Positions 1 through 64,000 of a stretch of DNA of 64,000 bases are shown one piece after another (the first letter of the stretch is position 1; each line of letters starts with the position of its first letter). A program made the translations under genes and the position numbers. Origin of the DNA: a virus; IMG/VR virus record IMGVR_UViG_3300009159_005817, positions 58,426 through 122,425 of that record. One strand, written 5' to 3'. Below the pieces are notes generated by a model. It was not told the DNA's origin. It did no database searches and saw nothing but the letters and a program-made list of their open reading frames with translations.

Positions 1-367
1 GCTATTAGCACATTCAACTAATTCAAGATGGTGGAATTCATGGATGCCACCTAAAGGTCATGTTGAAGACGGGGAGTCTTTACCACAAACAGCAGCCAGG
101 GAAACCGAAGAAGAAATTGGTTGGCGAATAGATCCTAAATATCTTAAAGAAAGTTTTCTAGTAGAATATCAAAAATCTAATATGGTTTGGAAACAAATAC
201 ACATATTTCCGATTTATCTAGATTCCATTAATGACGATAGATTAAAAATTGTAGGAGATCTTCAAAAAGAAGAAGTTGATGCTATTGAATGGATGGATCA
301 TGATATGATTATTAAAAGATCTAATCGAGGTTATGTTACACATATATTAAACGCAATAAAAAAATAA
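1..367 (+). CDS. Nudix hydrolase, 5' end outside window
   Basis: The frame is open to the left edge, so the true start lies upstream; the first Met (base 44) sits just before the catalytic motif and cannot be the real start. The Nudix box GX5EX7REUXEEXG is complete, beginning at GHVEDGE and ending RETEEEIG. Nudix enzymes hydrolyse nucleoside diphosphates linked to another group, such as dNTPs, NDP-sugars or RNA caps. The substrate cannot be read from sequence. A 2OG oxygenase gene follows after 5 nt in the same direction. Confidence 0.85.
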   Translation, partial: LLAHSTNSRWWNSWMPPKGHVEDGESLPQTAARETEEEIGWRIDPKYLKESFLVEYQKSNMVWKQIHIFPIYLDSINDDRLKIVGDLQKEEVDAIEWMDHDMIIKRSNRGYVTHILNAIKK

Positions 368-372
368 AAATT

Positions 373-1347
373 ATGCACGAAACACGCATTCCTAAAGTTA
401 AAGGTTTCATTGATTCACGAGAAGTAAAAGTACATGGAACATTCGTAAAAGGTTGGGTTTGTCCTCTTGATCGAAGAACTCCATACGAAATGAAGTTACT
501 CGTTGATGGAATCGAAATGCCAATCGCATCAGGTATGGAAAGACCAGATGTATCAAAGGTATATTACAAAAAAGAAAAACAATTTGGATTTCAAACCGTA
601 TTTCCTAATACTGCAAAAACCGCAATAGTACTTATTAAAAATGAATATGGTACATGGGATGAGGTATTCGATTTATTAGGAATTCCCGAAGCAGTAACTC
701 CTAAAGCAGAAACCTCTAATGAAGATCTAGATAAAATATTTAAAACGACTAACGAATGGAAAACGTTCTTATGCGTTGATAATTTTTATGACGATCCTGA
801 TGCAGTTAGAGAATTTGCATTGAATCAAGATTTTCAAATACACAAAGATTATCATAAAGGAAGACGAACTGATGTAGTATATCGTCCTGAAGGTTTAAGA
901 GAAAAATTCGAAAAGATCATTGGTAGAAAAATCACTTCATGGGACAAATATGGAGTTAATGGATGTTTTCAACATTGTATAGCCGAAGATCAAGTGGTTT
1001 ATCATTTTGATTCGCAAAATTATGCAGGTGTAATTTATCTAACACCAGATGCACCACCCGAAAGTGGAACTACATTCTATCGCTCTAAGAAAAACAAACT
1101 AACAAAAATCATGGATAATCCTCATGCAACAGCAACCGGAAAATCATTTGATGAATTACATAAGGAAACTTTCGAAAGAGGATTCTATGATTCTACTCAA
1201 TTCGATGTAGTGGATGTTGTTGGTAACGTTTACAATCGATTAGTTATATGGGATGCATTAACACTCCATGCAGCTACTAAATATTTTGGAACAGATCTAC
1301 ATAATTCCAGACTATTCCATCTATTCTTCTTCGACGTAGAGAAATAA
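373..1347 (+). CDS. 2-oxoglutarate/Fe(II)-dependent oxygenase-like protein with N-terminal beta domain
   Basis: 324 residues. The C-terminal half has a double-stranded beta-helix oxygenase signature: an HxD pair in VVYHFDSQNYAGVIYL, a distal His in the segment DALTLHAATKYFG, and an Arg in NSRLFHLFFF that would bind 2-oxoglutarate. The first ~100 residues (GTFVKGWVCPLD...) look like a separate beta-rich domain of the kind often attached to glycan-modifying enzymes. It lies among Nudix, phosphoesterase, glycosyltransferase and sugar dehydrogenase genes, so hydroxylation of a sugar or a virion protein is plausible. The substrate is unknown. Confidence 0.7.
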   Translation: MHETRIPKVKGFIDSREVKVHGTFVKGWVCPLDRRTPYEMKLLVDGIEMPIASGMERPDVSKVYYKKEKQFGFQTVFPNTAKTAIVLIKNEYGTWDEVFDLLGIPEAVTPKAETSNEDLDKIFKTTNEWKTFLCVDNFYDDPDAVREFALNQDFQIHKDYHKGRRTDVVYRPEGLREKFEKIIGRKITSWDKYGVNGCFQHCIAEDQVVYHFDSQNYAGVIYLTPDAPPESGTTFYRSKKNKLTKIMDNPHATATGKSFDELHKETFERGFYDSTQFDVVDVVGNVYNRLVIWDALTLHAATKYFGTDLHNSRLFHLFFFDVEK

Positions 1348-1403
1348 AATAGATATTCTTCATTAATGCGTAGTTCATATAATTTAAAATACACATTAAT
1401 CAA

Positions 1404-2099
1404 ATGAAAAAAGTAGAAGCTCTGTTTATATCAGATGTACATCTAGGAAGTAAAGGATCTAATGCCGCAAAGTTATTAGAAACTTTAAAACAATATGAAC
1501 CGGAGAAATTATTTATTGTCGGTGACTTCATTGATGGTTGGCTGCTAAAGAAGCGACATTATTGGACACAGGATTATACTAACGTAATTCGTAAAATTTT
1601 ATCATACTCAAAACGAGGAACTCAAGTGATTTATATAACAGGAAATCATGACGAGTTCCTTCGTCATTATGCACCAACCGATCTAGGTGACAATATACAA
1701 ATTGCTGATGAATGGATTTGGAATGGATATTTCATAACACATGGAGATTTATACGATGGAGTTGTTAGCCTAAAATGGTTAGCTCATTTAGGATCTGCTG
1801 GTTACGAATTAGCAATTACCATTGATCGATTCATGAAACGTTTTGGTTATAAGAAATCTTTATCTAAATGGGCTAAAGATTCAGTAAAAGATGCAGTAAA
1901 ATTTATCACATCGTTCGAATCTCAATTAGCTTTTCAAGCAGATAAACGCAATTGTACTGGCGTAATTTGCGGACATATACATAAACCAGAGAATAAAATA
2001 ATTGATGGTATACATTATCTCAATTGTGGAGATTGGATAGAAAACAATACATACATAGTATATGATAAAGGAACATTTGACAATCGTCATTCCGTGTAA
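1404..2099 (+). CDS. LpxH-like calcineurin-type metallophosphoesterase
   Basis: 231 residues carrying the metallophosphoesterase metal ligands in order: DVHLG near residue 11, GDFIDGW near 41, GNHDE near 80, THGD near 113 and CGHIHKP near 190. The overall pattern resembles UDP-2,3-diacylglucosamine hydrolase (LpxH), which acts in lipid A synthesis in the host. A phage homologue could act on a lipid or sugar diphosphate or on another phosphodiester. The 3' end overlaps the next gene by 38 nt, which suggests translational coupling with the glycosyltransferase. Confidence 0.8.
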   Translation: MKKVEALFISDVHLGSKGSNAAKLLETLKQYEPEKLFIVGDFIDGWLLKKRHYWTQDYTNVIRKILSYSKRGTQVIYITGNHDEFLRHYAPTDLGDNIQIADEWIWNGYFITHGDLYDGVVSLKWLAHLGSAGYELAITIDRFMKRFGYKKSLSKWAKDSVKDAVKFITSFESQLAFQADKRNCTGVICGHIHKPENKIIDGIHYLNCGDWIENNTYIVYDKGTFDNRHSV

Positions 2100-2766
2100 A
2101 AACGAAGAGAATTACATATTAGAAACCCTATATTCAATAGAAAAACAGGAGTGGATCGTTGGAACTCGAGTAATTATTGCCGATGCAAATTCTACGGATT
2201 CTACTCGACAAAGAATAAAAGAATATCAAGAACATTCTTTACTTAATATTGAGGTAATTGATGGAGGTTCCGTTTCATTTGGTAGAAATGCCGGTGCCAA
2301 ATTATGCGATACTCAATACGTTCTTTTTATGGATGCAGATTCTCATCTTTTTGAAACGGATATTATATTCGAAGCCATCTTTCAAATATTACATTATGCA
2401 GATCTAGTAACATGCAAATTAAAATGTACACAAAAAATACTTAAAGCAAATATCATATACCGAACATTTAATATCATACAAAGTCTTATGCCAGAAACAT
2501 TTTCGACTGGAGTTTTTATGATGGTTAATATGGATGAATATCGAAGAATTGGTGGATTCAATGAAGATCTACATCAATCCGAAGATTATATCTTCTCTAG
2601 AAATATTCCTAAAAAGAGATTCCAGATTATAGATAGATTTACCGGACAAGACGATCGAAGATTTAAGAAGACCGGATATTTAGGTATGTTAAAGCTGGTA
2701 TTCAGTAATTACCTTAATCGTAATAACATAGAACACTTTAAGAAAGACGTAAATTATTGGAAATAA
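2062..2766 (+). CDS. family 2 glycosyltransferase
   Basis: 234 residues of GT-A fold. IVIPCKNEENYI at the N-terminus and IIADANSTDST are the nucleotide-binding strands; the metal-binding DxD is FMDADSH. EDLHQSEDYIFSR matches the acceptor-side ED motif. It transfers a sugar from an NDP-sugar; donor and acceptor are not known. No membrane helix is evident. The start lies inside the preceding phosphoesterase gene, an overlap of 38 nt. Confidence 0.85.
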   Translation: MIKEHLTIVIPCKNEENYILETLYSIEKQEWIVGTRVIIADANSTDSTRQRIKEYQEHSLLNIEVIDGGSVSFGRNAGAKLCDTQYVLFMDADSHLFETDIIFEAIFQILHYADLVTCKLKCTQKILKANIIYRTFNIIQSLMPETFSTGVFMMVNMDEYRRIGGFNEDLHQSEDYIFSRNIPKKRFQIIDRFTGQDDRRFKKTGYLGMLKLVFSNYLNRNNIEHFKKDVNYWK

Positions 2767-2797
2767 TGAATCATATAATAACTTTAAATTAATAAAC

Positions 2798-3658
2798 ATG
2801 AGTAAAGAAACAATCGGAATCATCGGTCAAGGCTTTGTTGGATCAGCCGTTCGAGAAGGAATGCAAAATTATTTTGATATTTTAGCATTTGATAAAGATC
2901 CAAATAAATACAGCAATGTAGAATCAATATATCATATGATTGAATCTACCAGTATTGCTTTTCTTTGTGTACCTACTCCAATGAAAAAATCAGGTGAATG
3001 TGATTTATCAATCGTTAGAAATGCATTAACAGAAATCTCTAATATAGCAAAGTCGCTATCCGTTGAAGATTTTATCGTGGTTATGAAATCTACGGTTCCA
3101 CCAGGAACAACTGATAAATTGAATAGTGAATATTCCAATTTAGATATCCTATTCAATCCTGAATTTCTAACAGAAGCTAATGCAACCGAAGATTACAAAA
3201 ATCAAAATCGTATTATTGTAGGTGGTGAAAGACCTGGATCTACAAAAGTTAAAGCAATTTTCGCTAAAGCATTTCCGAAAGTGCCTATCATCAAAACATC
3301 TTCCACTATCGCGGAAACTATTAAGTATGTAACTAATACATTCTTGGCAATGAAGGTTTCGTATGCAAATGAAATCTTTCAAATGTGTCAAGCTCTTAAT
3401 GTAGATTACGATAAAGTAATTGAATATGCTCGATACGATGACCGTTTAGGTAATTCACATTGGTCAGTACCCGGACCAGATGGTGATTATGGATTTGGTG
3501 GACATTGCTTCCCAAAAGATATTGCAGCACTACAATATGTTGCAAAAAACCTTAACGTAGATTCCACTATGTTAACCGCTACAATTAATAAAAATAACCT
3601 TGTTCGCACTGATTTAGATTGGACTAAACAAATCGGTAGAGCAGTATCTGCAGAATAA
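2798..3658 (+). CDS. UDP-glucose/GDP-mannose dehydrogenase family, lacking C-terminal domain
   Basis: 286 residues. The Rossmann GxGxxG is at the N-terminus (GIIGQGFVG). The STVPPGTT segment and the catalytic Cys at about residue 237 in YGFGGHCFPKD are those of NDP-sugar 6-dehydrogenases, which oxidise the sugar C6 to a uronic acid. Typical members are about 390-450 residues. This one stops shortly after the central dimerisation helix and lacks the C-terminal UDP-binding Rossmann domain. The cut is clean and no remnant lies downstream, so it is either a minimal enzyme or altered in substrate use. Confidence 0.8.
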   Translation: MSKETIGIIGQGFVGSAVREGMQNYFDILAFDKDPNKYSNVESIYHMIESTSIAFLCVPTPMKKSGECDLSIVRNALTEISNIAKSLSVEDFIVVMKSTVPPGTTDKLNSEYSNLDILFNPEFLTEANATEDYKNQNRIIVGGERPGSTKVKAIFAKAFPKVPIIKTSSTIAETIKYVTNTFLAMKVSYANEIFQMCQALNVDYDKVIEYARYDDRLGNSHWSVPGPDGDYGFGGHCFPKDIAALQYVAKNLNVDSTMLTATINKNNLVRTDLDWTKQIGRAVSAE

Positions 3659-3659
3659 T

Positions 3660-3917
3660 ATGAGTATATTAAAAGATCAAAAAGTAAATTGGATCCAATC
3701 TAAAGAAGATACCAAGAAAGTTGAAGATAAAAAAGCAATGAGTGGTAAAGAAAGACTTAAAACCATCACTGCAATTATTACTGCTCAACAGACAATAAAT
3801 GAAAAATGTAAGTTGGTATATGAAAGTAAACCAACTTCTGAATTGTATAGCATCATCATAATGAACGATGTTAATTTAAGCGTATTAGAAAAAATAAAAG
3901 TACAAAATGAAGGTTAA
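3660..3917 (+). CDS. hypothetical protein, 85 aa
   Basis: Charged, largely helical small protein with no motif I recognise. It begins 1 nt after the dehydrogenase stop codon and overlaps the cupin gene by 11 nt, so it is co-transcribed with the sugar-related genes. Confidence 0.6.
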   Translation: MSILKDQKVNWIQSKEDTKKVEDKKAMSGKERLKTITAIITAQQTINEKCKLVYESKPTSELYSIIIMNDVNLSVLEKIKVQNEG

Positions 3918-4257
3918 TACTAATAAGATTGATGGAATGGTTATTCGTGATAACGAAACCTACATCGTAGAAGACAATCGTTTTTTGAAGAATATGGTTC
4001 TATCAAAAACTACATTACATCCTGGTAAAGATACTTCAGGACATTCACATCCTGGTCTCGAGGAAGTTTACTTCTTCAAAAAAGGAAGTGGTGTTATGCA
4101 ATTAGATGAAGAATTTATCGATGTTGCTGAAGGCGATATTGTTCTAATTCCAGACGGTGCGTTTCATAAAGTATACAATTCAAAACATCCTTCAGGATGG
4201 AGTCAACATTCACTTGAATTTGTATGTGTATTTCAATCATACGAAAGAGAAGATTAA
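3907..4257 (+). CDS. cupin domain protein
   Basis: 116 residues forming one cupin barrel. Motif 1 is HPGKDTSGHSHPGLEEVYFF, with the metal-binding HxH and Glu; motif 2 is EGDIVLIPDGAFHKV with the distal His. Small single-cupin proteins include sugar isomerases, epimerases and dioxygenases. Its place next to a nucleotide-sugar dehydrogenase favours a sugar substrate, but this is inference from context. Confidence 0.8.
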   Translation: MKVNTNKIDGMVIRDNETYIVEDNRFLKNMVLSKTTLHPGKDTSGHSHPGLEEVYFFKKGSGVMQLDEEFIDVAEGDIVLIPDGAFHKVYNSKHPSGWSQHSLEFVCVFQSYERED

Positions 4258-4269
4258 CAGATAAAATAT

Positions 4270-4569
4270 ATGAACTTAACAAACGAATTTATGCCTATTC
4301 GAGAATGGGCAAAAGACAAAGGAATCTACGAGAAAGGCGATCCTCTAACACAATTCGCTAAGCTATCCGAAGAAATGGGTGAATTAGCTATGTCATTGCT
4401 AAAGAAGAATGATGCGGAATTTCAAGATGCTATTGGTGATTGTGTAGTGGTACTTACGAATCTAGCAAAACTTAAAGGTTATAACATTGAGGATTGTATC
4501 AATGGATCTTATGAGGTTATTGCAAAACGTAAAGGACAAATGGTTAATGGAACTTTCGTAAAAGAATAA
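4270..4569 (+). CDS. MazG-like nucleotide pyrophosphohydrolase
   Basis: 99 residues with the all-alpha NTP-PPase pattern: KLSEEMGELAMSLL supplies the ExxE metal site, and FQDAIGDCVVVLTNLA the downstream ExxD-like pair. MazG-like enzymes hydrolyse (d)NTPs to monophosphates and in phages are thought to adjust nucleotide pools or alarmone levels. The gene ends 1 nt before the first copy of the GTTAATAAC element. Confidence 0.75.
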   Translation: MNLTNEFMPIREWAKDKGIYEKGDPLTQFAKLSEEMGELAMSLLKKNDAEFQDAIGDCVVVLTNLAKLKGYNIEDCINGSYEVIAKRKGQMVNGTFVKE

Positions 4570-4570
4570 T

Positions 4571-4615
4571 GTTAATAACTTTCAATAATTAAATTTTTTT
4601 ATTCCGCAAAAAAGT
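4571..4615 (+). promoter_or_regulatory. GTTAATAAC promoter element, copy 1, truncated
   Basis: The dyad GTTAATAAC, the T-run and ATTCCGCAAAAAAGTAT of the repeated promoter are present, but the sequence departs from the family just where TATTATATTTG should begin, and the ATG of the next gene lies at that point. The copy therefore lacks the -7 element and may be inactive, or marks an insertion junction. Confidence 0.6.
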
Positions 4616-4840
4616 ATGACAAAAGAAAAATTAGATAAGGAATTACGAGAGCTTGCCGTGGGCGCAATCGATGCTGGAGACATAGACGATTCAATGGCAT
4701 TCGATATTGCGGATGGCTGGCTAATGGATAATCCAACCGCGAATGCAGCGATCAAGAAGTACTATGGCGCAAGCGATGCACAAGGCTTTGTGGCCAATCG
4801 AATCTGTTGGCCTAACGTCCGAAACTTACTTAACCCTTAA
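4616..4840 (+). CDS. hypothetical protein, 74 aa, compositionally distinct
   Basis: Small acidic protein of unknown function (contains DAGDIDDSMAFDIADGWL). Its codons use G and C more than the neighbours (GCC, GTG, GGC, GCG), and it starts exactly where the preceding promoter copy is cut off. Both facts suggest recent acquisition. Confidence 0.65.
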   Translation: MTKEKLDKELRELAVGAIDAGDIDDSMAFDIADGWLMDNPTANAAIKKYYGASDAQGFVANRICWPNVRNLLNP

Positions 4841-4867
4841 AACCAATTAACATGACAACCCAGGAGA

Positions 4868-5467
4868 ATGATAGACAATCTAGAAATAATAAAGAGCATT
4901 CTTAATTTCCAGAAGCGAGGTGACTTCTATATGTTATACGTTTTCAAACGCAAGAAAGATCAACCTGAAGGAGAACGTAATAATCATCAATCAGTAAGAA
5001 CTATTAAAACTTATTGCATCGAAAGTATCGATCATCTAGAAAGACGATACGATGAAATCCGTCAAATGTGCGAAATGTTTAAAGCCCGAGCATATATACA
5101 TGTACAAAAGCAAAATCACTTTGATGTTTCTCTTAATATGATGGTTGCACTTGCTCAACGAATTCAAGATGGAAACGTCAATCAAAAAGGTTTATTCGAT
5201 TCGGTTGTTGGTCAAATCAAAACGCAAGAAAAACTTTGGATAGTCGATATCGATACACAAGATCTACAAGAACTAAGAAACATTCAAGTAACTATTAATC
5301 AATGCAAACCAGAAGGACCAAAAACTAAATACATCGTTCCAACTAAAAACGGATGGCATTTAATTACTGATCGTTTCGACGTATTAGAATTTTCAAAGAA
5401 ACATCCTGAAGTAGATATCCAAAAGAAGAACCCTACTTTATTATATTTACCTAATAGCTTATCTTAA
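4868..5467 (+). CDS. hypothetical protein, 199 aa
   Basis: I do not recognise a named family. The segment LWIVDIDTQD followed by IVPTKNGWHLITDRFD resembles the acidic core and the TxNGxH-type strand found in small primase-polymerase-like phage proteins, but this is only a pattern impression. The N-terminal third is helical and rich in Arg. Followed directly by a full promoter copy. Confidence 0.6.
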   Translation: MIDNLEIIKSILNFQKRGDFYMLYVFKRKKDQPEGERNNHQSVRTIKTYCIESIDHLERRYDEIRQMCEMFKARAYIHVQKQNHFDVSLNMMVALAQRIQDGNVNQKGLFDSVVGQIKTQEKLWIVDIDTQDLQELRNIQVTINQCKPEGPKTKYIVPTKNGWHLITDRFDVLEFSKKHPEVDIQKKNPTLLYLPNSLS

Positions 5468-5470
5468 ATT

Positions 5471-5525
5471 GTTAATAACTTTTTACGAAAACAGTTTTTT
5501 ATTCCACAAAAAAGTATTATATTTA
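5471..5525 (+). promoter_or_regulatory. GTTAATAAC early-type promoter, copy 2
   Basis: TGTTAATAACTTT, then TTTTTTATTCCACAAA, then TATATTTA; 55 bp from the G of the dyad to the last base of the -7 element. It precedes the operon from 5549 that includes the first RNA ligase. Confidence 0.8.
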
Positions 5526-5548
5526 TACTATAATTAAATACTCAAAAT

Positions 5549-5839
5549 ATGAAAAACTTTCGAATCGTTATTAAATGTCAAGGTGGTTTCTTAACTATCA
5601 TCGATAAAAAAACTGAATCCGTAATGGATATTATGAAATCTTTCGTAACACCAAAAACTATTCTAACAATCGAACAAAAATCCGAAGCATCTGATAATTA
5701 CTTTACGGTATTCGCAACTAAAGGTTCTAAAGTACATATCGCTTCAAAAGAAATTTACGATTCAAACTATATTCAATCATATTGGCCAACAACCGATATG
5801 AACAGAATTGGTAAACCAGTAACCGAATGGAGAAACTAA
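5549..5839 (+). CDS. hypothetical protein, 96 aa
   Basis: First gene behind promoter copy 2. Basic, beta-rich small protein with no recognised motif. Probably an early gene, judged from its promoter. Confidence 0.65.
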   Translation: MKNFRIVIKCQGGFLTIIDKKTESVMDIMKSFVTPKTILTIEQKSEASDNYFTVFATKGSKVHIASKEIYDSNYIQSYWPTTDMNRIGKPVTEWRN

Positions 5840-5852
5840 AAACAAAACATAT

Positions 5853-6053
5853 ATGCTAAAATTCGAAAATCTAAAAACCGGCGATCGCTTTACTGCGAAC
5901 ACAAATTTTGAAAGTAATGTTGTAAAAATCATTGAGGAATTAACCTATTATGGAATATCCGAAACTGGATTACATATAGGATTAACCAAAGATGGTGAAC
6001 GAATGGGATTCTATGATTTTGACATTATTGATATTATTCACGTAGAAAAATAA
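5853..6053 (+). CDS. hypothetical protein, 66 aa
   Basis: Small protein with a compact beta-barrel look (FENLKTGDRFTANTNF at the N-terminus, DIIDIIHVEK at the end). No function assigned. Same operon as its neighbours. Confidence 0.6.
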   Translation: MLKFENLKTGDRFTANTNFESNVVKIIEELTYYGISETGLHIGLTKDGERMGFYDFDIIDIIHVEK

Positions 6054-6057
6054 AAAT

Positions 6058-6282
6058 ATGATATGTAAATGTAACTCGGAAATACATCCGAAAAGAATTG
6101 AATTAGGTTATAAAACGTGTACTGGATGTTCAACCGAAGAAATGAAAGCCGTTATACAAATTAACAATCACAAGACCGGGAACGAAATCCAAATCGTTGA
6201 TCAGGAAACAGCAAGACAATTTAATTTCTTAGCTAGCCGATCATCATTTGGCGTATCAACCGGTGTAAAAGGAAGAAGATAA
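6058..6282 (+). CDS. small zinc-finger protein
   Basis: 74 residues. CKC at residues 3-5 and CTGC near residue 21 frame HPKRIELGYKT, giving a four-Cys zinc site that resembles the DksA/TraR C-terminal finger. Such proteins often bind RNA polymerase or nucleic acid. Too short for a full DksA; function is inferred only. Confidence 0.6.
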   Translation: MICKCNSEIHPKRIELGYKTCTGCSTEEMKAVIQINNHKTGNEIQIVDQETARQFNFLASRSSFGVSTGVKGRR

Positions 6283-6286
6283 AACT

Positions 6287-7294
6287 ATGGAAAGAAAATT
6301 AGCAAGCATTCAAGTCATTCGAGACATTCGTCCTATTGAAGGAGCAGATGCAATCGAATTAGCAATCATTAATGATTGGCAAGTAGTAGTCGCAAAAAGC
6401 GTAGGTCATCAAGTTGGCGATCATGTTGTTTATTGTGAAATTGATTCATTCTTACCTATAAGAGAAGAATTCGAATTCTTGCGAAAAAGTTCTTATAGGA
6501 AGATGGATGATCTAGAAGGATTTCGTCTTAGGACTATAAAACTTCGAGGACAAATATCACAAGGACTTATCGTACCAATAAGTATATTTGGTGATTTTGG
6601 ATGGACCGCATATGAAGGTCTTGATGTTACCGAAAGATTAGGAATTATAAAATACGAACCACCTATCCCTGCAGAATTAGCCGGTAAAGTAAAAGGAAAC
6701 TTTCCTTCATTTATACCAAAGACTGACGAAGAAAGAATTCAAAATCTAACTGACAAATATGAGACTTGGAAAACTCAACCATTTTATGTTACTGAAAAAT
6801 TAGATGGATCATCCGCAACCTACTACTTCCGCAATGGAGAATTTGGAGTGTGTTCTAGAAATCTAGATCTTGAAGAAACTGAAGGTAATACCTTTTGGAA
6901 GATTGCTCGAGAATTAAAGATAGAAGAATGGTTAGGAACACAATCAATTAATTATGCCATTCAAGGTGAGTTAATTGGTGAAGGTATTCAAGGAAATCCT
7001 TATAAGATCAAAGGACAAACGGTTCGCTTCTTTAACGCATTCAATATAGACAAATATGAATACTTAAGTTTAGAAGAATTCGAATCCCTAATCACTTCAA
7101 TGAAGTTAAAAACCGTTCCAATTATCGATCGTGCATTTACTTTACCTAATACAATCGAAGAACTTCTTAATTATGCCGATAAGAAAAGTGAATTGAATAA
7201 TCAATTTGATCGTGAAGGTGTCGTTATTCGTAGTATCGATCGAAAAATCAGTTTCAAAGTAATCAGTAACAAATTTCTACTAAACGAAAAATAA
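6287..7294 (+). CDS. RNA ligase, Rnl5-like
   Basis: 335 residues. An N-terminal OB-like domain (residues 1-120, with KLRGQISQGLIVP) precedes the nucleotidyltransferase core. The nucleotide-accepting Lys is K171 in TEKLDGSSATYY; later motifs are QGELIGEGIQGN, REGVVIRS and FKVISNKFL. The N-terminal OB arrangement matches the Rnl5 group (Deinococcus RnlA-like), which seals 3'-OH/5'-P RNA ends. A second, different RNA ligase is at 46879, and tRNAs lie at 48.3 kb, so tRNA or RNA repair is the likely role. Confidence 0.85.
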   Translation: MERKLASIQVIRDIRPIEGADAIELAIINDWQVVVAKSVGHQVGDHVVYCEIDSFLPIREEFEFLRKSSYRKMDDLEGFRLRTIKLRGQISQGLIVPISIFGDFGWTAYEGLDVTERLGIIKYEPPIPAELAGKVKGNFPSFIPKTDEERIQNLTDKYETWKTQPFYVTEKLDGSSATYYFRNGEFGVCSRNLDLEETEGNTFWKIARELKIEEWLGTQSINYAIQGELIGEGIQGNPYKIKGQTVRFFNAFNIDKYEYLSLEEFESLITSMKLKTVPIIDRAFTLPNTIEELLNYADKKSELNNQFDREGVVIRSIDRKISFKVISNKFLLNEK

Positions 7295-7635
7295 TGAGAA
7301 ACCTACTAATAGCACTCCTATGTATTGTTCTAGGACAATCAATTTCCTTTATACAACTACAAGGACAATTCATAAACGAATGGATGAAGAATAACATTTG
7401 GGCATCAGTTCTTCTTGGATTACCTATTAGTTGGTTGCTTATAACCTTTACTCGATATTGTAAAGACGCTTTCGATGGTCAAATATGGCCAGGGAGATTA
7501 ATTGGATTTGCAATAGGTGCTATCGTATTTACGATAATGTCGCAAATTATTTTCAAAGAAACATTAACTGCCAAAACCGTTTCCTGCTTATTTTTAGCAG
7601 TTTGTATTTTGGCAATTCAATTATTATGGAAATGA
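7294..7635 (+). CDS. small integral membrane protein
   Basis: 113 residues with about four predicted membrane helices: one at the N-terminus, then around residues 40-55, 70-85 and 97-112. The start overlaps the RNA ligase stop by 1 nt. No family recognised. Confidence 0.6.
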   Translation: MRNLLIALLCIVLGQSISFIQLQGQFINEWMKNNIWASVLLGLPISWLLITFTRYCKDAFDGQIWPGRLIGFAIGAIVFTIMSQIIFKETLTAKTVSCLFLAVCILAIQLLWK

Positions 7636-8006
7636 AATTAGAAGTATTTAAAGAGACGATCAACCGATTAAAGGAACAAAACGAATCTATTGATAGAGCT
7701 TACAAAGCTGGTATAGATTTGATAAATTTCTTAGATCCAATAGAAAGTGCAGTATCTCATTTGATTGGATCTATCTATGGTATTGAAGGTAAAGAAGTTT
7801 TTGATTGGTGGTGTTATGAAAAAGAATGGGGAACTAGAAAGGATTTTAATATGACAGATCGTGAAGGAAATGTAATGTGCGAAACTATAGAAGATCTACA
7901 TACTTGGTTAGAAGAAAATGCATCAAATGATTATATTCTACCTAGAAGATTAAGTGATGAGGAGCGAGAAGAGGCAATAAAGATTGCATTCGGATTTGGT
8001 GCCTAA
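7632..8006 (+). CDS. hypothetical protein, 124 aa
   Basis: The start is set at 7632, where ATGA overlaps the previous stop codon; an ATG at 7626 in the same frame is also possible. Acidic soluble protein with FDWWCYEKEWG in the middle and an Arg/Glu-rich tail. Function unknown. Confidence 0.6.
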   Translation: MKLEVFKETINRLKEQNESIDRAYKAGIDLINFLDPIESAVSHLIGSIYGIEGKEVFDWWCYEKEWGTRKDFNMTDREGNVMCETIEDLHTWLEENASNDYILPRRLSDEEREEAIKIAFGFGA

Positions 8007-8052
8007 ATTAATAACATTCAACATACATATAATTAATAATAAAAACTCTCAC

Positions 8053-8280
8053 ATGAAAAAACCATTATCTAAAATTGCTTATTTTCTACTACTATTTTTT
8101 GTTGCACATCAATTAGGTAGATTAGGATTTAATTGGATGGAATCCCATAATTCATTTTTAAGTTGGACTGGAGCTCTATCTATAATTGTTTCTATTACTA
8201 CATGTCTTATATGTGGTTGGAATATTGGATCAAACTTGGCTGACATCGTAATCCATTGGAGATCTAATAGAAAGAAGTAA
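8053..8280 (+). CDS. small membrane protein, 75 aa
   Basis: Two predicted membrane helices (residues 7-22 and about 40-60) with a basic C-terminus. The frame is open further upstream, but ATG at 8053 gives a natural KK-start before the first helix. Confidence 0.55.
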   Translation: MKKPLSKIAYFLLLFFVAHQLGRLGFNWMESHNSFLSWTGALSIIVSITTCLICGWNIGSNLADIVIHWRSNRKK

Positions 8281-8283
8281 AAT

Positions 8284-8338
8284 GTTAATAACTTTTAGAC
8301 TCGAAATTTTTTAATCTCAAGTTTTTGTATTATATTTG
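8284..8338 (+). promoter_or_regulatory. GTTAATAAC early-type promoter, copy 3
   Basis: TGTTAATAACTTT, an AT-rich middle that lacks the usual ATTCC motif (TTAATCTCAA instead), then TATATTTG. Spacing is 55 bp as in the other copies. Drives the genes from 8368. Confidence 0.75.
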
Positions 8339-8367
8339 TTATATTAAATTCATATAAAATATACAAC

Positions 8368-8667
8368 ATGAAAAAATCATTAATTATTGCTTTATTAGCA
8401 CTTCCTATTTTGAGTTACTCACAAACGGAAATGGGAAACTTTGCACAAGTAAACTCTAAAAAAGATACGCTATTTCTTTTAGAAAACGATCCATTAACGA
8501 AGTTAACTTTCAAAATTTGGAAATCCGATTCTACTTGGAATGGACAAAATCCCACTATCGTTTTCGTCAAAGCGAAAGAAATGGAAGAAATTAAATTTGC
8601 TTATTTTAGAAAATCTAATGAATTCGTAAGAATGAGAAAAACTCCCATCAAAACTAAAAACAAATAA
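8368..8667 (+). CDS. secreted small protein
   Basis: 99 residues with a signal peptide (MKKSLIIALLALPILSYSQ, likely cleavage after SYS). The mature part is short, basic at the C-terminus and without recognised motifs. Being exported to the periplasm and driven by an early-type promoter, it may modify the host envelope. Confidence 0.65.
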   Translation: MKKSLIIALLALPILSYSQTEMGNFAQVNSKKDTLFLLENDPLTKLTFKIWKSDSTWNGQNPTIVFVKAKEMEEIKFAYFRKSNEFVRMRKTPIKTKNK

Positions 8668-8675
8668 ACCATACA

Positions 8676-8924
8676 ATGAAAAACTCAGCAATGTTAATAA
8701 CTGGTCTAGTAACCGTAGTATTTACCATCCTATTCGTATCAGCAATCTTTGCATGGCCAATTCAATTACTTTGGAATCACTGCTTAGTTGGTGCAGTAAA
8801 TGGCGTTAACCCTATTGGTTTCTGGCAAGCGCTAGGAATTCTAATCTTATTTACTCTTTTATTCACACCTAAAACCAGTCAAATAACCAAAGATGAAAAA
8901 CCAAATACTCCAAAAAATAGCTAA
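8676..8924 (+). CDS. small membrane protein, 82 aa
   Basis: Two predicted helices with a conserved-looking linker LLWNHCLVGAVNGVNPIGFW between them. This layout (helix, W-N loop, helix) is frequent in small phage membrane proteins. Function unknown. Confidence 0.6.
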   Translation: MKNSAMLITGLVTVVFTILFVSAIFAWPIQLLWNHCLVGAVNGVNPIGFWQALGILILFTLLFTPKTSQITKDEKPNTPKNS

Positions 8925-9258
8925 TGTAATTGATACATTACCTAAAGATTTAGATAATTCTGAAATGATTAAACTTTTAGGTGATGCTCATTGGGAAATA
9001 GAAAACCTTTCTAAAGTATCCGATTCCTCTAAGAAAAATCAAAAAGTTATTATGAACTTCTTTGAAGAATATCAGAATATGGCTATTGATGCTGAATATA
9101 TCTTGATGGATTATGTAGAAACTTCATGGTGGCATTTTTCTAAAAGACGTTCGCAAATGGCAAAGTATATTTGGTTAAGTAATAAACGAGTTTCTCTCTT
9201 TCAAGAATTGCTAATGAAAATCAAACCTGCAAGATTAGATGAAATGCTTAATAACTAA
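8893..9258 (+). CDS. hypothetical helical protein, 121 aa
   Basis: Mostly alpha-helical, with YVETSWWHFSKRRSQMAKY in the middle. Overlaps the preceding membrane protein gene by 32 nt and the next by 20 nt. No family recognised. Confidence 0.6.
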   Translation: MKNQILQKIANVIDTLPKDLDNSEMIKLLGDAHWEIENLSKVSDSSKKNQKVIMNFFEEYQNMAIDAEYILMDYVETSWWHFSKRRSQMAKYIWLSNKRVSLFQELLMKIKPARLDEMLNN

Positions 9259-9670
9259 GGAAGATTTTCTAATTGCAGCAGAATTCGCAAATTCGGCTTA
9301 TCAATACCATACTTCACACGGAAGAACGGATAAACAATTAATACATGATATTGTTATTGGTAAGCTCGGTGAAATTGCATACAAGAAAATTCTCGGCGAT
9401 GCTATCAATGATACAGACTTAACGGTACATGAAGATCCCGATCCAGGTTGGGATTTTGAATTGAAGAACGGTGATCGTATACAAGTAAAAACCGTTCAAT
9501 CAAATTATCCATGGGTTTCCTTTGGTAATTTCTATTGGGATCGGTTAGCAATTATTCAAATTGAAGGAAATGAATGTACTCTTATTCGAGATATGCATAT
9601 AACAGAAGTTAAACCGATAGCAGAAAAATCTAAATTTAAAGGATGGTACATTCCATCATATAAAATATAA
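9239..9670 (+). CDS. PD-(D/E)XK-like nuclease
   Basis: 143 residues. GKLGEIAYKKIL supplies the N-terminal Glu, DPGWDFEL the central Asp, and DRIQVKTV the QxK catalytic strand of the restriction-endonuclease fold. Phage proteins of this type may degrade host DNA or act as small recombination nucleases. Catalytic residues appear intact; the biological role is not shown by the sequence. Confidence 0.65.
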   Translation: MKCLITKEDFLIAAEFANSAYQYHTSHGRTDKQLIHDIVIGKLGEIAYKKILGDAINDTDLTVHEDPDPGWDFELKNGDRIQVKTVQSNYPWVSFGNFYWDRLAIIQIEGNECTLIRDMHITEVKPIAEKSKFKGWYIPSYKI

Positions 9671-9671
9671 T

Positions 9672-9923
9672 ATGAAAAAGAAATCTGAATTTTGCACATA
9701 CGATTCATCAATGATTCGTACATCTCGTTATAACTTTGAAACTAAGGATTTAGAAGTAGAATTTAATGGAGGTACCACTTACAAATTCGAAAATGTAGAT
9801 ACCGTAGATTATCTAGCATTTGCAAATAGTGAGGAATCTATCGGAAAATCATTCAATCAGCACATTCGTAAATACGAAGGTAAAAAAACCTCAATAGAAA
9901 ATCACTCACCAACACATGACTAA
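9672..9923 (+). CDS. KTSC domain protein
   Basis: 83 residues. The KTSC pattern is clear: SSMIRTSRYNFETKDLEVEF, then GGTTYKFENV and ESIGKSFNQHIRKY. KTSC domains are small beta modules often fused to DNA- or RNA-processing enzymes; the function is not established. A related domain sits at the C-terminus of the capsid-targeted protein at 30603. Confidence 0.8.
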   Translation: MKKKSEFCTYDSSMIRTSRYNFETKDLEVEFNGGTTYKFENVDTVDYLAFANSEESIGKSFNQHIRKYEGKKTSIENHSPTHD

Positions 9924-10158
9924 AAAACGTAAAACCGTTAAAATGAAAAAGGTCGATATGGAAAATCGACTCAAATGGTACTTCCATAAAAGATGGAACA
10001 CTATGTACAAAAAATTCTACATTATTCCTTCTTTGTCTTGGACTTGGAGTGCTAGTGGAGATTTTATCGAACAAGGAGTATATGCTCCCATGTTTATTCT
10101 AAAATTAGAATGGTTGCATTTTGAAGTAGGTGTTTACAATTATCACGAAATGTACTAA
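9916..10158 (+). CDS. hypothetical protein, 80 aa
   Basis: Starts inside the KTSC gene (8 nt overlap). Very basic N-terminus (KKRKTVKMKK) and an aromatic-rich C-terminus. Function unknown. Confidence 0.55.
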   Translation: MTKKRKTVKMKKVDMENRLKWYFHKRWNTMYKKFYIIPSLSWTWSASGDFIEQGVYAPMFILKLEWLHFEVGVYNYHEMY

Positions 10159-10161
10159 TCT

Positions 10162-10518
10162 ATGAAAAGACTAATAAAAGCTTGGTTGCAGAAAAAATTA
10201 AAATCTTGGGTCTTTGATAATAAGAGTCCTTATTATAAAGAGCATAGGGTTATACAAACTCCAACCGAAACTTTAAAACTTAGATCTACTGCTAGATGGT
10301 CGATTCAGGATTTACAAGAGATGCATACAGTACAAGGCTTAAGCGAAGCTCGTATAATAGAGATGATTAAAATGGATTTGATACAAGATCTATTTAATCA
10401 TGTTAAAGATTCTGGTGCTATTGAGATTGTTCAATATGACGAGCCTCCTGGAATTTCAATGAATGGTCAAGGAATTCATTTTGACGCTAAATTAACAGTG
10501 GTAAAATCTAAACAATAA
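10162..10518 (+). CDS. hypothetical protein, 118 aa
   Basis: Basic helical N-terminus followed by a mixed alpha/beta region ending in FDAKLTVVKSK. Shares one base with the next gene. No family recognised. Confidence 0.55.
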   Translation: MKRLIKAWLQKKLKSWVFDNKSPYYKEHRVIQTPTETLKLRSTARWSIQDLQEMHTVQGLSEARIIEMIKMDLIQDLFNHVKDSGAIEIVQYDEPPGISMNGQGIHFDAKLTVVKSKQ

Positions 10519-10724
10519 TGGCAAACGTAATAATAAACATAACCTTAAATGATAAACAACAAAAGAGTTTAGATATTTGGGGTAAGCATTTAACGGCTAT
10601 ATTTAGATCACGAGGCGATCTAACTTGGACAGTATCATCATGTGGAATTGGAGATACCATCACGGTAACCAGTTCGCATGCACCTAAACATCCTTTAGAT
10701 TTAACAGATGTTGACTCATGGTAG
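10518..10724 (+). CDS. hypothetical protein, 68 aa
   Basis: Small soluble protein beginning with a beta strand (ANVIINITLND). No motif recognised. Coupled to its upstream neighbour by a 1-nt overlap. Confidence 0.5.
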   Translation: MANVIINITLNDKQQKSLDIWGKHLTAIFRSRGDLTWTVSSCGIGDTITVTSSHAPKHPLDLTDVDSW

Positions 10725-10734
10725 AATTTAAGAT

Positions 10735-10986
10735 ATGATAAAGCCTAATCTAAATTTTTACAACGAATATTATGCATTAATAGATGTTAAAGATCGTGAG
10801 AAACTTATATCATTAACAAATAAAATGTCGGAATCAAAACCGGGTTTGCTACAAGAATCTAAATTTGAGCTAAAGGATAGATTGAATGGCGATATAGAAG
10901 TTTGGATATCTAATACAGCAGCATTTGATTATGCAACAAAGAGAATAATTTTCAACTTCATTAATGCTCTTAACAAGTTTTATTAA
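10735..10986 (+). CDS. hypothetical protein, 83 aa
   Basis: Soluble small protein, no recognised motif. Ends 28 nt before the methyltransferase start. Confidence 0.5.
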   Translation: MIKPNLNFYNEYYALIDVKDREKLISLTNKMSESKPGLLQESKFELKDRLNGDIEVWISNTAAFDYATKRIIFNFINALNKFY

Positions 10987-11014
10987 TGATAATATCAAAT
11001 CAGAAAAAGAAAAT

Positions 11015-11992
11015 ATGCAAAACAAACCAATTAAAATAATCGATGATGTTGAAGGACAGATTAGATTTATAGTAGAAAATCCAGTAGATAAAACCTATAC
11101 CATGTACGCTAGAGACGTAGCTACTGGTTTATTAAGAGGAAAAACCAAAATCGATTGTAGAATAAAATCACCTGAAGGACATTGGGTATGGTGGAATCCG
11201 CATCCTGGAACAGGACAAAGTAAAAGAAAAAACCTAGGTGACATTATTGTAGAAATCAAAGATGGTGATAAAATGATTCAAACCGAATATCTTTATCGTC
11301 ATGGACCAGGAAAAAAATTAATCGTAAAAGACCGAGAGGTTAGATATCCCGGAAACCTTACTGACATATATCCTACGGTTTGGGAAATATTCATGGTAGA
11401 TGATTATTACTCTGAATTTTTAAACATTGACAAAGGTGGAATTGTTGTTGATATTGGATTTAATTACGGAATCTTCTCGCTATACGCAATAGACAATTTT
11501 GATCCCAAGAAAATATATGCGGTTGAACCAATGCCTTCTTGTGTAAAGATTGGAAAAAGAATTATGAACGAACAATCTGTTTTAGTTGATATTACCGAAG
11601 CCGCAATAACGCTTGAAAATGGTACGGTTTTCATGGACAATTATGAAAATCAAACTAATTGTGCAACGGTAGTAGGTTCTAATATACGAACTGCAAAATT
11701 CTTAGAATCCGGACAAATACCAGTAAAAGGAATAAACATCAACGATTATCTAGCAACGATATCCGAAGATGAAATTGAATTAATGAAGATTGATTGTGAA
11801 GGTGGTGAAGAATTCATATTTGATACTATCTCACGCCAAAACCTAAGACGAGTAAAGAATTACATTATCGAATATCATAGTGAAGATATTTCCCAAAAGA
11901 TTATTAATGTACTTAATTCGGTAGGATATTCAGTTTATCAAAGACCTTCTTGGAATAATCATATAGGTACAATTGAAGCATATAAATTATAA
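11015..11992 (+). CDS. FkbM-family methyltransferase with N-terminal extension
   Basis: 325 residues. The start at 11015 avoids overlap with the preceding gene; an in-frame ATG at 10964 is less likely. Residues ~1-115 are a beta-rich extension of unknown role. The SAM-binding core follows: VVDIGFNYGIFSLYA (motif I), YAVEPMPS (acidic loop) and MKIDCEGGEEFIFD, which is the FkbM signature. FkbM enzymes O-methylate sugars or small molecules. A second FkbM gene is at 49775. Confidence 0.85.
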   Translation: MQNKPIKIIDDVEGQIRFIVENPVDKTYTMYARDVATGLLRGKTKIDCRIKSPEGHWVWWNPHPGTGQSKRKNLGDIIVEIKDGDKMIQTEYLYRHGPGKKLIVKDREVRYPGNLTDIYPTVWEIFMVDDYYSEFLNIDKGGIVVDIGFNYGIFSLYAIDNFDPKKIYAVEPMPSCVKIGKRIMNEQSVLVDITEAAITLENGTVFMDNYENQTNCATVVGSNIRTAKFLESGQIPVKGININDYLATISEDEIELMKIDCEGGEEFIFDTISRQNLRRVKNYIIEYHSEDISQKIINVLNSVGYSVYQRPSWNNHIGTIEAYKL

Positions 11993-12004
11993 TAACATGA
12001 AAAC

Positions 12005-12262
12005 ATGAAAACCCAACTACCTAAAATTGAACTTCTTAATTTTGAAGGACCGGTATTACAAGCCGTAAAACATAAAAACCTATACATCATTGTAGATGAA
12101 TGGAAAGAAATTATTTCGGTTCTTCTAGAAGAAGAATTTCTTGAATTTTTCGATGGCGCATTTTCCGTAATAGATTCTGATGGAAGAAATTGGAATATGA
12201 GCGAACATCATCGAGATGCCAAACAAACAGCAGAAAAAATACATAAATTTGTAAACTTATAA
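12005..12262 (+). CDS. hypothetical protein, 85 aa
   Basis: Acidic small protein with a run of hydrophobic and Glu residues (SVLLEEEFLEFFDGAFSVI). Function unknown. Next gene begins 1 nt after its stop. Confidence 0.5.
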   Translation: MKTQLPKIELLNFEGPVLQAVKHKNLYIIVDEWKEIISVLLEEEFLEFFDGAFSVIDSDGRNWNMSEHHRDAKQTAEKIHKFVNL

Positions 12263-12263
12263 T

Positions 12264-12473
12264 ATGCAAGACTTAATAGAATCTTTTGAATCGGTTAAGT
12301 ATCGAATCAAAGCCGAAGGTATGGATTATTGCTTTAAGCATTACTCTAACTTCGAAGAAATTGAAGATAAAGAATTTCATAAACTAAGAAAGGCTTATAT
12401 AAAAGCATCAGAGAACATTGAAGAGTATGTGAATTGTAAAATACAAGAACTCCAAAACGAAGATGGCGAATAA
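12264..12473 (+). CDS. hypothetical protein, 69 aa
   Basis: Acidic, helical, coiled-coil-like small protein. Overlaps the thymidylate synthase start by 11 nt. Confidence 0.5.
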   Translation: MQDLIESFESVKYRIKAEGMDYCFKHYSNFEEIEDKEFHKLRKAYIKASENIEEYVNCKIQELQNEDGE

Positions 12474-13638
12474 CTCAATAATCAATTGGGAATTATATCA
12501 AAAGACTCTAAAACCTTCACATATACATATTGCAGAATTAGATTTTAAAATGAAAAACAAATTAGATATACAATATCAAGAACTTTTACAAACCATATTA
12601 GAACACGGGATTGATAAAGCAGATCGAACCGGAACAGGAACTCGTTCAATATTCGGTTATACTATTCGTCACAACATGTCAGATGGATTCCCTCTTCTCA
12701 CAACCAAAAAGATGGCATGGAAATCTATCGTTACCGAGTTATTATGGTTCTTAAAAGGTGATACTAATATCAAGTACTTAGTTGATAATGATTGTCATAT
12801 TTGGGATGGTGATGCTTATAAGAATTATGACAAACTTTGTATTGACACAAAGTGGATGGAACCGGTTAAAAAGGAACTAAATGGCGAAGTTTATGATATG
12901 GGAAGAAAATACGATCAAGAAGGGTTCATCAATCGTATCAAAACAGATGATGAATTTGCTAAACAATGGGGAGATCTAGGTCCAATCTATGGTAAACAAT
13001 GGAGAAATTGGGTTAGAAAAACTACACGAGACGAAAAGATTGTTGAACCTGGAGTATATGAAACGAGTATAGATCAAATCACAAACCTAATCAATGACAT
13101 TAAAACAAATCCTGATTCACGAAGATTAATGGTCACTGCATGGAATCCTGCCGAATTAGATCAAATGGTTCTTCCACCTTGTCATTATGGGTTTCAAATG
13201 TATACAAGAGAATTAGATCAAACGGAAAGAGTTATTCTAATGGATAAAAAATTAGGCGTTACGGAAAACCTTCCTGCATATTATACCGAAGATGAAATGA
13301 TAAAACATAACATCCCAAAACGAGCAATCTCTCTTATGTGGAATCAACGAAGTGTAGATACCCTTTTAGGTTTACCATTCAATATTGCAAGTTATGGTTT
13401 ACTATTAATGATGATTGCCGATGAAGTTAATATGGTTCCTGATCAGCTAATAGGTAATCTTGGAGATACTCACATATACAACAATCACGTCGATCAAGTA
13501 AAAGAACAAATCACTAGAACTCCATTTGAACTACCAACCGTTCATGTTAGAGATGGTATTTTTTGTAGTTCTCATAATGATGTTATACTTCAAAATTACA
13601 ATTCACATCCGGCAATCAAAGCACCTTTAAGTAATTAA
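12463..13638 (+). CDS. thyA: thymidylate synthase
   Basis: 391 residues, against about 264 in E. coli ThyA; the extra length comes from an N-terminal tail (a second ATG at 12550 would remove 29 residues) and insertions around residues 120-170, 185-205 and 250-290. All hallmarks are present: DRTGTGT, TELLWFLKGDTN, catalytic C240 in VLPPCHYGFQ, QRSVDTLLGLPFNIASYG with the uracil-binding Asn, and the C-terminal IKAP. It converts dUMP to dTMP; the matching DHFR is at 59275. A dUMP hydroxymethylase role is possible but no residue here demands it. Confidence 0.9.
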   Translation: MANNSIINWELYQKTLKPSHIHIAELDFKMKNKLDIQYQELLQTILEHGIDKADRTGTGTRSIFGYTIRHNMSDGFPLLTTKKMAWKSIVTELLWFLKGDTNIKYLVDNDCHIWDGDAYKNYDKLCIDTKWMEPVKKELNGEVYDMGRKYDQEGFINRIKTDDEFAKQWGDLGPIYGKQWRNWVRKTTRDEKIVEPGVYETSIDQITNLINDIKTNPDSRRLMVTAWNPAELDQMVLPPCHYGFQMYTRELDQTERVILMDKKLGVTENLPAYYTEDEMIKHNIPKRAISLMWNQRSVDTLLGLPFNIASYGLLLMMIADEVNMVPDQLIGNLGDTHIYNNHVDQVKEQITRTPFELPTVHVRDGIFCSSHNDVILQNYNSHPAIKAPLSN

Positions 13639-13642
13639 CCCA

Positions 13643-13858
13643 ATGCAAATAATTCGTAGTATATTTCCATTTAAAATCGATCAACGAGTAGTAGATAGAT
13701 TTATAGAAACCGGTGAAGTAGATGAACTTTACTTAAGAGTAATTTGCTTTAAGATTATAAAAAATAAAGAACTGAACGAATTTGAAGATGTAATATTTCG
13801 AGGAAAAACCAAAGAAATAAACGAACTTATAATAGACATATCAAATTCAATTGACTAA
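13643..13858 (+). CDS. hypothetical protein, 71 aa
   Basis: Small charged protein, no recognised motif. Lies 4 nt after thyA and 5 nt before the methyltransferase-like gene. Confidence 0.5.
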   Translation: MQIIRSIFPFKIDQRVVDRFIETGEVDELYLRVICFKIIKNKELNEFEDVIFRGKTKEINELIIDISNSID

Positions 13859-13863
13859 TTAAT

Positions 13864-14499
13864 ATGGGATTTGTAACAAGAACACTCAGAAAAACAATGT
13901 TGGCTACCACAAATTACGTGGATCCAAAAGAATCAATTCTTTTAGAATTAGGAACTCAAAACGCATTCAATGATTTGACTGAACCTGAGAAAATAGACAA
14001 ATATCCTATACGAAATATACTACATCGATATTTCAAAGCCTATCATACACTAGATCTTCAAAAAGAAGATGGCGTAACAATCGTCGATTTATCCATATAT
14101 CAACCTGGTTTATTTACAGCAAACATCATTACTAATATAGGAACAACAGAACATGTTGAATATGAACAAGGCCAATTGAATTGTTGGAAGAATATACATA
14201 GTTGGTTAAAGATCGGTGGAATTATGATACATGAACTTCCTGAACTTGGCAGTTGGCCTGGTCATGGTAGATATTATGCAACTCGAGAATTCTTTCAAAG
14301 TTTAGAAGATTATGGATATCAAATTCTAGAATTAGACGATCATAAATTTAACATAGGAAATTCTTTATGGTGTGTAATCCGAAAGGTAGAAGATGTTCCT
14401 TTTATGGATTACGATACATTCTTCTCTACTATGGCATTCGATCAAAGTGTTCCTCCTGCTGGGGTAATATCAAGCAATAACCCAAAAAACCTAATATAA
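13864..14499 (+). CDS. SAM-dependent methyltransferase-like protein
   Basis: 211 residues. The later part of a class I methyltransferase is visible: IITNIGTTEHVE followed by CWKNIHSWLKIGGIMIHELP, the helix-loop-strand after motif IV. The first motif (ESILLELGTQ) is degenerate and lacks the usual glycine-rich loop, so activity is uncertain. Its neighbourhood contains other methyltransferases and glycan genes. Confidence 0.55.
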   Translation: MGFVTRTLRKTMLATTNYVDPKESILLELGTQNAFNDLTEPEKIDKYPIRNILHRYFKAYHTLDLQKEDGVTIVDLSIYQPGLFTANIITNIGTTEHVEYEQGQLNCWKNIHSWLKIGGIMIHELPELGSWPGHGRYYATREFFQSLEDYGYQILELDDHKFNIGNSLWCVIRKVEDVPFMDYDTFFSTMAFDQSVPPAGVISSNNPKNLI

Positions 14500-14643
14500 A
14501 TGATACGACGTTTAACCGCATTTATCGTGCTACTATTTTCTTTATTTACCTTTTTTCCTGCGATTTTTTTGCTTATTGATGCAATGATTAATGGAGATAA
14601 TTGCGTTGCTAGAAGATTGTTCCTAATAATAGCCGAAGATTGA
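14500..14643 (+). CDS. small membrane protein, 47 aa
   Basis: ATG immediately follows the preceding TAA stop. Residues 5-27 form one long hydrophobic helix (LTAFIVLLFSLFTFFPAIFL), followed by a short polar tail with one Cys. Its size, single helix and place just before the endolysin fit a holin or lysis regulator, but this rests on position only. Confidence 0.55.
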   Translation: MIRRLTAFIVLLFSLFTFFPAIFLLIDAMINGDNCVARRLFLIIAED

Positions 14644-14694
14644 TATAATCATCAAGAAGACAAAGTACGAAGATAAATAACATAAACGAATATT

Positions 14695-15519
14695 ATGTTA
14701 TTGAAAAATGGATCTACTGGAGAAGACGTAAAAAAGCTTCAGACTAAATTAGGCTTAAATGCCGATGGTTCTTTTGGACCTGGAACAGAAGCTAAAGTTA
14801 AAGAATGGCAAAGTGCTAATGGTTTAACTGCCGATGGTATTGTTGGCGATGCTTCATGGGCTAAAATGTTTGGTACTACTCCGATTGCTTCTGCACCAAT
14901 TGTTATACCGGCTTCTTCTTTTAAATTAGCCGCTCTTAAAGGACATGTTCCTGATGCAGTTATTGCACAAATCCCTGATACGGCTGTAAAATTTAATATC
15001 ACAACTCCTCTTCGTTTAGCTCATTTCTTAGCTCAATGCGGACATGAATCAGGTGGATTTAAAGCAGTTAATGAAAATCTAAATTATGGAGCAAAAGGTC
15101 TTCGAGGTACATTTGGTAAATACTTTCCAACCGATGCACTTGCTTCACAATATGAAAAAAAGCCAGAAAAAATAGCTAATCGAGTTTATTCATCTCGTAT
15201 GGGTAATGGTGATGAGGCTTCTGGTGAAGGTTGGAAATATAAAGGTCGTGGATTTATTCAATTGACTGGAAAATCTAATTATGCAGCATTCGATAAAACC
15301 GTGGATGAAGATATTATTGCTACTCCGGATTTAGTTGCTACTAAATACCCTTTAATGTCTGCAGCATTCTTCTTCAATAATAACTCTCTTTGGACTATAT
15401 GTGATAAAGGTGCTGATGTTGCAACGGTAACTGCAGTTACTAAACGAGTGAATGGTGGTACAATCGGTCTTGAAGATCGCATCAAACATTTCAACGAATA
15501 CTATAACCTACTTAAATAA
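14695..15519 (+). CDS. endolysin: peptidoglycan-binding domain plus GH19 chitinase-like lysozyme domain
   Basis: 274 residues without a signal peptide. Residues 1-60 are a PG_binding_1 repeat (GSTGEDVKKLQTKLGL...GPGTEAKVKEWQ). Residues ~75-274 are a glycoside hydrolase 19 domain with the catalytic Glu in CGHESGGF (E118) and the signature GWKYKGRGFIQLTGKSNY. It cuts the glycan strands of peptidoglycan at the end of infection. The next gene has the layout of a holin or inner-membrane spanin. Confidence 0.9.
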   Translation: MLLKNGSTGEDVKKLQTKLGLNADGSFGPGTEAKVKEWQSANGLTADGIVGDASWAKMFGTTPIASAPIVIPASSFKLAALKGHVPDAVIAQIPDTAVKFNITTPLRLAHFLAQCGHESGGFKAVNENLNYGAKGLRGTFGKYFPTDALASQYEKKPEKIANRVYSSRMGNGDEASGEGWKYKGRGFIQLTGKSNYAAFDKTVDEDIIATPDLVATKYPLMSAAFFFNNNSLWTICDKGADVATVTAVTKRVNGGTIGLEDRIKHFNEYYNLLK

Positions 15520-15521
15520 TT

Positions 15522-15806
15522 ATGGCAGACGAAAAAAATTCTACTTCAGGATTTACTGATACCTTCTTTTCTAAATTAAAAGAGCAATCATTTACTATCA
15601 TACTTATGATAGCCGTCATTTGGTATCAAGGTAAATTGATGGAAGAGAGAGTTGCGTATTGGCAAAAATTATATGAAGAGCAAAAAGCTTATACTGAGCA
15701 AAGTGTAAAAGAAGATAAACAAATTATGTTAGATCGAATTCGGTATCTTCAAGAACAACGAGATAAGTATGTTGAAGATGCAATAAACGAATTAAAAACA
15801 AAATAA
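15522..15806 (+). CDS. holin or inner-membrane spanin-like protein
   Basis: 94 residues: short polar N-terminus, one membrane helix (residues ~22-40, SFTIILMIAVIWYQG), then a long charged coiled coil to the end. It starts 2 nt after the endolysin. This is the usual arrangement of a single-pass lysis protein. No lipoprotein partner is adjacent. Confidence 0.6.
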   Translation: MADEKNSTSGFTDTFFSKLKEQSFTIILMIAVIWYQGKLMEERVAYWQKLYEEQKAYTEQSVKEDKQIMLDRIRYLQEQRDKYVEDAINELKTK

Positions 15807-15813
15807 TACTAAT

Positions 15814-16554
15814 ATGCAAACTTACAACAGTTTAAAAGAATTTCAAGATGCAGTATACGCAGCTGCGGTAGGAAAACAAAGCCTTAATGCAATGTGTTCT
15901 ACTCAATGTAAAAAAGGAACGGTAAAATCTAAAGTTAGATCTTCCAATGATGATGGATCGTCGATGAATATGACTTCATCTAATCTAAGTTCAGTTGCAC
16001 AAGATTATGTAGATAATCACCTTAAAGCAACTAAAAAAGTAAAACAAACTATTCAATTGACTGGTGATACGGTATCATATACATTTCATAAAATAGATCA
16101 ATCTAGTTCTAGAACAACTTGTAATATTTCTGTTGATCGAAGTTTTTCAATTACTGGTAATGTACAATATGGTGCTGCGAGTGTTACAGCAACTGCAGCA
16201 TACTCAGATCATACCGATACGACAACAGATGATTATGAAAGTCATTATTCCGAAGATACTTGTACAATGACATTCAGTGGTTCAACTGGTACTGCCATAA
16301 TTTATTACAACGCTTATACATGTAGTGATGCACCGACATTAAATGTTACTTATACATTTGATACCATCACAATTAAAGCATCATGTACTTACAAAGGTGA
16401 TACTGGAATTCCATTTGATAATGGTAATGCTCGTCATGAAACAAGAACTTATAATCTAGCAGATCTAGGTTTTAGCGGACCAGTATGTATTAAAACTCCT
16501 ACCGTTTTCGATGTTAGTTGTTCTGACGAATGGGTAAGTAAAGAAATGAAGTAG
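15814..16554 (+). CDS. Ser/Thr/Cys-rich beta protein of unknown function
   Basis: 246 residues with a helical N-terminus (residues 1-60) and then a long Thr/Ser-rich beta region with about ten cysteines and many Tyr. There is no signal peptide. It looks like a virion surface or secreted protein, but I recognise no family. It lies between the lysis genes and the Rieske oxygenase. Confidence 0.6.
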   Translation: MQTYNSLKEFQDAVYAAAVGKQSLNAMCSTQCKKGTVKSKVRSSNDDGSSMNMTSSNLSSVAQDYVDNHLKATKKVKQTIQLTGDTVSYTFHKIDQSSSRTTCNISVDRSFSITGNVQYGAASVTATAAYSDHTDTTTDDYESHYSEDTCTMTFSGSTGTAIIYYNAYTCSDAPTLNVTYTFDTITIKASCTYKGDTGIPFDNGNARHETRTYNLADLGFSGPVCIKTPTVFDVSCSDEWVSKEMK

Positions 16555-16569
16555 TAGCATATAATAAAT

Positions 16570-17592
16570 ATGCAAATCTCTAATTATTTTAGTAAAGACA
16601 ATCACCAAAGAGAAAGTAAACTCTTTGGTGAATTGTTATATTGTGGACACACTCAGCTAGTCCCACGAAATTTAGATTATTCAGTTTTAGCTAATACTGA
16701 TAATCGATGGACTCTCATCAATAGAGATTATCAATATTTCATACAATCAAATGTTTGCTTACATCGACAAGGTGAAATTTGTAGTGGAAGCGGAAGCGGT
16801 AAAACGATGATGTGTAAAGCTCATTGTTGGACATATGACGTTGATGGTAAAATAAAAGGAACTCCTCATTTTGAAGAGAAGGTTGTTGGTGCACTAGAAA
16901 GAAAATCCCTAATCAATTTGAATGGTGCTCTTTTTTCAGGTCATGTGAATAATCTTATAGATCTAAAAGAAACTGGAGTAGATCATCTTATAGACCTTCA
17001 TAAATATGATTTTGATAGCTCATCAAAGACAGAATATGCATTTAATTGGAAAACTTTCGCTGAGGTTTATTTAGAAAATCTTCACATCTATGCAATGCAT
17101 CCTGGATTACGTAAATTTGTAGATCCGCAAATACTCGAATGGCAATTTGGTCAACAATGGTCACTACAAAAAATTGGTATTCGTCCTGATCTAAATGGTA
17201 ATGATTCTGCATCATATACTGATATGATAGACTCTCTTAAACGAGACGGTATCACACCGGAATTTGGAGCAGTTTGGATTTACATATATCCTAATATCAT
17301 GATTGAATGGTACCCTAAAACAATTGCCATCTCTACCATTTATTCACCTGAACCAGAAGTTACCACCAATTATGTAGATCTTTTCTTTGAGAAAGGAACC
17401 ACTGAAGAATTTAAAGAGATATTCAAACGAGTATACGCTGAAACGGCATTAGAAGACGAAGAAGCCTGTAGTATTATACATCGTGGTCGAAGAGCACTTT
17501 GGTTAAATGGAGAAACTGAAGGTGGACCCGTTCAACCTAAGCTAGAAGCCGGAGTAAAACACTTTTGGGATTGGTATAGCGATCAATCATAA
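16570..17592 (+). CDS. Rieske non-heme iron oxygenase, alpha-subunit type
   Basis: 340 residues. The Rieske [2Fe-2S] site is complete: CLH at residues 63-65 and CKAH at 82-85, 16 residues apart. The C-terminal catalytic domain holds NWKTFAEVYLENLHIYAMHP, where H172 and H177 are the two His of the facial triad. Such enzymes hydroxylate or demethylate small molecules using electrons from a host reductase. No ferredoxin or reductase gene is nearby, so a host partner would be needed. The substrate is unknown. Such enzymes are unusual in phages. Confidence 0.85.
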   Translation: MQISNYFSKDNHQRESKLFGELLYCGHTQLVPRNLDYSVLANTDNRWTLINRDYQYFIQSNVCLHRQGEICSGSGSGKTMMCKAHCWTYDVDGKIKGTPHFEEKVVGALERKSLINLNGALFSGHVNNLIDLKETGVDHLIDLHKYDFDSSSKTEYAFNWKTFAEVYLENLHIYAMHPGLRKFVDPQILEWQFGQQWSLQKIGIRPDLNGNDSASYTDMIDSLKRDGITPEFGAVWIYIYPNIMIEWYPKTIAISTIYSPEPEVTTNYVDLFFEKGTTEEFKEIFKRVYAETALEDEEACSIIHRGRRALWLNGETEGGPVQPKLEAGVKHFWDWYSDQS

Positions 17593-17613
17593 CTTATTAA
17601 CAATCAAATAAAT

Positions 17614-17638
17614 AGTCGATCTTAATGATTGACTTTTG
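17614..17638 (+). terminator. candidate intrinsic terminator
   Basis: AGTCGATC and GATTGACT can form an 8-bp stem with one G-U pair around a TTAAT loop, followed by TTTT. It lies right after the Rieske gene. Confidence 0.5.
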
Positions 17639-17659
17639 TCATATAAATAAAAAATCAAT

Positions 17660-17989
17660 ATGTATAATAACCGTAGAAAATCATCAATGAAGAATTTGTT
17701 ACTAATTGGATTAGTCTTGTGGATTGCGTTGTTAGGGTTTGCTTGGTTTGCCGATCAAGGTGAATTAGTTATTATGAATCGTAAATATCTAAAAACTCAA
17801 TTTACTTTGGATTCGATAAATATGGAACGCCAAAAATATATACAAACAATATCCGAATTAGAAGAAGATCTTCAAGATATACAAACTTCCATGAAAAAAA
17901 CCGAAGATCAATTGATGCGATTGAATAAATTATATTGGATTGAAAAAAGTAAAAACGACACAACTATAAAAACCGAAACAAATGAGTAG
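17660..17989 (+). CDS. membrane-anchored coiled-coil protein
   Basis: 109 residues: basic N-terminus, one membrane helix (residues ~12-30, LLLIGLVLWIALLGFAWFA), then a coiled coil to residue ~100. Spanin-like layout, as at 15522; whether it serves in lysis is not shown. The preceding TATAAATA may belong to a late promoter. Confidence 0.6.
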   Translation: MYNNRRKSSMKNLLLIGLVLWIALLGFAWFADQGELVIMNRKYLKTQFTLDSINMERQKYIQTISELEEDLQDIQTSMKKTEDQLMRLNKLYWIEKSKNDTTIKTETNE

Positions 17990-18221
17990 ATACCAATCAC
18001 AAAAAGACAATTTACAAATAGCCTATGGATTCGATCATGCATTAGGTTATTGGTACGACATGTGGGATACCAACCAACGAGAATCCGATGGATCTCCTCG
18101 ACATATAGAAGAAGGATCTTCTATGAGGCGAATGTCTAGAGATACATTCGCTAGTCGACTAATGGAATTTCCCATATCACCTGATCATCTGCAAGCAATT
18201 GCACTAGATCTTCCCTTTTAA
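17982..18221 (+). CDS. hypothetical protein, 79 aa
   Basis: Soluble small protein rich in Arg, Ser and Asp (SSMRRMSRDTFASRLMEFP). Overlaps the upstream gene by 8 nt. Function unknown. Confidence 0.5.
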   Translation: MSRYQSQKDNLQIAYGFDHALGYWYDMWDTNQRESDGSPRHIEEGSSMRRMSRDTFASRLMEFPISPDHLQAIALDLPF

Positions 18222-18255
18222 CTCCTTCTCACCTTAAAAAATAAATACAACAAAA

Positions 18256-18645
18256 ATGGAAACGACAACAATCGTAGTGTTAAGCGTAGCAAGCACTCTA
18301 GTAATCATTGGACTAATAGCAATGGTAAACGGGTTACGTAAGGCACACAAACAAATCACCCACCTATTAGAAACTTCAAATTCAAGTATTCGCCATCATG
18401 AAGAAATTCACGATCGAATAAGTGAAGAGAATGAAAACCTGAATCGAATCATTTGCACTATGGAAAATAACATCCATCGTCGTATAGATGAAACTCTACA
18501 ACAAGCCGACCAGCAATATGCAAATATTTCTCGTCACGCTGAAGAAACCTGGAAAGAAAATCAATCCGATTTAGATCGTCGATTTGATCGTCTTTATAAT
18601 AAAATATACGAGGCATTACCTCAATTGAAAGAAAAAACTAATTAA
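18256..18645 (+). CDS. membrane-anchored coiled-coil protein
   Basis: 129 residues: N-terminal membrane helix (residues ~5-27) followed by a long Glu/His-rich coiled coil. The third protein of this layout in 3 kb. Closed by a strong terminator just downstream. Confidence 0.6.
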   Translation: METTTIVVLSVASTLVIIGLIAMVNGLRKAHKQITHLLETSNSSIRHHEEIHDRISEENENLNRIICTMENNIHRRIDETLQQADQQYANISRHAEETWKENQSDLDRRFDRLYNKIYEALPQLKEKTN

Positions 18646-18666
18646 CAATTAATCGAGAAGGAGTTC

Positions 18667-18695
18667 AGAGAGGGTTCTAACGAACCCTCTCTTTT
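18667..18695 (+). terminator. strong intrinsic terminator
   Basis: AGAGAGGGTTC and GAACCCTCTCT form a perfect 11-bp stem around a 4-nt loop, ending in TTTT. Separates the lysis/Rieske region from the envelope cassette. Confidence 0.85.
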
Positions 18696-18721
18696 CATAT
18701 AAATTAAATATTCCTTATAAA

Positions 18722-19477
18722 ATGAAATCTATACTAATTGTAATTATGTTCTTGGCATCTACTGCCTTTGCACAAGATACTTCAAAGATCAATCCAATCA
18801 AAATACAAATTGGTCTTGGCGGAAATTATACTGATGGAAATGCTAAAATACTTGGATTCAATACCAACAATTCTATTACATATACCTCACTAAATCGTGA
18901 GTGGTCTTTGCTGCCATCATTTATTTACTCACAAGTACAACAAGATAATGAGTTCAAACCCAGACAGCGAGAACTATACATAACCGGTGCTGTTCAAGAA
19001 AGACGAGGTTCCGACAAAATTATTTCGGCTTTTGAACTAGAGACTTCATTAGTAAAACAAATCCGATTAAGAACATCAATTGGTCTTGGATGGAGTTTCG
19101 ATATAATTCGAACACCTAAAACTAAATTCATCATATCCGAAGCCGCTGTATATGAATCATATTTATCAGATTTGATAATTGATAAAAACCTACAATCGCT
19201 TAGAGCATCTACTCGAATTAGATTTTCCACTAATGGGAAAGTCAATACCGATTTTGTAGCACTTATACAACCTTCAATATGGAATGATCGAGGAGTTAGT
19301 GCAGCTAATAATACAAATTCTCGCATATCTGCAACGATTGCTATACCAGTTACCAAGAAATTACAATTTGGAATAACCTCTACATTTATTGGATCTACCT
19401 ATTCAAATTTCATTAATTCTGGAATCAATCCCGCTGACATAAATACAACTTTTTCACTCATATATAAAAATCTATAA
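18722..19477 (+). CDS. outer-membrane beta-barrel protein, DUF481-like
   Basis: 251 residues with a clear signal peptide (MKSILIVIMFLASTAFAQ) and alternating amphipathic strands through the whole length. The start of the mature part (LGGNYTDGNAKILGF) resembles the DUF481 family of bacterial outer-membrane proteins. A phage-encoded porin-like barrel would be inserted in the host outer membrane and might change receptor access or permeability; superinfection exclusion is a reasonable guess. Followed by a set of small inner-membrane proteins. Confidence 0.7.
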   Translation: MKSILIVIMFLASTAFAQDTSKINPIKIQIGLGGNYTDGNAKILGFNTNNSITYTSLNREWSLLPSFIYSQVQQDNEFKPRQRELYITGAVQERRGSDKIISAFELETSLVKQIRLRTSIGLGWSFDIIRTPKTKFIISEAAVYESYLSDLIIDKNLQSLRASTRIRFSTNGKVNTDFVALIQPSIWNDRGVSAANNTNSRISATIAIPVTKKLQFGITSTFIGSTYSNFINSGINPADINTTFSLIYKNL

Positions 19478-19479
19478 AC

Positions 19480-19710
19480 ATGATAATATCAATAATTGGC
19501 TTAATCGCTACACTCATCACAATAGGATCATTCCTATTTAAAGAAATCAAAGACATTCGAATGGTTAATTTCATTGGCTGTTTGGTTTGGTTATTATATG
19601 GATCGTTAAAGCTCGATTTTCCGGTCATAACGGTAAATTCTGCTATTGCTCTGATACACCTATATTCATTTATAAAATCCGAAGATGATAACAATTCTAT
19701 CGGTAGCTAA
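19480..19710 (+). CDS. SemiSWEET/YgjV-like small membrane protein
   Basis: 76 residues with three predicted helices in the order found in half-size SWEET/YgjV proteins: IIGLIATLITIGSFLF, then NFIGCLVWLLYGSLKLDFP, then ITVNSAIALIHLYSF. SemiSWEETs dimerise to pass sugars; the typical PQ motif is not obvious here. It starts 2 nt after the barrel gene. Confidence 0.6.
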   Translation: MIISIIGLIATLITIGSFLFKEIKDIRMVNFIGCLVWLLYGSLKLDFPVITVNSAIALIHLYSFIKSEDDNNSIGS

Positions 19711-19888
19711 TTTAGTTAATTATATTGTAATTGGTGCCATTTTGGCATTCATTTCCGATATAACTATGAGATACATTATCAAAAAACCTGAACTAGAATT
19801 TACTAACGTCGAAAGATGTGCCATCATTGCGCTTTGGCCTATATACGTGGCAATCATTATATTAGGAAATTCAAAATCAAAAAAATAG
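19685..19888 (+). CDS. small membrane protein, 67 aa
   Basis: Two predicted helices (residues ~6-25 and 45-60). Overlaps the SemiSWEET-like gene by 26 nt. Function unknown; part of the envelope cassette. Confidence 0.55.
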   Translation: MITILSVANLVNYIVIGAILAFISDITMRYIIKKPELEFTNVERCAIIALWPIYVAIIILGNSKSKK

Positions 19889-19892
19889 AAAC

Positions 19893-20111
19893 ATGCTAAA
19901 TTATTTCAAACAACCTAAAACCCGAGCTATCATTTCCACTATATTGGTAGTTGTGGGAACCACTCTTTCCATCGAAGCTGCTCTATGGTTAGTATTCAAT
20001 TATGGACGAGAGCTAATGGCCTTCACGGTTATTCTCGCTATGGCTTGGTTAAGTCGTAGTATATACTTTTCGTATTTGGAAAAATATCGCAAAGAAAAAG
20101 AAACAAAATAG
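19893..20111 (+). CDS. small membrane protein, 72 aa
   Basis: Two closely spaced helices (residues ~12-32 and 37-55) and a charged C-terminal tail rich in Lys and Glu. Function unknown. Confidence 0.55.
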   Translation: MLNYFKQPKTRAIISTILVVVGTTLSIEAALWLVFNYGRELMAFTVILAMAWLSRSIYFSYLEKYRKEKETK

Positions 20112-20117
20112 TCAATC

Positions 20118-20351
20118 ATGCAATATTATATAGGCATATTACCAGAAGATCGAGGTCGACTTAGATCCACGATAGAGTTTTTAAATGACAATCCCAATTG
20201 GCGATGGCAGGTTAAAGTCTTATCAGAATTTGACGATCCTGATGGATATTATACATTCCAAATGGAAGGGAATGAGGAGACTTATCGACACTTTCTTCGA
20301 CTCTCTACTAACGAAGGATTTGTCAAATCTCTTAATCATTATGAAGAGTAG
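20118..20351 (+). CDS. hypothetical protein, 77 aa
   Basis: Soluble alpha/beta protein with aromatic and acidic residues (DNPNWRWQVKVL, DDPDGYYTF). Overlaps the GIY-YIG gene by 11 nt. Confidence 0.5.
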   Translation: MQYYIGILPEDRGRLRSTIEFLNDNPNWRWQVKVLSEFDDPDGYYTFQMEGNEETYRHFLRLSTNEGFVKSLNHYEE

Positions 20352-20598
20352 TTGGTTCGTTTATATAGTTCGTTGCTCTGATGGAACTCTGTATACCGGA
20401 ATCACCGTTGACCTTCAAAAACGAGTGGCCTCTCACAACTCCAAGAAAGGAGCTAAATATACTGCGACTCGAACTCCTGTCGAGTTAGTTTGGTCTCAAC
20501 CTTCAGAAACGAGATCCACTGCCGCGAAAGAAGAGTGGAGAATAAAACAGCTTTCCCGTACAGAAAAACTCGCCTTAATAGATAATCTTATATTATAA
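20341..20598 (+). CDS. GIY-YIG nuclease domain protein, YhbQ-like
   Basis: 85 residues; start placed at ATG 20341. FVYIVRCSDGTLYTGIT holds the two GIY/YIG strands, followed by Arg (DLQKRVASHN), KYTATRTPVELVW and a C-terminal Glu/Lys helix (AAKEEWRIKQLSR). This is the UPF0213/YhbQ arrangement. GIY-YIG proteins cut DNA; this stand-alone form has no extra DNA-binding domain. Confidence 0.85.
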   Translation: MKSSWFVYIVRCSDGTLYTGITVDLQKRVASHNSKKGAKYTATRTPVELVWSQPSETRSTAAKEEWRIKQLSRTEKLALIDNLIL

Positions 20599-21080
20599 TA
20601 ATCTAGTACAGATCACTCCCTTGCAAGTAGAGTAAATAAAAAGTTTGCTCACTCTAAACACACTCTTCTAATATAATCTACTACATCTTATATAGGATAA
20701 ACCGCTTTATATAGAAGGTAATACGCTATATAAGGTAATAATCTATATAGATAACTCTCCTCCTCGTCTGACTAGTCGTGGTGTTGTGAGCGGAGAAATC
20801 CGGTAAGCCACGGAGGAAGCCGGTATTTGCAGATCCGCTTATAGTGACACCTTTTGTTTTCCGCATTCTCACAAAGATTTGCCGCATATACCAACGAGCC
20901 GTTAAGTACCGAGGAATCCATAATCGTAATGGCTCTCAATCACCCAGGGCTCGTTGCTAACTCCCATCACCAAAGCTACTCCGTCCACAACCCGCCTACC
21001 CTTATATAGTGATAATTGGATCCGGTGGTAATTCCGCCTTACCTTATATAAGGAATATTGAATCCAGTAGCGATTAAGAT
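20599..21080. other. non-coding, structured AT/TATATA-rich region
   Basis: About 480 nt with no convincing open frame. It holds six TATATA cores (TATATAGGAT at 20689, then near 20711, 20731, 20749, 21004 and 21051) and an inverted repeat AACGAGCC (20893-20900) / GGCTCGTT (20948-20955). Its central part is less AT-rich than nearby genes. It may encode a structured RNA or serve as a replication or regulatory site; sequence alone does not decide. Confidence 0.5.
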
Positions 21081-21135
21081 GTTAATAACTTTCTCACAAA
21101 ACATTTTTTTATTACAACCTTTTTTATTATATTTG
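21081..21135 (+). promoter_or_regulatory. GTTAATAAC early-type promoter, copy 4
   Basis: Dyad, T-run with ATTACAACC in place of ATTCC, and TATATTTG at the standard 55-bp spacing. Lies before the gene at 21162. Confidence 0.8.
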
Positions 21136-21161
21136 TATATACATAATAACTAATACACTAT

Positions 21162-21440
21162 ATGGAAGAACAAGAAGATTTTAATCAGGAACTCGATCCT
21201 GTACAAAAGGCCGAGTTAGAATTACAATATCAAGAAGAAATAGGAAAGGCCATGAGAAGTGCATTTGCTTATATAGAGGAAGATCTAGGCTGGGAGGCTT
21301 GGATCGAGAATCGAGTGATTGGTGACGCGGCCAAGAAGCGGAGAATCCTCGATAATATGATGAAATGGTTTGCTTCTCCAGAGGTGGAGGAATATGAGAA
21401 ATCCGCTCGCATCAAAAGGGCTATTGATACTCTCGTATAG
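21162..21440 (+). CDS. hypothetical acidic protein, 92 aa
   Basis: Acidic N-terminus, then a helical region ending in ARIKRAIDTLV. Flanked by two promoter copies, so it forms a single-gene unit. Function unknown. Confidence 0.6.
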   Translation: MEEQEDFNQELDPVQKAELELQYQEEIGKAMRSAFAYIEEDLGWEAWIENRVIGDAAKKRRILDNMMKWFASPEVEEYEKSARIKRAIDTLV

Positions 21441-21443
21441 GTT

Positions 21444-21520
21444 GTTAATAACTTTGTTAATAAGTTTTGAAACAAATAGTAAAATAAATTTTTTTATTCC
21501 ACAAATAAGTATTATATTTA
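21444..21520 (+). promoter_or_regulatory. GTTAATAAC promoter, copy 5, long-spaced with second half-site
   Basis: The first dyad GTTAATAAC (21444) is followed by a related GTTAATAAG (21456). TATATTTA ends at 21520, so the spacing from the first dyad is 77 bp, 22 bp more than the standard, close to two helical turns. Confidence 0.75.
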
Positions 21521-21552
21521 TATATTATTTAATTAACTTAAAAAAGATCTAT

Positions 21553-21807
21553 ATGCAAATCAATCAAATTAAAACCGGTTCCTTTATTCGTAACAGCGGT
21601 GGATTTACCTTCCACGTAACACTTACCGAGAAGTTCGCTCACCTTCACCCTATCGATGATAACACATCTACCTCAACGAAGGTACTACCTATAGCGGTAT
21701 TCAATCAGTTAATTCGTAATCACAACTTCGTTACCGTTACCAATCCCAATAACGCACACGAAAGAATTCTTACTAAATCATATGGATCAAGATTATTAAC
21801 ACAATAA
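21553..21807 (+). CDS. hypothetical protein, 84 aa
   Basis: Start placed at ATG 21553, downstream of promoter copy 5; upstream in-frame codons lie within the promoter. Beta-rich small protein (NQIKTGSFIRNSGGFTFHV). Function unknown. Confidence 0.6.
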   Translation: MQINQIKTGSFIRNSGGFTFHVTLTEKFAHLHPIDDNTSTSTKVLPIAVFNQLIRNHNFVTVTNPNNAHERILTKSYGSRLLTQ

Positions 21808-21808
21808 T

Positions 21809-21863
21809 GTTAATAACTTTCCCATCAAACATTTTTTTATACCAAAAAAAAGTATTATATTTA
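21809..21863 (+). promoter_or_regulatory. GTTAATAAC early-type promoter, copy 6
   Basis: Standard dyad and 55-bp spacing, TATATTTA as -7 element. Begins 1 nt after the preceding stop codon. Drives the operon 21904-23716 with the DUF932 gene. Confidence 0.8.
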
Positions 21864-21903
21864 TACTATATTTAAAAATCAAATAAAACAAAAAAAATCA
21901 ATT

Positions 21904-22221
21904 ATGGCAAAATCATCTAGAGGCGGATTAACAGTTTACGATAAACAAGATGTGGTAATATCACAATTCGCAAAAATCGTACGTAACGAACAATACAGAA
22001 AAGAACCAACATGGTTCGAACAACAGGTAATCGATTCTAAACAACGTACTGCGGATTATCAAAAACGTATGGTGAACAACCCACCTCAACCCCGTATCTC
22101 ACACTATAATCCAGACAATATCTTAAATCGCACCAGACACTTATCTGCGGAAGATCGTAAAATCGCAATCAAACAATTTCTTAAAGAAGAAAAGGCTGCT
22201 AATAATTTAATCAATCAGTAA
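21904..22221 (+). CDS. hypothetical basic protein, 105 aa
   Basis: Lys/Arg/Gln-rich, helical, no hydrophobic core visible. It could bind nucleic acid. First gene of the DUF932 operon. Confidence 0.6.
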   Translation: MAKSSRGGLTVYDKQDVVISQFAKIVRNEQYRKEPTWFEQQVIDSKQRTADYQKRMVNNPPQPRISHYNPDNILNRTRHLSAEDRKIAIKQFLKEEKAANNLINQ

Positions 22222-22241
22222 TCTCTAAATAAAAAAAACAT

Positions 22242-22565
22242 ATGTCAGCAAGACCACACTCCCTAAATGATGAATTACCTTCTAATCCAAATATTAGAAG
22301 AGATCAATACAAACGTATACTTGGTATTCTTAAAATACATCGTGATCGTCCTCAATTAGCTTTCGATCTTATAAGAGATTACGCTAAAGGTGTAGATAAG
22401 GTGAAAACCGTTTTCCTATACCCCAATGGTACTGGTGATATCCCAACCGAAATTCGAGTAGTTTCTGAAGGTTCACATACCGAATCTATGGCTACACAAA
22501 TCATGACTACCGTTTATTCATTTCCTTTCGAACGTCCTGAAATCGTTGAACCACCCGTATTGTAG
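22242..22565 (+). CDS. hypothetical protein, 107 aa
   Basis: Soluble alpha/beta protein (AKGVDKVKTVFLYPNG). No family recognised. Middle gene of the DUF932 operon. Confidence 0.55.
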   Translation: MSARPHSLNDELPSNPNIRRDQYKRILGILKIHRDRPQLAFDLIRDYAKGVDKVKTVFLYPNGTGDIPTEIRVVSEGSHTESMATQIMTTVYSFPFERPEIVEPPVL

Positions 22566-22627
22566 AATACATATAATAATAAACCACTCCACTCTCACAC
22601 AGACGGTGGACTAAAAACAACCAATCA

Positions 22628-23716
22628 ATGACAATATCTCAAAAGCAATTTAGTGACTTCCGAGAAGACGCACTAAAAAATCAACCACTCCGCAAGGAAA
22701 TCGCACTAGCCGATATTCGTTTCGTCACTATGGATGCAATCGAATATGCCGGTTTAAACTTTGGACTTGCTCGTCCTGCACTTAAAGATCTAATGCGTAT
22801 ATTAGGTGTAAACATGAATATCGAATCTCGCTTATCTGAATCTATCGGTGAGGATGGTGCGAGGAACTTCCTTAATGGTCTAAGATCTGCACTATCTAAA
22901 TCAGCCGGATCTATTATCTTATCGGTTACACCAGATCGCATCATTCAACGTATCACTAAAGGTGGAAAAGAAACTTCACTCTTTACTGCACCTACCTACT
23001 TCAATACAGTAGATCGCTTTATGAATACCAACTCCGGTATGGAAATAAAGGATATGCACTTCAATCGCGAAACAGGTGGAATATCGCTCTCTGCGGCTTC
23101 ACCCAAATCAGAATTTAACGTGGGTAACTTTAACGATGAGGTTTTCCATGGAGGATTAAATCTCTCTATCACTGCCGATGGAATTAAAGCCGCTCCTTAT
23201 CTACACCGTCTAGTGTGTACGAACGGAATGGTAACACGTTCTTTCGAGGAATCCTTTAATCTTAATCGCAACACCACTGAAAGTTGGACTTCCTTCTGGC
23301 AGAATCTAGAAAGAATCGAACACTCTGGATTTCAACCCATCGCCTTTACCAACAAGGTACTCGCTGCGAAAAACACTACTGCTTCTTTCGCTGAGATGGA
23401 AAGATCAATGAACCTCATCCTAGGTAATTCAAAATGTGATCTAGACAATCTACCCCAATTCATCAATTACCGTCCGACCTTCAATCGTCTACACTCTACA
23501 GGAATCGATACCCTGAAGTTAACACCAGGACAGAAACGCAATCTACGTACTGGCTTAACCATGTGGGATTGCATTAATGGAGTTACCGATTTTGCCTCAC
23601 ACAATTATGGTTTTGAAAAAACAGCTAACTGTGATCGCCACTTACAGTTACAAGCTGGTGATATCCTCACTAAGGACTTCGACACACAAAACCTAATCCT
23701 GAATCAACCTTACTAA
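22628..23716 (+). CDS. DUF932-like phage protein
   Basis: 362 residues. The signature LHRLVCTNGMV near residue 195, followed by a long helical half, matches the DUF932 (phage/plasmid-like) family. Members are common in phages and plasmids and usually sit among early or replication genes; their activity is not established. Here it ends an operon driven by promoter copy 6, followed by a strong hairpin. Confidence 0.65.
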   Translation: MTISQKQFSDFREDALKNQPLRKEIALADIRFVTMDAIEYAGLNFGLARPALKDLMRILGVNMNIESRLSESIGEDGARNFLNGLRSALSKSAGSIILSVTPDRIIQRITKGGKETSLFTAPTYFNTVDRFMNTNSGMEIKDMHFNRETGGISLSAASPKSEFNVGNFNDEVFHGGLNLSITADGIKAAPYLHRLVCTNGMVTRSFEESFNLNRNTTESWTSFWQNLERIEHSGFQPIAFTNKVLAAKNTTASFAEMERSMNLILGNSKCDLDNLPQFINYRPTFNRLHSTGIDTLKLTPGQKRNLRTGLTMWDCINGVTDFASHNYGFEKTANCDRHLQLQAGDILTKDFDTQNLILNQPY

Positions 23717-23760
23717 GAGTAAGGAACTGCGAGTGGAGAAAACCACTCTAATTTGATAAT

Positions 23761-23798
23761 ACCACTAAGGCTGCTCACTAGAGTGGCCTTTTTGTGGT
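23761..23798 (+). terminator. hairpin terminator after DUF932 operon
   Basis: Nested stems: ACCAC with GTGGT, AAGGC with GCCTT, and inner CACT/AGTG, with a T-run inside the 3' arm. Likely ends the 21.9-23.7 kb transcript. Confidence 0.6.
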
Positions 23799-23836
23799 TT
23801 ACACAGCGAGACTGCCCTATTACTCACCTTTACCAC

Positions 23837-24116
23837 CTAGAAGAGACTAGATACCTTCTAGTCTCACCTAATAAGGGCCTGTACAGATCTAGACCAGCAA
23901 AACAACATCCTACTAGATCTAGATCTTAACAAGAAGAGCCTAGATAGACTAGATGAGTACTAGCAGTGTACTAGTAGGATCTATTAAGGCTAGAAGCAGA
24001 CTAGAAGAGCTCAATATATCCACATATAGGACAGAAGAGTGCTATAAAGACTCATATATACTCATTATATCACCGATAGATCATCTAGAAGCCGCTGAGG
24101 TGAGCTATAGGGACTA
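23837..24116. repeat. CTAG-tetranucleotide cluster
   Basis: Fourteen CTAG tetramers in 280 bp, mostly within ACTAGA, TCTAGA or ACTAGT contexts. CTAG is rare in most bacterial and phage DNA, about one per 256 bp even at random. Confidence 0.75.
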
Positions 24117-24140
24117 GAAAGTCAAAAAAAGGTCACAAAA

Positions 24141-24175
24141 AGCCAAAAAGGATCACTTTTAGCCAAAAAGGATCA
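24141..24175 (+). repeat. direct repeat AGCCAAAAAGGATCA
   Basis: Two identical 15-bp copies at 24141-24155 and 24161-24175, 20 bp apart, in a purine-rich tract (related AGGTCACAAA just before and AGGATC/AGGCC after). Confidence 0.75.
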
Positions 24176-24737
24176 AAAAGGCCACATGTGCTCCTCGTAA
24201 TCCATGTCTTGTCCGCGTTAACGTCCCGTGGAAGTCCAGTCCTGGCTAGGGCCCATGAAATTCCGGACATTTTTGACCCTCGAAACTTTGGGCCGGAAAT
24301 AAGGCGACGCACATCCCACTCTATACGGAAAGCCCTTTCTGGTAACGCGAGTAAGAGAAGCCCAAAGGCCTTTTTAAAAAAATTTTCCAGACTATATAGG
24401 ATCTCTCGAAACTCATTGACTAATATATAGAGTAGCCGGTGAGTCTTTTTAAACCTTTCTGACTCTTTGTTTTGCTCGAAGGAGAAGGTACTGACAGAGT
24501 GAAGACGGCTACTTTGTTTACAGTAATCTGTTAATAGTAAACTCTTACCCGACGCAAACGACGAGGGGCCATCCAGACTTCTCTGATGGTTTATTTCGCA
24601 TCCCTCTTTTATACTCTCGGTATAAATTCGAGACCTCGATTGAACTGCCGATACCGCGACTCGCATCTGATAACCACGATAAATAAACCATATACTCGAT
24701 CTTACCGGCGAATCGTGTAAGTCATATAAAAACTAAT

Positions 24738-25064
24738 ATGGAAATGAAAACTGTAATGTACTGTTCAACTATTGAAGATGCACGAGAGTGTATTGAAGAT
24801 GATACGACGATATTTCCGCTTCTCGAAAGAGCTCTGATTACCATGTGGAAGACAACCTCTCACTCTGAGGAAGTTCTAGAAATCCGTTGTATGGATGTAG
24901 GTGCTTCTATGTGGGTAACTCTCCGTCGAAGTGAGTGTGATGAAGTATGGGAGAAGATCATCACTTGGAGAAGTGGAAGAGAAGAGTGGGAAGAACTGAC
25001 GGTACTTAAAGATATTCGAGATGAGTGGTTCAACTCTAAGAAGGTTGTGGAGCCAGTCCATTGA
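24738..25064 (+). CDS. hypothetical acidic protein, 108 aa
   Basis: Glu- and Trp-rich small protein (KIITWRSGREEWEELTVL). Preceded by ATAAATA at 24679 and followed by a short poly-A stretch and the CTCTGAGT repeats. No capsid-targeting peptide. Function unknown. Confidence 0.55.
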   Translation: MEMKTVMYCSTIEDARECIEDDTTIFPLLERALITMWKTTSHSEEVLEIRCMDVGASMWVTLRRSECDEVWEKIITWRSGREEWEELTVLKDIRDEWFNSKKVVEPVH

Positions 25065-25079
25065 AAAAAAAAAGCCCTC

Positions 25080-25172
25080 CAGCGTTCAAACTCTGAGTTT
25101 CAGGAATAAATAGAAATATAAACGAACAAAAAAGCGCGCAGCGGCTTCCACCTCTGAGTACCAAGAATAAAT
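25080..25172 (+). repeat. imperfect direct repeat with CTCTGAGT and GAATAAAT
   Basis: CAGCG, CTCTGAGT and GAATAAAT occur in order twice: CTCTGAGT at 25091 and 25152, GAATAAAT at 25104 and 25165, both 61 bp apart. The second copy ends in the start codon of the first capsid-targeted gene. Confidence 0.65.
25106..25112 (+). promoter_or_regulatory. possible late-type promoter core ATAAATA
   Basis: GGAATAAATAGAAATATAAACG resembles the leaders at 28880 and, on the minus strand, at 60921. Similar in shape to the T4 late core TATAAATA. Precedes the capsid-targeted cassette. Confidence 0.35.
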
Positions 25173-25548
25173 GAAATCAATACCTACATATCACGAATTC
25201 CTTAATGAGACCGTCTCATTTAATACCGATACTACTGGTCGTGAAGATTGGGATGATGATCTAAAGAAACATTCTAGAGATTTTACTCAATCTATAGTAA
25301 TAATGAGTCCGATGGATTTCTTGAAGAGAGTTCAATATCACCGATTTGAGATTAATAAATCTAAAGTGGCTAATTATGTTAAAGAATTTCGTGGTAATGT
25401 CAAAGGAATTCCAGCACCAACCATGTGGTTCTCTGATAAGTTTCAATACGATAAAGGACTTGCTCCTGCTTTTCATGATGGATCTCATCGCATGCTAGCT
25501 CTACAAGAAGTAGGGATACGAGAAGTTCCGGTTAAAATTATATACTAA
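25171..25548 (+). CDS. capsid-targeted internal protein with ParB/Srx-like domain
   Basis: 125 residues. The N-terminus MKSIPTYHEFLNE has the shared tag of this cassette, with LNE as the expected prohead-protease cut after residue 13. The body ends in PAFHDGSHRMLALQEVGI followed by REVPVKIIY, which matches the DGxHR-A-G-VPV core of ParB/sulfiredoxin-fold proteins. That fold includes nucleases, kinases and NTPases. Packaging in the capsid and delivery into the host is inferred from the tag. Confidence 0.7.
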   Translation: MKSIPTYHEFLNETVSFNTDTTGREDWDDDLKKHSRDFTQSIVIMSPMDFLKRVQYHRFEINKSKVANYVKEFRGNVKGIPAPTMWFSDKFQYDKGLAPAFHDGSHRMLALQEVGIREVPVKIIY

Positions 25549-25549
25549 G

Positions 25550-26170
25550 ATGAAAAACATTCAAACATACGAAAGCTTCTTAAATGAACTTCGACATTCA
25601 AAAGAGTTTTTAATAGACCTATTTTCTAAAATGGATATTTTAGATAATGATGTATACAAAAACATTTTAATCCATTACATTGAACAACCACAAAATTTAG
25701 AAAAACAAGAGTTCATTGATTTAGTTTCATGGTTGATCCAGAATAAAAACAAGTACAGTGAAGTACTAAAGCCTAAAAATGGATATGCATACAGAGGAAC
25801 TTCAATAACTCCTGATATGTTTCATAAATTAAAAAATGGATTATCAAAAAAAGAAGGTGGTATAAGCATATTTAACTTTCCTTATACCAGCGAATCAGAA
25901 GCACAAAGTTGGACATATGATTATAAAGTAGCAATGAGGTTTGCGGATAAAGGTCTTTTAAATAACCCTAGATTAGAAAAAGGAGCTAGACCAGCTATTT
26001 TAAGAGCTAAGATAGATGATACATTTGTAGGTAATCCTAAGTTGACTGGTCCCATAGCTGACCGATTAAGTCTGAAGTCCGAAAAGGAAATATTTCATTT
26101 AGGGAATTCTATAAAAGATGCTGAATGGATGATATTCTCAGCCGATATAGAATTAGGAAAATTTAATTAG
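25550..26170 (+). CDS. capsid-targeted ADP-ribosyltransferase-like protein
   Basis: 206 residues. Tag MKNIQTYESFLNE (cut expected after residue 13). The body shows an R-S-E type ADP-ribosyltransferase pattern: YRG at residues 81-83, YTSESE at 112-117 leading into YKVAMRFA, and EKEIF near 178-182 as the ExE site. T4 Alt, a packaged and injected enzyme with the same type of N-terminal peptide, modifies host RNA polymerase; the analogy is close. Target unknown. Confidence 0.7.
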   Translation: MKNIQTYESFLNELRHSKEFLIDLFSKMDILDNDVYKNILIHYIEQPQNLEKQEFIDLVSWLIQNKNKYSEVLKPKNGYAYRGTSITPDMFHKLKNGLSKKEGGISIFNFPYTSESEAQSWTYDYKVAMRFADKGLLNNPRLEKGARPAILRAKIDDTFVGNPKLTGPIADRLSLKSEKEIFHLGNSIKDAEWMIFSADIELGKFN

Positions 26171-26180
26171 TATAAAGACT

Positions 26181-26579
26181 ATGAAATCAATATCGACATA
26201 TGATGAATTCTTAAATGAGTCTATTCGTGCAGAAGAGGCTTATCGAGATACAGGAGCTATTCAAACCGTCATTGATGGAAAGAGAGATATGGGATTCATT
26301 ACCATCAAATCATCGGTTGATGTGAGCGAAAAAGAATTCTGGACATTGGTGAAGATACACGATCTGAGTACCATTCACCTATCTGGAAATGAATATGATG
26401 CCTATATCTATTATCATAAAGGAGCCGAGCGAGGTGCCAGAGAGCTAGCGAAGATTGCTAACAAATACGGTGGATATCTATCACATGAAGCGACTGAACG
26501 AGAATCTCGTCGAATAGGCGAACTTCTAGGTTACGATCGACGAGACATAGATGATTATATAAAGAAAAACTACAAATAA
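26181..26579 (+). CDS. capsid-targeted internal protein, unknown body
   Basis: 132 residues. Tag MKSISTYDEFLNE, then a charged alpha/beta body ending in ESRRIGELLGYDRRDIDDYI. I recognise no catalytic motif. Its stop overlaps the next start (TAATG). Confidence 0.7.
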   Translation: MKSISTYDEFLNESIRAEEAYRDTGAIQTVIDGKRDMGFITIKSSVDVSEKEFWTLVKIHDLSTIHLSGNEYDAYIYYHKGAERGARELAKIANKYGGYLSHEATERESRRIGELLGYDRRDIDDYIKKNYK

Positions 26580-26734
26580 TGGATAATGGAAAACGTAATC
26601 AATTAAAACCTGTGAGAATCGCTGATGTTAATAAGTTGGTGGCTAATGATCCGAGGATTCTTATTAAAGTTAATCATAAAGGTGGAAGTGGAGTTTCTCT
26701 TATGAACACTAATAAAATTAAAGACCGAAAATAA
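26579..26734 (+). CDS. small basic protein, 51 aa
   Basis: ATG overlaps the preceding stop codon as TAATG and the stop lies 2 nt before the next gene, so it sits exactly in the operon. Sequence is Lys/Asn-rich and ends KIKDRK; it lacks the capsid tag. Function unknown. Confidence 0.55.
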   Translation: MDNGKRNQLKPVRIADVNKLVANDPRILIKVNHKGGSGVSLMNTNKIKDRK

Positions 26735-26736
26735 GA

Positions 26737-27441
26737 ATGAGAAAGATAGCCTTATATGAGCAATGGATAAATGAAATTGGTGATTCATCAGCCAAGCCAT
26801 TCAAATGGAGTAGTCCTGTTATCGCTGTTAATATGAAGAGATGGATAGATGATTGTATCGAAGGAGCTGCAGACAAGAAGATGAGTGGAACTCAAGAAGA
26901 TATTTACTATAAAACTAAAACATTTAGATATGAATTCCGATCGGATGTGACTAATACAAATTATCATGTACACATCGGTGGATTTGTTGGTAGAAATATC
27001 TGGATTGCCTTTCAAGGAGAAAAACCTAAAGATTGGGTTGGATATCATATAATTGCCGGATTAGGATTTGGTGTTGAAGGAGATTTCGATAAAACTACTA
27101 ATCTTAATGAACAATTCCGAGTAATGGCAACCGTTACCGAATGTGCCATTGATTTTCTACAACGATTCTTGGATGATGGACGAATCAAGATTGATAAATT
27201 TCACATGAAACCTAAGGCCGATCACGAAGAACAAAAAGGAATAGATTCTCGTCGAGCTAAACTATATGCCCCTTATATTAAAGCCGCATTCCGCAAACTC
27301 AAAACGAAGAAGGATTATTACATAGATCAAGAGGCAGATGGATTCGTTCTTCATTTCGGAAAGGTCATAATGAACTCTCCTTATTCCACTTCAGTATTAG
27401 CATCAACCTTTGAAAATGAAGAATCCAATGAAATCAATTAA
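26737..27441 (+). CDS. capsid-targeted internal protein, unknown body
   Basis: 234 residues. Tag MRKIALYEQWINE. The body has a beta-rich middle (NTNYHVHIGGFVGRNIWIAF) and a Lys-rich C-terminal helical part (IKAAFRKLKTKKDYYID). No family recognised. Overlaps the next gene by 14 nt. Confidence 0.7.
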   Translation: MRKIALYEQWINEIGDSSAKPFKWSSPVIAVNMKRWIDDCIEGAADKKMSGTQEDIYYKTKTFRYEFRSDVTNTNYHVHIGGFVGRNIWIAFQGEKPKDWVGYHIIAGLGFGVEGDFDKTTNLNEQFRVMATVTECAIDFLQRFLDDGRIKIDKFHMKPKADHEEQKGIDSRRAKLYAPYIKAAFRKLKTKKDYYIDQEADGFVLHFGKVIMNSPYSTSVLASTFENEESNEIN

Positions 27442-28498
27442 GCTATATGAAGCCTTCTTAACAGAAGGAGGCTGGGCAACAACCAAAACACAAGGAACCG
27501 TTCTGACTCCAGCTGTTATCGCTGAGGTTGTGAAGGTTATGGATCTGATCAATACGGGATTCAATGGACATTTGAGAGAGCTTGAACTTCCCACTCTAGA
27601 TATTCTAAAACCTATTGGCAGTGGAACTTGGTGGAGTGAAGATGTGACCGAACAACCAGACAAAACTTATGGAGATGTCGATTACATGGTTGCCTATCCC
27701 ACTTTGAAGCTCACTGCTGGTCGTGATAGAGAAGATGAGATTGCTACGGTGAAGCTATACAATACCGAGCTGCTCATGTGGTTAGAGGAAGAAGGTATCA
27801 CCGATGTAGATATTGATGAGACGAAGAAAATATCTTCGGATGTTTCTCTTAAGTTAATTGCGATCGTTCCCTTTAATGGAACTGATGCATATGTTCAGGT
27901 TGATATGGTTGTTACTCACAAAGAGTATAGTGATTGGGCAGTATTCCGTATGACTCCTATTCGTAACGTTAAAGGTTTTGTGCTAGGAAATCTCTACTCT
28001 TCATTTGGTGAAGTTCTAGATTTGTCTATTCAGGCAAGAGGAGTAAGAGCTAAATTTGAAGGTCAGGTTATGAAGCCTTATTCTAAACGAGCTAATGTTG
28101 AGGATCGCATCATCTCACAAAATGCTGAATCATTCATGACCGATATCGCTCGTTTCTTTTGGGAACAGAGCGGAACAGATATTCCATTCACCGCTACTCC
28201 TATCGAATCTTGGAAGGGAATGGATCGCAACTCTCCTCGATTCGAAGATCTAGCCGAAGGAATTCGTCTGGTTGCCGAGACACTAGGTCAGCTAGACGAA
28301 TTTGGAACTACTATTAAATACAAATCAGCTGCTGATCTACTAAATGCAGTGATTGCTCAATATACGAAGAAGATGATGGAAGCTTATAATTCTGCTAAAT
28401 TTGATAAGGCAGAAACTCCAGCAGCAAAAGCCATTATCACTAAAGTTAGAGCAACCATTGACGAATATATCAGTCTGGCTAAATCACTACTTACATAA
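27428..28498 (+). CDS. capsid-targeted nucleotidyltransferase-fold protein
   Basis: 356 residues, start set at 27428 because this gives the tag MKSIKLYEAFLTE; ATGs at 27410 and 27416 would hide it behind six residues. The body has a nucleotidyltransferase core: GSGTWW near residue 64, DVD at 83-85 and a third Asp in YVQVDMVV near 159. Such folds transfer NMP groups to RNA, proteins or antibiotics. A helical second half follows. As a packaged enzyme it could nucleotidylate a host target. Confidence 0.7.
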   Translation: MKSIKLYEAFLTEGGWATTKTQGTVLTPAVIAEVVKVMDLINTGFNGHLRELELPTLDILKPIGSGTWWSEDVTEQPDKTYGDVDYMVAYPTLKLTAGRDREDEIATVKLYNTELLMWLEEEGITDVDIDETKKISSDVSLKLIAIVPFNGTDAYVQVDMVVTHKEYSDWAVFRMTPIRNVKGFVLGNLYSSFGEVLDLSIQARGVRAKFEGQVMKPYSKRANVEDRIISQNAESFMTDIARFFWEQSGTDIPFTATPIESWKGMDRNSPRFEDLAEGIRLVAETLGQLDEFGTTIKYKSAADLLNAVIAQYTKKMMEAYNSAKFDKAETPAAKAIITKVRATIDEYISLAKSLLT

Positions 28499-28505
28499 AA
28501 GTAAT

Positions 28506-28880
28506 ATGTTATACTATTCACCAAAAATTGCAGTCGGAGAATCGACTGTAGCAGGCAGAGGTGTATTTGCCATAGCCGATATAGAGGCTGGAGAGGTACT
28601 TGAAGAGTGCCACTTCTTTTTACTAACTAATGGTAATCATTCAGCTATGGATGATACTTTAAAAGAGATGGTATTCGCATGGCCGGCATATAATGATGTT
28701 CATCAATTTGCTGTTGTACTAGGCAGTGGAACTGTTTATAATCATTCATATGAAAACAATGCAACCTGGGATACTGATGAAGCTAAATGCTGTTTCAGAT
28801 TTTCTTCTACTCGAGACATAAAGGCCGGTGAAGAGATATTCACAAATTATAACCGAAGCGGAGGAAATCACTTTGATTGA
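28506..28880 (+). CDS. SET-domain protein
   Basis: 124 residues; start at ATG 28506, since the upstream frame overlaps the previous gene. SET landmarks: GRGVFAIADIEAGEVL near residue 18, YNHSYENN near 78 and AGEEIFTNYN near 107. SET domains methylate protein lysines. No post-SET cysteines are present and the tag is missing, so it is probably made in the infected cell or packaged by other means. Confidence 0.75.
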   Translation: MLYYSPKIAVGESTVAGRGVFAIADIEAGEVLEECHFFLLTNGNHSAMDDTLKEMVFAWPAYNDVHQFAVVLGSGTVYNHSYENNATWDTDEAKCCFRFSSTRDIKAGEEIFTNYNRSGGNHFD

Positions 28881-28886
28881 TAAATA
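28880..28886 (+). promoter_or_regulatory. possible late-type promoter core ATAAATA
   Basis: GATAAATATAAAAACACACA, 20 nt before the ATG at 28907. The minus-strand leader at 60921 reads almost the same (ATAAATATAAAAACAAACAA). It overlaps the stop of the SET gene. Confidence 0.35.
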
Positions 28887-28906
28887 TAAAAACACACAAA
28901 AGCTAA

Positions 28907-29824
28907 ATGGCTAATTCAACATACACAGATCTTCAAGTTCTTATTCAACGAATAAGAGGTAAGCGAGTTCTTCTTCTTACAACATCTAATAGATGGAGTG
29001 GTGATGAAGGAGGAAAACCTAAATCTACTCAATTGGCTGAGTTAATAGCCAGATCTTTATACGACGATTCAACGGATTCTACTCTTTGTAAAGTAATAGA
29101 TATTCCATCTCTCAATATTCACAACTGTGAAGGTAATGTATCTTCCGGAAGTGGTAATGGTTGTGGAGTTAAGGCTGCTGCCCTAAAGGATACCACTAAA
29201 AATCCTACTGGTAATCTTCGTTGTTGGGCTTCTATTAATAATGCCGATGATGAGTTATGGAAAGTTAGTAATGCTATATTCGAATCAGATGTAGTCCTCT
29301 TCTTTGCTTCTACAAGATGGGGTCAGGCAAATGCATTCTATCAAAAACTTATCGAACGTCTAACTTGGTTAGAGAATCGTCACACTACTCTTGGTGAATC
29401 TAATCTACTAGGAAATATTGAAGCTGGTGGATTCTTCATTGGACACAATTGGAATGTAGAAGATGTAATGAATACTCAAAGAACGGTACTTCAGTATTTC
29501 GGATTTCAAGTTCCACCTCAACTTTTTCTTCACTGGCAATGGACTAATAGTGATACTAACGAAACTCAGAAAGGATATGAAGCTGATGCTAAAGACTTCA
29601 AAGAGGTTTGGAAAGTTGGAACATATCCTTTAGAGGAAAGTTTTAATCGTTGGTTGAATGAAGCTGGTTATGATGCTGGTTCTAGAAAACCTACTCCGGA
29701 AGAGGTTGAAATGTGCAAATCTCCAGAAGGATTTAATCAGATAAACCACTGCAAAGCTTTAGGACTTACTCCTCGTGAAGATGGAACCAAAGCCAAATCT
29801 AAAAAATATGGTGGTGACGCATAA
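28907..29824 (+). CDS. flavodoxin-like NAD(P)H:FMN reductase-type protein
   Basis: 305 residues. LLTTSNRWSGDEGGKPKSTQLAELI is a flavin-binding loop with its helix, VVLFFASTRWGQANAFYQKLIERL the substrate-side strand and helix, and GNIEAGGFFIGHNWN the third strand, as in NADPH-dependent FMN reductases. The last ~80 residues are an extension with a Cys pair. It lacks the capsid tag although it sits in the middle of that cassette. Confidence 0.65.
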   Translation: MANSTYTDLQVLIQRIRGKRVLLLTTSNRWSGDEGGKPKSTQLAELIARSLYDDSTDSTLCKVIDIPSLNIHNCEGNVSSGSGNGCGVKAAALKDTTKNPTGNLRCWASINNADDELWKVSNAIFESDVVLFFASTRWGQANAFYQKLIERLTWLENRHTTLGESNLLGNIEAGGFFIGHNWNVEDVMNTQRTVLQYFGFQVPPQLFLHWQWTNSDTNETQKGYEADAKDFKEVWKVGTYPLEESFNRWLNEAGYDAGSRKPTPEEVEMCKSPEGFNQINHCKALGLTPREDGTKAKSKKYGGDA

Positions 29825-30606
29825 TGAAACCGATAAAACTTTTTGAAGATTTTATTAATGAATTCGATACAGGTAAAGTATTACTAGGTGATCCTTCTTT
29901 ATTGGGTAGACCTAATAAATGGGAAGATCTCGGAATAGAGTTTGAACCTAATACTGCTGACAAAACTCAATTAATACAATTGATAAAAGATTGGATTTTT
30001 AAAGTAAAGGCAGATCCAAAGATGGGACATATCCTTAAAGAATTGCTGCCCTTAAAAAAGAAGTTTCCGAAAATATTAGAACCATCTGAAGGTAGATCCG
30101 TCTATGAAGGTACTTCTCTTTATAGAGGAACTATAATACCATTTAAAGAAGTGTTATCACTAAAGGGTAAATGGAAACGTAACGACGCGGTTGATATTTT
30201 TGGTGGTAGCCTAAATCTCAGTACATCATATAATTGGGAAAGTATTAATAGAAAGGGATTCACTTCGTTTACACCATCTATCGAAATAGCGGCCACTTTT
30301 GCAGGAAGCCTTAGTTCAGAAAATTATAACGAAATTGTAGCATCTAAAACGGTTGTTAAAAGATTATTAGATGGATCCATTGATGGTATGATTCCGATGA
30401 TTATTAAAATTAAAGACACACATCCCTTAGCAATTATGAATCCGGTGTTTACTCAATCAATTCACGAATTCATGAATGAATTTGAGGTATTTGTTGTTGG
30501 AAATAAAATCCGGGTTGATGAAGTTATAATTCCAGGATGGCATTACTACGAAAGAGATGCTAAAGAATTAGGAGTAGATCTTACAAAATATTTTAACATA
30601 CAATGA
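29824..30606 (+). CDS. second capsid-targeted ADP-ribosyltransferase-like protein
   Basis: 260 residues. Tag MKPIKLFEDFINE. Body: YRG at residues 100-102, GFTSFTPSIEIAATFA at 145-160 as the STS region, and EFEVFV at 219-224 as the ExE strand. All three R-S-E motifs are in order and spaced as in VIP2/Alt-like toxins. Little sequence similarity to the protein at 25550 outside the motifs, so the two probably have different targets. Confidence 0.7.
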   Translation: MKPIKLFEDFINEFDTGKVLLGDPSLLGRPNKWEDLGIEFEPNTADKTQLIQLIKDWIFKVKADPKMGHILKELLPLKKKFPKILEPSEGRSVYEGTSLYRGTIIPFKEVLSLKGKWKRNDAVDIFGGSLNLSTSYNWESINRKGFTSFTPSIEIAATFAGSLSSENYNEIVASKTVVKRLLDGSIDGMIPMIIKIKDTHPLAIMNPVFTQSIHEFMNEFEVFVVGNKIRVDEVIIPGWHYYERDAKELGVDLTKYFNIQ

Positions 30607-31211
30607 AACATATCCAAGGTTTTAATACATTCCTTAATGAAGGCGAAGGTTTATTTGCTGATGCCGGTAAAGGATCTACTAAAGGAATTGGATATGGAAC
30701 GCCAGAAAAAGCTAAAGAGACTATTAAGATCGCTGACAAAATGAAGGCAGACGATCCAGGAAAAGCCGTTCAAATCGTTAATGCCATGCTCAATCGAGCT
30801 AAATACTCAAATGGTCAGAATGATGGCATGAGAGCAGCAATTCCCATCTTTCAAAAATGGTTAAAGGCCAATCAAGCATCTGAATCATTTTTAGGAGTTG
30901 ATGAATTCATTCTAGAAAAACTTTGGCAAAAGGAAGTAGAATCTTCTCACCTTAACGAAATTGAATATGACTCATCAACTGAAGAACTAACTATTACTTT
31001 TAACAATGGAGACCGCTACAGATATTATGAAGTTCCTAAATCCATCTTCCGAGAATTTGCCAATGAGAAAACTATTCTAGGAAAGATTGGTGGAGGAATT
31101 GTCAAAGGAGCCAAGAAGCTATTTGGTAAGGATATTGACGAAGGTACATATGGTAAAAAATTCTGGTCACTCATTCGTCGAGGTGGCTATCAATACGAAA
31201 AACTCTCATGA
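30603..31211 (+). CDS. capsid-targeted protein with C-terminal KTSC domain
   Basis: 202 residues. Tag MKHIQGFNTFLNE. A helical middle part (DKMKADDPGKAVQIVNAMLN) is followed by a KTSC-like domain at about residues 115-200 (TFNNGDRYRYYEVPKSIFREFA). The stand-alone KTSC protein at 9672 shares this layout. Overlaps both neighbours by 4 nt. Confidence 0.7.
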   Translation: MKHIQGFNTFLNEGEGLFADAGKGSTKGIGYGTPEKAKETIKIADKMKADDPGKAVQIVNAMLNRAKYSNGQNDGMRAAIPIFQKWLKANQASESFLGVDEFILEKLWQKEVESSHLNEIEYDSSTEELTITFNNGDRYRYYEVPKSIFREFANEKTILGKIGGGIVKGAKKLFGKDIDEGTYGKKFWSLIRRGGYQYEKLS

Positions 31212-31873
31212 AAGAAATAAAATTATATGAGCAATGGCTCAATGAAATCGATGGTCCTGCAGATGGATCTCTATTCGGTACATCCGGAGTAGATTTTGGA
31301 TTCATCGGTCTGCAAGATCCAGGAGACACACCAAATTCGTTTGAACCTAATATGGTTGAATCCTTTATTATTGATCTTCTTCAAAGACACAATAATACCG
31401 TTCCTTCTCCTGGCACACTTACCGTCGAGTATCTTGAAGATATCGAAAAGGTACAAACCGGAATGAGTGATAAAGATCGATCATTTGTTCAGGCAGTTAA
31501 TAATAATCCTATGGCTTTTCATGTTGAAGATGCCAAGAAAGCTGGTATTGATCTAGATGGTAAATGGTTAACTGAATGTTGGGATTATGCTACCAGTGTA
31601 GCAGGTACTGCAAAAGATATTTGGAAAGTAAAACGTCCATTTGAATTAAGCTCAAAAGTCAAGGGGTTGGTTCCTACTAAATCCTTCTCATTTCCTTCAA
31701 CTAATGCGGCCGGATCTTTTTATGTAGCAAAAAAGGTTGCAGAGAAATATCCTCAATTGAAAGAATCTCAAATGGAAGTGGCTACTCAAATAGCAAATTC
31801 ACGAGTTGTTGCCGGTGTGCATCATCCATTAGATATTGCCGTTGGAAAAATGTTAGCCTTAGGCTTATTATAA
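31208..31873 (+). CDS. capsid-targeted PAP2-like phosphatase
   Basis: 221 residues. Tag MKEIKLYEQWLNE. The body carries the acid phosphatase/PAP2 motifs: KVKRPF (residues 140-145), FPSTNAAGSF (163-171) in the place of PSGH, and SRVVAGVHHPLD (198-209), the SRxxxGxHxxxD signature. The His of the middle motif is replaced by Asn, which in other family members would weaken or change catalysis. It has no membrane helices, so it belongs to the soluble class A type. Confidence 0.7.
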   Translation: MKEIKLYEQWLNEIDGPADGSLFGTSGVDFGFIGLQDPGDTPNSFEPNMVESFIIDLLQRHNNTVPSPGTLTVEYLEDIEKVQTGMSDKDRSFVQAVNNNPMAFHVEDAKKAGIDLDGKWLTECWDYATSVAGTAKDIWKVKRPFELSSKVKGLVPTKSFSFPSTNAAGSFYVAKKVAEKYPQLKESQMEVATQIANSRVVAGVHHPLDIAVGKMLALGLL

Positions 31874-32427
31874 TGTTCAAGAAATTTAGACAATTCATTA
31901 ATGAAGATATTCATATACCTTCCGGTAAATGGATAGACACTGACCTTAAAGGTCAGGATGATGATATGATGCAACTCATATGGACAATGTATACTGACAC
32001 ATACTCTAAACAAGGATTAGATTTCTCTGCCGATGATTATGCTGAACTTAAAACTAAATACCAAGCAACATTCTTAAAGGATGTTGACCATGATCGTATT
32101 CCAGATGCCTTTATTATATACAAGAAAACGAAGTATGGAAATAAGATTGCTCTTCTAGGAACTAATGATAAGAAGACTGCAAAACGAGATCTTCTAGAAA
32201 AAACTATTTCATTACTTAAAAATCCTGGTTGGTTGTTAGAGGCCTCTCGTAAAATGGAAGAGATTCTTTCAAATTCAAATGTTCCTTATATTGAAGATCC
32301 TGAAATCATTGCTGATATTGTCGGTAAAGACAAGAAACCTGAAATGGTTAAACATGGATATTATACAAGACTTCTTTCAAAAACACCAAAGCGTATCTTA
32401 AAACGCATGTATGGTAAGGTCAAATAG
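31873..32427 (+). CDS. capsid-targeted internal protein, unknown body
   Basis: 184 residues. Shorter tag MFKKFRQFINE (cut after residue 11). The body contains KDVDHDRIPDAFIIYKKT, NPGWLLEASRKMEEIL and a basic C-terminus KRILKRMYGKVK, and reads like a GNAT-like conserved phage module. No activity can be assigned. Last gene of the cassette. Confidence 0.65.
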   Translation: MFKKFRQFINEDIHIPSGKWIDTDLKGQDDDMMQLIWTMYTDTYSKQGLDFSADDYAELKTKYQATFLKDVDHDRIPDAFIIYKKTKYGNKIALLGTNDKKTAKRDLLEKTISLLKNPGWLLEASRKMEEILSNSNVPYIEDPEIIADIVGKDKKPEMVKHGYYTRLLSKTPKRILKRMYGKVK

Positions 32428-32511
32428 ACCAAAATGACCTAGTAGTTATTCGGCGGATCCCGTCGGTTATTAAGTAAACCCACTTTTAGGAGATATGTTC
32501 TTATAAATAAT

Positions 32512-35500
32512 ATGAGAAACAAACATATGAAAAATCCTATTTTAATTTGCCTGTTACTATTTAATTTAATTGTAATTGGACAAACAACACCTAAAGAAAG
32601 ATACATAAACAATTCTGATTATCTTTCTAAAAACTCCTTAGTCGATTACAAAAGCTATTACGGAGATTCCATACAAGGATTCGACGAAGCAGCTATGAAA
32701 GTTGAACTACTAAGACGAAACGTTTTTGGTTCAGAATACATCAACTACATTGCTCTTGTAAAAAGAGAATGGGTAAATCAAAAGTACGGTATCAAACCTG
32801 TACTACCTATCAATTCAAACAACCGACCTATTGGAGGTCCTAACTCAGTTAATTCACCTGGTAATGCTTGTGTGAATGAAGACTTTGAGCTTACTGCACC
32901 TGGAGCTTATAATGGAATGAATTCTGTTTTAGGATGGACAATTCAAAGTGGACAAAATACTTCCAATATCTGTTGTGGAAATCCTACATATGGTGCTGGC
33001 TGTGTTGCTAATCCTATTGCTAATTGGAATGCAGGTAGTCCTGAATTTTCTATTGTTGCTACTCCAATACTACCTGCTCCTAGTTGTGCTAATCCTCCTG
33101 GATTTAGTATTGACAATGTATCAATACCTAATTCACCTCTTGGCGGTAACCGAGTTGCAAGACTACAAAACTCATGTCCAACCGGTTTGATGACTCGAAT
33201 TATGACACAATTTCCTGTTTCAAATTCTAATACCTTATTTCAATTTTGTTATGCTGGTTCATGGGATGGTGTTCATGAATGTTGTGGACAACCTGCTTTT
33301 AGAATCGATATGTATAATTGTACAGGTTCATTAATCCCAATACCATGTGCCAATGTAAGCCTAACTCCTTCCGGACAATCTTGTCAAAGTGGAGTTCCTG
33401 GATATCAGGTAACCAGTGGAGTTTCATGGGTTAATTGGCAAACAAAATATATTGACTTAACTCCTTATATTGGTCAGTGTATTAGAATTGTGGTAACTTG
33501 CTCAGATTGTTCTTATTCTGGACATCATGGAACTGCTTATTTTGATGCAAGATGCGGTGGTCAATTAGTTGGAGTTGGATTAGGTGGAGTTGGTGGAAAC
33601 ATTGCAGGACCTGTTAGTTATTGTGCTGGTTCAAATCAAGCTATTATTGCCGCACCATTGGGATACTCGTCATATCAATGGATATCTCCTATCACAGGAA
33701 CAATTCCTGCTAATGCAGGAGGTACAGCTCCAGTATTAACCATAAGTCCAGTAGTTGCAGGTTTAGTGTATACAGTTCAGTTAAACTCACCATCAGGGTG
33801 TTCTTATATTGCAACCAATACAATCATGCCTACTCTTGTAAACATTGCAGGTATTGGTTCAGGCACAAGTTGTGCAGGAGGATCAAGTGGAACGGGTACT
33901 GTTCAAGGTAATGGCAGTGGCACAGGATACAATTATACTTGGGTAAATTCAAATAATGCTGTAGTTGGTACCTCAGCAACAGTAAGTGGACTGCTTCCAG
34001 GAACATATAGCGTAACTATAACTGGTCTTGGCGCTGCAGGATGTGGTTCAGCAACATCAACTATATCAATAGGAGTTGGAATACCTCAAATGCAAAATCT
34101 ATTAAAACCGTATTGTGGTTCTCAAGCCTATTTAAGTGTAACGGGTAATAGTGTTCAGTGGTCTACCAACAATACAGCTATCTCCGCTCCATTAGGAGTG
34201 GCAATGGGATACACAGTAAACAATCCAGTACAGGCTTCAGTATACACAGTTACCTATACTTCATTACAAAATTGTAATGAAGCAGCTTCATTCACCCTAA
34301 TACCATCTCCGCCGGGCAGTATATCATTACTAACTACTTCTGTTTGTTTAAACTCGACAAATGGCAGTGGAACTATTAATCTAACTCCTGCATCTGGTTC
34401 TCCTCCTGGAGCTAATTCATATTCAGTATGGAATTCTAATAATACTCCGGTTTACAATTCATCATTGTCTCCTACTAATCAAAATAATTATTTGTTTGGA
34501 AACATGGGAACCGGTAGTTATCAAGTAAGAGTATTTGATGGTTCCTGTGCATACACAACTTCCTTTATTATACCTACTCATGTATTTTCTCCTACATTAA
34601 GTCCAACCTCAACAACTCTATGTCCTGGTGGAGGTATTGCAGCCGGAGTAGTATTTAGTATTCCACCATCATTATCTCAATACACTTACTCTTGGACACC
34701 TAATATCTTTTTAGCAGGAAACACTCAACAATCAACGATTATCATACCAAATCTTGCAGTAGGTACGCAATCAAATATAACTTACTCAGTTGTAATTACT
34801 CCTACTGCTATTAATTGTCCGATGACTCGTACATTAAATTTATGGGCAATCAATCCACCAATTCCAACTATTACTGCAATACCTAATATGTGTAACAATA
34901 TGCTTCCATATCAAGTATTGGCTAATCCCAGTGGTGGTATCTTTACCGGAGTTGGAATGAGTACATTAGGTTTAATCTCTCCGACTGCTTCACTATTAGG
35001 AATCAATAACTTTACATATGCCATTTCAATTAGTACTTGCGCATCATCTAATACTGGAAGTTATCAGGTATCATATTTCAATACTTCATCATTAAGCTCT
35101 TCAATAAATCCTATATGTTCTACTAATTCAACAATAAATCTTATGACTATTGTTCAGAATACCTTAGGATCTTGGTCAGGTAATTATATAACGAATAACA
35201 TATTCAATCCAGCAAATCTAAATGGAGTATACTCATTAACCTACAATAATTTATCAACACCAAATCCTACAGTATGTCCTTCATCTACTCAAATGAATAT
35301 ATCGGTTACTAATACAATAATTCCGACTATTGCAAATTCCAATCCATTCTGTACGAATGCCTCCTCTTTTGTATTGATCGCTAATCCAAATGGAGGAATC
35401 TGGTCTAACAATTCTGCAGTGAGCGGTTTAGGTATTGTAACTCCTTCATTGACATCTCCTACAAATACAACGGTTAATTATGTCGTTAATGTTGGTCCAT

Positions 35501-37479
35501 GTATAAACACAAACACATTCAACATATATCCATCAACTTTCAATACGGCTTCTTTAACTGGATCTATCCCTAATTTATGCGTAACGAGCTCATCAATAAA
35601 TCTAATGTCAATCGTACAAAATACGACTGGATCTTGGTCAGGAATGAATGTTACTCAAAACATATTCAACCCTTCAGGATTACCGACCGGAAATTATACT
35701 TTAACATACAATACCAACTCGGCTCCTAATGTTACTCTATGTCCAGATAACCGAACAATAAACATATCGGTTCTTAATCCGGCATCTCCGAACATTACTA
35801 CATTCGGACCTATATGTAGCAAAGATGCTATTATGCAAATGACCGTTACTCCTAATTCTGGTAGTTGGATTTCTACTCCATATCTAAACATTAATGGAAT
35901 ATTAAATCCTTCGCTATGTCCTATTGGAATTAATGCCATTCAATATGTAATAGGAACTAATACTTGTTCGGCTCAACAAACAAAAACCTTTGTGGTTGAG
36001 ATGTTCATTCCATCAACGATAACAAATCAAATACCTGACTTGTGTAATACCAGCTCTCCCATAAATCTTAATTCATATTCTGGTTTTCCTGGATCTTGGT
36101 CAGGATTAGGAATCAATGGTTCAATGTTTACTCCATCGAATTCAGGAACATTAATTCTAGTACATACCACATCATCATCTAGTGGTTTATGTCCTAGTAC
36201 GTCAAGCATATCAGTTAGAGTATATTCATTACAATCTCCAGTAATAATCAAGCCAAATTCTGTATGTAACACATATGCGCCTTTCCAATTACAAGTAAAT
36301 CCAATCGGTGGTATATTCGGAGGTAATGGATCTAATACTAACGGAATTTTTAATCCAGCATATGGAGCGATAGGAAACAATATAATTAATTACAGCATTT
36401 CTGCCGGTCCTTGTATAGCATATGCACAGACTACTGTTAATATTGAGAAATTTATATCGGCTGATCTAGATCGATACCCTAAAACCGTTTATTGTAAAGG
36501 TACTGAATATCCTTTTAATCTGAATTCGTTAGTCAAAAATCCAAATTATAATTGGTCTGGTCCTGGAGTAAATGGTTATATGTTCGATCCACAAATGGCA
36601 AACATCGGAAACAACCTAATATATTATCGAACGCATTCTGCACCAACGGCTTCATTATGTCCGGATGAAAAATCATTTAACATAAGGGTTGCTCAAATAA
36701 GTAAACCCATCATATCGCTATCTGATTCAATTGGTTGTGTTCCTCTTAGAGTAATTCTCAATTCAAACGAAAATACTGGATTATCTTCTTGGAAATTTAG
36801 TAATGGATATTCTAGTGAAGCCAATTCTCTTGCATATACATTTACTTCAAGCGGAATACATTCAATAATATTCTCATATATCAATGATGAAGGTTGTGTA
36901 TCGCCAAATCAAATGATTACTCTTATTAGAGTTGATGAGGTACCTTTTCCCAAGTTTCAATTACCAAAATCCATTTATGCAGGAGATTCAGAAATCCAAG
37001 CAATAAATCTAACTCCTAATGTAGGAAGTTACACTTACACATGGATGGTATCTAATGGATATTCAGTAAACACAATTAATCTTGCATACGATCCCAAGAA
37101 AATAGGCAAGTACGAAATAACATTAATTGCAAAGACGGTTAATGGATGCACGGCATCTACTAGAAAAATGATAGAGATACAAAACGAATTTGAAGTACAT
37201 ATCCCAAATACTTTCACTCCTAATAGAGATGGTCTCAACGATTATTTTCTTCCAGTATTTTCTGACTATGGAGTTGAGTTATCTTTTTATACACTAGAGA
37301 TTTTCGATCGATGGGATCACTTAATTTATAGATCAATCGATCCTAAAAAAGGATGGGATGGAAAAGCCAAAAATGAATTATGTCAACAAGGATCCTATGT
37401 ATACAGACTTAAGTTTTCTGATAAAGAGAAGAATGTGTATGAGAAGATTGGACATGTTCTCCTTTTAGGATCCGATTAA
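32512..37479 (+). CDS. giant secreted adhesin with T9SS type B (gliding-motility) C-terminal domain
   Basis: 1655 residues. A Sec signal peptide follows the second ATG (32527): MKNPILICLLLFNLIVIGQ. Then come a Cys-rich lectin-like region (residues ~120-350), Ig/PKD-like modules, and at least four repeats of a bipartite module with the GSWSG and CPxxxxxNISV landmarks. PKD-like domains lead to the C-terminal ~90 residues: HIPNTFTPNRDGLNDYF, FYTLEIFDRWDHLIYRS, KGWDGKAKNELCQQGSYVYRL. That is the type B type IX secretion sorting domain. A phage gene with this signal should be exported by the host T9SS to the cell surface. Confidence 0.9.
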   Translation: MRNKHMKNPILICLLLFNLIVIGQTTPKERYINNSDYLSKNSLVDYKSYYGDSIQGFDEAAMKVELLRRNVFGSEYINYIALVKREWVNQKYGIKPVLPINSNNRPIGGPNSVNSPGNACVNEDFELTAPGAYNGMNSVLGWTIQSGQNTSNICCGNPTYGAGCVANPIANWNAGSPEFSIVATPILPAPSCANPPGFSIDNVSIPNSPLGGNRVARLQNSCPTGLMTRIMTQFPVSNSNTLFQFCYAGSWDGVHECCGQPAFRIDMYNCTGSLIPIPCANVSLTPSGQSCQSGVPGYQVTSGVSWVNWQTKYIDLTPYIGQCIRIVVTCSDCSYSGHHGTAYFDARCGGQLVGVGLGGVGGNIAGPVSYCAGSNQAIIAAPLGYSSYQWISPITGTIPANAGGTAPVLTISPVVAGLVYTVQLNSPSGCSYIATNTIMPTLVNIAGIGSGTSCAGGSSGTGTVQGNGSGTGYNYTWVNSNNAVVGTSATVSGLLPGTYSVTITGLGAAGCGSATSTISIGVGIPQMQNLLKPYCGSQAYLSVTGNSVQWSTNNTAISAPLGVAMGYTVNNPVQASVYTVTYTSLQNCNEAASFTLIPSPPGSISLLTTSVCLNSTNGSGTINLTPASGSPPGANSYSVWNSNNTPVYNSSLSPTNQNNYLFGNMGTGSYQVRVFDGSCAYTTSFIIPTHVFSPTLSPTSTTLCPGGGIAAGVVFSIPPSLSQYTYSWTPNIFLAGNTQQSTIIIPNLAVGTQSNITYSVVITPTAINCPMTRTLNLWAINPPIPTITAIPNMCNNMLPYQVLANPSGGIFTGVGMSTLGLISPTASLLGINNFTYAISISTCASSNTGSYQVSYFNTSSLSSSINPICSTNSTINLMTIVQNTLGSWSGNYITNNIFNPANLNGVYSLTYNNLSTPNPTVCPSSTQMNISVTNTIIPTIANSNPFCTNASSFVLIANPNGGIWSNNSAVSGLGIVTPSLTSPTNTTVNYVVNVGPCINTNTFNIYPSTFNTASLTGSIPNLCVTSSSINLMSIVQNTTGSWSGMNVTQNIFNPSGLPTGNYTLTYNTNSAPNVTLCPDNRTINISVLNPASPNITTFGPICSKDAIMQMTVTPNSGSWISTPYLNINGILNPSLCPIGINAIQYVIGTNTCSAQQTKTFVVEMFIPSTITNQIPDLCNTSSPINLNSYSGFPGSWSGLGINGSMFTPSNSGTLILVHTTSSSSGLCPSTSSISVRVYSLQSPVIIKPNSVCNTYAPFQLQVNPIGGIFGGNGSNTNGIFNPAYGAIGNNIINYSISAGPCIAYAQTTVNIEKFISADLDRYPKTVYCKGTEYPFNLNSLVKNPNYNWSGPGVNGYMFDPQMANIGNNLIYYRTHSAPTASLCPDEKSFNIRVAQISKPIISLSDSIGCVPLRVILNSNENTGLSSWKFSNGYSSEANSLAYTFTSSGIHSIIFSYINDEGCVSPNQMITLIRVDEVPFPKFQLPKSIYAGDSEIQAINLTPNVGSYTYTWMVSNGYSVNTINLAYDPKKIGKYEITLIAKTVNGCTASTRKMIEIQNEFEVHIPNTFTPNRDGLNDYFLPVFSDYGVELSFYTLEIFDRWDHLIYRSIDPKKGWDGKAKNELCQQGSYVYRLKFSDKEKNVYEKIGHVLLLGSD

Positions 37480-37483
37480 AATT

Positions 37484-37538
37484 GTTAATAACTTTCCCGT
37501 AATAAATTTTTTTATTCCAAAAAGTTTTATTATATTTG
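37484..37538 (+). promoter_or_regulatory. GTTAATAAC early-type promoter, copy 7
   Basis: Standard form: dyad, T-run with ATTCC, TATATTTG at 55 bp. Begins 4 nt after the adhesin stop codon and starts the regulatory/DNA-metabolism block. Confidence 0.85.
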
Positions 37539-37563
37539 TATATACAATTTAAACAAATATACT

Positions 37564-37758
37564 ATGGAAAATAATTTTGAAGTATCCGATCTTGAATTAC
37601 TCACAACATCGGAATTAAAAACTCTACTAATCGATTTATTCGATGGTAATGCAGGTGAAATTCTTTATGGTTTTCGAGAAATGGGAATTACCAAAGATGC
37701 TAATCTTAAATCGGCAATAATCCGATACATCATTCGTAAACAACCCATCAATGCATAA
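37564..37758 (+). CDS. hypothetical acidic protein, 64 aa
   Basis: Helical small protein (LLTTSELKTLLIDLFDG). Overlaps the GIY-YIG gene by 8 nt. It may be a SAP-like or helix-turn-helix mini-domain, but evidence is weak. Confidence 0.55.
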   Translation: MENNFEVSDLELLTTSELKTLLIDLFDGNAGEILYGFREMGITKDANLKSAIIRYIIRKQPINA

Positions 37759-38071
37759 ACGAAGAAGCGATCGTAACCATCTCATCTACAAAATAGAAAA
37801 TCTCTCAACCGGAGAATTCTATATAGGAGTTACAGTCGTAACCGGTAGAGCATATCTTAAATCTCTTAAATCTCGATGGAAGCGACATATCTATAAAGCA
37901 ATGGTGCTTCGTGAAGAATGGTTATTTCCAAAAGCGATTCGCGAATATGGCGAATCTCAATTTAAACCTGAGATTATCGAAATTGTACGTGGTAAATCTA
38001 CCGCATTCGGAAGAGAATCTCAACTTATTAACGAAATCCGACCAGCATACAACACACGAATGAAATGTTAA
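37751..38071 (+). CDS. GIY-YIG nuclease domain protein
   Basis: 106 residues. NHLIYKIENLSTGEFYIGVT supplies the two strands; SRWKRHIYKAM the catalytic Arg helix, AIREYGESQF and RESQLINEIRP the rest, with a final YNTR. This is the homing-endonuclease type of GIY-YIG, distinct from the YhbQ-like one at 20341. No intron is evident nearby, so it may be free-standing. Confidence 0.8.
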   Translation: MHKRRSDRNHLIYKIENLSTGEFYIGVTVVTGRAYLKSLKSRWKRHIYKAMVLREEWLFPKAIREYGESQFKPEIIEIVRGKSTAFGRESQLINEIRPAYNTRMKC

Positions 38072-38142
38072 TAACTTTTTTACATTTAGCCAAAAATAAG
38101 TTTCAAAAAATTTTTTTATTCCAATAAAAAGTATTATATTTG
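38067..38142 (+). promoter_or_regulatory. GTTAATAAC promoter, copy 8, long-spaced
   Basis: Dyad to end of TATATTTG is 76 bp, 21 bp longer than the standard copies, about two helical turns. It overlaps the stop of the GIY-YIG gene and drives the DnaA domain IV gene. Confidence 0.8.
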
Positions 38143-38181
38143 TTATATCAATTTAATATTAATCTTTTAAACTCAAAAAAT

Positions 38182-38493
38182 ATGAAATCTAAATCAAGTA
38201 TCGAAAAAATTGCTGCAATTCAATCATTAGTATCGAAATCATTTAACATCGAACTACCTAAATTACTTTCACCATCTCGTACTGGTGAAATTGCATACAT
38301 TCGCCAAATATCAATGTATCTATGCAGATTCAACACAACCGCTTCTCTTAAAATAATTGCGGCCGAACATAATCGTACTAATCACGGTACCGTTATCCAT
38401 GCTTCCGAAGTAATTGGATTCGATTATCGCAAAAACGAAAAAGTACGTAATCAAATCATCGCATTAGAAACCCAAATTAAAACAATAGCATAA
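38182..38493 (+). CDS. stand-alone DnaA domain IV-like DNA-binding protein
   Basis: 103 residues; start at ATG 38182, since the upstream TTG lies inside the promoter. GEIAYIRQISMYLCR matches the basic-loop/helix region of DnaA domain IV, and HNRTNHGTVIHAS (residues 63-75) is the DnaA signature that reads the DnaA box. The AAA+ ATPase domain is absent. It could bind DnaA-box-like sites without opening DNA: as a transcription regulator of the GTTAATAAC promoters, or as a competitor of host DnaA. Confidence 0.8.
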   Translation: MKSKSSIEKIAAIQSLVSKSFNIELPKLLSPSRTGEIAYIRQISMYLCRFNTTASLKIIAAEHNRTNHGTVIHASEVIGFDYRKNEKVRNQIIALETQIKTIA

Positions 38494-38495
38494 TC

Positions 38496-38750
38496 ATGAA
38501 AGTACACGAAAAAGCAAAATTATACGATTCACTCATAAAAGATTATGAGGAACTTATCACCGAAATGCAAAATCATTCAAACTCTATTAAAGAAATTGAA
38601 ACTCGAGAAGATCTTAAAGAAATGAAGGAAAATAACGTTTCAACTTATTATCCTCTTTTAGCCGGAACCTATCAAGGTTCTAACTTTGGTTTAGATCTTA
38701 AAATCTCAAGAGCTCAATCTAATCTTAAATGGTATAAAGGCATAAAATAA
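38496..38750 (+). CDS. hypothetical coiled-coil protein, 84 aa
   Basis: Glu/Lys-rich helical small protein. It starts 2 nt after the DnaA-like gene and 2 nt before the photolyase-like gene. Confidence 0.5.
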   Translation: MKVHEKAKLYDSLIKDYEELITEMQNHSNSIKEIETREDLKEMKENNVSTYYPLLAGTYQGSNFGLDLKISRAQSNLKWYKGIK

Positions 38751-38752
38751 AT

Positions 38753-39955
38753 ATGGCAACATTAGTTTGGTTAACCCATTCATTTCGTACAGACTCTAGG
38801 CTAACATCTAAATTATCCGGTCCTTGTACATTCGTATATTATTCACCATACTACTTTGCTGGTGATCGGGAAAAACAAATTCTGAAACAATGTTCAACGG
38901 CTAATCTTGAAGCATTTTACGAATCCCTTGATATTATGCGTAAATCGCTTAAGGCTATTGGCCACGAGTTTTACGTCTTCAAACAATCAAATCCTATTGA
39001 ACATATCAATAGCCTAATTGATAAACATGGATTTGATCGAGTTGTAATAGATCTTCCTCTTTTTGGAATGTGGAAAACAACCGATCCAATGCAAATCAAA
39101 GTTCCTTTTGAATTAATCGATTCTGATCTTGTCGACGATACTTGTTTTAATATGACGGCTAAATCTAGGTGGATGTCACATACTCGCAAAATATCTACAC
39201 ACAAACCAAATCAATGGAATTCTGAAATTGTACCAAATCCTATTAATGAAGCAATCAAAAGTTATCCGCAATACACTAAGAATAACTTGATTATGCCTCA
39301 CATCATAACATCTCGTGCATCGGCTATGGCTCCTACATATGCTCAAACTCGAGATAAACATAATGGCCAAACTCGTTTATCTACTGCATTTCAAAATGGT
39401 ACGGTAGATCCTTGCAATATGTTCTATAGCATCGCAAACGATTTTCTAAAATCTGGCGCAGACTTCTCGATAAATGAAGGTGCCCATGCTGCAATGCTTC
39501 GTCAATTTGCTTTTCGTGAAATGACAATCATTCAAACTCGTCGAGCTAACCTAACCATGGAAGATTCCCCAATGCAATGGGCACAACAATTTATAACAGC
39601 AACCTCTCTACAAAATCTAAAGAGTCAAACAAATCCAGATAGCACTTTAACATTTGAACAAATCAAAACGGCTAGTACCAGCGATACATTAATAAATACA
39701 ATTCTCGCTGAATCGTTTCAAGTTGGTGTAATGCCAAATCGTGCTAGAATGTTCTTTGCCGGATGGATGTTTTACAATGCACCAACTGGTCAACAAGCAC
39801 TTGAATGGTTAATCGATACATTTGATCTTCTTCTCTTAGATGGTCAATGTCCTACAAATTATACACAATGTACATCCGCTATGAATATGCAATATGGTAA
39901 AGTAATGTTGCTTAATCGTCATAACGTTAAAGCATTACTTGCCTACGAAAATTAA
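38753..39955 (+). CDS. DNA photolyase/cryptochrome family protein, divergent
   Basis: 400 residues. The N-terminus LVWLTHSFRTDSRL resembles the LVWFRxDLRxxDN start of photolyases. The FAD-binding half has TRLSTAFQNGTVDP, FAFREMTIIQ and PNRARMFFAGWMF followed by ALEWLIDTFD and TNYTQCTSAMNMQ, in the photolyase order. Photolyases use light to reverse pyrimidine dimers. Several usually invariant Trp are changed, so activity is not certain. A UvsE gene lies at 57376. Confidence 0.65.
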   Translation: MATLVWLTHSFRTDSRLTSKLSGPCTFVYYSPYYFAGDREKQILKQCSTANLEAFYESLDIMRKSLKAIGHEFYVFKQSNPIEHINSLIDKHGFDRVVIDLPLFGMWKTTDPMQIKVPFELIDSDLVDDTCFNMTAKSRWMSHTRKISTHKPNQWNSEIVPNPINEAIKSYPQYTKNNLIMPHIITSRASAMAPTYAQTRDKHNGQTRLSTAFQNGTVDPCNMFYSIANDFLKSGADFSINEGAHAAMLRQFAFREMTIIQTRRANLTMEDSPMQWAQQFITATSLQNLKSQTNPDSTLTFEQIKTASTSDTLINTILAESFQVGVMPNRARMFFAGWMFYNAPTGQQALEWLIDTFDLLLLDGQCPTNYTQCTSAMNMQYGKVMLLNRHNVKALLAYEN

Positions 39956-40130
39956 TCAAGCAACCTTTATTACTGAATCTGACCTGTGATTTTTAACATA
40001 TAACCTTTATCTAAGGTGATCGAGGAAATAATATAGTTCTTCAGGCAGATTAGGTAATTCAAGGTTACTCCATCATACTCATATAATTTATACATTTATC
40101 TATAGAATTACGACTAATCAAAAACAAAAT
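39956..40130. other. short non-coding gap
   Basis: 175 nt with a small hairpin (ACCTT at 40003 / AAGGT at 40013). No open frame, no copy of the GTTAATAAC element and no clear terminator. Confidence 0.4.
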
Positions 40131-40595
40131 ATGGCAAAGACTAAAAAACAAATCGTTGAGCTTACTCCGGTTGAACGAGTATTCGCTGCATTCATGGAAG
40201 ATTTCAATGATACTGAATTACAAGAAAGACTAGATGGATTTGAAAGAACTCTTAAATCTCTAAAGGCTCGTTACAATGAATTAGTTCCTAATTTGAATGA
40301 TGCTTTGAGAGATCAAACAATTTTAAACAAAATGATTTTGGATTCGGCTAAAATGAGTTTCATTAATAACGATGCTTTCAAGAGACTTAAGATTGTGGAT
40401 TCATATCTAGACGAGAACATGGAACTTGCCAATGATCTTAAAAGTAAAATACAATCCGAAGAAGATCTTATCCGAAAATATAAAGAGAATTCACATGATC
40501 GTCTTTTTCGATGGTGGCAATCTATTAAAGCCGTAGAACCTAACACTATCCCTTGGTTAGAATGGAAAATCATGTATGATTCCAAGATAATTTAA
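40131..40595 (+). CDS. hypothetical coiled-coil protein, 154 aa
   Basis: Long charged helices through residues 20-120, then an aromatic C-terminus (WWQSIKAVEPNTIPWLEWK). No family recognised. Confidence 0.6.
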   Translation: MAKTKKQIVELTPVERVFAAFMEDFNDTELQERLDGFERTLKSLKARYNELVPNLNDALRDQTILNKMILDSAKMSFINNDAFKRLKIVDSYLDENMELANDLKSKIQSEEDLIRKYKENSHDRLFRWWQSIKAVEPNTIPWLEWKIMYDSKII

Positions 40596-40599
40596 AAAT

Positions 40600-40654
40600 G
40601 TTAATAACTTTCCATCAATAAATTTTTTTATTCCACTTATTTGTTTTATATTTG
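40600..40654 (+). promoter_or_regulatory. GTTAATAAC early-type promoter, copy 9
   Basis: Standard dyad, ATTCC and TATATTTG at 55 bp. Precedes 40679. Confidence 0.85.
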
Positions 40655-40678
40655 TATATACAATTTAAAACAATATAT

Positions 40679-40939
40679 ATGCGAACACATGCTTCAACAA
40701 CTTACTTCGAAACGCAATCATCCGCTTTAAACGAAGCATTTCAACACGTTCAATCTCGAGGTTATTTGGTAAACGAACCCGATAATCTATGGACTGAACA
40801 TGTTTCATACGGAACAACCGTTCACTATAATCTTCCTCTTATTCTCGAACGAACAGGTAATCCTGCTCGTAAATGGTTGCATGTAAATCTTCATCGTATG
40901 GATTCAGGAAGATATGAATTAAACTACTACTTAAATTAA
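40679..40939 (+). CDS. hypothetical protein, 86 aa
   Basis: Start at ATG 40679; an in-frame TTG at 40652 lies inside the promoter. Alpha/beta small protein (NLWTEHVSYGTTVHYNL). Function unknown. Confidence 0.6.
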   Translation: MRTHASTTYFETQSSALNEAFQHVQSRGYLVNEPDNLWTEHVSYGTTVHYNLPLILERTGNPARKWLHVNLHRMDSGRYELNYYLN

Positions 40940-40945
40940 TAAATC

Positions 40946-41173
40946 ATGATAAGAAAAAAAGAAGAACAAACCGGACCTATCGTTATCGATCTTACTGGTC
41001 CTGATGGTAATGCATTCGCCATAATCTCATATGCAAATCGTTTCGCAAAACAAATGGAAATGCAACCAAACGATCGAGCACAAATGAATACCGATCTTAT
41101 GTCTGGAGATTATGAACATCTCCTTCAAGTATTCGATAAGCACTTTGGTGAATTCGTTATTCTTGAACGATAA
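40946..41173 (+). CDS. conserved-looking phage protein, 75 aa
   Basis: Strand VIDLTGPDGNAFAII followed by two helices and the motif SGDYEHLLQVFDKHFGEFV. This small module is familiar from other phage genomes, always without known function. Confidence 0.65.
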   Translation: MIRKKEEQTGPIVIDLTGPDGNAFAIISYANRFAKQMEMQPNDRAQMNTDLMSGDYEHLLQVFDKHFGEFVILER

Positions 41174-41179
41174 AAAAAT

Positions 41180-41234
41180 GTTAATAACTTTTTGTCAAAA
41201 TATTTTTTTATTCCACAAATTTGTTTTATATTTG
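41180..41234 (+). promoter_or_regulatory. GTTAATAAC early-type promoter, copy 10
   Basis: Standard form with TATATTTG at 55 bp. Drives the RadA-like ATPase operon from 41265. Confidence 0.85.
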
Positions 41235-41264
41235 TTATATCAAATTAATTAAAAAATCATATAC

Positions 41265-42359
41265 ATGGAAGCAATCCAATTAACAAATGCTCAAATCCTC
41301 AAAGCTGAAAAACGTCATGAACGTTCGAGATTTGCAGATAAGTATCAGCTAAAAAACCCATACAATGGAACTGAATATTTGTTCCGTGGAATATGGCGTT
41401 CAAATCGAGAATTTATTATTTCTCGAGGAACAGAAACTTATTTGGTACCATTTGATAATGTGAATCCAAATCCAACAAACGCAAAAATCGAATCTGCTGA
41501 GAATCGCAAAATCGAATTGGTACTTATTGATGATCTACATTATGATGATCGTATCTTTCAACCAATGCGAACCGGAACCCCAATCGATTACATGTTTTCA
41601 AACGATGGTGGAATTTATCCGGCTACAAATTACATGGTTATCGGTGATCCTGGCATTGGGAAATCTACACAAACACTTGATCTCCTTGCAAAAATCAAAA
41701 AGAACGAACCTCATCGAAAAATACTTTTCATCTCTGGCGAAATGAATCAAATCGATATGTATGGTTATGTTAAACGTTATCCATCATTCGGTAAAATACC
41801 TACTCTCTTCCTTTGTGATTATCTAGACGAGGATCCTAAAGAAATCATCGAACAAACATTTAATCAAGGTTGGGATATCATCCTTATCGATTCATTTATC
41901 GAAGTTCAAGAATCCGTTCAAGCTTCTTCAAATATGACAAGAACTGCAGCAGAAAAATGGTTAATCGATATGATGGTCACTCAAAATAAAGGAAACAATG
42001 AAGCAAATCTATTTACATCCGTACTTGCAATTCAACAAGTAACTAAGGGTGGTAATTTCGTTGGTTCCAATAAATTAAAACATAATACAACCGGTATGAT
42101 CGAATTAAGATACTCATCCGAATTTACCGGTGATCGTTATGCTAAGGTAACTAAAAATCGTCGAGGTTTCAAATACGAAAAAATATACTTCTCTCTTGAT
42201 AATCCACTCGAAGTAGAATACGATCAAAAACGACTTGAACGAGATGAAGAAATTCGTAAACGTTTACAACGTGAAAAAGAAACTCTTCTTTCCGAGGAAG
42301 AGAAATTCAATAAGATTTTCGGTATCATACAACCGGAATTAACCGAAACAGAAAATTAA
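41265..42359 (+). CDS. RecA-fold ATPase, RadA/DnaB-like
   Basis: 364 residues. Walker A is VIGDPGIGKST near residue 125; KILFISGEMN and DIILIDSF (Walker B) follow, with an AIQQVTKGGNFVGSN strand as sensor region. The order resembles RadA/Sms and the ATPase half of DnaB. No zinc finger and no Lon-like C-terminal domain, so it is not a full RadA. A role in replication or recombination is likely. First gene of the operon with an exonuclease downstream. Confidence 0.75.
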   Translation: MEAIQLTNAQILKAEKRHERSRFADKYQLKNPYNGTEYLFRGIWRSNREFIISRGTETYLVPFDNVNPNPTNAKIESAENRKIELVLIDDLHYDDRIFQPMRTGTPIDYMFSNDGGIYPATNYMVIGDPGIGKSTQTLDLLAKIKKNEPHRKILFISGEMNQIDMYGYVKRYPSFGKIPTLFLCDYLDEDPKEIIEQTFNQGWDIILIDSFIEVQESVQASSNMTRTAAEKWLIDMMVTQNKGNNEANLFTSVLAIQQVTKGGNFVGSNKLKHNTTGMIELRYSSEFTGDRYAKVTKNRRGFKYEKIYFSLDNPLEVEYDQKRLERDEEIRKRLQREKETLLSEEEKFNKIFGIIQPELTETEN

Positions 42360-42399
42360 TCAATAATCCATAAACAAACAAAATCAAAAATAAATAATT

Positions 42400-42912
42400 A
42401 TGCAAGCTACAAAAGCAACACCAGTAAGAAAAGATCGCGATCTAATGCGTCAAAAATCTAATGCCAGTCCTGTTCTCCTTAAACATTGGGAAGCTAATTA
42501 CACACATTTTCATCGTAATGTAATTAATCCATCATTGTTAAAACAGGAAGATCTTGGCCTTGAATTTAAACATAAAGAAAGAACTTTTAAAATTATCGGA
42601 ATGACTTCTATTTGGACAATGATCGTCGAAGAGATTCGCGAACCAGGAATGAAACCGGTGTATTGGGAATGTTCTCGACATTTTGTTCAATTCGCATTAG
42701 GCCGTAAAATTCAAGAGTACTTCAAAATTAAAGGAAAGATACATGAACGTCCTAGAGATTATGATGCAGTGCAATTATATCTTCCACCAATTTCCGTTCT
42801 TAGAAAATTGAAAATTGATAAGGATGAAGATGAAATTCAAGAAACTAAACCTAAATTCGAGATCTTTCAAGAAGACAACACAAAGGACGATTACAATAAC
42901 GAATACGAATAA
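42400..42912 (+). CDS. hypothetical protein, 170 aa
   Basis: Basic N-terminal half, strongly acidic C-terminal tail (DKDEDEIQETKPKFEIF). The tail pattern is seen in phage single-strand DNA-binding proteins, but no OB fold can be claimed. Adjacent to the RadA-like and exonuclease genes. Confidence 0.6.
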   Translation: MQATKATPVRKDRDLMRQKSNASPVLLKHWEANYTHFHRNVINPSLLKQEDLGLEFKHKERTFKIIGMTSIWTMIVEEIREPGMKPVYWECSRHFVQFALGRKIQEYFKIKGKIHERPRDYDAVQLYLPPISVLRKLKIDKDEDEIQETKPKFEIFQEDNTKDDYNNEYE

Positions 42913-42913
42913 T

Positions 42914-43555
42914 ATGAAATATCTATCAATCGACATAGAAACATCTGGCTTAGATCCGGAAAACAATCAGATACTTTCAATCGGAGCAATCATTGAAGAT
43001 ACGGAAAACCGGCTACCATTCGATGAGATTCCTAAATTTCATGTATGCATATTGACTGATCAATTAACCGGATCTCCATTTGCACTCGACATGAATCGTG
43101 AACTCATCGAATCAATGGTTCATTATCAAACTGCCGAGGATCAAGATGAAAAGAATGATTTAGTAAACATGACTGGCATGCAATTCTTACAACGAGATAA
43201 TGTGGTTGAATCTTTCTACGATTTCTTATTTCGTAATGGAGTCGTGGAAAATGTTGATTTTCCTATTAATCCAGGATTAAGTTCTAAAATGAAACCGGTA
43301 ACAATCAATGTAGCCGGTAAGAATTTCGGTACATTCGACAAGTTATTTCTTGAACGTTTACCTCGTTGGAAACAAGCAATCCGAATCCGTCAACGAATTA
43401 TCGATCCATCAATACTTTTCATTGATTGGAAAGCCGATAATGCAATGCCTTCATTAAACACCTGCAAAGTTCGAGCAAAAATTGGTGGTATCGTAACTCA
43501 TAATGCTATCGAAGATGCATGGGATGTAATTCAATTATTAAGAACTCAATATTAA
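42914..43555 (+). CDS. DEDDh 3'-5' exonuclease
   Basis: 213 residues; start at 42914 immediately before the first motif. Exo I is LSIDIETSGLD, Exo II lies in NFGTFDKLFLERL and Exo III is THNAIEDAWDV, with the catalytic His and Asp kept. The family includes the proofreading subunit and RNase T. Insertion of ~40 residues between Exo I and II. Confidence 0.85.
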   Translation: MKYLSIDIETSGLDPENNQILSIGAIIEDTENRLPFDEIPKFHVCILTDQLTGSPFALDMNRELIESMVHYQTAEDQDEKNDLVNMTGMQFLQRDNVVESFYDFLFRNGVVENVDFPINPGLSSKMKPVTINVAGKNFGTFDKLFLERLPRWKQAIRIRQRIIDPSILFIDWKADNAMPSLNTCKVRAKIGGIVTHNAIEDAWDVIQLLRTQY

Positions 43556-43577
43556 TTAAACCTTAAATAAAATCAAA

Positions 43578-43919
43578 ATGGAAATCTACACTGAAAAAAA
43601 CGAAAAAACTGCATTTAAAAATCTATTGGAGCCAACTCGTAAATTCTTCCTACAATTAGGAAATTACCTACTAATCATCATTGCAATTACTGCCGGTTTT
43701 TTTATTGGAAAGTATTATGATGAAGTGTTCTCTAAGGATAAACCTGATGCACAAAAGTTAATCATTACTCAATCAAAAAATGTATCCGTTGCAATCTCAC
43801 AAAACAGCGAATTGATTATTCTTGATCGTAACACCGGAAGCATCGCAATGTTCTCGGATACGGTAGGAATAAATATATTCAAGTTATATGCGAATCAAAT
43901 CGCTGGTTCTATAAAGTAA
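43578..43919 (+). CDS. single-pass membrane protein, 113 aa
   Basis: One membrane helix around residues 27-46 (LGNYLLIIIAITAGFFIG) with a small beta domain on the far side. Next to a transglycosylase-like gene. Confidence 0.6.
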   Translation: MEIYTEKNEKTAFKNLLEPTRKFFLQLGNYLLIIIAITAGFFIGKYYDEVFSKDKPDAQKLIITQSKNVSVAISQNSELIILDRNTGSIAMFSDTVGINIFKLYANQIAGSIK

Positions 43920-43953
43920 ATTAATTCATAAAATCTAAAAAAACGTAAGTAAT

Positions 43954-44490
43954 ATGAAGAAGCTAAAATTTTTAACCGTTATTGTACTAGGTCTTATCGT
44001 TGGCCTAATCCATTTAAGAATGGAAAGTAAAATGTACCCAAAAAACGAAAGCCTATCTCTACTTGATTCTGCTAAATCTCTAGGAATTCCACGGAATGCG
44101 GATTGCATTCAAATGTTTGAATCTATCGAGAAATGGTCAGAATTCTATAAGATACCTAAAAGTTACGCTTATGGAATTGCTTACGAAGAAACTAGATACG
44201 AAGGACCCTTTCATTGGAACTATCAATCGGAAAGAATTAGTCCAGTAGGTGCAGTTGGTCCTATGCAAATTATGATTGCAACTGGAAAATCTATGGATCC
44301 ATCTGCAAATCGCAAAAGACTTCTAACTGATATTGATTTCAATGTTAGATTATCAATGAAATTACTTCGCCATTTACATGATCGTTATGGTGATTGGCAC
44401 AAGGTATTCGGTTGCTACAATACCGGTAGACCTATGGTAAATCAATATTCAAAAAATGTAGCATCACACAAAATAGATTGGTCATTATGA
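43954..44490 (+). CDS. membrane-anchored lytic transglycosylase-like protein
   Basis: 178 residues. N-terminal signal anchor (FLTVIVLGLIVGLIHL), then an SLT-type domain: catalytic Glu in GIAYEETRYEG, SPVGAVGPMQIM, and YGDWHKVFGCYNTGRP near the end. It would cleave peptidoglycan from the periplasmic face. With the GH19 enzyme at 14695 the phage has two wall hydrolases; this one may work in entry or early envelope remodelling. Confidence 0.75.
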   Translation: MKKLKFLTVIVLGLIVGLIHLRMESKMYPKNESLSLLDSAKSLGIPRNADCIQMFESIEKWSEFYKIPKSYAYGIAYEETRYEGPFHWNYQSERISPVGAVGPMQIMIATGKSMDPSANRKRLLTDIDFNVRLSMKLLRHLHDRYGDWHKVFGCYNTGRPMVNQYSKNVASHKIDWSL

Positions 44491-44714
44491 AAATTAAAAT
44501 GTTAAGAATAACAGTCGATCAAGCATCAACAATGGCTTGGTTGCATTCATTCATTAAAGAATCTACCCAAAACAAAGTAGATACTAGAAATGATTACTTA
44601 GAGATATACTCTGAGAAGGAATTAGAAATCATAGTTCATACTACTGAAAAGATTGATTTAGCTTTATGGCGAAAAAACCTTAATATAGTAATTAAAGAGA
44701 TACCTTCTGCATAA
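44487..44714 (+). CDS. hypothetical protein, 75 aa
   Basis: Start at ATG 44487, overlapping the previous stop as ATGA; an upstream TTG is less likely. Small alpha/beta protein (YLEIYSEKELEIIVHTTE). Function unknown. Confidence 0.55.
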   Translation: MKIKMLRITVDQASTMAWLHSFIKESTQNKVDTRNDYLEIYSEKELEIIVHTTEKIDLALWRKNLNIVIKEIPSA

Positions 44715-44728
44715 CAAAGATAGCCGCC

Positions 44729-44785
44729 TGTTGATGTGTATATTACCTTATTAGGAATCTATTATATGTGATATGCACATCAACA
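44729..44785 (+). terminator. long hairpin, possible terminator
   Basis: TGTTGATGTG and CACATCAACA pair perfectly over 10 bp around a 37-nt AT-rich loop. A T-run begins about 11 nt later. It lies between two operons. Confidence 0.45.
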
Positions 44786-44824
44786 CTGGTCTTCTTTTTT
44801 TAATTCATCTTACATATAATAAAT

Positions 44825-45589
44825 ATGAAAACATTAACGATAGGGGATATTCATGGTAGACGAGATTGGAAGAAATTCTTATTCGGAAGCAATGATTTAT
44901 ACCGAGAATGGCGAAGAGCCGCAGATATTGGTAAAGTAGATATTGTAAAGAATTTACTTCCTTTATATGATTATGATAAAGTTATCTTTGTCGGTGATTA
45001 TGTAGATTCTTTCACGATAGAAAATATTGATATGAAGGAAAATCTACAGGATATCATTAACCTAGCTAGATTTGAAAGAGATCGAGTTGTTCTTCTTTTA
45101 GGAAATCATGATGTTCAATATTTCATACCTAAGGTTTCTGGATGTTCCGGATTTAGACCGGAAATGATGTGGGATTTTCAAGAGTTATTTCAAAGAGATC
45201 GAGACCTATTTCATTTAGCATTTCAATACAAAGATTGGTTATGGACGCATGCCGGAATTAACGAAAGATTCTATTCAGATCATATGGAAAACCGACCTCG
45301 TCATGGAACAGACGATTGGGCTCAAGTACTCAATGATATGATGATGAGAGAAGAGCCTCAAGTATTTCAAGTGTCTTTATATCGAGGAGGTGCATCTCTT
45401 TATAGCGGTCCTTTATGGACTGATCGAAAAGAATTAGAAAAGGAACCTATGCCTGGAATCAATCAGATTGTTGGTCATACTCCAGTAGATGATATTATTG
45501 AGATTGAAACTCCTAATGCAAACCTAGTATTTGTTGATACTCTAGAAAGAGGATCTAATCGACCATTCGAGAAAGTTTTTGATTATTAA
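44825..45589 (+). CDS. PPP-family serine/threonine phosphatase-like protein
   Basis: 254 residues with all PPP motifs: GDIHG (residue 7), FVGDYVDSF (~56), LLLGNHD (~92), THAGIN (~139) and QIVGHTP (~217). PPP enzymes remove phosphate from Ser/Thr or act on small phosphodiesters, like lambda phosphatase. May counter host kinase signalling or act on nucleotides; not decided by sequence. Confidence 0.85.
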   Translation: MKTLTIGDIHGRRDWKKFLFGSNDLYREWRRAADIGKVDIVKNLLPLYDYDKVIFVGDYVDSFTIENIDMKENLQDIINLARFERDRVVLLLGNHDVQYFIPKVSGCSGFRPEMMWDFQELFQRDRDLFHLAFQYKDWLWTHAGINERFYSDHMENRPRHGTDDWAQVLNDMMMREEPQVFQVSLYRGGASLYSGPLWTDRKELEKEPMPGINQIVGHTPVDDIIEIETPNANLVFVDTLERGSNRPFEKVFDY

Positions 45590-46423
45590 ATGGATAGAAT
45601 TAAAGTTTGGGCATATTGTTTAGCTTGGAATGAGGAGAAGATGCTCACTTATTATTTGAGACATTACACCACTTTCTGTGAGCGAGTAATTGTATATGAT
45701 AATGAATCAACCGATAATTCTAGAGAAATTTGTTCACGATTCCCTAATGTAGAATTCCGAACATTTAGCACAAATAATACATTCGACGATTTTGCACACA
45801 TTGAAATTAAAACTCGATGTGTGCATGAAGCTCGTAATAAAGCAGATTTTGTTATTGTCACGGATTGCGATGAATTCGTCTATCATGAAAATATATTGGA
45901 ATTCTTAAATGCAGCTAAAGGGAAATATTCGGTACTCTATCCTGCAGGTTTCGATATGGTATCTGATAAATTTCCTACAACTACTGGATCTATATTCGAT
46001 GAGGTTAAATCTGGAGTTCCTAATCCCTGGTATTCAAAACCTGTTATACTAGATCCTAATTCAGTTTTCGAATTTTCTTGGGTTGAAGGCTGTCATGAAT
46101 TAGTTAATGATACTCTAATATCATTTGGTGATATTCATCATGTCGTTGAAGAACATGAGATACCTACAGAAAAACCTTACCGAGGACATATGTGGCCTAG
46201 ATATAAAAAACAATTTGAGATTCTCGATCGATTCTTTGACCATCCTCTTAAATTACTACATTGCAAATTCTTAGGTATTGATTATGTTGCTGAAAGGCAC
46301 GAGGCATATTCTGCTAGATTGAGTGACGTGAATATTAAGTCAGAGTTAGCAAATCATTATTCAGATGATCTTCAAAATAAATTTAATGAGTTGAATTCTC
46401 AAGTTAAGTCTATTTTAAATTAG
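45590..46423 (+). CDS. family 2-type glycosyltransferase
   Basis: 277 residues. AYCLAWNEEKMLTYYLRHY, then VIVYDNESTDNS and the metal motif VTDCDEFV, as in the Glyco_tranf_2_4 group. KPYRGHMWPRYKKQFE lies near the end. It begins at the base after the phosphatase stop. Confidence 0.8.
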   Translation: MDRIKVWAYCLAWNEEKMLTYYLRHYTTFCERVIVYDNESTDNSREICSRFPNVEFRTFSTNNTFDDFAHIEIKTRCVHEARNKADFVIVTDCDEFVYHENILEFLNAAKGKYSVLYPAGFDMVSDKFPTTTGSIFDEVKSGVPNPWYSKPVILDPNSVFEFSWVEGCHELVNDTLISFGDIHHVVEEHEIPTEKPYRGHMWPRYKKQFEILDRFFDHPLKLLHCKFLGIDYVAERHEAYSARLSDVNIKSELANHYSDDLQNKFNELNSQVKSILN

Positions 46424-46442
46424 ATCTCGGTAATAATTAAAT

Positions 46443-46497
46443 GTTAATAACTTTTTTCAAAAAGATTTTTTTATTCCGCAAAGATTTATTATATTTG
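46443..46497 (+). promoter_or_regulatory. GTTAATAAC early-type promoter, copy 11
   Basis: Standard dyad, ATTCCGC, TATATTTG at 55 bp. Drives the genes from 46522 including the second RNA ligase. Confidence 0.85.
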
Positions 46498-46521
46498 TAT
46501 ATACCATTTAATAATAAACAT

Positions 46522-46773
46522 ATGAAAATCAAAAACCAAACCAAAACCGTAATCAAATCTGAAATTTTATCAATCGCCGAAGAAATGTCTGCTAATGATT
46601 TTATCAACGAATTTAGTAGTCTATTAACATTTGAAGATATTGATAATTTACTCGATGTAAATGAAGGATTTACTAATGTTTCTATCGAAGTAAAAGATGG
46701 TAAAAAATATTTAAAAAATGAAACCATCTTCATCTTATTTTGCGATGGTAAATTCGATTCATACTCAAATTAA
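46522..46773 (+). CDS. hypothetical protein, 83 aa
   Basis: Start at ATG 46522; the upstream ATG at 46441 is part of the promoter. Acidic small protein (LLTFEDIDNLLDVNEGF). Function unknown. Confidence 0.6.
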   Translation: MKIKNQTKTVIKSEILSIAEEMSANDFINEFSSLLTFEDIDNLLDVNEGFTNVSIEVKDGKKYLKNETIFILFCDGKFDSYSN

Positions 46774-46792
46774 TAATCTAAACTCGAAAAAA

Positions 46793-46879
46793 ATGAAAAA
46801 GTTAAAACAAAACTGGCCAATAGTAGCTATACTAATTTGGTTTACTTTAATTGGCATAATTGCAGTTAAATTAGGATAA
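46793..46879 (+). CDS. very small membrane protein, 28 aa
   Basis: Basic start (MKKLKQNW) followed by one hydrophobic helix (PIVAILIWFTLIGIIAV). Its stop overlaps the RNA ligase start as TAATG, which supports translation. Confidence 0.5.
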   Translation: MKKLKQNWPIVAILIWFTLIGIIAVKLG

Positions 46880-47982
46880 TGGAATTAACAAAAGAAATAC
46901 TAATCCAATACGAAGAAGAAGGATGGATTCGTTCACAATCGCATCCTACTCTCCCATTGAGAATTCTTAACTATACTCAGAAAACTCAGTATGAATCTCA
47001 TTGGGATGAAGTAACTCTCAGTTGTCGAGGACTTATCATCGATTCAGAATATAAGGTAATCGTTCAGCCATTCGGTAAATTCTTCAATTATGAAGAGGTC
47101 GAAAACAAAGGAGAAATTCCTTTGTCTGGTGATTATGTCTATGTCCAAGATAAAATGGATGGTTCTCTTGGTATTTTATTTTGGTATGAATCCGAATGGA
47201 TAATGGCTACTCGAGGATCTTTCACTTCAGATCAAGCAATCCGAGGATTAGAAATTGCAAATCGTCTATTTAATTTAGAGGCTTGGGAAAAATCCATTGC
47301 TTATGCATGTGAAATCATTTATCCGGAAAATCGAATTGTAGTTGATTATGGAATTGATGAGAAACTCATTTTTCTTAGTGCCTTTTATAACCGTGCATTT
47401 TATAATAACAATACAAAAGATTCAGAATTACATTGGACTACTGCAAAAGCATTCTTCAATGTAAATGGAATTCCTTACAAGTACATCGTTCACACCGAAC
47501 AGCATTTCGTATTTGGAACTTCTCTTTATAAAGCACTAAAGGAAATGAATCAACGAAATTCTGAAGGTTTCATTCTTCGATTCCATCCTTCTAATTATCG
47601 AATGAAAATCAAATTTGAAGATTATGTTAGACTTCATCGAATAATCACCAGCATCTCATCATATGACGTTTGGGAAAACCTAATGAATACTGGTGAAATG
47701 TCTGAAAAGGTTTTAGTCGAAGTTCCTGATGAATTTTATTCATGGGTTCGTAAAACAGAAGAGGATATTCGTTTAGCATATTCCAAATTAGAAACCGAGT
47801 ATCTAGATCATTTTGATTCCATCAAACGTTTAGGAACTCGAAAGCTATTTGCTCAATCCGCCAGAAACTTTAGTTATCCTGGAATTTTGTTCAATATGCT
47901 AGATGGTCAAGATTATTCAAAAGGAATTTGGTTAATAATCAAACCTAAATATGAGAAGCCTTTTAGTAATAATGAATCTTGA
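46879..47982 (+). CDS. RNA ligase, T4 Rnl1-like
   Basis: 367 residues. CRGLIIDSEYKVIVQPFGKF and FNYEE precede the active-site Lys K92 in VQDKMDGSLGILF; later motifs are EGFILRFHPS and RMKIKFEDYVRLHRI. This is the order of T4 Rnl1, which joins cleaved tRNA anticodon loops. No polynucleotide kinase/phosphatase gene lies next to it. tRNA genes follow 300 nt after its stop. Confidence 0.85.
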   Translation: MELTKEILIQYEEEGWIRSQSHPTLPLRILNYTQKTQYESHWDEVTLSCRGLIIDSEYKVIVQPFGKFFNYEEVENKGEIPLSGDYVYVQDKMDGSLGILFWYESEWIMATRGSFTSDQAIRGLEIANRLFNLEAWEKSIAYACEIIYPENRIVVDYGIDEKLIFLSAFYNRAFYNNNTKDSELHWTTAKAFFNVNGIPYKYIVHTEQHFVFGTSLYKALKEMNQRNSEGFILRFHPSNYRMKIKFEDYVRLHRIITSISSYDVWENLMNTGEMSEKVLVEVPDEFYSWVRKTEEDIRLAYSKLETEYLDHFDSIKRLGTRKLFAQSARNFSYPGILFNMLDGQDYSKGIWLIIKPKYEKPFSNNES

Positions 47983-48021
47983 TAAATGAACATCATATAA
48001 TATTAAACTAATTAACACAAA

Positions 48022-48237
48022 ATGGAAAAACGATACGATAGAGTAATAATCGAATTTCAGAAAGATGATAAATGCGTAATATCTGCTGCATTATCTGATG
48101 CCGATTTAGATTTGCTGCAAAATATGCATGGTCAAGAAAAACATGTTGTTGTTGCAATGATATTTCAAGAGATGGAAGAATCTTTAAAAGAAATGGATCA
48201 AAAAAATAGTGTCTCGGTACGCTCTGACGAAAGTTAA
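48022..48237 (+). CDS. hypothetical acidic protein, 71 aa
   Basis: Small alpha/beta protein (RVIIEFQKDDKCVISAAL). Last gene before the tRNA cluster. Function unknown. Confidence 0.5.
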   Translation: MEKRYDRVIIEFQKDDKCVISAALSDADLDLLQNMHGQEKHVVVAMIFQEMEESLKEMDQKNSVSVRSDES

Positions 48238-48249
48238 CGATGAGGTCTC

Positions 48250-48276
48250 AGTAGGCAGAAGGCCTCTGATCCTACT
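48250..48276 (+). other. stem-loop upstream of tRNA-Leu
   Basis: AGTAGG-CAGA and TCTG-(AT)-CCTACT give 10 bp with a two-base bulge and a 5-nt loop. It stands 6 nt before the tRNA and has no T-run, so a processing signal is as likely as a terminator. Confidence 0.5.
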
Positions 48277-48282
48277 CAACAT

Positions 48283-48362
48283 GCCCTTATGGTGGAATTG
48301 GTAGACATGCCAGACTTAGGATCTGGTGCTTAGGCGTGTAGGTTCGAGTCCTACTAAGGGTA
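48283..48362 (+). tRNA. tRNA-Leu(UAG)
   Basis: Acceptor GCCCTTA/TAAGGGT (G-U at position 1), class II variable arm, anticodon TAG in the loop ACTTAGGAT, and T-loop GTTCGAGTC. Discriminator A at 48362; CCA is not encoded (CTT follows). Confidence 0.9.
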
Positions 48363-48379
48363 CTTAAAATAACTATATT

Positions 48380-48694
48380 ATGAAAAACCAATTAATGATT
48401 GCCGGACTTATACTAACTCTAGGGAGTTGTTCAGTCGATAAAGAAATTATCAGCAAAGCTGAATTTGTAAAATGGTCAACAAAAAATGATACCATCTTTT
48501 ATAACATTAATCCAGTTGCTTATTATGACCATTCAGAATATGAGTTAAATCCAGGTCACGGTAAGTATGCTAAACCAATTCAGGAATTATCCATAACGCA
48601 ATTGCGTTTTGATGTTAAGACCGATGAACTAATTAAATATATACATACAATACATCTTAGACAAAAGGTAGAAATTGTAGTACCTCGTCATTAA
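48380..48694 (+). CDS. small lipoprotein
   Basis: 104 residues with a lipoprotein signal: MKNQLMIAGLILTLGSC, Cys 17 as the lipidated residue in the lipobox LGSC. The mature part is unlike any family I know. It lies between two tRNA genes and is probably exported to the host envelope. Confidence 0.65.
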   Translation: MKNQLMIAGLILTLGSCSVDKEIISKAEFVKWSTKNDTIFYNINPVAYYDHSEYELNPGHGKYAKPIQELSITQLRFDVKTDELIKYIHTIHLRQKVEIVVPRH

Positions 48695-48702
48695 AAATAT
48701 AT

Positions 48703-48774
48703 TGCGGGATAGAGCAGTGGTAGCTCGGCGGGCTCATAACCCGTAGGTCGCAGGTTCGAATCCTGCTCCCGCTA
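48703..48774 (+). tRNA. initiator-type tRNA-Met(CAU)
   Basis: D-stem GAGC/GCTC, anticodon CAT in GGGCTCATAACCC with three G-C pairs next to the loop, T-loop GGTTCGAATCC. The acceptor is TGCGGGA/TCCCGCT with a T-T mismatch at positions 1-72. The unpaired 1-72 and the GGG/CCC anticodon stem are the marks of initiator tRNA. CTA follows the discriminator A. Confidence 0.85.
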
Positions 48775-48776
48775 CT

Positions 48777-48850
48777 AAAGATGTAGCTCAGTGACATTAA
48801 TGAGAGCAATCCGTGAGGACGTGACGGTAGGTTGGATTCCTCCCATCTTT
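48777..48850 (+). ncRNA. degenerate or unusual tRNA-like element
   Basis: Acceptor-like AAAGATG pairs with CATCTTT over 7 bp, and TA then GCTC...GAGC form a D-arm with a long loop. The middle arm is only CCGT/ACGG with a 9-nt loop, and the T-loop reads TTGGATT. It is about 4 nt short between the D- and T-arms. Either a decaying tRNA or a divergent one. Confidence 0.5.
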
Positions 48851-48854
48851 TATT

Positions 48855-48944
48855 TTGGCTACCTTAATATGTCCCTGGCCAGGAATCGTAAACCCGAGAT
48901 GCCTATCGCCCGAAGCACACTAGCTCGTTTGGATCGTAAGCCAA
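48855..48944 (+). ncRNA. candidate structured RNA downstream of tRNAs
   Basis: TTGGCT (48855) pairs with AGCCAA (48939) over 90 nt, and CCTGGCCAGG forms an internal palindrome at 48875. No open frame fits. It runs directly into a strong terminator, so it is part of the tRNA transcript. Confidence 0.4.
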
Positions 48945-48954
48945 CAAAGTTTTT

Positions 48955-49002
48955 GCCGAGTTTCCTTAAGGGTAGTATCATCTAAATAAACTCGGCTTTT
49001 TT
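48955..49002 (+). terminator. intrinsic terminator of the tRNA cluster
   Basis: GCCGAGTTT (48955-48963) and AAACTCGGC (48988-48996) form a perfect 9-bp stem followed by TTTTTT. Confidence 0.85.
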
Positions 49003-49007
49003 GAATT

Positions 49008-49772
49008 ATGAATATACTAATTAACTATGCTGCATTAGGAAGTAACTATGCAAGAAACCAACCTAATGGAGGATATTTCGAATCTCAAAGAAGGAACACT
49101 CAAACTGGATTAGATGTTGGTGGATTTGATCGATGTATTAATTATGGATCTCATTCTTTACCCGAAGATTTTTTTAACAAACACAAAGAACATTTTCAAT
49201 ATACTAGAGGAGCAGGATATTGGATTTGGAAACCTTATATAATTTTAGATGCATTATCTAAAATGGGACCTAATGATTTCTTAATGTATTCTGATTCAGG
49301 GTGTTATTTCATAGATAAAATAGATCCAGTAATAGATCTAGTAAATTCTACAAAATATGGTGTTGCTGTTTGTGAAATGCCTCATATAGAAAAATTTTGG
49401 ACTAAACGAGATAGTTTTATCCAAATGAATTGTGATGAACCAGAATTTACCGACACTACTCAAAGATCCTCTTCGTTTTTCTTTTGTAGAAAGACAGAAT
49501 TTGCTCATCATATTGCTAGTGAATGGTATCGTTGGATGTCTCATATTAATTTAGTAGCTGATGAATTCGTTGCACCATCAAAGAAACCATGTTATCCTGA
49601 ATTTATCGAACATCGACACGATCAATCTATTCTTAGTTTAGTTTGTAAATTAAATGGAGTTGAGGCAATACCTGATCTTGCTTCATTTGATGAAGGCGGT
49701 CATCCAGTGATAGATAATACATATAATAGAAAATTTCCTCAAGTAATTTTCCATAACCGAACACAACATTAA
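49008..49772 (+). CDS. putative glycosyltransferase
   Basis: 254 residues. FLMYSDSGCYF looks like a GT-A metal motif (SDS), with a preceding GYWIWKPYIILDAL segment found in sugar transferases of capsule clusters, and HRHDQSILSLVCK in the second half. No signal peptide. It opens the glycan operon 49-54.5 kb. Confidence 0.6.
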   Translation: MNILINYAALGSNYARNQPNGGYFESQRRNTQTGLDVGGFDRCINYGSHSLPEDFFNKHKEHFQYTRGAGYWIWKPYIILDALSKMGPNDFLMYSDSGCYFIDKIDPVIDLVNSTKYGVAVCEMPHIEKFWTKRDSFIQMNCDEPEFTDTTQRSSSFFFCRKTEFAHHIASEWYRWMSHINLVADEFVAPSKKPCYPEFIEHRHDQSILSLVCKLNGVEAIPDLASFDEGGHPVIDNTYNRKFPQVIFHNRTQH

Positions 49773-49774
49773 AT

Positions 49775-50455
49775 ATGAAAGCCACTAAAATTTTTACCGA
49801 TACTATAAATGGTATTGATTTGTCTATAATTGATGAGGAAAATTCAGAAACTCCTATTTGTGTATTCCGAGAGCTAAAGGAAGATTTATTCTATGGAATA
49901 TCTAATTTAGATATTAAACCTGAAGATACTATAATTGATGTAGGTGCAAATACCGGAATCTTTTCAATATATGCAAAAAAACTATATGGCTGCAAAATAA
50001 TTGCATTCGAACCAGTTCCTGCAAATTTCGAGAATTTCAAAAAGAATATTGTTTTGAACGGATTTTCCCTAGAAGATTTTGAAATACATCAGGTAGCAAT
50101 AACCGGTAAAGATGGAGATATTATAAACATAGGAACTCCAACAAATAATAGCGGAGCATCTTCCACGTTTATTCAATCTGATTCAAGTCATTTTTCTATA
50201 GGTTATACATCTGAATGTGTTACCGAAACTTTAGGTAAATATATCAATTCTACCTGTGTTTATTTAAAAATGGATTGTGAAGGAGGAGAATATGATATTA
50301 TTCCGACAATCCTAGACAAGCTGAATTTCTTTAAATGGATTGGTGCCGAAATTCATATATACAATCCTAATCAAGATCCAGGAGGATTAATAAACTTGAT
50401 TAATACAAATTTCAATGGTAAATTATTCTACGGAGTAATTATACCTGGACAATAA
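49775..50455 (+). CDS. FkbM-family methyltransferase
   Basis: 226 residues. TIIDVGANTGIFSIYA is the SAM loop, IIAFEPVPANFENF the acidic loop, and LKMDCEGGEYDIIP the FkbM signature. Likely an O-methyltransferase for a sugar in this operon. Compare the longer one at 11015. Confidence 0.85.
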   Translation: MKATKIFTDTINGIDLSIIDEENSETPICVFRELKEDLFYGISNLDIKPEDTIIDVGANTGIFSIYAKKLYGCKIIAFEPVPANFENFKKNIVLNGFSLEDFEIHQVAITGKDGDIINIGTPTNNSGASSTFIQSDSSHFSIGYTSECVTETLGKYINSTCVYLKMDCEGGEYDIIPTILDKLNFFKWIGAEIHIYNPNQDPGGLINLINTNFNGKLFYGVIIPGQ

Positions 50456-50471
50456 TTTAATAAACCTCAAT

Positions 50472-52049
50472 ATGCCAGAAATTACTGCTCAAAAGACATT
50501 AGTTATATATGGATCTCATGATGCATCCGTTACCTTCATAGATAAAAATAATGAACTTCGAGTTTTTGAATATGAAAGATTTGTTAAACGAAGATATTCT
50601 ATGCTTTCTTCATCTTTCGATTCTCGAGAATATCTAGGATCTAATGAAGATGAGCGTAAACAATTCTTTACCTTAATAAAAGAGAATTTAGCAGATCCAG
50701 AAATAACAAATATCTTCTATTTAGAACTAGATGGAAAAGATCTAGATTTCATTCGAGGATTTTTTCCTTTAGCACAATTCTCTACATTCCCTCATCATTT
50801 AGCACACGCAAATGGAGCTTATCATCTATCCAAATTTGATAATGCTCTAATTTTTTCAGTTGATGGAGGTGGAATAGATTACGAAGCAGTAAGTACAATT
50901 AATGTTTATCTAGCAAATCACGGAGAGATATCCGGCATACATAAAACATCTATTGATTATGGAAGAGCCTATCAATCGATTGGTGATGTGTTATCTGATA
51001 TAAGGAAAGATTCTACTCATATGACATATGCTGGTAAAATCATGGGTCTGTGTGCATATGGAAAAATTAGAGAAGAATGGTTACATCATTCAATAGAGTA
51101 TTTTACGAGCGGTGCCGGTGCTGGATTAGAATCATATATCAGTAATCTTGGTCTTCCTCAAGGAGATCTATCCGGAAATGATGCATGGGATTTAGCCGCA
51201 ACGCATCAGAAAGCTTTTGAAATGGTAATGATGGACTTGATAAAGACCTATTATAATGTTTATCCAATGGATATTGTTTTAACTGGTGGATGTGCTTTAA
51301 ATGTTTTATTCAATCAAAAAATATCAATGGATATCGCTGCAAGAAATCACTCAGTTTTCGTTCCGCCAAATCCCAATGACTGTGGTTTAACTCATGGATG
51401 GTTCCTTCATTTATTTCCTGAATATAAAAATCAAGAATCCGTGTATTCCGGCATGCATATCTTAGATGAGCTAGAATTAGGAAAATATCTAAACGAATAT
51501 ACTCATGAAGAAGCAACCATTGAAAGGCTAACGGATCTTCTTCTCGAAGGTAAGATTTTAGGATTCATTACAAACAATTCAGAAATTGGTCCTAGAGCTT
51601 TAGGCAATCGAAGTATTGTTTGTTATCCAGCATTCGAAGGAATGAAGGATACTCTAAACGCAAAGGTTAAATTTAGAGAATGGTATCGACCTTTTGCACC
51701 AGTATGTAAAATGGAAGATATGCATACATTTTTTGATGATGCTATCGAATCTCCATACATGAGTTATGCGCCAATAGTTAAAACTGAATACATCAAAGAT
51801 CTTTCTGCAATCGTTCATGTTGATAATACTGCTAGATTGCAAACCGTAACTTCAGAAAGTCATGAAAGATTTTACGATATCTTAACTGAAATAAATTCAA
51901 GATCAAAAATACCGGTAATCCTAAATACATCTTTTAACATTAGAGGAAATCCAATCTTAACCACATATGAGGATGCATTCTATGTATTAGATACCACTCA
52001 ATTAGATTGTGTCGTTACTGAGAATTACATATTCTATAAAAAATCATAG
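50472..52049 (+). CDS. O-carbamoyltransferase, NodU/CmcH family
   Basis: 525 residues. N-terminal Kae1-like domain: GSHDASVTFI, the metal site HHLAHANGAYH, FSVDGGGIDYE and GGCALNVLFNQ. C-terminal YrdC-like domain: GPRALGNRSI, REWYRPFAPV and LNTSFNIRGNPI. Complete in length and motifs. The family uses carbamoyl phosphate and ATP to carbamoylate a hydroxyl, as in Nod factors and antibiotics. Within a phage glycan operon the acceptor is probably a sugar. Confidence 0.9.
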   Translation: MPEITAQKTLVIYGSHDASVTFIDKNNELRVFEYERFVKRRYSMLSSSFDSREYLGSNEDERKQFFTLIKENLADPEITNIFYLELDGKDLDFIRGFFPLAQFSTFPHHLAHANGAYHLSKFDNALIFSVDGGGIDYEAVSTINVYLANHGEISGIHKTSIDYGRAYQSIGDVLSDIRKDSTHMTYAGKIMGLCAYGKIREEWLHHSIEYFTSGAGAGLESYISNLGLPQGDLSGNDAWDLAATHQKAFEMVMMDLIKTYYNVYPMDIVLTGGCALNVLFNQKISMDIAARNHSVFVPPNPNDCGLTHGWFLHLFPEYKNQESVYSGMHILDELELGKYLNEYTHEEATIERLTDLLLEGKILGFITNNSEIGPRALGNRSIVCYPAFEGMKDTLNAKVKFREWYRPFAPVCKMEDMHTFFDDAIESPYMSYAPIVKTEYIKDLSAIVHVDNTARLQTVTSESHERFYDILTEINSRSKIPVILNTSFNIRGNPILTTYEDAFYVLDTTQLDCVVTENYIFYKKS

Positions 52050-52051
52050 CA

Positions 52052-52945
52052 ATGGATTTTGACTTAATACACATAACTGAAACAACTGGTGAAAATCCAA
52101 TTAATCCAATAGATGGAATATATCTGTCATTGAGAAGTGACTTGAAAGATGCTGATATAACAACCATAATACCATCAAAGGGTAGACATGGACAATTAAG
52201 AGCAACGATCGATTCGTTAAGAGATTCGGTTGCAATTACTTCTGATTATAAGGTGTCTATTATTGTAGTTGAGATATCTGTTAATATGGAACATCTTAAT
52301 ATTTGTAGAGAAAAATCATGTTCATATATTTGGATAAAGGAAAATTCTCCAAGATTCAATAAATGCTTAGCTCATAATATAGGCTATTGTTTTTCGGATT
52401 CAACGATTTTACATTTTCATGATTCAGATATATTAGTTAATGATTCATTTTACTCGAATATCAAAAATCGTAAAATTGATTCTATTAGTGCAGTTCATTG
52501 TTTACGAGAAAGATGCGTTAGATCTATGAGCGAAGGAGATGCTAATAGAATTATGGTTGATGGAGCACATATCAAAGATGTTATTAGCGAAACAAATCCT
52601 CCTATGCCAGAAGAATTTCAAAGAAAAGCTCCTGGAGGATCAATAATCGTAGGAAGATCTTTGTTTGAATTAATCGGTGGTTTTGATTCGCATTTATTCG
52701 ATGGATATTCCGTAGAAGATCAATTCTTCTGGGATAAACTTTCATCAATCGTAGAAATCCCTTCAATGAATGAAAATGATCTAGTACATATTTGGCATGA
52801 GGCAGAAAGATCTCATAATAATCAAGATCACATGATTCCGATACAGGCTTTTAAAAATCTAGAAGCTAGGGGAAAATACTTTGCCGCGGCCAAGAAACTT
52901 CTCTTTAAATTAAAATCTAAGGTGAATGAACTTCAAGGACTTTAA
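52052..52945 (+). CDS. glycosyltransferase, GT2/GT7-like
   Basis: 297 residues. TTIIPSKGRHGQLRATIDS opens the fold, LHFHDSDILV holds the DxD, and GGSIIVGRSLFELIGGFD followed by FDGYSVEDQFFW is the galactosyltransferase-like acceptor region. Overlaps the GT25 gene by 20 nt. Confidence 0.8.
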   Translation: MDFDLIHITETTGENPINPIDGIYLSLRSDLKDADITTIIPSKGRHGQLRATIDSLRDSVAITSDYKVSIIVVEISVNMEHLNICREKSCSYIWIKENSPRFNKCLAHNIGYCFSDSTILHFHDSDILVNDSFYSNIKNRKIDSISAVHCLRERCVRSMSEGDANRIMVDGAHIKDVISETNPPMPEEFQRKAPGGSIIVGRSLFELIGGFDSHLFDGYSVEDQFFWDKLSSIVEIPSMNENDLVHIWHEAERSHNNQDHMIPIQAFKNLEARGKYFAAAKKLLFKLKSKVNELQGL

Positions 52946-53528
52946 TATTTATTGCATATCACTTAAGCGTAGAGAAGATCGTAGATCTTCCATCAAAAAT
53001 CATCTAAATTCTCTAGGAATCGAATTCGAATTTGTGGATGCCATCGATTCACGAGATATTGAAGGAGAATTCACAATACCTAAAGGAGCTATCGGTTGTA
53101 ATTTATCTCATCTAAAAATCTACAAACAGATTATAGGATCCGATAAGCCTGTACTTATTTTAGAAGACGATGTTGAATTTTCTTCGGATGTTATCGATAA
53201 AATAAGAGACATTCAAATCCCTGAAGATTGGGCTCTTCTCTATTTTGGAGGAAATCACAATGAACAAGAATTAGATATGATTGATTCTAATCTACATCGT
53301 CTAAAGAAAACCTTTACCACTCATTGCTTTGCAATCAATCCTAAAATCATAGCAGAAATAATAGAGAAGTTTTCTCTCTGTTACGATCGATTTGTTATTG
53401 ATGAATTTCTAGCATATGAGATACAAACCAAATACCCTTGCTATGGAATTCATCCTCATTTAGCTTGGCAAACTACTGGCTTCTCAGATATACAGAATGC
53501 TAATGTAGATTATGGCTTTCTAAAGTAA
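52926..53528 (+). CDS. family 25 glycosyltransferase
   Basis: 200 residues. YCISLKRREDRRSSI, then GAIGCNLSHLKIYKQI and LILEDDVEF with the ED(D) metal site, and GFSDIQNANVDY near the end. GT25 enzymes act in LPS and oligosaccharide synthesis. Confidence 0.85.
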   Translation: MNFKDFNIYCISLKRREDRRSSIKNHLNSLGIEFEFVDAIDSRDIEGEFTIPKGAIGCNLSHLKIYKQIIGSDKPVLILEDDVEFSSDVIDKIRDIQIPEDWALLYFGGNHNEQELDMIDSNLHRLKKTFTTHCFAINPKIIAEIIEKFSLCYDRFVIDEFLAYEIQTKYPCYGIHPHLAWQTTGFSDIQNANVDYGFLK

Positions 53529-53561
53529 TATGTCATTCATATAATTACTAAATCGTAATTA

Positions 53562-54542
53562 ATGAAAAAGGCTCTTATTACCGGGATCAACGGTCAAGAT
53601 GGATCTTATCTCGCATCTTTTCTTTTAGATAAAGGGTATGAGGTATGGGGTACTCTTAAACGTAATTCGGTTGCAGAAAATCAAACCGTTCGTATTGAAC
53701 ATATATTCGACAAATTAAATCTAGAGTATTGTGACGTTACGGATTTAGCTTCGATTATAAGCGTGGTTTCTAAAGTTCGACCGGATGAAATTTACCATTT
53801 GGCAGCGCAATCGCATGTTCGTATCTCATTCGATCAACCTATCTACACAGCAAATGCAACTGGTATTGCATCTCTAAATATTTTTGAAGCGGTTAGATTG
53901 ATCGATCCAAAAATCAAAATTTATCAAGCATCATCTTCAGAGATGTTTGGAAATTCAATTGATCCTGATGGATTTCAACGAGAAACAACTCCGCTAAATC
54001 CTGTATCACCTTATGGTTGTGCTAAAGTATTTGCATATAACATTGCAAGAAATTACCGAAACTCATATGGAATGTTTATCTCTAATGGAATTCTATTTAA
54101 TCATGAATCTCCTTTTAGAGGAACTAACTTTGTAACCAACAAAGTATGTAAGGAAGCCGTTAAAATTAAAATGGGATTATCAAACAAATTAAAATTAGGA
54201 AATTTAGATGCATCAAGAGATTGGGGCCACGCAAAAGATTATGTTAAAGCAATGTGGGCGATTCTTCAAAATAACAAAGCAGACGATTTCGTTTTTGCTA
54301 CCGGAATATCACATACAGTTAGAGATCTTGTGGAATATGTATTTGGAAGCCTTGATTTGGACTGGAATCAATACGTTGAAGTCGATGAAAAATTCCTTCG
54401 TCCGGAAGAGTTACATCACCTCAAAGGCGATCCAACGAAAATTCAAAGCATAATTAAATGGGAGAAAGAGTATACATTTGAAACAATGTTAGATGAAATG
54501 ATCGAGTACTGGGAAAATTATTATTCTCCAAAAAGCTTATAA
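53562..54542 (+). CDS. gmd: GDP-mannose 4,6-dehydratase
   Basis: 326 residues of extended short-chain dehydrogenase fold. ALITGINGQDGSYLASFLL binds NADP, LKRNSVAEN is the adjoining loop, and the catalytic set is S-S-E (QASSSEMFG) with Tyr/Lys in SPYGCAKVFAYN. GTNFVTNKVC and DASRDWGHAKDYV are GMD-specific. It makes GDP-4-keto-6-deoxy-mannose, precursor of GDP-fucose, rhamnose or perosamine. No second-step reductase is visible here, so the host or another phage gene must supply it. Confidence 0.9.
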   Translation: MKKALITGINGQDGSYLASFLLDKGYEVWGTLKRNSVAENQTVRIEHIFDKLNLEYCDVTDLASIISVVSKVRPDEIYHLAAQSHVRISFDQPIYTANATGIASLNIFEAVRLIDPKIKIYQASSSEMFGNSIDPDGFQRETTPLNPVSPYGCAKVFAYNIARNYRNSYGMFISNGILFNHESPFRGTNFVTNKVCKEAVKIKMGLSNKLKLGNLDASRDWGHAKDYVKAMWAILQNNKADDFVFATGISHTVRDLVEYVFGSLDLDWNQYVEVDEKFLRPEELHHLKGDPTKIQSIIKWEKEYTFETMLDEMIEYWENYYSPKSL

Positions 54543-54562
54543 TAAATATAAATCTAAAAATA

Positions 54563-54787
54563 ATGAGTTTTAATAAACGATACCTAAGCGAAGATTCTAT
54601 TAGATCTCATGCAAAATCAAATCCAGATTCATTCCATTGGTTTGAAAGATACATGGTTTATGCCGATGCATATATCATTGATACCACTAAAGGAGATTTT
54701 GCCGAAAAGATATACGAGAAATTCGGTGAAGGAAATGAAGAAGTAAGAAGAGAAATACACAGACAATTAGTAAATGACGAAATATGA
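54563..54787 (+). CDS. hypothetical protein, 74 aa
   Basis: Helical, charged small protein. Overlaps the exonuclease gene by 4 nt. Preceded by ATAAATA at 54543. Confidence 0.55.
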   Translation: MSFNKRYLSEDSIRSHAKSNPDSFHWFERYMVYADAYIIDTTKGDFAEKIYEKFGEGNEEVRREIHRQLVNDEI

Positions 54788-55542
54788 AAATAACAAAACC
54801 TATCGTATTCTTCGATATCGAATCAACCGGAATTAATACTACCCGTGATCGTATTGTAGAATTACAAATGATTAAAGTTACTGCCAATGGTGAAGAGGAA
54901 TGGTATTCTAAATTCAATCCTCATCCAGTAGTAATTTCTGATGAAGCTGCATCTGTTCATGGTATCTCAAATGAAGATGTTATGGATGCTCCTAAATTCG
55001 AAGAACGAGCAAAAGATATTTTAGCCTTTATTGAAGGTTGTGATTTAGCTGGATATAACATTCAGAATTTTGACATTCCTATGTTATTCGAAGAATTTTG
55101 TAGAGCTAATACTTTATTCGATTGGAAGAAACATCGTCTTCTAGATTCATATGCACTTTGGACTTATTTCGAACCTCGAACTTTGACTGGTGCAGTTGAA
55201 CGTTTTCTCGGTGAGAAATTTGAAAATGATAACTCTGCAAAATGGGACGTGGATGCAACTAAACGAGTATTCTTTAAACAAATGGAAACTTACAAATTTA
55301 CTGAATCGGATTTCGACGACGTTATTGAAAAATCTAAAAAAGACAATCGAATAGATTTGACCGGTAAATTCGTTAAGAAAGATAATAACGTATTCTATGG
55401 ATTTGGTAAATATAATGGAAAATCCGTAATGGAAATTAATAAAGTAGATCCAGGATATCTTGATTGGATTGCCAATAAATCTGAGTTATCTATGGATTGT
55501 AAAATGATTGCTAAAAAATTAATCACTCACATAAACAAATAA
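54784..55542 (+). CDS. DnaQ-like exonuclease with C-terminal ExoX-type module
   Basis: 252 residues. Exo I is VFFDIESTGIN and Exo II is AGYNIQNFDIPML. In Exo III the usual HxAxxD reads NSAKWDVDAT, so the catalytic His is Asn; activity may be lowered. Residues ~205-250 (GFGKYNGKSVMEI, DPGYLDWIANK) are the small C-terminal module of ExoX-type proteins. An additional, intact exonuclease lies at 42914. Confidence 0.8.
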   Translation: MKITKPIVFFDIESTGINTTRDRIVELQMIKVTANGEEEWYSKFNPHPVVISDEAASVHGISNEDVMDAPKFEERAKDILAFIEGCDLAGYNIQNFDIPMLFEEFCRANTLFDWKKHRLLDSYALWTYFEPRTLTGAVERFLGEKFENDNSAKWDVDATKRVFFKQMETYKFTESDFDDVIEKSKKDNRIDLTGKFVKKDNNVFYGFGKYNGKSVMEINKVDPGYLDWIANKSELSMDCKMIAKKLITHINK

Positions 55543-55543
55543 T

Positions 55544-55909
55544 ATGGAAGATATACAATTATCAAAATCCTTTTCAGATGATGGAAATACTCCTAATGCA
55601 TCTAAAGCTCTTAGCTCATACTTGAGTATATGGGTTACCAGTGAACCAATTGGAATTAAAATTATTCCTTCAGGTTGGACCGATCCTAGAATGTATCATG
55701 TTCTAGTTGAATGGGGTGATACAAACGAAACGGATTATCATTTTCTAGATGCGGATCAAATCAAAGAACAAATGGGTATTGATATATCCGAAAATGATTT
55801 TGTTTCGTATATAGTAACAAATGATGAGCTATTAGAAAACTCAAATGATTATGACTTAGGATCGAAAATTAGAAGCACTCTATATAAAAATGATAAAACC
55901 GGTAAATAA
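55544..55909 (+). CDS. hypothetical acidic protein, 121 aa
   Basis: Acidic alpha/beta protein; overlaps the AAA+ gene by 20 nt, suggesting coupling. No family recognised. Confidence 0.55.
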   Translation: MEDIQLSKSFSDDGNTPNASKALSSYLSIWVTSEPIGIKIIPSGWTDPRMYHVLVEWGDTNETDYHFLDADQIKEQMGIDISENDFVSYIVTNDELLENSNDYDLGSKIRSTLYKNDKTGK

Positions 55910-56963
55910 TATAAGACGTAGCATTGAACTCACTAATCTCTATGATATGGGTGAAAAAATGTGGTGGAAAGATAATGACCATATGTTTTCCAATTGGAGA
56001 CGTAAGAATTTCATAGTAAATGAAAAGGTCTGGAATGATTGGGTAGATAAAAATGTCGATATTGAATGTTGTGAATTGAAGACTCGTGATGTCGTAGAGA
56101 ATTATGCCGGTAGAACTAAAACCGTAAATTCTACAATTTTTACATGTGGAGTTTCTACTCCAAGTGAAGGTGAAATCGAAATTGAATATGTTCATCTTCG
56201 TTGGGATTTGAAGAGAGGAAACGATGCAGTTAAGAAAATGATTACGGAAATAGAAGATATGTGTATTATACACAAAGAAAAATCTTCTGTTCAATTGCTA
56301 GTTAAAGATAATGGAGATCTTGATCTTCGAGCTTTTGAAATTCATAAACCGAATATCGATCTAAAAATGAATTATGATGATGAATGGAATGATAAACATA
56401 ATTATCTCATGAATCAACTTAACATGAAGGAAAAAAAAGGAATTGTTCTTCTTCATGGACATCCTGGAACTGGAAAGACAATGTATATTCGACACCTTAT
56501 TTCTTTGTTATCTGAAAAGAGAACCGTCATATATCTTCCTAATCAGCTAATCGATTCATTAACAGATCCTTCATTTATTCCTTTGTTATCTGATTATAGT
56601 GGATCTATTATAATTATTGAAGATGCCGATGAAGCTATTCGATCTAGAAAAACTGGTGGTGCATCAGTTGATAAATTACTTAATCTAGCCGATGGTATAC
56701 TTTCAGATTTTCTAGGCATTCAATTTATCTGTACATTTAATTGCCCTATTACTACAATCGATGATGCTCTACTTCGTAAAGGTCGCCTAATCTTCCGACA
56801 TGAATTTGATAAACTTCCAATCGCGAAAGCTCAGGCATTAAGCGATCATTTAGGTTTTGATACTAAAATTGACAAAGCCATGACACTTGCCGAAATCTAT
56901 AATCAAGAGAAGAAATTTAGCGAAGAAGATAAATTAGATAAAAAACGAATAGGCTTTTATTAA
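55890..56963 (+). CDS. AAA+ ATPase, BCS1/proteasomal type
   Basis: 357 residues. An N-terminal ~175-residue part of unknown fold precedes Walker A LLHGHPGTGKTM. Walker B is IIIIEDADEAI; sensor 1 in FICTFNCP and the Arg finger region DDALLRKGRLIF follow. A protein-unfolding or complex-remodelling role is likely. Ends 2 nt before promoter copy 12. Confidence 0.8.
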   Translation: MIKPVNNIRRSIELTNLYDMGEKMWWKDNDHMFSNWRRKNFIVNEKVWNDWVDKNVDIECCELKTRDVVENYAGRTKTVNSTIFTCGVSTPSEGEIEIEYVHLRWDLKRGNDAVKKMITEIEDMCIIHKEKSSVQLLVKDNGDLDLRAFEIHKPNIDLKMNYDDEWNDKHNYLMNQLNMKEKKGIVLLHGHPGTGKTMYIRHLISLLSEKRTVIYLPNQLIDSLTDPSFIPLLSDYSGSIIIIEDADEAIRSRKTGGASVDKLLNLADGILSDFLGIQFICTFNCPITTIDDALLRKGRLIFRHEFDKLPIAKAQALSDHLGFDTKIDKAMTLAEIYNQEKKFSEEDKLDKKRIGFY

Positions 56964-56965
56964 TT

Positions 56966-57020
56966 GTTAATAACTTTTTGTCAATAAAGTTTTTTATTCC
57001 ACAAATTTTTATTATATTTG
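56966..57020 (+). promoter_or_regulatory. GTTAATAAC early-type promoter, copy 12
   Basis: Standard dyad, ATTCCACAAA and TATATTTG at 55 bp. Drives the operon 57046-59766 with UvsE and DHFR. Confidence 0.85.
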
Positions 57021-57045
57021 TTATATCAAATTAATTAATACATCT

Positions 57046-57372
57046 ATGGAAAATCAAAAAACTTTTATTGATGGTAGAATTCCATCTAACCATCCTGATC
57101 TAGAAATTCTTGCCAAGAATTGCGAATGTGAAAATTTCTTAAGATCTTCAATGGGAAATTATGAAACTCATAGTTACGAAGGACATTACTTCCGAGTAAA
57201 CTATCTTCGAGATTGGTCAAACGATTCGGTTGAAGGACTTAAAAATTCCTTTGCAAAAACTAACGAACAAACTTCTGAATATCGTTTCGAATTACTTCAT
57301 GTATCTGATTGGGAATCCGATGATGATCGATATTGGGAAGCTTCATTTACATTTTTAGCGCATATAAAATAA
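57046..57372 (+). CDS. hypothetical acidic protein, 108 aa
   Basis: Soluble protein with LLHVSDWESDDDRYWEASF near the C-terminus. First gene of the UvsE operon. Function unknown. Confidence 0.6.
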   Translation: MENQKTFIDGRIPSNHPDLEILAKNCECENFLRSSMGNYETHSYEGHYFRVNYLRDWSNDSVEGLKNSFAKTNEQTSEYRFELLHVSDWESDDDRYWEASFTFLAHIK

Positions 57373-57375
57373 AAT

Positions 57376-58350
57376 ATGGAAATTCATAAACGAATAGGTT
57401 ATTGTTGTATTAATCTCGAGCTACAAGGTAGTGAAGGAATTTCTACCAATCGTCACATGATTAAGAAAACGTTTGAAGCTCAACGTTCAACTCTCGAAGG
57501 TGTATCAAAACTTGCTCTTGCAAACGTACAAGATCTAGTAAAAATCATTCAATGGAATGAACGTCGTGGTATCAAATTCTTTCGTATGTCTTCTAACATG
57601 TTTCCATGGATGTCTGAATATGAATTAACCGATCTACCAAATTGGCCAATTATCGAAAAGACTCTTCTACTTGGTGGTACTCTTGCAACCAACTATGGTC
57701 AACGTTTAGAAATGCATCCCGGCCCTTTTAATGTTCTTGCATCTCTAAATGGTTTTGTTGTAAGAAAAACGGTTAAAGAACTTAATCAACATTCCGAAAT
57801 TTACGATGCCATGGGTTTTGTACCATCTCATTGGAATCAAATCAATATTCATCTAAATACAACTCAAGGTGGTAAAGAAGAATGCGCTAAACGTTTCATC
57901 AAAGGATTTGAAAAACTACACCCAAATACTCGAGCTCGATTAGTTATTGAAAACGACGATAAACCTTCTCAATATTCAGTAAAAGATCTATACGATCTTT
58001 TATATACACAAATCCAAATCCCAATCACCTTTGATTCACACCATCACAAATTTTGTAGTGGTAATCTAACTCACGAAGAAGCTGCTAAACTTGCCGCTTC
58101 AACATGGGGTACCGTTCCTGCCGGTTTTCACTTCTCATCTACAATAAATCACGAATCTCCTGATCAAATGGCTCGTGCACATGCCGATTGGATTTACGAA
58201 GAAATTACTGATTATGGTACTGGTGCATGGATTATGGTTGAAGCAAAGCTAAAAGAACGAGCAATCATAAAATATATGAATGAAGGTATTATGCCTTCAA
58301 CATATGAAGAAAAATATACTCTCATAAATGAGCAAGAAGTTTTATTATAG
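57376..58350 (+). CDS. uvsE: UV damage endonuclease UvsE/UVDE
   Basis: 324 residues of TIM-barrel type. RIGYCCINLELQ opens the barrel; metal ligands lie in EMHPGPF, SHWNQINIHL, LVIENDDK and TFDSHHHKFC. FRMSSNMFPW is a further signature. It nicks 5' of UV photoproducts. Together with the photolyase-like protein at 38753 it gives the phage two repair routes for sunlight damage. Confidence 0.9.
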   Translation: MEIHKRIGYCCINLELQGSEGISTNRHMIKKTFEAQRSTLEGVSKLALANVQDLVKIIQWNERRGIKFFRMSSNMFPWMSEYELTDLPNWPIIEKTLLLGGTLATNYGQRLEMHPGPFNVLASLNGFVVRKTVKELNQHSEIYDAMGFVPSHWNQINIHLNTTQGGKEECAKRFIKGFEKLHPNTRARLVIENDDKPSQYSVKDLYDLLYTQIQIPITFDSHHHKFCSGNLTHEEAAKLAASTWGTVPAGFHFSSTINHESPDQMARAHADWIYEEITDYGTGAWIMVEAKLKERAIIKYMNEGIMPSTYEEKYTLINEQEVLL

Positions 58351-58894
58351 ACGAGGTGAAGTGGAAACTTCTGAACCTTGGTTAGTTCCCACTATCGAGA
58401 ATTTCGATGCTTGGTTAATTGAATGGAAGGATCAAGTAAATCTAGAAGGATTTTCGGTTTATCTTGGTGGATCTTTTGCTCGACCTTATTGGCAATCTAA
58501 AAACGAAGGCGTTGAAAAACCTTTCATTGAAACATGGGACGTTGATATCATCATAACCGGTCCAGAAGATTATATGAGACTAAGAGAAATACTTAATTCT
58601 GCTTCTAGTATAGGATTCAAACATCATCTGCTTATAGATATTTCATGGGATGATATGCTTTATGATAATCCGGATTATCAGAAGAACCCTTCACAAAGGA
58701 AAAAAATTCGAACAAATCGAGATGTCCTAAAAATAAGTGAATTTGAAGATTTTTACTGGACTGCTGATAATCTAATTCCTTTTGGAGTATCTCATCAAGA
58801 AATGTCTGAAGGAGTTTGGCTATATGAAAACATCAGCTCATTCAATCTAGATAAACACTTCGAAAAGAAAAATTATACTATACAATTAATATGA
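58328..58894 (+). CDS. nucleotidyltransferase-fold protein
   Basis: 188 residues. YLGGSFARPYW followed by TWDVDIIITG gives the GS-x-DxD pattern of the nucleotidyltransferase superfamily; HLLIDISWDDM may hold the third acid. Overlaps uvsE by 23 nt and the next gene by 4 nt. Substrate unknown. Confidence 0.65.
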   Translation: MSKKFYYRRGEVETSEPWLVPTIENFDAWLIEWKDQVNLEGFSVYLGGSFARPYWQSKNEGVEKPFIETWDVDIIITGPEDYMRLREILNSASSIGFKHHLLIDISWDDMLYDNPDYQKNPSQRKKIRTNRDVLKISEFEDFYWTADNLIPFGVSHQEMSEGVWLYENISSFNLDKHFEKKNYTIQLI

Positions 58895-59274
58895 TCGTAG
58901 AGGACTTATTTTTTGCGGATAAAGGAAATATAGGTCGGATATATTGGATGATCCGACGCACCAACGAGATGGCGGAAGATAAAAAGCAGGAGATTCGTCA
59001 ACGATCTATTGCCGACACACTCAATGCAACATTACTTAATGCCATGTATGAACGAGGTAATGTCGCTCAATCTATGGATGGCGTTATACAAAGAGGCTGG
59101 ACGGAAGCTAACAAGCAAATAAATATATTAGAAGATCAAACCATCACACGATCAGAAGTATTTATGATAGGTGATCCTTCGACAATTGAAAGAATTACCG
59201 AAATTGAAAATTCTGCAGGATTTTTACAATGGATAAATCCCTATTTGATTGATGAAATTAAAAGATTGAACTAA
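58891..59274 (+). CDS. hypothetical protein, 127 aa
   Basis: Helical protein (RSIADTLNATLLNAMYERG). It may be a partner of the preceding nucleotidyltransferase, with which it overlaps by 4 nt. No family recognised. Confidence 0.6.
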   Translation: MIVEDLFFADKGNIGRIYWMIRRTNEMAEDKKQEIRQRSIADTLNATLLNAMYERGNVAQSMDGVIQRGWTEANKQINILEDQTITRSEVFMIGDPSTIERITEIENSAGFLQWINPYLIDEIKRLN

Positions 59275-59766
59275 ATGTTACATGAACAAAAAATTGCATT
59301 CGTCTCACTAATAGACGATCAATCAAAGGTATTTCCAGATCTTTCTGTTAGGATATGGGATCATCAAAAGTTAATTAAGAAACTTCTACGAACCAAAACT
59401 TGTATTATAGGCAGAAAAACTTTTGAAATGACTGGTTGGAAAGGACCTAATACTTGGGTTATTACTCGAAAGAAAAAATTCAAAAGATTTGGTGTAGGTA
59501 CAATTCATGATTTGAATGATTTGCACCTACACACTGAAGGAACTGTATATGTTCTTGGAGGAAATTCTCTCTTTAAACAGCTATCTCCTTATCTTGATGA
59601 GTTATTCATTTATGTGAATAACCTTGAGGATGGTAAAGATCCATGGATAAAACTCAATATGAAAGAGTGGTCTCCAATAGATTATAGCAATAAAGGAGCT
59701 TGGTCATATGCTCATCTAGAAAAGAAGAGAGGTGAACGAGACTTTATTGAAGATTGGGATTTTTAG
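59275..59766 (+). CDS. dihydrofolate reductase
   Basis: 163 residues. IAFVSLIDDQSKV replaces the usual start; CIIGRKTFEMTG, NTWVITRKKKF, GTVYVLGGNSLFKQL and LDELFIYV match the DHFR order. It regenerates tetrahydrofolate for the thymidylate synthase at 12463. The gene runs convergent into the minus-strand tail gene with a 4-nt overlap. Confidence 0.8.
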   Translation: MLHEQKIAFVSLIDDQSKVFPDLSVRIWDHQKLIKKLLRTKTCIIGRKTFEMTGWKGPNTWVITRKKKFKRFGVGTIHDLNDLHLHTEGTVYVLGGNSLFKQLSPYLDELFIYVNNLEDGKDPWIKLNMKEWSPIDYSNKGAWSYAHLEKKRGERDFIEDWDF

Positions 59767-60896
59767 TACTTACCGTTAATTCCATTAGCTGCTTTATACG
59801 CTAGATAATTATAATTTATAAAAGGTTGAGAATTTAGATGATCGATAATGGTATTACCAATTACTAAATTGGGATCATTGTATGATACTCCATTACCTAA
59901 TTTATTTCCGCCAATATAAATTTCTTCAGGGATATTCCAAACGAAAGAATTTTTTGTCTGAGAACCTTCAGACGATCCATTAATCCATAAAGTAAATTCA
60001 CTTCCAATCAAACTATTATCTAAAACTAAAGTTACATTATTCCATTGATTATTTGAGAATGAATGAGTAAATTTAGGTAGAGAGGCATAATCTGCAGCAT
60101 TTCCAAATGATACATGGGATCCATTAATCGCTAAAATCAATCCAGTCTGTGCATAATTTCCAAAAGAAAATAAAGAACATGGAGTGCTGATTCCTGAAAT
60201 ATTAGAATGTTTAAACCAAACAGATATCATGAATCCGTTAGTACCAATATAAGCATTAGAAATATCCAAGGTAATTGAATGCATTGAGCCATTAGGAGAA
60301 GAGGTATTTGATTGAAATGCTCCGTATGCAGTTCCTCCATTAGCACCAAAATCGATAGAATTCGAGTCTTCTGGAGCAAAGGTTGAAGGGAAACCGTTAA
60401 GATTACTATTTCCTAGATTATTAGTCGTTTTCGAATTAACTAGGCCTAAACAAGAGCATTGAGGAATAGAAGGATCCCATATAACCAGAGGATCAGCTAT
60501 GTGCACAAATGGATAATCTTGATTCATAATGAAATATTCAGCGGAATTATTTAACCAATTCATTGCGGCACCAATTGTTCCGTATTGAGCTCCACCAGGT
60601 CTTCCCGGTAAACCATTAATAAGTTCAAGTAATTTAGTTGGATTCGTTGAGTCAAATGAACCCCATGCTACCGGAGTATAATCACTACTTCCACCGGGAT
60701 AAGCTTCACTTTGCGCATCTTTTGTTGAGTATATGATGTATTGACTTCCACCAGTTTCACCTGCGTAATAAGTAAGACTGTCTTGTGATTGTGCTTTAGA
60801 GCTAGTTGCTACGGCAAAACCATTACTCCATAGAGTGTTAGGTTTGTAGTCGTTTACTCCACCGGCAATTGGATTTCTTTGTAATTGTAATGGCAT
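59763..60896 (-). CDS. tail protein with LamG/concanavalin-like domain
   Basis: 377 residues. The second half has a jelly-roll pattern: GFMISVWFKHSNISG, LILAINGSHVSFG, QWNNVTLVLDNS, FTLWINGSSEGSQ and EEIYIGGNKLGNG, as in LamG/lectin domains. The first half is Gly/Ser/Asn-rich. It follows the collagen-like fibre gene on the same strand, so a carbohydrate-binding part of the tail tip is likely. Confidence 0.75.
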   Translation of the reverse strand: MPLQLQRNPIAGGVNDYKPNTLWSNGFAVATSSKAQSQDSLTYYAGETGGSQYIIYSTKDAQSEAYPGGSSDYTPVAWGSFDSTNPTKLLELINGLPGRPGGAQYGTIGAAMNWLNNSAEYFIMNQDYPFVHIADPLVIWDPSIPQCSCLGLVNSKTTNNLGNSNLNGFPSTFAPEDSNSIDFGANGGTAYGAFQSNTSSPNGSMHSITLDISNAYIGTNGFMISVWFKHSNISGISTPCSLFSFGNYAQTGLILAINGSHVSFGNAADYASLPKFTHSFSNNQWNNVTLVLDNSLIGSEFTLWINGSSEGSQTKNSFVWNIPEEIYIGGNKLGNGVSYNDPNLVIGNTIIDHLNSQPFINYNYLAYKAANGINGKY

Positions 60897-60920
60897 GTTA
60901 TAATGTTTTGTTTGTTTTTA

Positions 60921-60927
60921 TATTTAT
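60921..60927 (-). promoter_or_regulatory. possible late-type promoter core ATAAATA (minus strand)
   Basis: On the minus strand the leader reads CGAATAAATATAAAAACAAA before the ATG at 60896, close to the leader at 28880. Confidence 0.35.
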
Positions 60928-60930
60928 TCG

Positions 60931-63900
60931 TTAGATGTTGTTTTTCATCTGCGATTCTAGATTTTCTACTTTGGCGGTTAATTCTTTAATTGCCTCTATT
61001 AATACCGCAACCATATTTTGATAGGCTACTGCATAAGTTCCATCATTTTTTTGATAAACTACTTCTGGAATTATGGTCATAACCTCTTGAGCAATAACAC
61101 CCATGAAACGATCACTTGATTCAGAATCAATACGTTCATAAGTTACACCTCTCAAGGAATTTACTTTATTTAAGGCCTCTATTATAGTTTCTACATTAGT
61201 TTTAACTCTTGCATCCGAGAATGCAATAATATCATTACTTGCATAAATAGAAACGTTTGCATTAGCACCAACTACCTCTATTGGGTAATTAGGCGCAGGA
61301 GTTCCAACTCCCAGATAATTATTGGTATAATCAAATACTAAATTAGGATTAGCATCGAAAGCTCCAGTATTATTATAAATCACTTGAGTATTAGTTCCAG
61401 GAACAGTTCCAGATCCAGCAGATCCTTGAATTCCTTGGAATCCTTGATTTCCACTACCTTGATTACCTTGGAATCCAAATCCTTGGAATCCTTGGAATCC
61501 TTGAGATCCTTTAGCTCCTTGATCTCCTTTAGTTCCTTGTGGTCCTTGAAATCCTTGTACTCCTGAAGTTCCGGATATACCGTTTAGACCAGTAGCACCT
61601 TGGAATCCTTGATCTCCTTTAGCACCTTGATCGCCTTTGGTACCTTGTATACCCTGGAATCCTTGGAATCCTTGTGAACCCTTAGCTCCTTGATCTCCCT
61701 TGGTTCCTTGAATACCTTGGAATCCTTGATCGCCTTTAGCACCTTGGTCACCCTTAGCACCTTGATCTCCTTTGGTACCTTGGATTCCCTGGAAACCTTG
61801 ATCTCCTTTAGTACCCTGAATACCTTGAAATCCTTGATTACCGATAGTTCCTTGAATACCTTGGAAACCTTGATTACCAAAGGTTCCTTGTATACCTTGG
61901 AATCCTTGATCTCCTTTAGCACCTTGATCGCCTTTGGTACCTTGTATACCCTGGAATCCTTGGAATCCTTGATTACCTTTATCTCCTTGATCGCCTTTAG
62001 CACCTTGTATTCCTTGAAATCCTTGATCTCCTTTGGTACCTTGAATACCTTGGAATCCTTGATCTCCTTTAGCGCCTTGGTCACCTTTAGCTCCTTGATC
62101 TCCTTTGGTTCCTTGTATACCTTGGAATCCTTGATCTCCTTTAGCACCTTGATCTCCTTTAGTACCCTGTATACCTTGAAAACCTTGATTACCAATAGTT
62201 CCTTGAATACCTTGGAATCCTTGATCTCCTTTAGCTCCTTGAATACCTTGGAATCCTTGATCTCCTTTAGCTCCTTGATCGCCTTTAGTACCTTGTATTC
62301 CTTGGAAACCTTGATTACCTTTATCTCCTTGATTACCTTGAAAACCTTGATTACCAATAGTTCCTTGAATACCTTGAAAACCTTGATTACCAATAGTTCC
62401 TTGAATACCTTGGAATCCTTGGAAACCTTGATCTCCTTTAGCTCCTTGATCTCCTTTAGCACCTTGGTCACCTTTGGTTCCTTGTATACCTTGAAAACCT
62501 TGATTACCGATGGTTCCTTGATCTCCTTTAGCACCTTGATTACCGATAGTTCCTTGAATTCCTTGAAAACCTTGATTACCTTGGGAACCATCTATACCAG
62601 CAATACCGAAAGTACCTTGGAATCCTTGATCTCCTTGTAATCCTTGTGAACCTTGTGTACCAACGGTACCTTGTCTACCTTGGAATCCTTGTGTACCAAC
62701 AGTTCCTTGTCTACCTTGAAAACCTTGTGTACCAACAGTACCTTGAATTCCTTGGAATCCTTGATCTCCTTTAGAACCCTGTATACCTTGGAATCCTTGA
62801 TCTCCTTTGGTCCCTTGTATACCTTGGAATCCTTGATCTCCTTTGGTTCCTTGAATTCCTTGAAAACCTTGATCTCCTTTAGCACCTTGATCTCCTTTAG
62901 CACCTTGATCTCCTTTGGTTCCTTGAATTCCTTGAAAACCTTGATCTCCCTTAGAACCCTGAATACCTTGGAATCCTTGATCGCCTTTGGTTCCTTGAAT
63001 TCCTTGAAAACCTTGATTACCAATAGTTCCTTGAATTCCATAAGGTCCTTGAAAACCTTGTACACCAGAAGTTCCGGATATACCGTTTAGGCCGGTAGCT
63101 CCTTGGAATCCTTGATCGCCTTTATCACCTTGGTTACCGATAGTTCCTTGTATACCTTGGAATCCCTGAGAACCTTTAGCTCCTTGATCTCCTTTAGTTC
63201 CTTGAATACCCTGAAACCCTTGATCTCCTTTAGCACCTTGATCGCCTTTAGCACCTTGGAATCCTTGATCTCCTTTGGTTCCTTGAATTCCTTGAAAACC
63301 TTGATCTCCTTTAGAACCTTGAATACCTTGAAAACCTTGATTACCAACAGTACCTTGAATTCCTTGAAATCCTTGATCTCCTTTAGAACCCTGAATACCT
63401 TGAAAACCTTGATCTCCTTTGGTTCCTTGTATTCCTTGGAATCCTTGGTCACCTTTAGCACCTTGGAATCCTTGATCTCCTTTGGTTCCTTGAATTCCTT
63501 GAAAACCTTGATCTCCTTTAGAACCTTGAATTCCTTGAAATCCTTGATTACCTTTATCGCCTTGATTACCTTGAAAACCTTGATTACCAACGGTACCTTG
63601 AATACCTTGAAAACCTTGATTACCAACGGTTCCTTGTATTCCTTGGAATCCTTGGTCACCTTTAGCACCTTGGAATCCTTGATCTCCTTTGGTTCCTTGA
63701 ATTCCTTGAAAACCTTGATCTCCTTTAGAACCTTGAATTCCTTGGAATCCTTGATCTCCTTTGGTTCCTTGATCGCCTTTAGTACCCTGTATTCCTTGAA
63801 AACCTTGGAATCCTCTATCTCCTTGATCTCCTTTAGGTCCTTGGAATCCTTGTACTCCAGAAGTTCCGGATATACCATTTAAACCAGTAGCACCTTGGAA

Positions 63901-64000
63901 ACCTTGATCTCCTTTAGCGCCTTGATCTCCTTTGGTTCCTTGTATTCCTTGGAATCCTTGATCTCCTTTGGTACCTTGAATACCCTGAATACCTTGGAAA
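60931..64000 (-). CDS. collagen-like tail fibre with C-terminal S74 chaperone domain, 5' end outside window
   Basis: One frame is open on the minus strand from the window edge to 60931. The frame at 63999 and at the S74 domain agree (distance a multiple of 3). From 64000 to about 61400 it encodes about 870 residues of Gly-X-Y repeats such as GDQGAKGDQGFQG and GIQGTKG. The insert GATGLNGISGTSGVQGF appears three times (about 61590, 63095 and 63885). The C-terminus carries the peptidase S74 / endosialidase chaperone: FSDARVKTNVETI, GVTYERIDS, RFMGVIAQEV, VAVLIEAIKEL. The chaperone should fold the trimer and cut itself off. Confidence 0.9.
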   Translation of the reverse strand, partial: FQGIQGIQGTKGDQGFQGIQGTKGDQGAKGDQGFQGATGLNGISGTSGVQGFQGPKGDQGDRGFQGFQGIQGTKGDQGTKGDQGFQGIQGSKGDQGFQGIQGTKGDQGFQGAKGDQGFQGIQGTVGNQGFQGIQGTVGNQGFQGNQGDKGNQGFQGIQGSKGDQGFQGIQGTKGDQGFQGAKGDQGFQGIQGTKGDQGFQGIQGSKGDQGFQGIQGTVGNQGFQGIQGSKGDQGFQGIQGTKGDQGFQGAKGDQGAKGDQGFQGIQGTKGDQGAKGSQGFQGIQGTIGNQGDKGDQGFQGATGLNGISGTSGVQGFQGPYGIQGTIGNQGFQGIQGTKGDQGFQGIQGSKGDQGFQGIQGTKGDQGAKGDQGAKGDQGFQGIQGTKGDQGFQGIQGTKGDQGFQGIQGSKGDQGFQGIQGTVGTQGFQGRQGTVGTQGFQGRQGTVGTQGSQGLQGDQGFQGTFGIAGIDGSQGNQGFQGIQGTIGNQGAKGDQGTIGNQGFQGIQGTKGDQGAKGDQGAKGDQGFQGFQGIQGTIGNQGFQGIQGTIGNQGFQGNQGDKGNQGFQGIQGTKGDQGAKGDQGFQGIQGAKGDQGFQGIQGTIGNQGFQGIQGTKGDQGAKGDQGFQGIQGTKGDQGAKGDQGAKGDQGFQGIQGTKGDQGFQGIQGAKGDQGDKGNQGFQGFQGIQGTKGDQGAKGDQGFQGIQGTFGNQGFQGIQGTIGNQGFQGIQGTKGDQGFQGIQGTKGDQGAKGDQGAKGDQGFQGIQGTKGDQGAKGSQGFQGFQGIQGTKGDQGAKGDQGFQGATGLNGISGTSGVQGFQGPQGTKGDQGAKGSQGFQGFQGFGFQGNQGSGNQGFQGIQGSAGSGTVPGTNTQVIYNNTGAFDANPNLVFDYTNNYLGVGTPAPNYPIEVVGANANVSIYASNDIIAFSDARVKTNVETIIEALNKVNSLRGVTYERIDSESSDRFMGVIAQEVMTIIPEVVYQKNDGTYAVAYQNMVAVLIEAIKELTAKVENLESQMKNNI
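61400..64000 (-). repeat. Gly-X-Y coding repeats
   Basis: Tandem 9- and 18-nt units, e.g. GGAGATCAAGGATTCCAA and GGTATTCAAGGA. A higher-order unit begins at each GATGLNGISGTSGVQGF: roughly 790 and 1500 bp apart. Long open frames on the other frames and on the plus strand here are by-products. Confidence 0.85.

Follow-up and report, generated by a model that had tools for sequence, protein, structure and literature searches.

Why should nine neighbouring genes of a large virus, whose products are otherwise unrelated, all begin with the same short peptide? The genes lie in the window (the whole stretch of 64,000 nucleotides that was analysed), and the host of the virus is probably a member of the Bacteroidota. 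An earlier note on this DNA proposed that the peptide directs the proteins into the prohead, where a protease removes it, and that they are injected with the DNA to reprogram the host. Judged from sequence comparison, the shared peptide very probably represents a greatly expanded capsid-targeting system of the T4 type, whose attached bodies would be packaged, cut and injected. The tag itself, its conservation and an S77 protease support this reading, whereas the residue that follows the tag fits it only in part within the cassette.

Organization of the tagged cassette

The shared N-terminal tags are 11-13 residues long, end in (F/W)(L/I)(N/T)E and stand at the start of nine ORFs on the + strand, which are named here by their start coordinates. 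The tag of 25171, MKSIPTYHEFLNE (25171..25209, + strand; score 22.8 as a training member of the scoring matrix described below), opens a protein of 125 aa (25171..25548) that is tentatively ParB/sulfiredoxin-like by its motif HDGSHRMLALQEVGIREVPV. It is followed by 25550 (25550..26170, 206 aa, tag MKNIQTYESFLNE), a candidate ADP-ribosyltransferase by its YRG...ExE motif, and by 26181 (26181..26579, 132 aa, tag MKSISTYDEFLNE), which has tagged homologues in two other phages. Next come 26737 (26737..27441, 234 aa, tag MRKIALYEQWINE) and 27428 (27428..28498, 356 aa, tag MKSIKLYEAFLTE), a candidate nucleotidyltransferase of the pol-beta type. The last four are 29824 (29824..30606, 260 aa, tag MKPIKLFEDFINE), also a candidate ADP-ribosyltransferase by motif, 30603 (30603..31211, 202 aa, tag MKHIQGFNTFLNE) with a C-terminal KTSC domain, 31208 (31208..31873, 221 aa, tag MKEIKLYEQWLNE) of the PAP2/acid phosphatase family, and 31873 (31873..32427, 184 aa), which begins MFKKFRQFINE. 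Beyond the first, each tag corresponds to the first 13 codons of its ORF (the first 11 in 31873).

The nine tagged N-termini have the coordinates and the spelling that the earlier note gave them, and the tag Glu is residue 13 in eight of the nine and residue 11 in 31873. Nine of the twelve cassette genes are tagged, as had been described; the exceptions, all on the + strand, are an ORF of 51 aa (26579..26734), a SET-domain protein (28506..28880; PF00856, E 4.6e-14) and a protein of 305 aa with no Pfam family at E<=1 (28907..29824). The SET-domain ORF was listed from TTG 28401, and its start is presumably the first ATG (28506); ORF calls were mechanical (greedy longest, at least 40 aa) and made without a gene finder. 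The tagged bodies are indeed mutually unrelated, no pair among the nine matching at E 1e-4.

The cassette proteins are 100% identical in the window record, in G001 and in the record behind L006/L023, so that the complete cassette is known from a single phage population; L024/L025 carry a different, partly shared set of tagged proteins. Comparison with 50,697 phage records revealed no similarity to the cassette DNA, and tblastn of 29824, 25550, 26181 and 27428 against the same records gave no match.

Distribution and conservation of the tag

A scoring matrix was built from the nine cassette tags and applied, with a threshold of at least 10, to a longer record from this phage. The threshold is reached by 32 of its 357 ORFs and by one of 982 pseudo-N-termini starting at internal methionines; with the training tags removed, 23 of 348 ORFs still reach it. 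More tagged proteins, which the earlier note had proposed to look for, occur in several other clusters of this phage. T4 has three internal proteins in two loci, whereas here one label appears to be placed on 32 to about 40 proteins of one genome, by our estimate some 35-40.

Three relatives contain 27/227, 18/176 and 18/227 tagged ORFs (internal controls 0/616, 1/570 and 4/689, respectively), and we read the system as present in related jumbo phages too. PAU and MA9V-1 give nine and eight matrix matches, some of them unconvincing as tags. In Flavobacterium phage MaF61 none of 222 ORFs is tagged, and no S77 match was found either. Unlike the phage studied here, Tenacibaculum phage PTm1 shows no signal above control with the same matrix (1/346 ORFs over threshold, control 2/720), despite its S77 protease. 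Across 99 tags the two aromatic columns hold in 97 and 98 and the L/I/V column in 97, figures that are partly circular because the tags were selected by score. One nucleotidyltransferase-like family was found at 21 loci, of which 19 were read; on visual inspection every one of the 19 begins with the tag, and six (three near-identical) contain an extra stretch between tag and domain.

A search for late promoters found a repeated TGTTAATAA element that marks other genes. Two entries were assigned to tagged genes, at window position 26626 (inside the 51-aa ORF 26579-26734) and at 238680 (judged a false tag), too few to indicate late expression.

Prohead protease and possible cut site

The prohead protease that the earlier note proposed to search for, and whose absence from the genome it named as a refutation, is present in a 254,393-base record, which derives from the same phage as the window (4 mismatches in 119,000 aligned bases). 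The S77 domain (PF03420) scores 50.7 bits against a Pfam cut-off of 27, shares one ORF with a scaffold-like part and is encoded next to the major capsid gene; in PTm1 (BBI90692.1), too, the S77 protease and the scaffold are parts of a single ORF that adjoins the major capsid gene. Residues H71, S126 and D148, which we take to be catalytic, are invariant with T4 gp21, PTm1 and PAU. S77 exceeds the Pfam cut-off in eight of nine records, at least two of these eight being this same phage. The 122,425-base contig to which the window belongs gave no S77 match, nor did control genomes; this contig is fragmentary and showed no capsid genes, so the absence there carries no weight.

The residue after the tag Glu (P1') played no part in finding the tags. 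It is A, S or G in 69 of 105 tags from four phages, against an expected 836/4,073 (20%; p 9e-23, a value that counts homologous bodies more than once), and the 105 include about five tags judged false, all counted (G001 211697 and 238680; G005 91219; G008 1515 and 122280). Positions P2'-P6' of the same tags show no bias towards small residues. A small residue favoured directly after the Glu is what a cut site would give.

Comparison with T4 and other phages

The likeness to T4 IPII and IPIII (MKTYQEFIAE) claimed by the earlier note is borne out. Both systems place the peptide at the N-terminus, with Y/F, F/W, L/I/V and E at the same spacing, set one tag before unrelated bodies, and have an S77 protease in the genome. 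After retraining, a blind scan of 280 T4 ORFs with the matrix brought just three to a score of at least 8, namely IPII, IPIII and gp61.1 (internal controls 1/630). An excerpt of PMC9026906 assigns residues 4 and 7 of IPIII to targeting and residues 8 and 10 to processing; all four correspond to conserved columns of the tag, a correspondence that is partly circular since the tags were score-selected. IPI, which the earlier note did not mention, reads MKTFKEF with a later Glu. Unlike the T4 internal proteins, the tags here usually have 13 residues and an N before the E, and several of the bodies are enzyme-like. At least 10 Ips over T4-related phages are reported in an excerpt of PMC12373910.

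The earlier note erred on T4 Alt, which it listed with the same peptide. Alt reads MELITELFDED, without MKTYQEFI-x-E, and is thereby ruled out as a bearer of the tag; its propeptide is described as a different N-terminal one of 7 residues (excerpt of PMC9026906). As a packaged ADP-ribosyltransferase, Alt is a model for the two candidates in the cassette. There is also a likeness to SPN3US and phiKZ-like giant phages, in which, according to an excerpt of PMC5694885, the prohead protease trims several head proteins at xxE and a bolus of protein is ejected. Their N-terminal propeptides, as given in that excerpt, are mostly >100 residues long, unlike the tags here.

Bodies of the cassette proteins

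The assignments that the earlier note made for the bodies differ in how far they stand. The KTSC domain of 30603 is clear (PF13619, E 1.6e-13, 50.6 bits against a cut-off of 25). The PAP2-like protein 31208 is equally clear from its profile match (PF01569, E 1.7e-7, 31.5 bits against 27.2), and a joint profile with its relatives finds the acid phosphatase 7f17 (E 5.7e-13), but the PSGH motif is absent; in the alignment the window copy has PSTN where two tagged relatives have PSGH, the histidine being lost. The protein is therefore a family relative by profile, and its activity is doubtful. For 25171 the motif HDGSHRMLALQEVGIREVPV, which we take to be ParB/sulfiredoxin-like, is the tentative support, whereas no Pfam family exceeds its cut-off and no PHROG matches at E<=0.01. 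This protein is 23% identical to the tagged protein L001:1200 (E 2e-5 when the two sequences are compared directly, tags included), which itself has a weak match to a PHROG of ParB-like nucleases (E 4.8e-4).

Both proposed ADP-ribosyltransferases, 25550 and 29824, remain candidates. Each contains the pattern R-S/T-ExE, presumably an ADP-ribosyltransferase signature, but no Pfam, PHROG or PDB sequence match lends support, and the profile matches of 25550 are weak and unrelated to such enzymes. Over 2,509 ORFs the motif matches these two and T4 ModA only; it was written after both proteins had been seen, and it catches one of three known T4 ADP-ribosyltransferases, missing ModB and Alt. For 29824 a tagged orthologue occurs in L024 (86%), and an AF2 model from two sequences has a pLDDT of 38, too low to be informative.

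The protein 27428 is a candidate nucleotidyltransferase by a motif of GS...DxD...D, which we take to be of the pol-beta type, although neither Pfam nor PHROG gives a match. GS, GDxD and the later D are invariant in four sequences, and homologues are tagged in three other phages. Its AF2 model (pLDDT 66) weakly resembles DNA polymerase lambda (Z 4.8, a score that unrelated CorA chains equal). Foldseek against the PDB gave nothing at E<=0.001 (best E 0.028, an unrelated chain), and the sole BFVD match at that level is A0A6J5TD12, a phage protein of 1,096 aa named ParB/Sulfiredoxin (E 9e-13). When their profiles are compared, the two nucleotidyltransferase-like families match with a probability of 57% (E 1e-4) over 76 columns that are partly the tag itself. 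For the L003:14143 family, a PDB sequence search returned nothing at E<=1 and a pattern scan of bacterial and archaeal genome contigs no relative.

Of the three remaining bodies, 26181 has tagged homologues in G004 and G008, with bodies 68% and 40% identical; as an NleE relative it was rejected, the Pfam match (E 7e-5, 22.9 bits) falling below the cut-off of 27 and serving as a lead only. No Pfam or PHROG family was found for 26737, which is 33% identical to a tagged body in G005, or for 31873, which has a tagged orthologue in L024 (60%).

Alternative explanations

The shared start could be a repeated DNA element, involved in recombination or translation, with the peptide incidental. Identical synonymous codons occur in the nine cassette tags at 0.66 against 0.61 expected from codon usage, and in 31 collapsed tags at 0.59 against 0.60. 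The codons vary about as codon usage predicts, so it is the peptide that is kept and not the DNA, and on this free variation a DNA-repeat origin for the tags of the reported cassette was rejected. The peptide also recurs in diverged phages, and the DNA-element explanation is scarcely credible, even though a second cassette (G001 133186-137603) has a codon identity of 0.73 against 0.54 expected, an excess which indicates that tag DNA was copied there. That the peptide is a leader sending proteins elsewhere, for example to the cell envelope or a phage compartment, is highly improbable: the capsid-targeting residues of T4 are matched, IPII and IPIII were recovered blind, and the peptide, being polar and charged, does not resemble a secretion signal.

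The cassette proteins might instead be packaged with the tag left on. Their P1' residues are T, L, S, I, G, F, G, I and D, three of nine being small against 66/96 elsewhere (Fisher p 0.06), and cutting may accordingly be slow or absent in the cassette. The Glu, however, is present in all nine, and the conserved body of the 27428 family (GGW) begins exactly after it in four phages; retention of the tag is rather doubtful. It is also unlikely, though worth considering, that the tag docks to the head core and the cassette proteins serve there as structural helpers (similar to T4 gp67/gp68, or to IPIII in its assembly role), not as effectors. Several tagged genes are indeed found immediately upstream of that for the portal (G001 93264-98738), and T4 IPIII mutants affect head assembly, as stated in an excerpt of PMC9026906. 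Against this, CTP-transferase-like domains occur among the tagged bodies, as do a RimK-like ATP-grasp ligase, PAP2 and KTSC, and the bodies vary among phages and move between cassettes.

Proposed mechanism and implications

From the tag, its conservation, its portability, the protease and the P1' bias, all of them observed, we infer packaging, cutting and injection, as well as every effect on the host. On the capsid-targeting reading, the tag would bind its protein to the scaffold core during head assembly. Once the shell has closed, the S77 prohead protease would cut after the Glu and the peptide would leave, while the mature body would stay with the packaged DNA and be ejected into the next host. 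Among the tagged proteins, some encoded next to the portal probably belong to the head core, and the majority, the nine of the cassette among them, look like exchangeable accessory proteins. This cargo would consist of enzymes, together with proteins that probably counter host defences or modify the host, and would act before any phage gene is expressed. Reprogramming of the host is one option for its role; T4 Ip1, Ip2 and Ip3 are described as blocking restriction enzymes.

A more speculative extension, which we consider doubtful, is that Bacteroidota jumbo phages use a portable delivery code, in which one tag, in a partly phage-specific dialect, would bring dozens of enzymes and anti-defence proteins, all interchangeable, into the head, so that most of the opening move of infection could be read from the tag alone. 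The dialects would be matched to each phage's own scaffold and perhaps bar the cargo of co-infecting phages; a test of tag dialects (2.97 against 3.13) went against this idea.

If the capsid-targeting reading is true, the set of proteins injected by a mostly uncultured group of phages would become readable through a 13-residue tag, and dozens of phage genes would become candidates for early takeover or anti-defence. The presence of enzymes such as a RimK-like ligase or CTP-transferase-like proteins in phage genomes would gain an explanation, since these may act at entry. The tags would form a natural family for loading proteins into phage heads, and the arms race around the T4 internal proteins would extend, on a larger scale, to another host phylum.

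Tagged Cassette and Longer Record of the Phage

The nine N-terminal tags of the cassette at window 25171-32427, peptides of 11-13 residues ending in (F/W)(L/I)(N/T)E, have exactly the positions and spellings reported in the earlier note, with the Glu at residue 13 in eight and at residue 11 in the ninth. Its count of nine tagged genes in twelve is also correct, and the three untagged ORFs are interspersed: one of 51 aa (26579-26734), a SET-domain protein (PF00856, 4.6e-14) and ORF 28907, for which Pfam gave nothing at E ≤ 1.

The window covers positions 58426-122425 of a viral record of 122,425 bases, and further tagged genes lie beyond it: a run of eight stands at the beginning of the contig (L001 107-3789) and others are at L003 9955-16568, both loci being parts of the same phage. 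A search with L003:14143, a tagged member of a nucleotidyltransferase-like family, retrieved a 254,393-base record of this phage (G001). The two records are collinear and differ at 4 of 119,000 aligned bases, so that G001 supplies the genes missing from the window's fragment.

The gene order in G001 is portal (named by reading its sequence and position), S77 protease and major capsid protein (named by tblastn to annotated major capsid genes). The prohead protease that the earlier note proposed to search for is present in the same phage, with an S77 score of 50.7 bits (cut-off 27) and a match to the head maturation protease of PHROGs at 5.6e-42. Aligned with T4 gp21, PTm1 and PAU, it shares the invariant residues H71, S126 and D148. 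The ORF runs to 633 aa (212 in T4), the extra length coming from a long scaffold-like part behind the protease; this fusion is not new, being already annotated in PTm1 as “prohead core scaffolding protein and protease”. S77 exceeds the cut-off in eight of nine records, two of which (G001 and G003) are this phage and the ninth of which is a 63-kb fragment; among the controls T4 was positive and MaF61 gave no match. In Lak-B5 (MK250024.1, 492862-493179) two TAG codons fall within the S77 reading frame, as would be expected if TAG coded for an amino acid.

Number of Tags

A scoring matrix covering the final eight residues of the tag, built from the nine cassette tags, gives a score of at least 10 to 32 of 357 G001 ORFs and to 1 of 982 internal-methionine controls; with the nine training tags left out, 23 of 348 ORFs remain. 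An iterated matrix finds 37 ORFs at 8 or above, two of them judged false, and several other ORFs look tagged on inspection despite low scores (e.g., 97629, 182865, 184830, and 186957). We estimate a total of about 35-40 tagged proteins. They cluster near 5-14, 62-70, 93-98, 109-113, 133-138, 177-189, and 217-225 kb of G001.

Equal amino acids share a codon in 66% of pairs among the nine cassette tags (61% predicted from codon usage) and in 59% among 31 collapsed G001 tags (60% expected); the element that is kept is the peptide, not the DNA. In the second cassette the share is 73% against 54% expected, which shows DNA copying visible in the codons.

Comparison with T4

A matrix trained on 32 G001 tags and run blind on 280 T4 ORFs, gp67 being absent among the named ORFs scored, places three at 8 or above: gp61.1 (16.1), IPII (14.6), and IPIII (14.6), the next best scoring 5.3. 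Alt, IPI, gp68, gp21, gp22, gp23, and gp24 score low. The 54-aa gp61.1 (NC_000866.4, 18966-19130), annotated as hypothetical, starts MKTFKEFIKED and outscores both internal proteins, making it a candidate unrecognised internal protein of T4.

In T4 IPIII, residues 4 and 7 are reported to weigh most in targeting, and 8 and 10 in processing (PMC9026906). In MKTYQEFIAE these are Y4, F7, I8, and E10. Aligned from the Glu, the matching columns hold F/Y in 97/99 tags, F/W/Y in 98/99 and L/I/V in 97/99, fractions that are inflated since the matrix picked the tags; the E was demanded by the search, which was given no T4 spacing.

Possible Signs of Cutting after the Tag

Among 105 tags from four phages, in which homologous bodies are counted repeatedly, 69 have A, S or G directly after the Glu (P1'); after internal [LIVF]xE these residues stand at 836 of 4,073 positions (p 9e-23). 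As the matrix ends at the Glu, P1' lies outside tag selection, and the same 105 tags have no small-residue bias at P2' to P6'. In G001 and in four relatives, the protease ORF itself carries xNE and then A or S immediately beyond its protease part, and the major capsid proteins of all five have LINE among their first eight residues and L(Y/N)E at 43-45. The main weak point of the finding as stated is the reported cassette, where P1' is small in three of nine tags, while the remaining tags have a small residue there in 66 of 96 cases (Fisher p 0.06). In MA9V-1 (OR050627.1) near 130794, the major capsid ORF has an in-frame start that gives MVDRWSEFINEAAPK, with a FINE motif as in the tags.

Bodies of the Tagged Proteins

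The KTSC body named in the earlier note exceeds the Pfam cut-off (1.6e-13), as does the PAP2-like body of 31208 (1.7e-7), and a PAP2 profile built together with two tagged relatives hits acid phosphatases (7f17, 5.7e-13). However, the window copy reads PSTN in place of the relatives' PSGH, and its phosphatase activity is therefore doubtful. An R-S/T-ExE motif searched over 2,509 ORFs (ten genomes or parts) matches 25550, 29824, and T4 ModA only; the pattern was drawn up after viewing the first two and fails to find T4 ModB and Alt, so that it supports, rather than proves, the assignment of these candidate ADP-ribosyltransferases. In 27428 a GS…GDxD…D pattern is invariant in four phages and the conserved body begins directly after the Glu; its similarity to DNA polymerase lambda is weak (Z 4.8), and unrelated CorA chains score equally.

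Outside the cassette, a tagged RimK-like ATP-grasp ligase (PF08443, 2.1e-34; G001 109121-110626, L040:1124-2626) is a possible injected protein-glutamylating enzyme, and it has a C-terminal zinc-protease-like match just below cut-off. A CTP-transferase-like protein (1.4e-8) has a tag among the low-scoring ones. L003:10045 contains an EKTDG motif, by which we take it to resemble a nucleic-acid ligase; Pfam and PHROG returned no match supporting this reading.

Tags in Other Phages

At a score of 8 or above, three related records hold 27/227, 18/176, and 18/227 tagged ORFs (controls 0/616, 1/570, and 4/689). PAU follows with 9/312 (2/901), most of them in a variant peculiar to it (e.g., MKTISKLYEAKLNE), then MA9V-1 with 8/288 (2/989), some unconvincing, and part of LR756500.1 with 6/74 (1/276); PTm1 has 1/346 (2/720) and MaF61 0/222 (0/826). 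At least two tags occur in each of ten further loci, nine of the 21 from the L003:14143 search plus L024.

The L003:14143 family starts with a tag, by eye, in every one of the 19 loci inspected, a set that does not include L006 and L011. A further stretch separates the tag from the nucleotidyltransferase-like part in six, of which L012, L013, and L014 are near-identical; the stretch differs among L012, L015, L018, and L008, the last with an unusual tag end. L024 encodes orthologues of 29824 and 31873, a protein starting like L001:1200, and a PAP2 relative, in that order; L001:1200 belongs to the other cassette of the window's phage, and L024 thus holds a different selection. Some tagged bodies have untagged homologues in these phages (e.g., G005 26887 with G004 66390 and G001 143701), but many other partners in the same listing have tag-like, low-scoring starts. 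Tags of unrelated bodies agree at 3.07 of 7 positions within a phage vs. 2.73 between phages, a difference that none of 500 label shuffles reached. Across 31 cross-phage homologous pairs, however, a tag resembles that of its partner (3.13) about as much as it does the unrelated tags of its own phage (2.97); the phage-specific dialect is a modest effect.

Host and Other Features of the Window

The phage likely infects a member of Bacteroidota, because its nearest relatives in major capsid protein are phages named for Prevotella, Tenacibaculum, Chryseobacterium, and Flavobacterium, with Sphingomonas phage PAU also among them, and because a 1,655-aa protein immediately downstream of the cassette (32512-37479) carries PKD and CHU_C type IX secretion domains. 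For PAU, a Sphingobacterium has been suggested as host (PMC3738902). Weaker capsid matches extend to cyanophages and others.

Many genes are preceded by a repeated TGTTAATAA element that resembles a phage promoter and is often extended as TGTTAATAACTTT, with a T-rich stretch containing ATTCC after it. Copies are at 4570, 5470, 8283, 8692, 21080, 21443, 21455, 21808, 26626, 37483, 38066, 40599, 41179, 46442, and 56965, a few of them inside ORFs (e.g., 26626). On the minus strand at 60931-63999, a very long collagen-like repeat (FQGIQGTKGDQG) with a distinct C-terminal part extends past the window edge, and is perhaps a tail fibre.

Proposed Packaging and Function

A review already proposes that the capsid-targeting sequence (CTS) allows T4-like phages to package various proteins (PMC9026906). 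The tag type itself is thus known, but searches of an open-access library yielded no description of a set of at least 30 tagged proteins in one genome, with enzyme-like bodies in cassettes, in Bacteroidota jumbo phages.

The T4 pathway is the best reading for these proteins: the tag would bind the head core, the protease would remove it, and the body would remain with the DNA and go into the next cell. In T4, Ip1, Ip2, and Ip3 are described as each inhibiting different GmrSD restriction enzymes with the leader alone in common (PMC12373910), and a review treats the internal proteins as a diverse defence set in which the CTS alone is conserved (PMC3012670). For the nine cassette proteins, an anti-defence role would thus be at least as likely as the reprogramming of the host.
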